A stretch of 31,277 nucleotides of DNA, from contig MU647069.1 of assembly GCA_026770585.1 (NCBI GenBank), positions 145,306 to 176,582 on the forward strand, read 5' to 3'. Below are positions 1 through 31,277 of the stretch, piece after piece; within the stretch, counting starts at the first letter, position 1; each line of letters begins with the position of its first letter. The notes beneath the pieces are model-generated. The model was not told where the DNA came from. It did not search any database and saw nothing but the letters and a program-made list of their open reading frames with translations. A program made the position numbers and the translations under genes. Source of the DNA: Baffinella frigidus (Eukaryota > Cryptophyceae > Cryptomonadales > Baffinellaceae).

Positions 1-21
1 CTCTCTCTCTCTCTATATATA

Positions 22-66
<45 letters not shown>

Positions 67-210
67 CCCTCTCCCTCCCTCTCTCCCTCCCTCTCCCTCT
101 CTCTCTCCCACCCTCCCTCTCTCTCTATATATATATATATAAATATATATATATGTGTGTGTGTGTGTGTGTATCGCGTGCGCTCGCTCTCGCTCTCGCT
201 CTCCCGGTGC
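1..210. repeat. Compound microsatellite (CT)n/(TA)n/(TG)n
   Basis: Runs of CT, TA, CCCT, TG and GCTCTC fill the left edge of the window. Both open frames across it encode only Tyr/Ile, Ser/Leu and Cys/Val runs and are not genes. Confidence 0.95.
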
Positions 211-482
211 AGGGTGCTTCAGTCAGGCGTGACGTTTCCCACACACTCGCCACTCACTACTAGAGCGGGTTCACATCTGTCGCCCACACGGAAACCATCC
301 AACAAAGCCAACGGTGGACGACGCTGCTACGAAACTGTCAAATCTGGGCATTGTTGATGGTTTTCGTGGCCCCCAGGTTTGAAAACCGCTCTACCGGTAG
401 GCTTGAAGACTTAAGAGCAATGAAAAGCAGAGAAAACACGACTCTCCTCCACCGCAGGGCACCCCTCCACCACACTTCACGC

Positions 483-610
483 GGGTTGGGGGTGGGGGTG
501 GGGGGTTAGGCTTTAGGGTCCACGAGGGTTGGGGGATGGGGGTCGGGGGTTAGGCTTTAGGGTCACCCCCCACGAGGGTTGGGGAGGTGGGGGTGGGGGT
601 TTAGGGTTTG
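483..610. repeat. G-rich tandem duplication with TTTAGGG-like units
   Basis: Two copies of a roughly 60-bp unit (cacgagggttggggg ... ggggttaggctttaggg) with many runs of four to six G. The unit resembles degenerate telomere repeat and could form G-quadruplexes on the + strand. Confidence 0.75.
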
Positions 611-945
611 GGCGTTGACCCCCTCGGTCGGCCCACACCTGGGACACTGGTCGTCACAAACCCTACACACTCAACCCTCAACCAGAATCTCTGAACCCTT
701 GACTACAAATCAACCATTATTAGTAATAATAATAATATGTAATACATAATAGATAATAAACCCAAATTCCTGAAACCTAACCGCTACGCCCTACTTCCCC
801 GTGCAGATAGCAGAGCCTTCGACGGCGGCCAAAACGGTCAAGGTGCACTACCCTCGCCTTGTAGTTTTTGACCCGATAGAGTAAAGCGGATATTGTCAAG
901 CACACCTCGAAAGCCCCCGGCGCAGAAACGTTCACGGGGCATCTT
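611..945. other. Gene-free stretch, nothing recognised
   Basis: It holds a short AT-rich run of TAATAA-like units near 715-765 and otherwise unique sequence. I see no open frame with coding character and no repeat shared with the rest of the window. Confidence 0.5.
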
Positions 946-1084
946 CCACTTAGCAGCCACCGGGGGCTTCACGGATACAGTCCATCTAAACGATGTGTAC
1001 TAGAATCTTATCCGGTGCTATGGATTCCAACCGGAATATCCCGCGGATATCAGGGGGAATAGGAACTCGGCCGCTGCTAAGTGG
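946..1084. mobile_element. MITE, CCACTTAGCAGC family, copy 1
   Basis: A 139-bp element with terminal inverted repeats CCACTTAGCAGC and GCTGCTAAGTGG. It is flanked by CTT on both sides (943-945 and 1085-1087), consistent with a 3-bp target duplication. Copies of the same length lie at 29465-29603 and 29915-30053. It has no coding capacity, so it is a non-autonomous DNA element. Confidence 0.85.
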
Positions 1085-1282
1085 CTTGCTCTTCCTGAGT
1101 AAACCTGGGCTCGCCATAAAACCCATTTAGAGTGGAAACTCGATTTTAAAAAAAAGCAATTAAAATACTTTTATTGGGAGCCCAGTTTTACTGAGGCAGA
1201 GCTAGACCTTAGAGGAAAACCTGCTTGAGATATATCGCCCATCTCGTTTTGAAAATATCGTGCGTGTCCTGCGTGGAAAGAT

Positions 1283-1410
1283 CCACGCAGCGGGCTACAA
1301 AGGGATTTTGGAAAGTCTGCCCGAATCGGGCCCGATCGGGCCGACTTTCCGCCACCTTAACCGTAGGAACCCCTTTGTGTCCCTACGGTGTTGCCTACGG
1401 TAGGGTCCTA
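1283..1410. mobile_element. CCAC(A)CAGCGGGCT family element, copy 1
   Basis: It shares the core ...AGCGGGCTaCAAAGGGATTTT..., a CGGGCCGA segment and CTACGGTAGGG motifs with 3040-3151, 8706-8777, 17576-17737 and 20576-20692. The left end is diverged (CCACGCAGCGGGCT) and the right end is not clear. Confidence 0.6.
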
Positions 1411-1799
1411 CTGATTAATTGGTATGAGGTTTTCAGGAAATTCCTTCGTAGCCAGCAGGCGTGTGTTGTAACGCCGAAAGCTATCGTCAACTTTGGGACG
1501 TTCGGTGACTTTTGGGATGGGCCCCAATGGCCCGCCTCAGGATAAGAGGAAAAGAGTGGAGAAAGAGAGCCGAAAGCTAAACGTTAGAGAGGGACTAAAA
1601 TCGGGGTCCAGCGGTGGACTTCGCTTTCTAAAAAGGTTGTCAGAGCAAGGTTGGGCGTTTTTTTGAAGGGCTAATTTTTTGTGAGTTTTGAATGTTGTAC
1701 TGAGTCGCGTCCAAATTACTCCACCAAGGCGTCCAAATAAGTCAACCGCCAGTGTTGGCTTTCTGCATGCGTTTTTTTAACAAATGCTCCGGAACCGCA
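1411..1799. other. Gene-free stretch, nothing recognised
   Basis: Apart from T-rich tracts near 1655-1685 I recognise neither a repeat shared with the window nor an exon with splice sites. Confidence 0.45.
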
Positions 1800-1941
1800 C
1801 CACTAGCCCTTGGAGGTGGCTCAAATAGTGCTCTGGGGCATTTTCGATTTTGCCTTGGATCGGGGTCGGTTCCGACCCCGATCCAAGGCAAAATCGAAGA
1901 CCTTCCAGGGCACTATGTGAGCCACTTGGGATGGCTGGTGG
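1800..1941. mobile_element. Palindromic MITE, CCACTAGCCCTTGG family, copy 1
   Basis: The two halves are near-perfect reverse complements centred near 1870, with arms of about 60-70 bp including GATTTTGCCTTGGATCGGGG and its complement. The ends are CCACTAGCCCTTGG and a diverged ...ATGGCTGGTGG. A short version of the same family is at 24636-24704. The overlapping open frames on both strands are by-products of the palindrome. Confidence 0.8.
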
Positions 1942-2172
1942 GCCGAGCGTGGAGAGAGAGAAGATGCATTCGCAGTCAAACCAGGAGTGCAGTCTTGCCT
2001 CTCCTGCCACCAACCCTCACAGGAGGACCAAATCAGGCTGGTGGCCGTGGGGGTGCACAAAGGGCGGACAGATTGGTATCCTTCAAGTGCCCAGTAGGCT
2101 CATATGCCCTACGGTAGGGTCCTAGGACCTGCTTAGGGCGAGTTAGGGTGAATATTGGATGGCTGATGGCAG

Positions 2173-2235
2173 GTCCTGGAGGAGCTCAAGACAACCATGG
2201 ACTCGTTCAACAAGGGGCACATCACCACTCAGAGT
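2173..2235 (+). CDS. Internal exon of an unidentified coiled-coil-like protein
   Basis: The acceptor is tgatggcag and the exon is 63 nt, phase 0 at both ends, with donor AGT|gtaccg. It encodes 21 residues rich in Leu, Glu and Lys (VLEELKTTMDSF followed by NKGHITTQS), which fits an amphipathic helix. It would splice in frame to the phase-0 exon at 4410-4481, which also looks helical; the agreement in phase and character is the main support. I do not recognise the protein. The gene's start, the exons between and its partners are unknown. Genes elsewhere in this window have similarly tiny exons, so the size is not an objection. Confidence 0.45.
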
Positions 2236-2253
2236 GTACCGTCCTCTTCCCCG

Positions 2254-2393
2254 CACCGACCTTCCCGGGGGGGGTTCAAATCGTCGTTTTTAAGACCTCA
2301 GATTTACCCGGCAGAGGGGTCAGATCTGACTCCTCTGTCGATGGGAAAGGCTTCAAACACTCGTCGATTTGGTCCGCCCGTGAGGTTTGGTGG
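2254..2393. mobile_element. CCACCAACCCTCACGG family element, copy 1
   Basis: A diverged left end (accgaccttcccggg) and a clear right end (ATTTGGTCCGCCCGTGAGG, then TTTGGTGG) match 14435-14626 and 30887-31092. An isolated left end, CCACCAACCCTCACAGG, is at about 2006-2036, so the coiled-coil exon at 2173 lies between two ends of this family. Confidence 0.65.
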
Positions 2394-2476
2394 CCTCGCG
2401 GGATTTGGGTTTGGGGTTGAGGGTGTACGCGGCTGTTTTGAACCGGGAAAAGCGCATCACTCGTTTGGTCACCTTC

Positions 2477-2725
2477 AACCCTGAACCCTAAACCTTAGAC
2501 CCTAGACCCTAAACCCTAAACCCTAAACCTTAGACCCTAAACCCTAAACCCTAAACCCTAAACCTTAGACCCTAGACCCTAAACCCTAAACCCTAAATTC
2601 TAAACTTCAAACCTTCAACTTCAGACCCCAAACCCTAGCACCTAAAAACCTAAAAGCTAAACCCTAAACCCTTTACCCAAACCCTATACCCTACACCCTA
2701 TACCCTATACCGCCCTCTCCATTCC
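2477..2725 (+). repeat. Telomere-like CCCTAAA array
   Basis: About 250 bp of perfect and degenerate CCCTAAA heptamers (CCTTAGA, CCCTAGA, CCCTATA). It is interstitial and lies between candidate exons on the + strand. Confidence 0.9.
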
Positions 2726-2738
2726 CCCACCCAAACCC

Positions 2739-2837
2739 ATGGCCTAAATTCAGGGTAGTTGAGCCTAGGTATTAACTACGGTAGGCCATAGCCAATACCG
2801 TAGGCCTAACTACCCTAAATGCCGGCTGTTGCCCTAT
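2739..2837. repeat. Dispersed inverted-repeat element, copy 1
   Basis: The segment starting CATGGCCTAAATTCAGGG recurs at about 29038-29147. Its ends are roughly inverted (ATTCAGGGTAGTT and AACTACCCTAAAT) and its centre carries TAC(G)GTAGGCCATAGCCAATACCGTA. Confidence 0.7.
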
Positions 2838-2975
2838 CCGCACGGTGGGTTTCGAGGGTTTCGTTGGGCCTGGATTCCAGGGAGGTACGAGACCAAATTG
2901 CACCAGCAAATCTCTAAATTTCATTGCAACAAGGCATGTTGACTTTTGATGAAAGGTTCGTAGTCCACCGTGTGG
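2838..2975. mobile_element. MITE, CCACACGGTGG family, copy 1
   Basis: The left end is diverged (CCGCACGGTGG) and the right end is CCACCGTGTGG. The interior matches 3162-3314 and, in reverse, 23105-23232, including AGACCAAATTGCACCAG and GATGAAAGGTTCGTAGT. Confidence 0.8.
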
Positions 2976-2983
2976 TAACTCGA

Positions 2984-3036
2984 CATGTGCAGCCCCTTGA
3001 CAAAGTCGACATGTGCGGCACCCTGAACGACGTCAA
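2984..3036. repeat. First units of the 30-bp CTCGACATTTGCAGC minisatellite
   Basis: Two diverged units (ACTCGACATGTGCAGCCCC and GTCGACATGTGCGGCACCC) match the main array that resumes at 3315. Two elements occupy the gap. Confidence 0.75.
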
Positions 3037-3039
3037 CTA

Positions 3040-3151
3040 CCACACAGCGGGCTAAGAAGGGATTTCCGGGCAGATTAGGCCGACTTTTCGTTACCTCGTC
3101 CGTAGGAACTCCCCTATGCCTCTACGGTACTAGCTACCGTAGGGCCTATGG
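3040..3151. mobile_element. CCACACAGCGGGCT family element, copy 2
   Basis: The left end CCACACAGCGGGCTA is intact and the interior has GGCCGACTTTTCGTTACC and CTACGGTACTAGCTACCGTAG. It lies inside the interrupted 30-bp minisatellite. Confidence 0.7.
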
Positions 3152-3161
3152 ATTATTCACT

Positions 3162-3314
3162 CCACACGGTGAGGTTAGAAGGTTTTGTTAGGGCTCTGGA
3201 ATTCAGGGTGTTACGTGACCAAATTGCACCAGAAAATCCGTACCGCAAGGCAAGTTGTCTTCTTTCCTCAGGGCAAGTTGGTTTTTGATGGAACGTTCGT
3301 AGTCCACCGTGTGG
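3162..3314. mobile_element. MITE, CCACACGGTGG family, copy 2
   Basis: The ends are CCACACGGTGAGG and CCACCGTGTGG. The interior is shared with 2838-2975, with an extra duplicated GGCAAGTTG segment. It follows directly on the preceding element inside the minisatellite. Confidence 0.85.
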
Positions 3315-3655
3315 TCGACATCTGCAGCACCCTGAGTCTTACCAACTCGACATTTGCAGCATCCTGAACCTTACCAACTCGACGTCCGTGGCACCCTGAA
3401 CCTGAACAACTCGACATCTGCGGCACCTTGGACCTGAACAACTCGATATTTGCAGCACTCTGACCCGTAACAACTCGACATTTGCAGCACCCTGACCCTT
3501 ACCAACTCGACATTTGCAGTACCCTGGCCCTTGACAACTCGACATCCGCGGTACCCTGTCCCTTAACAACTCGACATCTGTAGCACCCTGAACGTTTACC
3601 AACTCGACATTTGCAGCACCCTGAGCCTGAACAACTCGACATTTGCAGCTGAACG
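3315..3655. repeat. 30-bp minisatellite, about 11 units
   Basis: Units of 30-31 bp with core AACTCGACATTTGCAGCACC. The repeats are degenerate and directly adjacent with no unique spacers, so this is not a CRISPR array. Each unit contains TTTGCAG, which resembles an intron acceptor. The minus-strand open frames here translate the repeat. Confidence 0.9.
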
Positions 3656-3678
3656 GAGGCTTCCAAACGCGGAACCTC

Positions 3679-3827
3679 ATCCGGGGACATGTTTCATTTA
3701 AAAGAAAATAGACTACCAAACCGGATTGTGTCCTAATTAAATTTAGTTACGGCCCTAATTAATCTTCTTCCAACTCCTATGAACACATAGAGACCTATTT
3801 TCTTTTAAATTAAACCTGTCCCCGGAT
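3679..3827. mobile_element. Palindromic MITE, ATCCGGGGACATG family, copy 1
   Basis: Inverted ends of about 32 bp (ATCCGGGGACATGTTTCATT against its complement at 3796-3827). The interior matches 15412-15561 in the opposite orientation. It splits the minisatellite, whose last unit with the same flank (GCTGAACGG...CTTCCA...ACGCG) reappears at 3835-3870. Confidence 0.85.
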
Positions 3828-3935
3828 TAAATCTTACCAACTCGACATTTGCAGCTGAACGGAAACTTCCATACGCGATCCAACGATCTTAAAAAGGAAA
3901 TCCGCGACGGAATGGAACTCGAGATGGTCCCCTCC

Positions 3936-4215
3936 CCTTAAACCCTAAACCCTAACCCCTACACTTCAAACCCTAAAACCTGAACCCTGAACCCTGAACC
4001 TGAAACCCGAAACACTCAACACTGAACACTAAATACTAAACACTAAACACTAAACACTAAACAATAGACTCTAATCCTAAAACCTAGAACCTGAAACCTA
4101 AACCCTAAAACCTAGCACTTCAAACCTAAACCCCACACCGCAAACCCTAAACCCTAAACCCCTAACCCTAACCCTGACCAAAACTTCAAAACCCCAAACC
4201 CTAAACCCACACCAC
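3936..4215 (+). repeat. Telomere-like CCCTAAA array, degenerate
   Basis: CCCTAAA, CCCTGAA, ACACTAAA and related units. The right end grades into the next array, made of a different heptamer. Confidence 0.85.
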
Positions 4216-4378
4216 AAATCCTGAACAAACCAAACAATAAACAATGATCAATAATCACTAAATAATAAACAGAATACAATAAACAATAAACAATAAACAA
4301 TAAACAATAAACAATAAACAATAAACAATAAACAATAAACTCTAAGCAATAAATAAAAATAAAATACAAAATAAAATT
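4216..4378 (+). repeat. AATAAAC heptamer array
   Basis: At least ten near-identical 7-bp units between 4262 and 4345, bordered by degenerate copies. The period matches the telomere heptamer but the sequence has drifted to an A-rich form and been homogenised. Confidence 0.9.
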
Positions 4379-4409
4379 AAATGACCTGAACCCCCAAACC
4401 GCAACGCAG

Positions 4410-4481
4410 GAGCTGAACAACGAGATCGAGCGTCTGCAGAAGACCCGCCAGTCCAAGATGGACAACCCCGGGGCCCTCAAG
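4410..4481 (+). CDS. Internal exon of an unidentified coiled-coil-like protein
   Basis: The acceptor is gcaacgcag and the exon is 72 nt, phase 0 at both ends, with donor CTCAAG|gtcccg. It encodes 24 residues beginning ELNNEIERLQKTRQ and ending DNPGALK. The spacing of Leu, Ile and Leu suits a coiled coil, and base composition changes abruptly from the AT-rich heptamer array on its left. It joins in frame to 2173-2235, giving one helical stretch, so the two are probably consecutive or near-consecutive exons. I cannot name the protein. The later exon at 9118-9207 may be its end, but the link is not demonstrated. Confidence 0.5.
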
Positions 4482-4544
4482 GTCCCGAAACCCCAAACCT
4501 CAAACCCTATATCATCCCTCGAGCGAAGAGAGGTGGGATCCTAA

Positions 4545-4866
4545 ACACCCAAACTCCACACCCCAACCCCAAAACCCAAAACACCAAACACTAAACACCA
4601 AACACCAAACTCCAAACACCGAACACCACGCACTCAACACCAAACACCAAACACCAAACACCAAACACCAAACACCAAACACCAAACACCAAACACCAAA
4701 CACCACACACCAAACACCAAACACCCCAAACACCAAACACCAAACACCCAACACCAAACACCAAACACCAAACACCAACCCCCAAACCCCAAACCCCAAA
4801 CCCCACACCCAACACCCCACACCCCAAACCCCGAACCCCAAACTCCAAACCCTAAACCCTAAACCT
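4545..4866 (+). repeat. CACCAAA/CCCCAAA heptamer array
   Basis: More than 30 heptamers, mostly ACACCAA in the centre and CCCCAAA or CCCTAAA at the edges. The long minus-strand frames (Val-Trp-Cys-Leu-Val-Phe-Gly repeats) simply translate this array. Confidence 0.95.
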
Positions 4867-5249
4867 ACAGGTCCCACCCCCGCCCCCTGCCCCCATCTCC
4901 CGCCCCCCACCAGATTCGTCCTAACTTGGATATTTCTATTTGTACCACGAAACTCGAAACGGTGCGTTCAAAAACGGTTCACACCCTTTTCAGCCTTTGT
5001 TAAAGTCTCCAAGTCGGCAACTTTCGAAGTCCGACGCGGTCAAGTTCTACTGGAATCGCTCCAAAATCTCCTCTCTGTCTCTCACAGAGAGATGGTTCTT
5101 TATTTTCAACCAACTGGTCCGGATCCGCTTTGTCGCCGCGATGATTCCAGCGGACCGGCCTTGCGCCATGGGATTCTGAATTGCCTTTTCCAGGTAGCCT
5201 GATATCCCTTTTCCAGGTATCCTTCTTACACGGCAGGTGAGCGAGCCGG
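4867..5249. other. No recognised gene; one 79-codon open frame
   Basis: An open frame at 4940-5179 has ordinary composition but no similarity I recognise. It may contain an exon after the acceptor-like tctctcacag near 5090. Downstream, CTTTTCCAG/GTA occurs twice (about 5185-5218), then GGCAG/GTGAGCGAGCCGGG, a donor-like sequence repeated at about 5533. Confidence 0.3.
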
Positions 5250-5352
5250 GGCTCTCTCTCTCCTTCTCTCGCTCGCTCTCTCTCTCTCGCTCCCTCTCTC
5301 TCTCTCTTTCTCTCTCTCTCTCGCTCTCGCTCTCTCTCGCTCTCTCTCTCAC
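5250..5352. repeat. (CT)n microsatellite
   Basis: CTCT runs with interspersed CTCG. The minus-strand Arg/Glu-rich frames are artefacts of it. Confidence 0.95.
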
Positions 5353-5694
5353 TCGATAAATCTCGCATGAAAGTTTAACCTCAAGTTCTCCCTCATCTTC
5401 TCATGTGGTCATAGTTGAACATTCACACCAAAGATTCCACCCTCCGTTCGCCGGCCTTAAGAGTAGCATGTGTGTGAAATCGCCTCCGGCAGTGCCCCTT
5501 TCTCTCCTAAACCCTCTCTCCTCGAATCTGAAGGTGAGCGAGCCGGGACAGCCGCCAGCTCTGGACTTTCAAGCCGTTCGACACCCCAAGCCGCTGGGTA
5601 AAGCGCGCTTGCCCAGGTGCGAACCCCTAACCGATAAACTGTTGACGATGAAGTAACCGCTTAACTCTTGTACCGCTCAACTCTTGACGACGAT
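5353..5694. other. Possible small exon, otherwise unassigned
   Basis: An AG at 5550-5551 is followed by codons for PPALDFQAVRHPKPL and then the strong donor-like G|GTAAAG at 5598. This could be a 46-nt exon (5552-5597) of the left-hand gene. Its phase cannot be tied to a neighbour, so I give it only as a candidate. Confidence 0.25.
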
Positions 5695-5752
5695 GAGTGA
5701 GACAGAGACAGAGACAGAGACAGAGAGAGACAGAGAGCGAGCGAGAGAGAGA

Positions 5753-5803
<51 letters not shown>

Positions 5804-5902
5804 CTGAACGCAACTCTTGACGACGCAGGGTGTGTGTGTGAGAGAGAGCGAGATAGATAAATGAGAAATAGAGAAAGAGAGAGAGAGAGAGAGAGAGATC
5901 CC
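5695..5902. repeat. (GA)n microsatellite, interrupted
   Basis: Two GA-rich blocks separated by a duplicated segment (ATCCCTGAACG(C/T)AACTCTTGACGACG) that follows each block. Confidence 0.95.
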
Positions 5903-6310
5903 TGAACGTAACTCTTGACGACGCCCAGAAAGTGCGTTCGAGTTTGGGGTTGAGGGTGTACACCCTAACCCCTAGCTCTCTCGTCGTCCCTCATGAAACC
6001 CAGCCACTGTGTGGAATCCGCTGTGTGGCTTCTCTCACCTGACAGTGAACCTCATCCTGGACCTGCATAGATTTAATTTCGGGAACTGTCCATCTAAAAT
6101 ATTTATGGTACAACCCCAGCTATTTTAAAGCCCTAAAAGTACCAAATGGCTCAAATTCCACGACAAATCTGAAATTAAGTCTATTGAGGAACGCGAAGAA
6201 AGCACTGACGGTGCTGAAGGTGGTGATCGCAACGCAACTCCTCCTGTAAAGTCACTCTTCATGTCAAACATCCCGGCAGGCTCGGGTTTGGGATTTATGG
6301 GTTGAAGGTT
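5903..6310. other. Unassigned stretch with one dispersed-repeat fragment
   Basis: The part at about 6072-6170 (GTCCATCTAAA..., AAATGGCTC...) resembles the intron sequence at 25762-25875. No coding evidence. Confidence 0.45.
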
Positions 6311-6448
6311 TCCATCAGAGGGATTATGAGCACCATCAGAGAGTTTCTGATCACCATCAAGAGGGGTTTTGACCACCATCCGGGGGCTTCTGATCACAAT
6401 CAGAGGTTTCTGACCACCATCAGAGGGTTCTGACCACCATCCGTGAAG
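6311..6448. repeat. 21-bp minisatellite
   Basis: About six units of CCATCAGAGGGTTCTGACCA type. The 202-codon minus-strand open frame across it (6125-6733) contains the repeat and lacks recognisable domains, so I do not call it a gene. Confidence 0.8.
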
Positions 6449-6631
6449 AAAGTCCTGAGTAGTCACCTGTGTGGCATCACGGCCTCTTTCACCGGACAGT
6501 GAACCCCTGACGGTGCTGACGGTGCTGAGCAGAGGTCGTGATGGATGCGACCTCTCTCTCACCTGCCAGTGCGCACCCCTGTAGCGTAACGCCTCCTGTC
6601 TGCTGCGATCCTCTGTACCGGGAGTCTTGAT

Positions 6632-6935
6632 ACAATCCCAAATAACGCAATCCTTTTCTTGAGAAGCAGTCCCATTCCCCGCCTGTGTTCGCATCTCGAC
6701 GGAACAACCGTCGAGCAACGCAGCTCGGGACACTGCAGGCAGAGGCAGGGGTCTTTCGGATCCAGCCTGGACAGAGTCTCATGTCATCCCAAATAACCCA
6801 ACCATTTTCCCCAGAACCACTTCCAGTGCCCGCCTATCTGGGGAGCTCGAAGAACCTGACGGAACAACCCCGTACAGGTTCGGGACGCTGCAGGCAGAGG
6901 CAGAAGTCTTCCGGATGCAAGCTGGACAGCGTCTC
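6632..6935. repeat. Tandem duplication, about 150-bp units
   Basis: About 6632-6780 and 6785-6935 share TCCCAAATAAC, GACGGAACAAC and GGGACxCTGCAGGCAGAGG. The second copy has gained GGGGAGCTCGAAGAACCTGA, a motif dispersed elsewhere on the left side. Confidence 0.75.
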
Positions 6936-7112
6936 CGCATCGCACCCCTCGCGATTCTCCCTGGAAGTGGCACGCGCGAAGGGAGATACAACGTACCCCC
7001 CCCACCCCCCCCGAAACGCTAACATAGTCCTGTGAGAGAGACCGTGGGGAACATAGGTGCGCGTGTTGGGATTAGCATGCGTGTTTGATGCGTGTCGGAA
7101 GTAAGGAAGGAT

Positions 7113-7665
7113 CGCACCCCTCATAATTCTCCCATGGGTTTAGGGTTTAAGGTTTTGGGCTTAGGGTTTAGGGTTTAGGGCAGTGGCATGCGCGAATGCC
7201 GCTACAATGTACCTCTCCCCCACCTCAACCCTAACACCCTCCTAAAGCCCTGCCAGCGGGTTCTTCGTTGCTATTGGGAAAGGTCTATATCTCCAGTTTT
7301 TCCTTTCGGGAAGCGGCACGCGCCTCTCCAGACCCCAACACCCTCCTGAGAGTCCTGAGAGTCCTGAGAGAGAGAGAGACATTTAGGCATGCCTCCCGCC
7401 CCTCTGGCCTCGTGGGGACGCTGCAGAGCTAGCCACTCCGCCTAGATCGATGCCCCCCTGGAACAATTCGGGAGTTCTTTATTGACAACCCCTCGCGATT
7501 CTCCCCGAAAGTGGCACGCGCGAAGGCCGCTATAAAGTACCCCTCCCCCCACCTCAACCCTAACACCCTCCTAAGGCCCTGCGAGCGGGTTCGTCGTTGG
7601 TATTGGGAAAGGTCGCTATCTCTAGAGTTTTTGTTCCGGGCAGCGGCACGCGCCTCTCCGAAACA
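7113..7665. repeat. Direct duplication, one copy interrupted by TTTAGGG
   Basis: 7113-7345 and 7490-7665 are homologous (ATTCTCCC, GTGGCACGCGCGAA, CCTCAACCCTAACACCCTCC, TATTGGGAAAGGTC). Copy 1 carries 47 bp of TTTAGGG-like sequence (7134-7180) at a point where copy 2 and the related segment at 6945-6990 are continuous. Confidence 0.8.
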
Positions 7666-7677
7666 GAGACGTGTATG

Positions 7678-8540
7678 GCACGTGCGGCCTTGATAGGGGC
7701 TTACCCCGAGTACAGTCGACCTAACGGCCCGAGGCGGGCTTGTCCTGGACTAAGTCCTCACATGGTGCGTGCGAGTTTACTTTCGGCGGTTATTCTTGAT
7801 TCTTACCGACACGGCCTGCCGCCAGTATTTAGTATTTCCCCTTCTGAGAGCCCCCTCCCCTTCTGAGAGCCCCCTCCCCTTCTGAGAAAGACATGTGTTA
7901 ATACCGACACGGCCTTACGCTATGTGCGAGGGTTTGGGTTTTAGGGGTTTGGGAGGGGGCGGAGATCGATGTCCCCCTGGAACAATTCGGAAGGGGTCGG
8001 GGTTGGCCAGGCCACACCAGAATGCTAGAGGGGCCTATTTAAACCCGAGATGTAGCCTTTGTGTAGTAACGTTCATTGCCTTTGGAGCCATTCTGTTTTT
8101 TTTACACAGACACGAGGTTGGAATACCCTATCCTGGTACAGTTCTTTACAACCCCACATGTAAATAGGTTCTTCTTGCATTCTCGAGTGGTTCGCCAGCC
8201 GGCGGCCCGCTTCCACGCCAGAGGGCTCGAAACATCCACTTTTGACAACGTTCAGGGGAAATCCCCTGAAACCTAAAGTCAACGACGCCACATCTGGCGT
8301 GGATAAGTCGTCGGTTTCCCTCGAGCTCTCTGGCGTGGTTCGCTTCGGAGGGCTGGTGCGTGTGGTTGTAGCTTTCAGCGTGTGTGGGTGTTGACTTTCG
8401 GCGTGTGTGGATTCCGAAAGTTCTCTCCCGACGGCACGTGCGGCCCTTACAGGGGCTTACCCCGAGTACAGTCAACCTAACGGCCCGAGGCGGGCTCGTC
8501 GTGGACTAAGTCCGCACATCGTGTGTGCGTGTTGACTTTC
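7678..8540. repeat. Direct repeat pair (7678-7790 and 8430-8540)
   Basis: Both copies carry GGGGCTTACCCCGAGTACAG, CTAACGGCCCGAGGCGGGCT and GGACTAAGTCC. The sequence between holds TTCTGAGAGCCCCCTCCCC repeats and a MITE. Confidence 0.8.
8012..8190. mobile_element. MITE, CCACTCGAGAATGC family, copy 1
   Basis: The ends are CCACACCAGAATGCTAGAG and GCATTCTCGAGTGG. The interior (CACGAGGTTGGAATACC, TATCCTGGTACAG) is shared with 14684-14873 and 17844-18054. Confidence 0.8.
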
Positions 8541-8642
8541 GACGTATGTGTGTGAGTGTTGACTTTTGGCGTGTGTGGCGACTTTTGGCAGCTGCGGTTC
8601 ATGGCGCTTCTTCCTGGCTCCTCCGATCCTCTCCGCCAGGTG

Positions 8643-8705
8643 CCCTGCAGAATAAATTCCAGTGTCCGAAAATTTGGAAGCTCGAAGAACCTAAAGGACC
8701 TAAAG
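8643..8705 (+). repeat. Exon-like dispersed segment GGAGCTCGAAGAACCTAAAGG
   Basis: After cctgcag the sequence reads NKFQCPKIW-KLEEPKGPKG. Related copies are near 6832, 9391-9450 (DKFRCPP..., frame broken by one base), 10297-10345 and 10617-10652. The recurring AG acceptor and shared peptide suggest partial exon copies like those in the right-hand gene, but I cannot show an intact exon. Confidence 0.4.
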
Positions 8706-8777
8706 GGTTCCGACCGATAAGGTAACGGAAAGGTGGCCCGCATCGGGCCGAAAATCCCCTCGGAGCCCGCTGTGTGG
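8706..8777. mobile_element. CCACACAGCGGGCT family element, right-half fragment
   Basis: It matches the right half of 17576-17737 (GATAAGGTAACGGAA, CGGGCCGAAAA, AGCCCGCTGTGTGG). The left half is missing. Confidence 0.75.
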
Positions 8778-8872
8778 CAGTTTTCAAAACACTCCCTACT
8801 GTCGAGTAGTCCCTGCTTTCAAGTAATCCCTCAATTCAAAATATCCCTGCTGTGACGAGGGAAAAACGCACT

Positions 8873-9110
8873 AAACCCCAAACTCCAAACTCCAAACTCC
8901 AAACCCCAAACACCACACCCCAAACACGAAACCCCAAACCCCAAACCCCAAGCCCCAAACACCAAACACCAAACACCAAACACCAAACACCAAACACCAA
9001 ACCCCAAACCCCAAACCCCAAATTCCAAACCCCAAACCCCGAACCCCAAACCCCAAACCCCAAACCCCAAACCCCGAACCCCAAACCCCGAACCCCAAAC
9101 CCCAAACCCT
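8873..9110 (+). repeat. CCCCAAA/CACCAAA heptamer array
   Basis: Homogeneous blocks of CCCCAAA flank a central block of CACCAAA. The long frames on both strands are translations of the array. Confidence 0.95.
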
Positions 9111-9117
9111 GAAGCAG

Positions 9118-9207
9118 GCCGAAGAGGCAGCTCCCGCGGCGGCTGCAGCGGGAAATGCCCCGTCCGCCGCCCCACCTTCTGGAGAGGTTCCAGAGGGAAC
9201 TGTTTAG
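9118..9207 (+). CDS. Possible terminal exon, Ala/Pro-rich tail
   Basis: Immediately after the heptamer array and an acceptor-like gaagcag, a phase-0 frame encodes 29 residues, AEEAAPAAAAAGNAPSAAPP followed by SGEVPEGTV, ending in TAG at 9205-9207. Third positions are G or C in most codons and composition changes abruptly at the AG. It could end the gene whose coiled-coil exons are at 2173 and 4410, since all are phase 0. There is no functional clue. A low-complexity non-coding origin remains possible. Confidence 0.35.
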   Translation, partial: AEEAAPAAAAAGNAPSAAPPSGEVPEGTV

Positions 9208-9670
9208 ATGCCCTTGGAGCATCTTCCTCCGGAGCAGCTTCTTCGGGAAGCGGCGGGGCGGCGGGGGGGTCTGGTGCCCTACCCGCCGCCGCTCCTTCGT
9301 CCTCCGCCACCGCCGCCTCTGTGGGCCCCGCGGGTGGCGGCGGGGCAGCGGGCGCACTGTTGTGATTCGAAAGGAAGCATGGCCTTTCTGCAGGATAAGT
9401 TCCGGTGTCCGCCTATGTTGGGAGCTCGAAGAACCTAAAGGACCATCGGGAAGCGGCGGGGCGCCGGGGGGTGGCAGTGCCCCGCCCGCCACCCCCCCCG
9501 CGTCCGCCGCCCCCGCCGCCATCTAGGCGCGAAGGGCACTTAAGGACGCCAGGTTATGAGGACGCCAAGGTAGATTCACTTAGTCCTGAAATACCCACAC
9601 TGAGTGGGGCCCGCGGGTGGCGGCGGGGCGGCAGGCGCACCCGATGGCGCCTCTGCAGCCTCCATGTCAG
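9208..9670 (+). other. GC-rich Ala/Gly/Ser/Pro-coding-like segments
   Basis: Three related stretches (about 9209-9364, 9445-9525, 9600-9668) translate in one frame to Gly/Ala/Ser/Pro-rich peptide and share GGGAAGCGGCGGGGCG and GCGGGTGGCGGCGGGGC, so they arose by duplication. A further such stretch is at 9890-10015. They may be duplicated relics of the exon at 9118-9207 or of a neighbouring low-complexity exon. Confidence 0.35.
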
Positions 9671-9781
9671 AGGTGGAGTTACAATCCATCCGGAAAATGC
9701 TCGTGTGAGCGGCCGACACGGGGTACAGTAAGTGGCACAATGCGTAGCATGTGCGGCACTGACGCTGATTGTTTGGCAATA
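9671..9781 (+). repeat. Inverted-repeat partner of 10938-11047
   Basis: AGGTGGAGTTACAATCCATC through GACGCTGATTGTTTGGCAAT is the reverse complement, with scattered mismatches, of 10938-11047. A nested hairpin pairs 9766-9786 with 9857-9877 (21 bp, perfect). Confidence 0.85.
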
Positions 9782-10112
9782 AATTAGCAATCTCTCTGGC
9801 TTCTTTTTCCTGACAGTGGACCCGTGACGGTGCTGGAGGTGCTGATTGTAACGCGATAATTTATTGCCAAACAATCAATAAATTATCAGGCCCCTCTGGA
9901 GCTTCCGCAGCCTCCTGCCCCGCCGCCGGTTCCTCGGAAAGTGGCGCCCCGGCGTCGTCCGCCGGAGCGGCGGGAAGCGGCGTGGCAGCGGCACCCCATC
10001 AAGGGCCCGCCTCGGGATGCCCGTATCTCCTCAAGAGTGAGGTGGGCGTGGCCTTCGATGTGAGAGTAATACAAAGCACCAAAGCACCATCGAGGCACGC
10101 AGGACCGCTGGA

Positions 10113-10229
10113 GGTGCTGACCTGCCTAGGACCTCCTGCCGTAGGGCCGCGTGGACGCCAGCGACGTCAAGGGCCGTCCGCTGATGGTCCTAGGGCCCTA
10201 CGGTAGGAGGTCCTAGGCAGGTCAGCACC
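10113..10229. repeat. Foldback element, 35-bp arms
   Basis: GGTGCTGACCTGCCTAGGAC... is mirrored by ...GTCCTAGGCAGGTCAGCACC with a loop of about 47 bp. CTACGGTAGG and GTCCTAGGGCCCTA motifs are shared with the neighbouring elements. Confidence 0.85.
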
Positions 10230-10352
10230 GCGTTCTGAGGTAGGTGCCCCAGCGTCGGAGGAAGGCGGAGCGACCGCCGCCTACCTTAGGACTACCGCAC
10301 GTGTCCACCTATGGTGGGAGTTAAAAGAACCTAAAGGACCTCAAGGACTACA

Positions 10353-10471
10353 GGGGTACCTCGCTCATAAGAAACCGCCCCCCCCTACAACCCTACAGTA
10401 CATGTAGGCCTATGCATAGGGCCTTATGGTGGCCCTAGAGGGGGGGCAGTTTCTTATGAGCGAGGTACCCC
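10353..10471. mobile_element. TACCTCGCTCATAAGAAAC foldback, copy 1
   Basis: TACCTCGCTCATAAGAAAC and its complement GTTTCTTATGAGCGAGGTA bound a C-rich/G-rich interior with CCTATGCATAGGGCC. The first of a cluster of four within 1.1 kb. Confidence 0.9.
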
Positions 10472-10555
10472 ATGTGTCTGAGGACTACCGCAGGGGTTTC
10501 TGCGGCGGGGCGTTGATCGGTTCCATCCGCCGCCGCGACTGTCACAGCCACCGCG

Positions 10556-10567
10556 AGAGACAGACAG

Positions 10568-10599
<32 letters not shown>

Positions 10600-10612
10600 A
10601 GAGAGCGCGCGA
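10556..10612. repeat. (GA)n/(GAGC)n microsatellite
   Basis: GAGA and GAGC units; no coding evidence. Confidence 0.9.
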
Positions 10613-10740
10613 GCGAGCTGGGAGCTCGAAGAACCTAAAGCACCTAAAGGATGTAGGCCGATGCCTACCCTACGGGAGTGCTAGAGGGGGGGCTGCTCCG
10701 TAAGCGCGAGGCACTCCTCGAGGGGCATGCCCCAGGACAC

Positions 10741-10861
10741 TACAGGGGTACCTCGCTCATAAGAAACTAAACCCCCCCTAGGACCACCATAGGGCCCTAG
10801 GCATAGGCCTACTGTAGGGTCCTAGGGGGAGGTGGTTTCTTATGAGCGAGGTACCCCTGTA
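10741..10861. mobile_element. TACCTCGCTCATAAGAAAC foldback, copy 2
   Basis: Arms of 27 bp begin TACAGGGG and end CCCCTGTA. The interior has CCTAGGACCACCATAGGGCC and GGCCTACTGTAGGGTCCTAG. Confidence 0.9.
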
Positions 10862-10937
10862 GGCGGCGGGGGGTGGCGTCCGAGGGTGAGAACGCAACAG
10901 AGAGATTGTCGGCGAGCGCGGAGAGAGATTGATAATT

Positions 10938-11047
10938 CATTGCCAACCAGTCGGCGTCACTGCCGCACATGCTACGCATTGTGTCACATACTGTACCCCG
11001 TGTCGGCCGCTCATACGAGCATTTTCCGGATGGATTATAACTCCACC
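10938..11047 (-). repeat. Inverted-repeat partner of 9671-9781
   Basis: Reverse complement of the upstream arm. The 1.15 kb between the arms contains the first two foldback elements and no gene. Confidence 0.85.
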
Positions 11048-11087
11048 TCCTACAGAACGTAACACCTCCTACAGAACGCAACACCAC

Positions 11088-11160
11088 AGTAGGCTTATGC
11101 CTAGGGCCCTATGGTGGTCCTAGGGGGGGGGGCGCTTTCTTATGAGCGAGGTATCCCTGT
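11088..11160. mobile_element. TACCTCGCTCATAAGAAAC foldback, copy 3 (half)
   Basis: Only the interior and right arm are present (AGTAGGCTTATGCCTAGGGC to TTTCTTATGAGCGAGGTATC). Confidence 0.8.
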
Positions 11161-11289
11161 GGGTTGACTGTACTCGGAGTAGGTTCACACGGACCAGTTG
11201 GAACTAGGAAGATCCCGCTGTTCCAAACATGGCCTCTCTCACCCTCCCCCCTCCATCCCCCCCTTGCTCCAGACCGACTGCGGTGGTCC

Positions 11290-11410
11290 TACAGGGGTAC
11301 CTCGCTCATAAGAAACGCCCACCCCCCTAGGACCACCATAGGGCCCTAGGCATAGGCCTACTGTAGGGTCCTAGGGGGGGGTTGTTTCTTATGAGCGAGG
11401 TACCCCTGTA
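11290..11410. mobile_element. TACCTCGCTCATAAGAAAC foldback, copy 4
   Basis: Both arms are intact and the interior nearly matches copy 2. A further detached right arm (TATGAGCGAGGTACCCCTGT) follows at about 11430-11450. Confidence 0.9.
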
Positions 11411-11450
11411 GGGGAGGCGCGCGGCTCCCTATGAGCGAGGTACCCCTGTA

Positions 11451-11722
11451 GGCCTTGCAGGCGACCTACACCACACACCACTTCAAACTATATCTCCCCA
11501 CGCCCTCCTTTCTTCCCAATCGCCACCCACATTTATGCCCCGAGGCGTGCATCACGTGTAGCGATTACCAGAGGTATACTACAACCAAGTTGTGGAGTAC
11601 ATGGGCTTAGCTGCACCAGCACACGCCAGAGCCAGACCGACCAAAACCTCCGTAGGTTACATGTAGGCGCCTCCGGGACTCGGTTGCAGTTCGCTGAGTT
11701 CGGACATCCCAGCTAGCAGTGC
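11451..11722. other. 3' flank of the MYND gene
   Basis: Sequence downstream of the minus-strand MYND stop codon, with no shared repeats. It may hold the 3' untranslated region; I see no clear polyadenylation signal. Confidence 0.4.
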
Positions 11723-11935
11723 CTACCACCTGAGCAATTTGACCAATTCGACTGCCACTGAATTGATGAGCTCCTGCTGCCCACCTTCCGGATCGAGAAT
11801 TTCGAGGTTGGAGCTCGCGTGCTCCAGCACTTGTTTACAGGCAGCAGCCGTGTCTTGCACAGCAGCCTCCTTTCCGTGCATCAGGTCGAGCAGCGCGCGC
11901 ACCTCCCTCGCGACTTGTCCAGGCTTCCCGCGTGC
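11723..11935 (-). CDS. MYND-finger protein, C-terminal exon
   Basis: Read on the minus strand, acceptor gctctctccag is followed by 70 codons and TAG (11725-11723). The peptide starts ARGKPGQVAREVRALLDLMH and continues with a helical, charged tail ending VELVKLLRW. It is phase 0 and joins the large exon's donor at 12348 (...AKLHQ|GTCTGT) without a gap, matching the general shape of algal MYND proteins in which the repeat region runs into such a helical end (from memory). The intron (11936-12347, 412 bp) contains one of the two 146-bp inverted arms. Confidence 0.75.
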   Translation of the reverse strand, partial: ARGKPGQVAREVRALLDLMHGKEAAVQDTAAACKQVLEHASSNLEILDPEGGQQELINSVAVELVKLLRW

Positions 11936-11989
11936 CTGGAGAGAGCGGAATGTTCAGGTCGTGTGTTCGTCTTCTCTCGGGCGAGGTGG

Positions 11990-12342
11990 AACCTGTGACA
12001 GAATGCCCTATTCGGTCTTGCTAGAAGTGAGGACCGATGAGTGTGACGGGGTTCCCAACACGGGGTGCAGATGCACAGGAACGAGGCGGACACGAGGCGG
12101 GTGACCTCACGGGGCGGAGGCGGTCGCGGATCTCTAGATCACGGGGGGATTGACGAGGCAGTGAGACTGCGGACAGTAGAGCGGGGCGGCGGGTTGTTCG
12201 ATTTGCGGGATCCACACGCTCGCGGACCTCGAGATGCCTCGGGCGCGTTGCCTGAACCTGTGACAGAATCAAGCTATGTGGGCTTGCTAGAAGGAAGGGC
12301 CCATCAAGTTGAATGGCTTCCTAAGATGGGGTGCAGATGCAA
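11990..12342. repeat. Direct repeat pair inside the MYND intron
   Basis: AACCTGTGACAGAAT...CTTGCTAGAAG...GGGTGCAGATGCA occurs at 11990-12076 and 12255-12342, one copy on each side of the left inverted arm. The duplication reaches to the exon's donor side. Confidence 0.8.
12081..12226 (+). repeat. 146-bp inverted arm, left
   Basis: By eye it is the reverse complement of 13257-13402 with two mismatches (GGGGGG against GAAGGG). It lies in the intron downstream of the large MYND exon, which is read on the minus strand. Confidence 0.95.
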
Positions 12343-12347
12343 CAGAC

Positions 12348-13212
12348 CTGGTGAAGCTTCGCAAGGTAGTAGAGGCTGAGCACCTCCGCGCTGAACACTT
12401 CCGAGCGCCCCGTCCTTTCCGACTGCGTCTTGGCTGCCTCTCGATAGCGCAGCACCAGCGGCTCCAGCTCGTCCAACCCGTCTGTCCGGAAGAGCGCACC
12501 GATCAACGCGTTTAGAACATTCAATTCCAGAAGCTCTTCGTGTTCCTCAACGAGCGGGACCGCAGCCAGCGCGTTTCGCAGCAGCTCCACCCCCTCCTCG
12601 TGGCGCCCCTCCTCCATCGCCAGACCCCCGAGTCCCTTACAAGCTTCGCACTCCACTGAGAAGAAGCCGTGCGCTGCGCCGACGTCGCGAGCCCTGGTGT
12701 AGGCCCGCACGGCCTCCTCTCTCCTCCCGAGAAGAAGGAGCTTGTCTGCGATGCCGCACAAGCTCCCGCCCTGGTCCCGGAAGCGCTGCATCTTGCCAAG
12801 GAGCTCGATGCGCCGTTCCCCCAGTCCAATGCAGGAGAGTGCGTGGTCTGTGCTGGGCGTTGAGTTCCATCCTAGATGGTGCGCATCGTGGAACTTCACG
12901 GTGGAAGGCGGCAAGGATGTTAGCGCAGTTGGCATCTGGCTGCCCCTCCATCAGCTCCTCCATGCGCCCCTCCCACTTGAGCACCCCCCGCCAATTCGCA
13001 GCGTTGTGTGCCACTCTCACTCTCTCACAGACGTCGTGCAGAGGCACCGGCGGTGCGCACGTCTTCTTGTGAACCTTCCACCCCTTGGTCTGGCACTCAG
13101 CCCCGCAGTAGGAGGCTTGCTTGCAGCGCGAGCAGAGCTTGAGGGCCGCACCGCGCTTGCCGCACTGGGAGCAGGTGTCCTTTACCGCCACCGTCTTGAG
13201 CGCAGCCTCCAT
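12348..13212 (-). pseudogene. MYND zinc-finger protein, large exon with frameshift
   Basis: From the ATG at 13212 the minus strand encodes about 15 residues and then a complete MYND finger: CSQC, LCSRC, SYCGAEC, and HKKTC, giving the C-x2-C, C-x2-C, YC-x3-C, H-x3-C pattern. MYND fingers bind proline-rich peptides in protein partners. After a linker (residues about 45-100) comes a helical-repeat-like region of about 180 residues (LLLLGRREEAVRAYTRARDV, GLGGLAMEEGRHEEGVELL) with TPR-like spacing. At 12888-12906 TTCCAC is duplicated around CGTGAAG, a net 13-bp insertion; the frame downstream is open only if those 13 bases are ignored. Codons upstream of 13212 are also open (to about 13250), so an earlier exon may exist. 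It ends at donor CACCAG|GTCTGT. It is either a recent pseudogene or a sequencing or assembly error. Confidence 0.75.
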
Positions 13213-13256
13213 GTCCGCGCCTGCCCCAGCCACATGAAGGGCGAGCTCTCTCTTGA

Positions 13257-13402
13257 TCCGCGAGCGTGTGGATCCCGCAAATCGAACAACCCGCCGCCCC
13301 GCTCTACTGTCCGCAGTCTCACTGCCTCGTCAATCCCTTCGTGATCTAGAGATCCGCGACCGCCTCCGCCCCGTGAGGTCACCCGCCTCGTGTCCGCCTC
13401 GT
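13257..13402 (-). repeat. 146-bp inverted arm, right
   Basis: Partner of 12081-12226. It begins within about 45 bp upstream of the MYND ATG, where an intron acceptor would be expected. Confidence 0.95.
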
Positions 13403-14139
13403 GTGCGCCTCGTCACCAGGGTCGATGTGGAGCAAGTCGGTGATTTGATTTATGCGAAAACCCTCCAGGAGCGCCTCAAATCGAGACGAATGGCGCCCTG
13501 AAACTGACTGGGAAAATAATGGCTCCACGACACATCGATTTGCTTCACTTCGAGAGTTACGCCTCTTTTCGTATTCGGCTTGAGCCTCGGTGCAGACAGG
13601 AGGCGCCTAGCGAAGGCTCTCTCTTCGAGCAGATTCCGTGAACGGATCTCTCTCCGCAACATCTTGCCCCCGACTCTTCTCGCATCATGGCCGGTCTGTG
13701 TCCATCCGGAGCCCGAATCCCGAACATTTCTAGCAAACCCTCAGCTCCCCCCCCGTGGAAGATCGTGGAAGATCCTGGCAGCTGACGTGGCTGACGTGGG
13801 TAGGCGAGGCGGGGGGTTGTCCCGCGCAGCAGAGCCTTGCCCACCACTGATTCTCCCAGGACCGATTCGCGAACCCGCAGTCTCCTAATTCCCTAACACC
13901 ATCACCCATCGTGACGACCCAGCCCTGCGCAATGGAGTTTTTCGCCCGTTAGGGTGGTCGGGATTTGTACCAGCGGAACCCAGCCGCCGTTTCCCGCACC
14001 GTACAAACCGTACACACCGCACAAACCGCCCGAATTTGGTGGACACGAACCGATCTCAGTACTCGACTTCCCAGGGATGGCTGCATAATGATAACCCACG
14101 TCTCCTTGCCAATTCGTGAAGGACGGCGTTGTCCGAGCC
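13403..14139. other. Gene-free stretch, nothing recognised
   Basis: Several open frames of 65-100 codons overlap on both strands, but none has recognisable motifs or is linked by splice sites. Earlier exons of the MYND gene could lie here. Confidence 0.4.
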
Positions 14140-14405
14140 GCGTGTGCGAAACCCCGGTACTCTTTGACGGATCGCCTCTCATCCTCGTACCGCTCGGTAC
14201 GGGAAATGGAGCGGATCCTTCAAGTATTACCGGTTCGGGATTTCAATTGGATAGGTGTTCAATTGACCAAGTGCGAAGGACCGGGCGGTCCCAAATCCCG
14301 GTACTATCTGAAGGATCGGCCTCAATCCCCGTGCAAATTAAATGTGGGAGCGAAGGACGGAATCCCGGGTACTGTTTCAAGGACCGGCTCCAATCCCCGC
14401 ACCAA
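14140..14405. repeat. Dispersed unit CCCCGGTACT...AAGGATCGGCTCCAATCCCC
   Basis: Roughly 45-bp units at 14144, 14290 and 14360 (and one inverted near 14205-14240) share TGTGCGAAACCCCGG, GGTACTxTxTxxAAGGATCGG and CTCCAATCCCCG. More copies are at about 15065, 15258, 15300 and 15645, all upstream of the first defined DGAT2 exon. Confidence 0.65.
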
Positions 14406-14434
14406 GTGGTTTAGGGTTCACCCTCTACCCTTTA

Positions 14435-14626
14435 CCACCAGCCCTCACGGGGGGACCAAATTGATGATTTCATCTTTGTGTGCAAATCACGTTTAAAACT
14501 CCCAAAGCCCTGAGAATGGGAGTTTTAAAGGAATTCTTTTTTGTCAGCACCTCGAATTCGACGGACTGGCAAGGTTAGATGGCTCAAAGGTTTTCCATGA
14601 TTTGGTCTCACCGTGAGGGTTGGTGG
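14435..14626. mobile_element. CCACCAACCCTCACGG family element, copy 2
   Basis: The ends are CCACCAGCCCTCACGGGG and CCGTGAGGGTTGGTGG, flanked by TA on both sides (14433-14434 and 14627-14628). The interior has an AAAACTCCCA/TGGGAGTTTT hairpin shared with 30887-31092. Confidence 0.85.
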
Positions 14627-14662
14627 TAGGTACCCTAAGTCTTAAGCCCTAAACCCTAAAAA

Positions 14663-14896
14663 GGCGCGAAGGACGCAGGGGTGCCACTCGAGAATGCTGA
14701 AGGATCCTTTTTACACGTGGGGTTGTAAACATTTGTACCAGGATAGGGCATTCCAACCTCGCGCCTGGTATAGTTTTTACTAGCGTGACCAATTTTCAAC
14801 GAAACTTACTACACGAATGCCCACTTGTAAAAACAAACGGTTTTAGATAGACCCCTCTAGCATTCTCGTGTGGTGCCCGGGACCTCGGGGGTGTCC
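14663..14896 (+). repeat. 5'-partial copy of DGAT2 exon 1, split by a MITE
   Basis: GGCGCGAAGGACGCAGGGGTG (14663-14683) continues at 14876 as CCCGGGACCTCGGGGGTGTC. Joined, it matches the start of the intact exon at 15878 (GTGCGAAGGATGAGGAGGTG, CCCGGGACGTCGGCGGTGGC). Confidence 0.75.
14684..14873. mobile_element. MITE, CCACTCGAGAATGC family, copy 2
   Basis: The ends are CCACTCGAGAATGCTGA and TAGCATTCTCGTGTGG, flanked by TG on both sides (14682-14683 and 14874-14875). It is inserted in a partial copy of DGAT2 exon 1. Confidence 0.9.
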
Positions 14897-14911
14897 AACC
14901 AACGGAATTTT

Positions 14912-15050
14912 ATCTCGGAAGATAACTGGATCAGTTCCTTTTCAATAGGAGGTTGAACAGGAGAAATTAGTCAGGGCATAGTAAATTTAATTAGGCCTCC
15001 TAATTAAATGAAAACGCTCATCAGGGAACTGATTCAGTTCTCTTTCGAGA
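14912..15050. mobile_element. TCTCGGAAGATAACTG family element, copy 1
   Basis: Inverted ends TCTCGGAAGATAACTGGATC and GATTCAGTTCTCTTTCGAGA. The interior CATAGTAAATTTAATTAGGC recurs at 24137-24247, and a left-end fragment is at about 20232. Confidence 0.8.
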
Positions 15051-15101
15051 GGAAATTGGAGCAGCGTGTGCGAAACCCCGGAGTTACTGTTTCAACGATC
15101 T

Positions 15102-15254
15102 CTAGCTCTGTCCCAGTTCAATTTGGGCTCGCCATTATTTCGCCCCCCCCCGAAATTTCACAGGTAAATTTCATGGGGGGGTCAAAATCTACCTGTGAAA
15201 TTTGGGGGGGGGGCGAAATAATGGCGAGCCAAAATCCAAATGGGACAGAGCTAG
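15102..15254. repeat. Long hairpin with poly-C/poly-G inner arms
   Basis: CTAGCTCTGTCCCA... pairs with ...TGGGACAGAGCTAG. Arms of about 70 bp include CTCGCCATTATTTCGCCCCC and AATTTCACAGGTA, with few mismatches and a short central loop. Confidence 0.9.
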
Positions 15255-15411
15255 GATCTGCTCCGTATTATTTGAAGGATCGGCTCCAGTTCCCGTAATG
15301 CGATTTCAAGGACCGACTTCAATCCCGGAACCAATCGAATAGGAGCGATTTGGTGTTTTTGGATGTGGGGTTGAGGAGCCGACGTACCTGATGCAAAAGT
15401 GTACACGTTTC

Positions 15412-15561
15412 ATCCGGGGACATGTTTAATTTAAAAGAAAACTGATCCCTATTTGTTCATAGGAGTTGGAAGAAGGTTAATTAGGGCCTTAATTAAATTC
15501 AATTAGGGCCAGAATCCGGTTTGATAGGCCATTTTCTTCTAAATTAAACATGTTCCCGGAT
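15412..15561. mobile_element. Palindromic MITE, ATCCGGGGACATG family, copy 2
   Basis: 150 bp, opposite orientation to 3679-3827, with inverted ends ATCCGGGGACATGTTTAATT and its near complement. Interior GTTCATAGGAGTTGGAAGA is shared. Confidence 0.85.
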
Positions 15562-15573
15562 GGCATTGGCTAG

Positions 15574-15623
15574 GTGCGGAGGACGGGGAGGTGCCCGGGA
15601 CCTCAGAGATGCCCATCAACACG
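15574..15623 (+). repeat. 5'-partial copy of DGAT2 exon 1
   Basis: After ggctag: GTGCGGAGGACGGGGAGGTG, then CCCGGGACCTCAGAGATGCC. It translates in phase to AEDGEVPGTSEMPI, matching the intact exon's AKDEEVPGTSAVAI, then diverges before any donor. Confidence 0.75.
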
Positions 15624-15877
15624 AAATTTGCGCTCAGATCTCGTGTGCGAAATCCCCGCACTAATCCAAGGATCGGCGCCAATCCCCGTACACATCGACT
15701 CTGCTTCTTCTCTTCTTTAGTACTTTGAAACCTCACGATGGGTGGTCCAAATTGAATAGGTGCGAACCAATTGAATAGGAGCGATTTGGTGTTCTTGGAT
15801 GCGAGGTTCAGGAGGATGTGGGGTTTAGGAGAGGTTTAGGAGGAAGTACCTGATGCAAGAGTGTACACATTGAATAG

Positions 15878-15956
15878 GTGCGAAGGATGAGGAGGTGCCC
15901 GGGACGTCGGCGGTGGCCATCAAGACGCCCAGCGGCGCGAAAGCTGTCGTGTACAA
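15878..15956 (+). CDS. DGAT2: DGAT2 exon 1 (first defined exon)
   Basis: 79 nt between gaatag| and AA|gtgagc. It encodes AKDEEVPGTSAVAIKTPSGA then KAVVYK, a hydrophilic N-terminal segment ahead of the first membrane helix. The GT dinucleotide at its start completes a codon from an earlier exon that I cannot place. It starts with AG|GT. Confidence 0.75.
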
Positions 15957-18191
15957 GTGAGCAACCCTAAACCCTAATCCCTAAACCACGCTCGAGCGTC
16001 AGCCCCGAACACCTTTCCCTGAATTATGAACCCTACACCTTACACCTAACACCCTACAATTTTACTCCTTACACCCTACACTTTTCGTGTGGCACCCTGA
16101 ACCCTAAACTCTGAAGCCTGAGACCTCGGCGGTGGCTATCAAGACGCCCAGCGGCGCGAAAGCTGTCGTCTACAAGTGAGCGTCAACCCTAATCCCCAAA
16201 CCTTAACCCCCAAACCTTGCACCATCCACTCCAAATCCCAAACCCTGAACAAGTGAGCAATCTTACACCCGCAACACACCCTGCACACCTGAAACCCCAC
16301 ACCCGCAACAAAACCTATACCTACAAGTAAGCAACCCTGAACCGGAAGTGGCTATCAAACCGCTCAGCGGCGTGCACGCTGTCGTGTACAAGTGAGCAAC
16401 CCTAAACCCTAATCCCGGAACCATTCTCACTATTGCACGTTGCAAATGAGCAATTGCACGTTGCAAATGAGCCAACCCTAATCCCCAAACCCTAAACCCT
16501 AAAACTTACACCATACACCCCACATCCTAAACCCTGAACCCTGAACCCTAAACCTTAAACCCTGAACCCTATACATTACACGCCCTAAACCCTAAACCCC
16601 AAACCCCAAACCCTAAACCCTAAACCCTAAACCCCTGAAACCTGAACCCTTACCCCAAACCCGGCCCCAACGTCACTGCCACACGTTGCAAGAAAATTAC
16701 CGTGTGCCAACTTCGCCTTTTTCTCTTACGTCATGTTTCTCTTAAGTCACCTTTCTCTCTCTCTCTCTCGAGCAGGACGAACCTCTACAATGGGTCTCCG
16801 GTGACAAAGGCGTTCTGGGTACAAAGCAGGGTCTGTGTTTCTGATACAAACCTGGGCCAACTCCGGCAACCCAACTCTAGACAAATTTCCCGTGTGACCT
16901 AGCGTGGTCTCTTTCGAGCAGGACGCACCTAAAAACCTACATCCAAAGTCCTCTCTTTCTGAATTACGCCACCTTTCTCTCTCTCTCTCGAGCAGGACGC
17001 ACCTGTACGACGGGTCGCCACTCAAAAAGGCGTTCTGGGTACAACTCAGGGTCAAAAAATCGTTGTAAACCGGTTGACCATTCACGTTTTGCGTGTTTCT
17101 GATACCAATCTGGGCCTGCAGGACGCACCTCTACGACGGGTCGCCACTCACGAAGGCGTTCTGGGCCGGCCTGATGCTGAACAACGTCATCTTTCTCCAA
17201 GGCTTCGCGCTACTCGGCCTCACGTATAAACCCTAAACCCTAAACCCTAAACCCTAAACCCTAAGCACTTCGCTCTGCTAGGCCTCGTGTACCACCCTAA
17301 ACCCGAAACCCGAAACCCGAAACCCGAAACCATAAACCATAAACCATAAATCCGACACCCTAAACCATAAACCATAAACCCTAAGCCCTAAACCCTAAAC
17401 CCTAAACCCAAAACCCAAAACCCAAAACCCAAAACCCTGAACCCAAAACCCTAAACCTCGATCCCTCAACCCCAACCCCCAACCCCTAAACCGGCTTCTC
17501 GGACTCGCGTAACCTGGCTGGAGGTTACTCGAGCCCTCCCAAGTGGAATGTGTTCACGTGTTCAAGGTTGTCGGACCACACAGCGGACTTCGAAGGGACT
17601 TCTGAATAAACCTTAAGAGATAAGACCTACGACCCTACGGTAGGCAACCCGTAGGGACATAGGGGGGTTCCTTCGGATAAAGTAACGGAATCTCGGCCCG
17701 AAATGGGCCGAAAAGCCCTTTGTAGCCCGCTGTGTGGCTGTGCTGACATTTGACTTCCGGGGTTGACGTTTGGCACTTCACAGTCGACTTTCCACTTTCC
17801 CAGGCGGCGTTTTGAAATTCCGGGGTTGAACTTTGTCCGGGATCCACTCGAGAATGCTAGAGAGGCCTATTTAAATCCGAACACACAAGATCTTGACTAC
17901 AAAAATGCTCAAATTTATACCAGGATAAGATAAAAGTAACCTCGCGCCTGGTACAATTTTTACCGGGCACGAGGTTACTTTTCCTTATCCTGGTACACAT
18001 ATTTACAACCTTTCTTTTTACGTATATATAGGCCCCTGTAGCGTTCTCGTGTGGATTGACTTTTGTGGGTGGGGTTGACTTTTGGCAGGTGGGCGGCGCT
18101 CCCGCGGTACGTCGCTCTTCCGTTCATCCTGGGCTACTTTCTCAACATGGTCACGTCCAAGGCGCAGTACACCGGTACTCTCTCTCTCTCG

Positions 18192-18237
<46 letters not shown>

Positions 18238-18263
18238 CTCTCTTGTTCTCGCTCTCGCTCTCG

Positions 18264-18308
<45 letters not shown>

Positions 18309-18742
18309 TACTTTCTCAACATGGTCACGTCCAAGGCGCAGTACACCGGTACGGACGAGACTAGTTATTACTATTAATATGTAATTATTACTATAAATAT
18401 GTAATTGTTACTATAAATATGTAATTATCACTATTAATATGGTACCATAAGCAGACTGTCACGTCCGGATAAGACTAATTATTATCAGTATCGCGCCCGG
18501 GCGAGACTAGTTGTTACTAATAGTTAGTTATGACTACGTTCATCCTGGGCTAGTTCCGCAACATGGTCACGTCCACGGCGCAGTGCACCGGTATGGCCGA
18601 GACTAGTTATTTTTACTAATTTGGTACCGAGACTAGTTTTATTACTAATTTGGTACCAGACGCAGACTGTCACGTCCAGCGTGTAGTACTCCGGTACTCT
18701 CTCTCTCTCTCGCTCTCTCGCTCTCTCTCTCTCTCGCGCGCG

Positions 18743-18778
<36 letters not shown>

Positions 18779-19034
18779 GAAGCTGTGTATCATGCTGGTA
18801 TCGACAACATGCACCCGGGAGTGCACGTTTCGACAAGACAGTCACCCGGATATAAGACAGTCATGCCAGAGGGCGCCAATTCCCGGCAACCCCCGGTATT
18901 AGCGTTTAGGGTTTACCAGTCAGGGTAGGGTTCAGGGTGTAGGGATTACCGTGAGGGACGCAACGTTGATGTGTCCCCCCGGGGGCACGTAGCTACGTGA
19001 GAGAGAGAGCGCGAGATAGCGAGAGAGCGCGCGC

Positions 19035-19078
<44 letters not shown>

Positions 19079-19112
19079 GAGAGCGAGCGAGAGAGAGCTA
19101 GAGCGCGCGCGC

Positions 19113-19153
<41 letters not shown>

Positions 19154-22100
19154 TGAGCGCGCGCGCGAGAGAGAGAAAGAGAGCGTGCTCCTTCTGACCG
19201 TCGGGGGACCGCCCGTGCCAGAGAATATGCATTCAAAAGAGCTAACTGGTTAGGGTTCAAGGTTGAGAGTTGAGGGTTGAGGGTTTAGGGTTTAGGGAGG
19301 AGGACCCGGCGAAACCTAATCGTGGTGGTACCCTGCGTGGTCACCGAACCCTATTCCCTGAAACTTGCTGGGTTTGGCCCAAATTTCTCAAGTAAACCTT
19401 GCTGGGTTTGGCCCATTGGTGGTACTCCGTGGCAGGAAGGAAGCATTCAAACAGCTACGTCTAGGGTTTTGGGTTTGGGGTACAGCCTCAGCCGTTCAAG
19501 GTTTAGGTTTTTATGAGGCGGTTCTGACCACCGGGGGGGCGTGCGTGGCAGGTCCTTATTAAAGCCGATAGTCCTCGTGAGGATCCTCGTAGTCATGACC
19601 AACTATTAGTAATGACCCTTATGGTGCTTAGAGCGTTTGCGGTAATTGTTGTCCGTTTTGGACGTGCGGTTTTCCGGTTTTCCGGTTTTCATTACAACAT
19701 TTTTAAAAACCGTAAAACCGGAAAACCGTACGTCCAAAACGGACAACAATTACCGCAAACGCTCTATTAAAGCCATTTTTCTCTTAATCCTTTTATTCCT
19801 TTTAATTAATTAATTTCTGAGAAGAGAAGCACTCGAAGAGCTACCTGGTGTGGGTTCAAGGTTTGCGGTGTAGGGTCTAGGGAGGACCCTGTACTGATCG
19901 CTGCTGGCTATACCTCTTATTATAATATACCTATTATTGTATATACCTATTATTATACATTGTTCTATACCTATTATTATATTTTGTCCCGGGGTGGAAT
20001 CTAATCGTGGTGGGATTGTGCGTGGCAGGAGAGAACCACTCGAAAAGCTACGCCGCGTCCAAGGAATACGCCTCCATCCTGGAATACTTTGGGTGCGCCC
20101 CTTCTCGTCACCACATTTGATCCCTTCGTAGCCCGCGATGTGGTTACGAGCGGGGCCGCTCCCGGGGGGTCCAGAAGCACCGAGAGGTGGACCCAAGTAT
20201 TCCAGGATGGAGCGGGGGCCCCGCCCTCATCTCGGAAGATAACTGAACCAGTAAAACTATTTTAGGCAATGCACATAAAGGAATACGCCTTCATCCTGGA
20301 GTAGTTTGGGTGCGCCCCCGCTCCTCACCACATTTAATTGACCGATTTTTTTACCGGTCTTTCGGTCGAAATCGCCTTCAAAGCCCACCGTGTGGACCGG
20401 GCAGGTTTTGCGTGCACCAGAGCACGCTCTGACGCCACCACCCGCCCTCATAGTGTGAGCAACTCCTCTTTGTCGCGACCCCTGATTTTCACCACAGGTC
20501 GCCGGATTCGGGCGACCTGTGGTACAATTGAAGGGGATTGAAAAAAGGTGATTTGCGGGCACGACGCGGGCTGGTGGCACACAGAGGGCTCCCAAGGGAT
20601 TTTCGGCCCGATTTTGATCAAGAATCCGTTAGGATATCCGTGGGAACAACCTTGGTCCCTTTGTGCATGGCCTACTGCAGGGTCCTATGGGGTATCCACT
20701 TATGGATTTCTCAAGCACCTCAGGATCTGATTACACCGCTAGGACCCAAACCTGTCCCGAGGTCTGGGGAAGATAGAACTCGGGCGCTGCTTAGTGGAGG
20801 ACTAGATCACGGCGGGTTTGTGGTTTTGCGTCTATCGGTGTGTCCAGCAAGTCCCGAGGTGGGCCTATCCCATGCCTGTTCTGACGCGGGCCTATCTATC
20901 CCGAGGCGGGCCTGCCTCGTTCCTGTCCTCAGGCGGGCCTCACACGGAACACGTCTAAACTTAACCCGAACCCCCAAACCCTGAGCCCTAAACCCGAAAC
21001 CCGAAACCCGAAACCCGAAACCCGAAACCCTAAACCCTAAACCCTAAAAACTCTAAACCCTAAACCCTAAACCCTAAATCCTAAACCTTAAATCCTAAAC
21101 CCTAAACTCTAACCCCTAAAAAACCTAAACCCTGAACTCTAAACCCTAAACCATGAACTCTAATCCCTAAATTTTAACTTTCGATAGGATGCGGATTGCG
21201 CTGCCAGACTCGCTCAACCTCGACGAGAAAGAGCAGTGCGCACCCCCCCAAAAAAAACCGAAACCCGAGACTCGAAACCTGAAACACGAAACCCGAAACC
21301 GAAAGACTCGCTCAACCTCGACGAGAAAGAGCAGTGCGCACCCCCCCCCCCCAACCCGAAACCTGAAACCCAGAAAGAACAGTGCGCATCCCCCAACCCG
21401 AGACCCGAGACTCGAAACCTGAAACCCGAAACCCAAAACCGAAAGACTCTCTCAACCTCGACGAGAAAGAGCAGTGCGCACCCCGCCTAAACCCCAAACC
21501 TCAAACACGAAACACGAAACACGAAACCCGAAATGAAACACGAAACACGAAACACGAAAACCCCAGACCGAAACCCGAAACCGAAAGACTCTCTCAACCT
21601 CGACGAGAAAGAGCAGTGCGCACCCAACCCCCCCCAATCCGAAACTCGAAACCCGAAATCCGAAACCCGAAACCCGAAACCAGAAACCAGAAACCAGAAA
21701 CTGTGGACACTAAACTCTAAACACTAAACCCTAAACCCTTATCCCCAACCCCGCCCCCCCAACCCCCCAACCCTAACTCCTAAACCTGAAACCCGAAACT
21801 CTAAACCCCACACCCCAAATCCCAAACCCTGAATCCCAACCCCCAAACCCCAACCCCTGGAAATCGCATCGGAAAGAAAATCGCACCGGACTCGCGATTC
21901 GCGGTTTTCGACGGCTCCGCGACATGCCAATAGTCCGAATTTCAGAAAGCAAATTTTCATGCCGTGGTACTAAATGAGTGTGCGGTCCCACATGAGACGC
22001 GACTCCTCGTCCTTTCCACGTCCGATTCGTTACTCCGAATTTCGGATCCGGGTACACAATGTAAAACAAGACTTGTATCTGAAATCCCGACGGATGACCG

Positions 22101-25100
22101 TGCGTGGTTCCGCAACTGCTCGTGCATACTAAAGTTGCTCTGGCAAAGAAGTTCTGCAAAGGTGCACGAAGGGGTGTTAGAGCCACGAACCAAGGTGTTT
22201 TACCACCAGGTACAAAGGGGTGTTGGCGCCACGAACATTCATTAGCCGGAATTTCAGACTGGGTTCGGTGAGCCTACTGCGTCCAGCCTACTGGAAGCAG
22301 TTGCTCACCCCCGGGCGTGTTTGCAGATATCTGTTCGGGTTCCACCCCCACGCGGTGCATGCCATCGGGTCGTTCGTGACTACCTGGCAGCATCCGGCCA
22401 ACCCCCTCTTCAGGAAGTTCCCCGGGACTGTTGACAAGGTGTGCGCCAGCCCTAAACCCAGAACCCAGAACCCTAAACTCGAGACCCTACCCCTCAGCCC
22501 TAAACTTTAAACTCTCAACTCTAAACTAAACGCTACACTCAAAATCAGCTTCGAACCCCAGCGCTCCAAAGTGAAGTGTTTTGGACCCTGAACCCTAAAC
22601 CCTGAACCCTGACTCCCGACCCCTGACTCCCGACCCCTAACCCTTAAACCCTCGTGCTCTTCTCAAACCATGGACCGCCCTTTCCAGAGCAACTTTGCAG
22701 AACCCCTTTGCCCGAGCAACTTTGCTTTGCCACATCAACTTACTTTGTCCGTGCAACTTTAGTATGCCAGAGCAACTTTACCGAACCTCTTTGTTTGTGG
22801 CGCTAACCTTTTTGTTCGTGGTGCTAAAACACCTCTGTTCGTGGTGCTAAAACCTCTTTGTTTGTGGTGATAAAACCTCTTTGTTCGTGGCGCCAACACC
22901 CCTTTGTGCCTGGTGCTAAAAAAACTTTGTTCGTGGCGCTAACACCCCTTCGTGCACCTTTGCAGAACCCCTTTGCCAGAGCAACTTTAGTATGCAAGAG
23001 CGACTTTACTGAACCTCTTTGTTCGTGGAGCTAACGCCCCTTCGTGCGTGGAACGCCTTTTCAGATGAAGTGCGGAGCCGCCTCGGTCCTCTGGTGATGC
23101 CCCTCCACACGGCGGACTACGAACCTTTCATCAAAAGTCAATTTGCCCTGATGCAATTAACTTTAGATATTTTCTTGTGCAGTTTGGTCACGTAATCCAG
23201 GCGCAACGAAACCCTCCAAGCCCACCGTGTGGCTTGCACGCAGACTAAGGACTTTCTTAACACCCGTTTTGCAGAGAGGGAAAGTACCTTTTTGACACGC
23301 CTGTTGCAGATAAAGAAAAAACTCTTGATGCCCCTTTTGCGGAGAGAGAAAGAAAGCACTTTATTGACACCCTTTGCGGAGAAAGAAAGGACTTTATTCT
23401 CGTGCTTGGTCAGGGACACTTGAGGCTCGACAGGTCTTGCAGTTTGAGCGTGGAAACAAGTTCAGAGACAACAGCACTGAAAAAAAAAATCTGGTACACA
23501 GTGTACAAATGAATGCTTGAACATTTACAGCACCATTTACATTGCACCACGAAAACTTTACAAAGCGTTGCAAAGTGCAACGATGCGCCAATTATCTCGT
23601 TTCTTTGTCGCTGAAGAGCTGCCCCTGAAACAGCCCTCGGGGGGTTGCAGGTATGTTCCGTGCGTGGGACGTCCCACGTTAGATACACTGCCTATAGCGA
23701 AGAAGTATGCCCTACCACCGGTAGGAAGCATTTTCAGGGTTTTCTAGAGACATTCGACCCCGTTCGGATGACTAAACTTAAGATCTGGATGCCTAACCAG
23801 CTGCTGTGGAGCGGTTGAATTGTGTTGCACGAAACCCTTTCAACGCTTTGCAATCTGCTGCGACCGTTGAAGTCGTCACTTGCCTGAAGAGTGACAGAAG
23901 AGCAAGTGACAGAAGGGCGGGTGACAGAAGGGCAAGTGACGACCCTCGGGGATAGTAAGCGAGACGGTGCTCTGGAGCGGGTGGATCGATGCTTCAAACC
24001 TGATGCAAAACTCCCCCTTGAAATTATTTACCGCGAACACTTGACACGTGTCGCTTTGCAGCTAACGAGAGAGTTGTGATGGGGGAGTGTAGGTACATTC
24101 CGTGGGTTCGCGAGACGCTCCTCTGGAGCGGGTTGATCTCATTTCGCAAAATAACTGAATCAGTTCCTTTTGGATAGGAGGTCGAATAGGAGAAATTAGC
24201 CAGGGCATAGTAAATTGAATTAGGCCTCCTAATTAAATGAAAACGCTAAACCCTCGGGGATTGTAGGTACGTTCCGTGGGTGCGCGAGACGCTTCTCTGG
24301 AGCGGGTGGATCGATGCCGGAAGGAAGACTCTGGATAAGCACTTGTCAAAGGGCGCGGTGAGCCATCTTCCTCTCCTTATTCTTGTTGGGTGAAGGGGCT
24401 TTCAGGGTCGCCAAAGAAGGAAAGGTTCGAGCACTTGTCAAGGGGCGCGGTGAGACATCTTCTTCTTGTCCTTTCGCTTGAGAGATATTCTTCCCGTTGT
24501 TCTTGTTCTTGTTCTTTTTCTGTCTTCTTCTCCCTCTTCTTCCTTTGTTCTTTTTCTTTTTCTTCGGCGATCTGCAAAGCCCCTTGACAAACACTTGTCG
24601 CAGGGCGCGGTGAAACCCCGAACCCTGAACCCTAACCACCGGCCCTGGGAGGTTGCTCAAATTGTGCTCTGACCACTATTTGAGCCACTTCCAAGGGCTA
24701 GTGGAAGCTCGATAAGATACCTTCTTCTCCTCTGTCTCCTCTTTCCTCTTTCGTGGTGACGCTAGAAAACACCACCACACCAAACACTGCACCCTGAAAC
24801 GTCTGGATCGGGTGGATAGACGCGGGTCGCAAGACCCAAGACCCAAGACCCTCGATGAGCACTTGCCAAAGGGTGAAACAGCCCCGCCGGCAGGCTCGTG
24901 AACGGACGCCGAAGCCAGACGGTCGGTCGTGACTGCCTTGCGTGTTCCACTCCCGTGGCATTTGCCTGTGGGCCCAGGACCACCCTACCTTTGCAAGACC
25001 CAAGACCCTCGATGAGCACTTGCCAAAGGGTTTTCGAAAAGTGGGAAAAGGTGAACTTGAGAACCCTGAAAACGTTTCTCGGCAGAGCATCGGAATTGTC

Positions 25101-28100
25101 ATCGGCGGAGAAGCAGAGCCTCTTGCGACCGAGAACGGCAAGGACAAGGTACCTAAACCCTAAACTCTACACCGTAAACCCTAAACCCTAAACCCTACAC
25201 CCTTAACCCTAAACCCTACACCCTAAACCCTACACCCTACACCCTACACCCTTAACCCTAAAGCCTCGACCCTCAACCCTCGACCCTCAACCCTCGACCC
25301 TCGACCCTTAACCCTCAACCCTCAACCCCAAACCCCAAATCCCAACCTTCGAACCCCAAACCCCAAACCCCGAACTCTAAACCCTTAACCTATACCCCCG
25401 AACGGTCGCGCTAGAACCACTCATATCGCGGCAATTTCTCCCTCCAAGATCATACATCTCAGCGACCCACACTGCGTCATGTAGGTGGTCCTCGGCGGAC
25501 GCGAGGAACGAATCCAAAACCCTAAACCCTGAACCCGAAACCCTAACCCATAAACCCTAAACCCTGAACCCTGAACCCGAAACCCGAAACCCTAAACCCT
25601 GAACACTTAGGCCTAAACCCTAAATCCTAAACCCCAAACCTTAACCCTGAAACGCTGCACCCTAAACCCTAAACCCTCACCCCTATGCCCTTAACCAGGT
25701 AGTGCTTGGCGGAAGGAAGGGCTTGACCCGCCGCGCGATGCACGGCTTACACCAAATACACTCCATTTCGTAGCGCGTCCATCTAAAGGATTTCCGGTAC
25801 AAATCCTGGAATGTTATCCTCCAACCGTACGAAATGGCTCCAACGCGAAGCCAGATGTGAGATGGAATCCTGCAGGTGGTGCTTGGGGGGCGCAAGAGCG
25901 AAGTCGGGAGGGAGGGAGCGAGGGAGGCACCACACTCTGAGTGATCAACCCTCGCGATTTCTTCTTCTGCTTCTTCTTTATTACTCTCGATACAGGTCCT
26001 AAATGAGGCCCTTGAGCCTTGAGTTGAGAGATACAAAAGTCTATGGGCCTTACGAAACGGGCCCGCGATTGCAGGTCGTGCTTGGGGGGCGCAAGGGCTT
26101 CATTGGATTCCCGACACAAATCCTGGAATTGTATCCCCTCAAAGTACGACATGGCTCCAACGCCAAATGCCAAATCTGAGGTGGAATGCTGCAGGTGGTA
26201 CTCGGCGGACGGAAGGGCTTGATCCGCCTTGCGATGCGGCACGGCGCGGAAGATGCCTGCATCAGTATTCCATGTATGCTGTGGTCGGCAGCGCTTTGAC
26301 GCCCATGATAGCAAAGCAACCACCACACCTAACATGCCACACACGCTAGCATGGCATTAATGTGATACTGGGTGCAGGTGGTGCTTGGGGGGCGCAAGGG
26401 CTTCATCCGCCTTGCGATGCGGTTTCGCCCTATACCCTTAACCCTCAACCCTTAACCCTCAACTCCAAACCCTAAACCCCAAACCCTAAACCCTAAACCC
26501 TAAACCCTAAACCCTGAACCCTAAACCCTAAACCCTAAACCCTAAACCCCAAACCCTGCACTCTAAACCCTAAACCCTAAACCCAAAACTCTAAACCCTA
26601 AACCCTAAACACCAACCCCTGCAGGCACGGCGCACACATCGTCCCGACCTACACCTTCCACCTGCAGGTTTCGGGTTGCGGGTTTCGGGTTTCGGGTGTA
26701 GGACTGACCAGGCGTGGGCTTCGGGAGGGGCGTGCCCCAGCGGCCGAACGTGACCAGCGGCCGAACGGAGCGCGAGGCGCAGCCCCTTGAGGAAATGGTA
26801 GTGGAACGAGAATGTGTCATTCCTAAGCCCTAAAACCTCAACCCTAAACCCTGAACACCAACCCCTGCAGGCACGGCGCACACATCGTCCCGACCTACAC
26901 CTTCCACCTGAATGATACCTTCTCCTTCCACTACCACTTCCTCAAGGGGCCCCGCCTCGCGCTTCAGGTTCTCAATCTCCCGGGTTTCGGATTTCGGGTT
27001 GCGGGTTTCGGGTTTTATGGTTTGGCGTTTAGGGCGTGTTAGGGCTCAGGGTTTAGGGCCTGTTAGGGCGCATACCTTGGGGTGTAGAGCGTAGGGTTTC
27101 CGGGCGTTAGCGTGGCGCACACAGCTCTCCAGGTGACCCCTGTGTTCAACGATTAGGTGTTAGGCGTTAAGGGTTAAGGGTTGAGGGTAAGGGGTAGGGG
27201 GTTGATGATAAGGGGTAAGGATCTACAACCTTCAGGATGTAAATCACCAAATCCTAAAGGTTGTAAACCACCAATGCCGATTCCGAAGCACATGTGCTGC
27301 TTTGTGTTAGGTGGCGCGGTTCCTGTGTTAGGAGCACAAGACGCGGTTCTTGTGTTAGGTGCCGCGGTTCCTGATTGGATCACTGTGACCCAATCATTTC
27401 GGGGTTAGGGTTTAGGGTTCAAGGTTTCGGGCTTCAGGTTTCGAGTTTCGGGTTTCACATGTACAGTTTCAGGTTTCGGGTGTAGGAGACTCACCCGGCG
27501 TGGGCTTCGGGAGGTTAGTGTTTAGGGTTTGGGGCGCGTCTGGCACGCGTCTGGCACGGCCTGCAGAGAGTGACGCAGGTGTGGCAAGCACGTTGTTCCT
27601 AGGGTTTAGGGGGCAGGGTCAGTAACGTTCCTAGGGTTTAGGGGTTACTGGCGCGGGTGGCGCGGCCTGCAGAGAATGACGCAGGTGTGCATTCCAATCA
27701 CGTTCGGAGCCCCCCACCCCTCCCCCCGCCACGCAGCAAGCACGGTGTTCCTAGGGTTTAGGGTTGACTGACACGTGTGCGGGGTGCAGAGAATGACGCA
27801 GGTGTGCATCCCGATCACGTTCGGCCGCTGGGGCACGCCCCTCCCGAAGCCCACGCCTGGTACTCCCGAAACCCGAAATCTTCATCTGAAACCTCAAGAA
27901 ACTCGAAACCCGAAACCTACATCATCTGCGCCGCAACCCCGCACCATACGACCCTCCCGAAGCCCACGCCGGGTGAGTCCTACACCCGAAACCCGAAACC
28001 CGAAACCTTGGGGTGTGTCACGGATTTAGCGATTGGTGTTTAGGGTTTGGGGTTGCGGCGCAGAGGGCGTCCCGAAGCCCACGCCGGGTCCCTACGCCCG

Positions 28101-31100
28101 AAACCCGAAACCCGAAACCCGAAACCTGCATCCTATGCGCCGCAACCCCAAACCCTAAACACTAACCTCCCGAAGCCCACGCCGGGTGAATCTCCTACAC
28201 CCGAACCCCGAAACTGTACATGTCAAACCCGAAACTCGAAACCTGAAGCCCGAAACCGTGAACCCTAAACCCTAACCCCGATATGCGATCACGTTTGGCC
28301 GCTGGGGGCCACCCCTAACGCAGAACACGCCGGGTACTCCCTACACCCAAGGAACCCCGAAGAGATCCGAAGAAACCCGAAAAAAAATCGAAGCCCTGAA
28401 CCCGAAGGAACCTGAAACCCGAAACCCGAAGCCAGGAACCCGAAACCCGAAGAAAACCGAAACCCGAAACCCGAAACCTCGATCGCGTTCGGGCGGTGGG
28501 GGACGCCCCTCCCGAAGCCTTCGCGTAGTTCTCCCGAAGCCCTGAATCCTCATCTGAAACCCGAACAACCCCGAAACACGAAACCCGAAGAAACCCGAAA
28601 CCTGCATCATTTGCGCCGCCACCCCACACCAATCCCTAAACCCTCAACCCTAAATCTCAAATCCCTAAACCCTGAACCCTAAACCCTAATTCCGAAATCT
28701 CAAATCACTAAAAACCCTAAACCCTAAACCCTTAACCCTAAACCCTAAACCCTAAACCCTAACCTCTAACCCCTAAACGCAGGGCTGTCCGTCGCGATCG
28801 GAGAGCCGATCCGCGTCCCACCCCAGGAGCTTCCTTAGCACCCCTGGTTTGTACCAGTCACGTCCAGGATGAGTGTGCTGTTCGGGTCCGGATCTCCGGA
28901 CTCGGCTTTCAAACGAACCCCCGGGTCGCTCGATAGCGGCTAAACCCTAACCCCTAACCCCATAACGCAGGGCTGCTGGTCGCGATCGGAGAGCCGATCC
29001 GCGTCCCGCCAAAGGTTACGAGCCCCCCTCCCCGAAACCATGGCCTAAATTCAGGGTAGTTGAGCCTATGGTATTGACTGCGGTAGGCCATAGCCAATAC
29101 CGTAGGATACCGTAACTACCCCGAATACCGGCCGTTACCCTATGAACTCGCCATCTGCAGCCCCTTAACAACTTCTTCTTCTTCTTCTTCTTCTTTATTA
29201 CTCTCGATACAGGTCCTAAATGAGGCCCTTGAGCCTTGAGTCGAGTGATACAAAAGTCTATGAGCCTTAAGACACGGGCCCGCCTCAGAGACAAGAGCTA
29301 CAATGGCTCCAGCGTCGCGGGTGAGTGTTCTGCATTAAAAGCCCCGTACGCTTGTTGACTGATCCGGGCCGTTTTTAAATAAGTAAAACGCACAAAAAAA
29401 AATGCGTTCAAAAACAAATGCGTACAAAAAAAACGATTCCACGGCTTCCGTGGAAGCCAACTGACCACTTAGCAGCCACCACGGTCTTCACGGATGCAGT
29501 CCATCTAAACGATGTGTACTAGAATATTATCCATTCACATCGGATTTCAACTGCATTTCCCCCGGATATCCGGGGGGGAAGGAACTCGGCCGCTGCTAAG
29601 TGGCCGGGAAGGGTTGGTATCGTTGCCAGCGTGTGAGTAACGTGTGTTCGCTCTGTGCGCAGCGCTTGGATCCAAGCGGGCTGCACCACCCGACACCCTA
29701 AACCCAAGCCATGAGCCCTAAGGCGCTTGGATCCCTGGGGGGGGGAGATAGTAGGTAGACAGGTATGTTGTTGGCCCCTACTTACAGGCCTGAGTAGGGG
29801 CGTACTACGCTACTCGCCACTCAAGGGAGGGATTTCGCAAAGCACGAGTTTCAACCGGGTATGATCGATCCCTCCAGCTGAGTGAAGTCTTCTCTGTCTC
29901 TCGCTCGCTCTCTCCCACTTAGCAGCCACCGAGGTCTTCACGGATGCAGTGCATCTAAACTATTTGTACTAGAATCTTATCCACTGCTATGGATTCCAAC
30001 CGGAATTTCCCCCGAGAATCCGGGGGGAAATATCTTCGGTCGCTGCTAAGTGGTGTGGAGGACCGATGCCACCAGTCGAGTGAAGTGTTTTCTCTCTTGT
30101 ATGCAGCCCTCGGATCCAAGTGCATCCCAAAGCCCTAAGCCCTAAGCCGGAAGCCCTAAGCCCTGAACCCTCACAGGCCCTAGCTGCCAAACCATAAGCC
30201 CAAAACCCAAAACCCAAAACTTAAAACCCAAAGCCCAAAGCCCCAAACCCCAAGCCCCAAGCCCCAAACCCCAAACCCCAAACCCGCAGCCCGCGGATCC
30301 GAGCGCAAAGCCCGACGAGGCGATCGTCGATCAGATCCACCAAAAGTTGACGCCCCACCCTCCTCAGATCCACCAAAAGTTGACCCCCCCCCCTCCTCAG
30401 ATCCACCAAAAGTTGACTCCCCCCTCTGCTCAGATCCACCAAAAGTTGACGCCCTTCAAAATTCACACCCACAAACTTTGATACATCCTAGTCAATTCAG
30501 CTACTAACCATTATCGTAAAGGTCTCTCTCTCGTCAACCAAGGTGTCTCCTCCTAATTTCATCTCGGTACATGCCAGAATCTGTCCTGATAAAAAGGCGT
30601 AAGATAGCATCATTTGATGCCTAAAGTAGCATAAACACCCTTACCTTCCGCGTGGGGAGACTAAGATAGCGGGACAGGTTGGGTCTTGTTCCGGAATTAA
30701 ATTGATACAGGTCTCTCACACATGTCAAGAACCATCCCCCTCGCTAGTCAGCACAGAAGGTGCATCTCTCTCACTGATCAGTACAGGGTTCCCTCACTGA
30801 TGAGTACAGGTCTCTTTCGCCGATCGATTGAGGTCTCCTACACTCGTCAAACAATGTCTCTCTCACTGATCAGTACATGTTTCTCTCCAACCAACCCTCA
30901 CGGGCGGACCAAATTGACGATTTTCGACCTTTTGTGCAAAGCACTTTTAAAACTCCCAAAACCTGACCTTTGTGGGAGAATGTGGCTTTTAACCTTATAT
31001 TGTTTTTGTCAGCGGGGTCACTTCCAACCCCGCTGCAAGGGGAAAATGGCTCCAAGAATTCGTTGATTTGGTCTCATCGTGAGGGTTGGTGGTCACAATC

Positions 31101-31176
31101 ATGAGTAACTCTCTCTCTCTCGATGCACAGGTACGTGGAAGCCCTGCAGAAGCTGTTCGAAGAGTTCAAGCTCGAG
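15878..31176 (+). CDS. DGAT2: DGAT2-type acyl-CoA:diacylglycerol acyltransferase, 15 exons
   Basis: Exons: 15878-15956, 17122-17223, 18089-18174, 20029-20092, 21188-21235, 22327-22438, 23065-23093, 24267-24357, 25086-25148, 26378-26421, 26871-26967, 27790-27859, 28971-29014, 30290-30345, 31131-31176. All 14 junctions keep frame and use GT-AG. In the spliced peptide (numbered from exon 1) residues 38-60 and 62-83 are hydrophobic, as in the membrane hairpin of the family. YLFGFHPHA (127-135) holds the HPH catalytic motif, with Ala where HPHG is usual. IGGEAE is at 209-214, GGRKGF at 228-233, HGAHIVP at 240-246, IGEPI at 300-304 and LFEEFK at 336-341. The family transfers an acyl chain from acyl-CoA to diacylglycerol in the ER, the last step of triacylglycerol synthesis. 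Mono- or wax-ester activity by a relative cannot be excluded. The start codon and C-terminal end are not located. Confidence 0.9.
16123..16391 (+). repeat. 3'-partial copies of DGAT2 exon 1 (two)
   Basis: Copies at 16123-16175 and about 16344-16391 each end in the donor TACAA|GTGAGC. The first differs from the intact exon at three positions over 53 nt, all silent third positions; the second has several replacements. Confidence 0.85.
16480..16650 (+). repeat. Telomere-like CCCTAAA array in intron 1
   Basis: CCCTAAA and CCCTGAA heptamers with interruptions; smaller patches at about 15962-15985, 16085-16110 and 16185-16260. Confidence 0.85.
16776..17038 (+). repeat. 5'-partial copies of DGAT2 exon 2 (three)
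   Basis: 16776-16818, about 16922-16930 and 16996-17038 each follow a CTCTCTCTCGAGCAG-type acceptor and match the beginning of exon 2 (GACGCACCTCTACGACGGG). The two longer ones stop at GCGTTCTGG, after which GTACAA follows instead of the exon's continuation. Confidence 0.85.
17122..17223 (+). CDS. DGAT2: DGAT2 exon 2, first membrane helix
   Basis: 102 nt between gcctgcag| and CTCAC|gtataa. It encodes THLYDGSPLTKAFW then AGLMLNNVIFLQGFALLGL, a hydrophobic stretch suited to the first transmembrane segment. Phase joins exon 1 (AA|G) and exon 3 (AC|G). Confidence 0.9.
17265..17508 (+). repeat. 3'-partial copies of DGAT2 exon 2, in telomere-like DNA
   Basis: 17265-17286 and 17493-17508 resemble the exon's last bases (CTTCGCGCTACTCGGCCTCA) and are followed by GT. 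The DNA around them is CCCTAAA, CCCGAAA, CCATAAA and CCCAAAA heptamers. Confidence 0.7.
17576..17737. mobile_element. CCACACAGCGGGCT family element, full copy
   Basis: 162 bp with ends CCACACAGCGG and CCGCTGTGTGG, the most complete member in the window. The interior has ACCCTACGGTAGGCAACCCG and ATCTCGGCCCGAAATGGGCC. Confidence 0.85.
17844..18054. mobile_element. MITE, CCACTCGAGAATGC family, copy 3
   Basis: The ends are CCACTCGAGAATGCTAGAG and TAGCGTTCTCGTGTGG, flanked by AT on both sides (17842-17843 and 18055-18056). A secondary hairpin pairs AGTAACCTCG with CGAGGTTACT and ACCAGGATAAG with CTTATCCTGGT. Confidence 0.9.
18089..18174 (+). CDS. DGAT2: DGAT2 exon 3, second membrane helix
   Basis: 86 nt between tttggcag| and CACCG|gtactc. 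It encodes WAALPRYVALPFILGYFLNM then VTSKAQYT, hydrophobic at its centre. The donor runs straight into a CT microsatellite. Confidence 0.9.
18178..18300. repeat. (CT)n microsatellite
   Basis: CTCT/CTCG/GCGC tract directly after the exon 3 donor. A similar tract (18697-18776) directly follows the last partial exon 3 copy. Confidence 0.95.
18307..18693 (+). repeat. 3'-partial copies of DGAT2 exon 3 (three)
   Basis: 18307-18348 is identical to the last 42 nt of exon 3 and ends at GT. 18538-18590 is diverged, with TAC changed to the stop TAG. 18665-18693 keeps only GTCACGTCCA and the donor side. AT-rich TATGTAATTATTACT repeats lie between them. Confidence 0.9.
18998..19185. repeat. (GA)n/(GC)n microsatellite
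   Basis: GAGA runs with GCGCGC and GATAGA interruptions. Confidence 0.95.
19221..19848 (+). repeat. 5'-partial copies of DGAT2 exon 4 (three)
   Basis: About 19221-19246, 19436-19461 and 19822-19848 follow AG and resemble GAGAACCACTCGAAAAGCTA. The second and third retain GKHSNSYV- and EKHSKSYL-like codons. Each is followed by AAGGTTTxGGGT-like intron sequence, so intron DNA was duplicated with the exon piece. Confidence 0.75.
19629..19766. repeat. Near-perfect hairpin, about 55-bp arms
   Basis: TAGAGCGTTTGCGGTAATTG to the complementary CAATTACCGCAAACGCTCTA, with GTCCGTTTTGGACG and CCGGTTTTCC inner pairing. Confidence 0.9.
20029..20092 (+). CDS. DGAT2: DGAT2 exon 4
   Basis: 64 nt between cgtggcag| and TTTGG|gtgcgc. 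It encodes ENHSKSYAASKEYASILEYF, ending at the conserved Tyr-Phe that follows the membrane hairpin in the family. Confidence 0.85.
20194..20309. repeat. 3'-partial copies of DGAT2 exon 4 (one inverted, one direct)
   Basis: 20194-20211 is the reverse complement of TCCATCCTGGAATACTT. 20277-20309 is direct, ends in TTTGG|GTGCGC and carries a stop (TAG) in place of TAC. The following intron bases (CTCACCACATTT) are duplicated too. Confidence 0.8.
20576..20692. mobile_element. CCACACAGCGGGCT family element, diverged copy
   Basis: GCACACAGAGGGCTCCCAAGG on the left and GGCCTACTGCAGGGTCCTAT on the right match the family. The interior carries TTCGGCCCGAT. Confidence 0.6.
20693..20959. other. Intron stretch with GAGGCGGGCCT minisatellite
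   Basis: Four short units of CCCGAGG(C/T)GGGCCT type at about 20850-20945, otherwise unassigned intron sequence. Confidence 0.5.
20960..21180 (+). repeat. Telomere-like CCCTAAA/CCCGAAA array
   Basis: Blocks of CCCGAAA followed by CCCTAAA and degenerate forms, ending just before exon 5. Confidence 0.9.
21188..21235 (+). CDS. DGAT2: DGAT2 exon 5
   Basis: 48 nt between cgatag| and GAGCA|gtgcgc. It encodes MRIALPDSLNLDEKE and its last two bases complete a Gln with exon 6. This gives LNLDEKEQ just before YLFGFHPH, the usual spacing between the Tyr-Phe motif and HPHG in DGAT2 proteins. Confidence 0.85.
21305..21615 (+). repeat. 3'-partial copies of DGAT2 exon 5 (four)
   Basis: 21305-21333, 21372-21381, 21445-21473 and 21587-21615 reproduce GACTCGCTCAACCTCGACGA then GAAAGAGCA and its donor GTGCGCACCC. 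They are spaced 70-140 bp apart in CCCGAAA-type heptamers, which continue to 21730. Confidence 0.95.
21731..22326. other. Intron 5 remainder
   Basis: C-rich heptamer-like sequence to about 21860, then ordinary sequence. A short repeat (TTAGAGCCACGAACCAAGGTG and TTGGCGCCACGAACATTCA) occurs near 22180 and 22225. An open frame runs into exon 6 but the spliced phase places the exon start at 22327. Confidence 0.5.
22327..22438 (+). CDS. DGAT2: DGAT2 exon 6, HPH catalytic motif
   Basis: 112 nt between tttgcag| and GACAAG|gtgtgc. It begins YLFGFHPHAVHAIGSFVTTW and ends FRKFPGTVDK. The His-Pro-His core is intact; Ala follows where Gly is usual. FPG is the conserved motif that follows in the family. 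Confidence 0.95.
22439..23064. repeat. Intron 6: heptamers and a TTTGTTCGTGGTGCTAAAA minisatellite
   Basis: CCCTAAA/CCCTGAA/CCCGACT units at about 22445-22650, then two interleaved short repeats, AGCAACTTT(A/G) and CTTTGTTCGTGGTGCTAAAA of about 24 bp, from about 22685 to 23050. Confidence 0.8.
23065..23093 (+). CDS. DGAT2: DGAT2 exon 7, 29-nt microexon
   Basis: Between cttttcag| and CTCTG|gtgatg. It encodes MKCGAASVL plus the first two bases of Trp. It supplies the segment expected between FPG and the PWVRE motif, and both phases fit. Its ATG is internal, not a start. Confidence 0.8.
23105..23232 (-). mobile_element. MITE, CCACACGGTGG family, copy 3
   Basis: The ends are CCACACGGCGGACTACGAAC and CCACCGTGTGG. 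Reverse orientation to copies 1 and 2. It lies 11 bp after the exon 7 donor. Confidence 0.85.
23233..23650. other. Intron 7, left part
   Basis: A degenerate roughly 40-bp tandem repeat (CTTTxTTGACACCCxTTTGCxGAGA, GAAAGAAAGxAC) occupies about 23245-23400. The remainder is unassigned. Confidence 0.5.
23651..24138 (+). repeat. 5'-partial copies of DGAT2 exon 8 (three)
   Basis: 23651-23672 (GTATGTTCCGTGCGTGGGAC), 23956-23992 (GCGAGACGGTGCTCTGGAGC onward) and 24093-24138 (GTACATTCCGTGGGTTCGCG onward). The first and third follow AG. GTGACAGAAGGGC repeats lie near 23890-23940. Confidence 0.85.
24137..24247. mobile_element. TCTCGGAAGATAACTG family element, copy 2
   Basis: TCTCATTTCGCAAAATAACTG to AATTAAATGAAAACGCT matches 14912-15020; the right end is missing. 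It abuts the third partial copy of exon 8. Confidence 0.8.
24267..24357 (+). CDS. DGAT2: DGAT2 exon 8
   Basis: 91 nt between ttgtag| and GGCGCG|gtgagc. It encodes YVPWVRETLLWSGWIDAGRK then TLDKHLSKGA, equivalent to the P-RE...G--DASR...L region of DGAT2. It starts AG|GTACGT. Confidence 0.9.
24428..25029 (+). repeat. 3'-partial copies of DGAT2 exon 8 (four)
   Basis: 24428-24449, 24580-24609, 24801-24872 and 24990-25029 contain GAGCACTTGTCAAGGGGCGC-like sequence and most end at a GTGA donor. The third and fourth share an AAGACCCAAGACCC expansion, so they derive from one another. A TTC-rich tract (24470-24570) lies between. Confidence 0.9.
24636..24704. mobile_element. Palindromic MITE, CCACTAGCCCTTGG family, short copy
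   Basis: CCACCGGCCCTGGGAGGTTG pairs with CACTTCCAAGGGCTAGTGG. AA lies on both sides. Confidence 0.8.
25086..25148 (+). CDS. DGAT2: DGAT2 exon 9, GGEAE motif
   Basis: 63 nt between ctcggcag| and GACAAG|gtacct. It encodes SIGIVIGGEAEPLATENGKD plus K, the conserved GGxxE segment that precedes RKGF. The frame is also open upstream, so a longer exon is possible, but this start restores the usual spacing. Confidence 0.9.
25150..25400 (+). repeat. Telomere-like array in intron 9
   Basis: CCCTAAA, CCCTACA, CCCTCAA and CCCCAAA blocks; a second array is at about 25515-25695. Confidence 0.9.
25485..26247 (+). repeat. 5'-partial copies of DGAT2 exon 10 (five)
   Basis: 25485, 25699, 25876, 26075 and 26195 each follow AG (TGCAG in three) and begin GTGGTGCTTGGGGGGCGCAAGG or a variant. 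26195-26247 has the whole exon 10 and runs on without an intron into nine bases of exon 11. The intron sequence before copies 3 and 5 is also shared (25762-25875 and 26108-26194). Confidence 0.95.
25968..26066. repeat. Dispersed repeat TTTATTACTCTCGATACAGG, copy 1
   Basis: A TTC-rich tract, TCTCGATACAGGTCCTAAAT and CCTTGAGCCTTGAG recur at 29165-29285. Confidence 0.85.
26378..26421 (+). CDS. DGAT2: DGAT2 exon 10, RKGF motif
   Basis: 44 nt between gggtgcag| and GATGCG|gtttcg. It encodes VVLGGRKGFIRLAM and two bases of Arg. It starts AG|GTGGTG. Confidence 0.95.
26428..26610 (+). repeat. Telomere-like CCCTAAA array in intron 10
   Basis: Mostly perfect CCCTAAA heptamers. Confidence 0.95.
26625..26667 (+). 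repeat. Internally deleted copy of DGAT2 exon 11
   Basis: Identical to the first 40 nt of exon 11 (to CACCTG), then CAG|GTT, the exon's own last bases and donor. It could splice in frame but would lack the middle of the exon. Confidence 0.85.
26704..26821 (-). repeat. Inverted chimera of exon 11 and exon 12 pieces
   Basis: Read on the minus strand: NDTFSFHYHFLKG-like codons of exon 11's 3' part, then TTCGGCCGCTGG twice and exon 12's 3' part (GGCACGCCCCTCCCGAAGCC). The 0.8 kb of intron 11 is absent. Confidence 0.85.
26871..26967 (+). CDS. DGAT2: DGAT2 exon 11, GAHIVP motif
   Basis: 97 nt between cccctgcag| and CTTCAG|gttctc. It encodes HGAHIVPTYTFHLNDTFSFH then YHFLKGPRLALQ, matching the GA-LVP-(Y/F)-F segment of DGAT2. 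Confidence 0.95.
26985..27560. repeat. Intron 11: TTTAGGG/TTTCGGG-type repeats
   Basis: Here the G-rich strand is on +, opposite to most of the window. It also has GTTGTAAA/GTTCCTGTGTTAGG short repeats (27225-27370) and an inverted 3' piece of exon 12 (27491-27511). Confidence 0.8.
27567..27707 (+). repeat. 5'-partial copies of DGAT2 exon 12 (two)
   Basis: 27567-27586 and 27673-27707 follow GGCCTGCAG and match AGAATGACGCAGGTGTGCAT; the second extends through ATCACGTTCGG. Confidence 0.9.
27790..27859 (+). CDS. DGAT2: DGAT2 exon 12
   Basis: 70 nt between gggtgcag| and GCCTG|gtactc. It encodes RMTQVCIPITFGRWGTPLPK then PTP, equivalent to the FxGRxxxPxPxP region of the family. Confidence 0.9.
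27954..28530 (+). repeat. 3'-partial copies of DGAT2 exon 12 (five)
   Basis: 27954-27972, 28069-28087, 28166-28185, 28287-28333 and 28481-28530 carry CCTCCCGAAGCCCACGCCGG or a variant. Four are followed by GTGAGT, GTCCCT, GTGAAT or GTACTC; the last is decayed. CCCGAAA heptamers fill the spacers. Confidence 0.95.
28625..28775 (+). repeat. Telomere-like CCCTAAA array in intron 12
   Basis: CCCTAAA heptamers with minor variants. Confidence 0.9.
28783..28824 (+). repeat. 5'-partial copy of DGAT2 exon 13
   Basis: After aacgcag: GGCTGTCCGTCGCGATCGGA to CCCACCC, encoding LSVAIGEPIRVPP, then divergence with no donor and an in-frame TAG. Confidence 0.9.
28971..29014 (+). CDS. DGAT2: DGAT2 exon 13, GEPI motif
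   Basis: 44 nt between taacgcag| and CCAAAG|gttacg. It encodes LLVAIGEPIRVPPK, the conserved (V/I)G-PI motif near the C-terminus. Confidence 0.95.
29038..29285. repeat. Two dispersed repeats side by side
   Basis: 29038-29147 matches 2739-2837 (CATGGCCTAAATTCAGGG). 29165-29285 matches 25968-26066, beginning with a TTC tract. Confidence 0.85.
29465..29603. mobile_element. MITE, CCACTTAGCAGC family, copy 2
   Basis: 139 bp with ends CCACTTAGCAGC and GCTGCTAAGTGG. No target duplication is visible. Confidence 0.9.
29663..30127 (+). repeat. 5'-partial copies of DGAT2 exon 14 (two)
   Basis: 29663-29684 (CGCTTGGATCCAAGCGGGCT) and 30107-30127 (CCCTCGGATCCAAGTGCATC) follow TGCGCAG and TATGCAG and match CCCGCGGATCCGAGCGCAAA of the intact exon. 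AGTGAAGT intron sequence before the second recurs near 29880. Confidence 0.8.
29915..30053. mobile_element. MITE, CCACTTAGCAGC family, copy 3
   Basis: 139 bp, same ends as copies 1 and 2; interrupts the duplicated exon 14 approach sequence. Confidence 0.9.
30128..30289 (+). repeat. CCCTAAG/CCCAAAA/CCCCAAG heptamer array
   Basis: Heptamers of several variants run up to the exon 14 acceptor. Confidence 0.85.
30290..30345 (+). CDS. DGAT2: DGAT2 exon 14
   Basis: 56 nt between acccgcag| and CAAAA|gttgac. It encodes PADPSAKPDEAIVDQIHQ and two bases of Lys, equivalent to the P---VD--H--Y segment before the C-terminal helix. Confidence 0.85.
30365..30444 (+). repeat. 3'-partial copies of DGAT2 exon 14 (three)
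   Basis: 30365-30378, 30398-30411 and 30431-30444 repeat CAGATCCACCAAAA|GTTGAC in a 33-bp tandem array continuous with the exon's own end. Confidence 0.95.
30515..30886. repeat. Degenerate GGTCTCTCTCACTGATCAGTACA repeat
   Basis: Roughly 25-40-bp units with ACTGATCAGTACA and AGGTCTC. The T/C-rich ACAGGT motif resembles the exon 15 acceptor (GCACAG|GTACGT), so these may be decayed 5' copies. Confidence 0.5.
30887..31092. mobile_element. CCACCAACCCTCACGG family element, copy 3
   Basis: CCAACCAACCCTCACGGGC to CGTGAGGGTTGGTGG, with interior AAAACTCCCA and GCGGGGTCACTTCCAACCCC hairpins shared with copies 1 and 2. It ends 38 bp before exon 15. Confidence 0.85.
31131..31176 (+). CDS. DGAT2: DGAT2 exon 15 (last in window)
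   Basis: After gatgcacag it encodes YVEALQKLFEEFKLE, the conserved C-terminal helix (Y---L--LF---K). The donor may be GAG|gtccat (31176) or CTC|gtgaga (31197); both are phase 0. The residues after the helix must lie beyond the window. Confidence 0.85.
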
Positions 31177-31199
31177 GTCCATTCCCGATGCCTCCTCGT

Positions 31200-31277
31200 G
31201 AGAGAGAGGGGGGGGGGGAGAGAGAGAGAGGGAGGAAGGGAGGGATGGAGAGAGGGAGAGAGAGAGAGGAGAGGGGG
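31200..31277. repeat. (GA)n/G-rich microsatellite at window edge
   Basis: GAGA with poly-G; runs off the window. Confidence 0.95.

Follow-up and report, generated by a model that had tools for sequence, protein, structure and literature searches.

Introners are elements of nearly identical sequence, each making up a whole intron, that have inserted into many genes. In the RdRp gene of potato, a direct tandem duplication is described that crosses an intron-exon boundary and takes its splice signals from the parental border (PMC4974935), and in the Rogers model an intron is gained via tandem duplication of an exon segment that bears AGGT (as outlined in PMC4974935 and PMC2891723). Repair-mediated duplication in vertebrates, in the portion of the account available, yields local copies that include exons and splice sites and are accompanied by filler (PMC2671141).

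The case described here is the DGAT2 gene of the cryptophyte Baffinella frigidus, which lies in a window of 31,277 nucleotides (the whole stretch of DNA that was analysed; contig MU647069.1, positions 145306-176582). The best matches of a light-harvesting fragment of this genome are ACPI and CAC chains, which are cryptophyte proteins. Partial copies of its exons are polar: direct copies of an exon's beginning lie upstream of the intact exon and direct copies of its end lie downstream. This polarity is real and reaches beyond DGAT2.

Polarity of partial exon copies

The DGAT2 model comprises 15 exons (E1-E15) and a 7-nt first coding exon, E0 (Table 1), with a median exon length of 64 nt. The 14 introns between E1 and E15 can all be placed as GT-AG with a single frame open throughout, and the predicted protein carries a DAGAT domain (E = 8e-43). 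For P0001, a 373-aa protein derived from an MMETSP transcript, 100% identity is listed over the 344-aa query, the last query residue differing by eye. P0001 agrees with the gene model, so at least one transcript uses the exons treated here as true; the same comparison set the end of E15 (31176) and implied E0. The gene runs on past the end of the window, beyond E15.

Each exon with 10 nt on either side was compared with the 31-kb window by blastn at a cut-off of E ≤ 0.05, and a copy reaching within 3 nt of exactly one exon edge was counted as one-ended. The search returned 40 direct and 4 inverted copies. Direct copies exist for 11 of the 15 exons (E1-E5, E8 and E10-E14), where an earlier note on this DNA had claimed partial copies for at least ten; for E6, E7, E9 and E15 no copies were found in the window at this cut-off. 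All 33 one-ended direct copies keep the polarity rule, with 14/14 beginnings upstream and 19/19 ends downstream. Both statements of the earlier note, that direct beginning copies lie only upstream and direct end copies only downstream, are thus borne out, with two amendments: a beginning copy of E11 (26615-26664) had been overlooked, and the end copy listed for E2 was not recovered at E ≤ 0.05. Two direct copies contain both exon ends, both of E10 and both upstream, and five reach neither end, their midpoints falling on the expected half of the exon, one of them barely (0.511 of the exon). An extra E14 end copy within a 33-bp array, omitted by blastn, also follows the rule. Intron 1 illustrates the order, with E1 end copies followed by E2 beginning copies, each on the side of its own exon.

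Table 1. Exons of DGAT2 and their partial copies in the window; the blastn identity is to the corresponding exon.
Feature	Positions	Strand	Support
E0, first coding exon: start codon, GCC, G (7 nt)	13687-13693	+	P0001 residues 1-3
E1 internal copy (17-42), upstream	14872-14897	+	blastn 88%
E1 beginning copy	15564-15623	+	blastn 82%
E1	15878-15956	+	GT-AG/frame, P0001
E1 end copy, GT	16116-16181	+	blastn 92%
E1 end copy, GT	16348-16401	+	blastn 87%
E2 beginning copy, AG	16772-16819	+	blastn 83%
E2 beginning copy, AG	16992-17039	+	blastn 94%
E2	17122-17223	+	GT-AG/frame, P0001
E3	18089-18174	+	GT-AG/frame, P0001
E3 end copy	18307-18352	+	blastn 100%
E3 end copy	18537-18593	+	blastn 91%
E3 end copy	18669-18703	+	blastn 86%
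E4 beginning copy	19428-19459	+	blastn 81%
E4 beginning copy	19820-19844	+	blastn 88%
E4	20029-20092	+	GT-AG/frame, P0001
E4 inverted end copy, downstream	20183-20212	-	blastn 87%
E4 end copy	20278-20318	+	blastn 93%
E5	21188-21235	+	GT-AG/frame, P0001
E5 end copy	21304-21343	+	blastn 100%
E5 end copy	21372-21391	+	blastn 90%
E5 end copy	21444-21483	+	blastn 98%
E5 end copy	21586-21625	+	blastn 98%
E6, copies not found	22327-22438	+	GT-AG/frame, P0001; blastn
E7, copies not found	23065-23093	+	GT-AG/frame, P0001; blastn
E8 beginning copy	23641-23666	+	blastn 85%
E8 internal copy (18-51), upstream	23959-23992	+	blastn 94%
E8 beginning copy	24083-24138	+	blastn 91%
E8	24267-24357	+	GT-AG/frame, P0001
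E8 end copy	24430-24459	+	blastn 93%
E8 end copy	24577-24613	+	blastn 81%
E8 internal copy (30-63), downstream	24802-24835	+	blastn 79%
E8 internal copy (59-87), downstream	24845-24873	+	blastn 86%
E8 internal copy (59-87), downstream	25002-25030	+	blastn 86%
E9, copies not found	25086-25148	+	GT-AG/frame, P0001; blastn
E10 copy continuing into degenerate E11 start, without GT	25694-25752	+	76%
E10 beginning copy	25871-25899	+	blastn 97%
E10 beginning copy	26070-26103	+	blastn 97%
E10 copy fused to first 9 nt of E11, without intron, without GT	26193-26247	+	89%
E10	26378-26421	+	GT-AG/frame, P0001
E11 beginning copy and 10 nt of flank	26615-26664	+	blastn 100%
E11 and E12 parts, inverted, adjoining	26708-26822	-	blastn
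E11	26871-26967	+	GT-AG/frame, P0001
E12 inverted end copy, upstream	27493-27514	-	blastn 95%
E12 beginning copy	27562-27583	+	blastn 95%
E12 beginning copy	27668-27707	+	blastn 95%
E12	27790-27859	+	GT-AG/frame, P0001
E12 end copy	27948-27974	+	blastn 93%
E12 end copy	28070-28089	+	blastn 95%
E12 end copy	28166-28187	+	blastn 95%
E12 end copy	28286-28341	+	blastn 82%
E12 end copy	28480-28537	+	blastn 84%
E13 beginning copy	28776-28822	+	blastn 91%
E13	28971-29014	+	GT-AG/frame, P0001
E14 beginning copy	30103-30124	+	blastn 86%
E14	30290-30345	+	GT-AG/frame, P0001
E14 end copy ending at 30378, in 33-bp array	30364-30384	+	not in blastn list
E14 end copy	30397-30421	+	blastn 96%
E14 end copy	30430-30454	+	blastn 100%
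E15, copies not found	31131-31176	+	GT-AG/frame, P0001; blastn

The polarity holds at stricter thresholds (22/22 one-ended copies at 1e-6 and 30/30 at 1e-3), and no opposite copy is seen until E ≤ 1, where there is one among the 36 one-ended copies within 2.5 kb of the exon, three farther matches being excluded. An AG is present at 16/16 beginning copies, the two-ended E10 copies included, and a GT at 19/19 one-ended end copies and at neither of the two-ended ones. Low-complexity introns and short matches could raise the suspicion of alignment noise or an assembly artefact, which we consider hardly conceivable: the exons give no direct matches to the reversed 31-kb window at E ≤ 1e-3 (4 at 0.05 and 14 at 1), the direct copies have diverged by 0-21% from their exons, and the identical pattern is found on other contigs.

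For the latter, 77 loci, out of 170 matches to HSP70, protein kinase and kinesin in the genome (382.5 Mb, 1364 contigs), were extracted together with flanks of 1.5 kb, and each direct copy of a matched core was classed by the side on which it lies and the half of the core it contains. Among 66 direct matches, 36 are upstream-left, 26 downstream-right, 3 upstream-right and 1 near-whole; 3 more are inverted. One locus, L078, is the source of all three opposite matches, of the near-whole one and of one downstream-right match; it carries a stop and sits 260 bp downstream of the exon of L071 as a decayed copy of that exon. Without L078, which was excluded after the table had been seen, 61/61 matches from 18 exons are polar, one L060 copy being counted as two pieces. 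Fisher's test of polarity gives p = 1e-9 for DGAT2 and p = 1e-17 for these 61 matches, both overstated because copies belonging to the same exon are not independent. The same procedure, applied to a TCP1 set obtained afterwards, gave 3/3 polar matches from 8 cores. When 27 short exon cores, which partly overlap the HSP70, kinase and kinesin set and from which L078 had been left out beforehand, were searched against the DNA of the whole genome, 35 local copies were found on 15 exons, 34 of them polar; the single exception covers positions 15-105 of 123 at 75% identity, with its midpoint slightly left of centre.

The copies are strictly local. All 35 local copies of other-gene exons lie within 841 bp; the 27-core search gave 12 further matches, in other genes or on other contigs, of which 11 fall inside HSP70 or kinesin matches. 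All 32 listed matches of DGAT2 exons in 382 Mb fall inside DGAT2. Such distances lie within the 5 kb expected for repair-mediated capture of nearby DNA by synthesis-dependent strand annealing, in which exon pieces would be copied into intron breaks anywhere and in either direction, a process known in vertebrates (in the part of PMC2671141 available) and one that the existence of inverted copies would also suit. Free placement, which we infer to be the defining trait of this family, nevertheless does not predict the polarity (33:0 in DGAT2, 61:0 and 34:1 in the other genes). Repair capture, improbable as a general account, is already disfavoured for the direct copies, and it may be the source of the inverted ones.

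Random non-exon segments from the same loci behaved differently, with 202 copies following the rule, 158 opposing it and 37 whole (115 of 413 segments have direct copies). These segments are nearly unpolarised, their slight polarity (p = 0.03) perhaps being due to other exons within those loci. Any segment over the outer edge of a duplicated pair follows the rule and one over the inner junction breaks it, so random segments should come out near 1:1; a working exon cannot contain the junction, so exons are expected at 1:0. We therefore read the polarity as the mark of selection for the intact exon, and against broken ones, acting on general local duplication.

Probable growth of introns by local duplication

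The introns of this genome probably grow by repeated, local, direct DNA duplications, some of which span an exon border, while one exon is kept intact. Duplication of an acceptor with the exon beginning would place a truncated copy upstream of the exon, which stays intact, and duplication of an exon end with its donor would place one downstream of it, the intron growing outward from the exon borders. Duplications that break an exon would be purged by selection, leaving used exons free of duplication junctions and their copies uniformly oriented. The duplications would most likely arise during break repair, and the transposon-like elements, telomere-like arrays and simple repeats that are located between copies would have arrived later. 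If so, this is intron lengthening whose record remains readable in the sequence.

The flanks of the copies bear on how the duplications were made. Ungapped similarity between copy and exon is about 88% just inside the exon and complete at the AG; outside the exon it falls on the acceptor side to 67% at 3-6 nt, 42% at 7-12 and 30% at 13-20, and on the donor side to 68%, 60% and 44% at the same distances, values that are depressed by indels and are to be read against 25% for a random match. In gapped comparison, the intron flanks are significantly like those of the true exon in 13/19 end copies and 4/16 beginning copies (17/35 in total), and 3 further end copies and 4 further beginning copies (7 in total) have flanks resembling a sister copy only. 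In each of L072, L076 and L079, at least one copy has a shared flank about 60 nt long. The flanks beside the splice site are unrelated at E2 16996, E3 18348 and E10 26075 despite exon identities of 94-100%.

Head-to-tail arrays that span the border are found at E14 (33-bp unit, 3.8 copies) and behind E5 (140-bp unit, 3.2 copies), and L072 has an abutting 58-bp pair that is absent from the list on which block lengths were measured. The commonest copy spacings are about 75-325 bp, with a median block of 43 bp (58 sequences), and the median ratio of block to spacing is 0.19 (315 pairs; 0.16 in 34 pairs at ≥95% identity and 0.24 in 11 at ≥98%). The ratio reaches 0.8 in 7/315 pairs by a measure biased towards short blocks, since low-complexity sequence is masked and the high-identity filter selects short pieces of longer alignments, as in L076, where 66 of 149 bp at 94% lie within a 125-of-148 alignment at 82%. 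The earlier note had attributed the pattern to repeated tandem duplication of segments straddling a splice site. That the copies are direct, local, border-spanning and polar, against 202:158 in random segments, agrees with this, as do the two arrays; for the other copies, plain tandem duplication as the whole story is neither demonstrated nor contradicted by these ratios, given the bias of the measure.

Short blocks at larger spacing, seen in most pairs, are what would be expected from an insertion with long flanking duplication, in which a staggered break in or close to an exon edge is repaired by fill-in and rejoined with filler in between, some tens of bp being duplicated in one step around about 100-250 bp of a telomere-like array or a cut-off transposon-like element. 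Such an event would be one form of the direct duplication proposed above, and the probabilities that we attach to the two overlap. In beginning copies the similarity does fade within some 10 nt of the AG, direct copies stand right behind an apparently cut-short transposon-like element in L012, L015 and L055 (by eye, the L055 pair not being known as exonic), and breaks with 3' overhangs yield small tandem duplications (PMC8355091, in the part available). Against it, nearly half of the DGAT2 copies share flanks with the true exon, as do the three loci with about 60 nt, the E5 and E14 arrays contain no other filler, and a later arrival of the filler is also possible; the one-step form thus appears possible but rather unlikely. 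Dispersed repeats common to other loci separate copies, some with inverted ends by eye. Telomere-like arrays do not preferentially start at splice sites, doing so at 1/15 donors and 1/15 acceptors compared with 10% of random intron 20-mers.

Direct copies were found for 25/44 of the 40-nt tiles at DGAT2 exon beginnings, 26/40 at exon ends and 11/21 inside exons, and for 443/1298 in introns and 196/290 in low-complexity intron; in these counts, as in those of telomere-like arrays, E0 was placed one base too far right. We do not claim that exon edges are a preferred target of duplication over introns, since exons are conserved and their copies are detectable for longer.

Several observations weigh against growth by local direct duplication, namely the short blocks relative to spacing (with the bias stated), the unrelated flanks at E2, E3 and E10, the slightly polar control, the four inverted copies, which need another event, and the two two-ended E10 copies. 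The better preserved of the latter (26193-26247) runs from the whole of E10 directly into E11, and 25694-25752 is a poorer version of the same join; they are the only direct copies with both exon ends at E ≤ 0.05. It is possible that the joined copy is a reverse-transcribed piece of part-spliced RNA, and gain of the intron after copying would account for it as well. If E10 and E11 were once a single exon, both joined copies would count as beginning copies of the usual kind. At 449 nt, intron 10 is shorter than any other DGAT2 intron in the window, and telomere-like sequence makes up 77% of its first 203 nt, as would befit a young intron.

Decoy splice sites

The earlier description of these introns as rich in decoy splice sites is well founded: 13/15 introns hold at least one decoy. 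Decoy donors match the consensus like true ones (5.05 and 5.13 of 9, respectively), and decoy and true sites have similar pyrimidine content (0.57 and 0.55). Use of a decoy mostly brings a stop (16/16 acceptors, 15/19 donors); of the four donors that bring none, three leave the frame open and one shifts it.

Pairing geometry was scored on true sites and copied-border decoys alone. On this basis the shortest donor-acceptor pair is false in all 13 introns with decoys, and the acceptor-to-donor pair with the shortest span is the true exon. Given the polarity, the stretch from a true acceptor to its true donor is always free of such decoys, so that pairing over short exons could be enough. From this geometry, splicing machinery that pairs sites across exons could find the true exon, and pairing by closeness across introns would choose wrongly. 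The decoys thus predict exon definition in a unicellular alga; a survey that includes the cryptophyte Guillardia theta ties short exons flanked by long introns to exon definition (PMC6142364, in the part available).

The decoys might instead be functional, kept by selection and used in alternative splicing or in stepwise removal of the long introns, inner decoy pairs first and the true outer pair last. The AG or GT is kept at 35/35 copied borders (one-ended copies and the AG of the two E10 copies) compared with 118/139 internal AG/GT (p = 0.009), a figure that leaves aside the GT absent from both of these E10 copies and becomes 35/37 (p = 0.17) when these are counted. This retention, from DGAT2 only and in modest numbers, is a lead for function and not a result. 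Most decoys would introduce a stop, the sole known transcript uses the true sites, and we regard functional decoys as very improbable. Were they used stepwise, the introns would be self-extending, built of material copied from the borders of their own exons, and the copied sites would act as internal splicing relays.

Comparison with described systems

In the top-ranked open-licence PMC literature, no description was recognised either of how introns grow in cryptophytes or of exon-edge copies with such polarity. Transposon-like elements occur inside the introns here too, as do dispersed repeats, with no whole intron recognised as a single element; unlike in introners, the repeated pieces are the gene's own exon edges and not a dispersed element. 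Vertebrate repair duplication is likewise local, takes in exons and splice sites and comes with filler, and polarity is not described in the part of that account available (PMC2671141). Broken-end repair is a source of short direct duplications, with introns and exon borders going unmentioned in the available part of the report (PMC8355091). With the Rogers model, as far as it is outlined in the sources, the alga shares a tandem duplication rescued by splicing. That model duplicates the exon interior and would bring part of the following exon next to the donor, whereas in the alga the duplicated unit includes an existing border and the copies sit on their own exon's side; among the DGAT2 copies, neither next-exon beginnings at intron starts nor previous-exon ends at intron ends were found.

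The potato RdRp gene shares with DGAT2 a direct duplication across an exon border, and, as there, the duplicate holds part of an exon with its splice site, at every beginning copy (AG) and every one-ended end copy (GT). Units that abut, in the manner of a tandem duplication, are seen in the E14 and E5 arrays and in one L072 pair, while 7/315 pairs reach a block-to-spacing ratio of 0.8 by the measure biased towards short blocks. The potato event, in the portion of the report available, is one case in which a new intron was made and exon sequence inserted (PMC4974935); in the alga, the copies number in the dozens and are spread over many genes, and an old intron lengthens while the exon stays as it was.

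Rearranged copies of exons E10 to E12

Some copies of exons of the DGAT2 gene do not stop at an exon edge (see table). Two copies of E10 pass directly into the start of E11, which points to intron 10 having been acquired only recently. The inverted partial copies of E11 and E12 adjoin each other, and their junction lacks both the intron and the exon ends.

Coordinates in the window of rearranged exon copies, dispersed repeats and upstream neighbours of the DGAT2 gene
Feature	Position	Strand	Remark
E10 copies continuing into the start of E11	25694-25752 and 26193-26247		intron absent
Part of E11 and part of E12, inverted copies	26708-26822	minus	adjoining
Dispersed short repeats	17576-17737		also elsewhere
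Inverted repeat, ~140 bp	12089-12230 and 13270-13400		flanks neighbouring minus-strand reading frames; by eye
Open frame with cysteine pattern	12637-13329	minus	

Telomere-like units and dispersed repeats

In the DGAT2 introns (13695-31130), telomere-like units of the AACCC type outnumber those of the GGGTT type by 241 to 56, a strand bias relative to the gene which recurs, again with gene strand, in the summed count over 57 non-overlapping genomic loci (1337 to 397). Among the loci with at least five such units, the C-rich sense strand is favoured in 41 of 54, with the opposite in 12 and an even count in one. Units that are G-rich on the sense strand would put many TTTAG acceptors on offer.

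The dispersed short repeats match up to 13 fetched loci, some of which overlap one another, when telomere-like matches are excluded. Inverted ends were seen by eye on some of them, for example CCACACAGCGG.

Other loci and upstream neighbours

At C709:130108-134621, two HSP70 genes lie on opposite strands with ~0.9 kb between them, and 634 bases of the HSP70 core (the matched segment) have an inverted match there at 100% identity. Kinase matches at C811:139513 and C546:254053 fall within open frames of 46,653 and 13,283 aa, respectively, which are perhaps stop-free repeat arrays. We also noticed that a single open frame at C768:8878-9339 holds a light-harvesting domain together with a further stretch that resembles an EF-hand. 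Upstream of DGAT2, the cysteine pattern of the minus-strand open frame resembles that of a MYND zinc finger.
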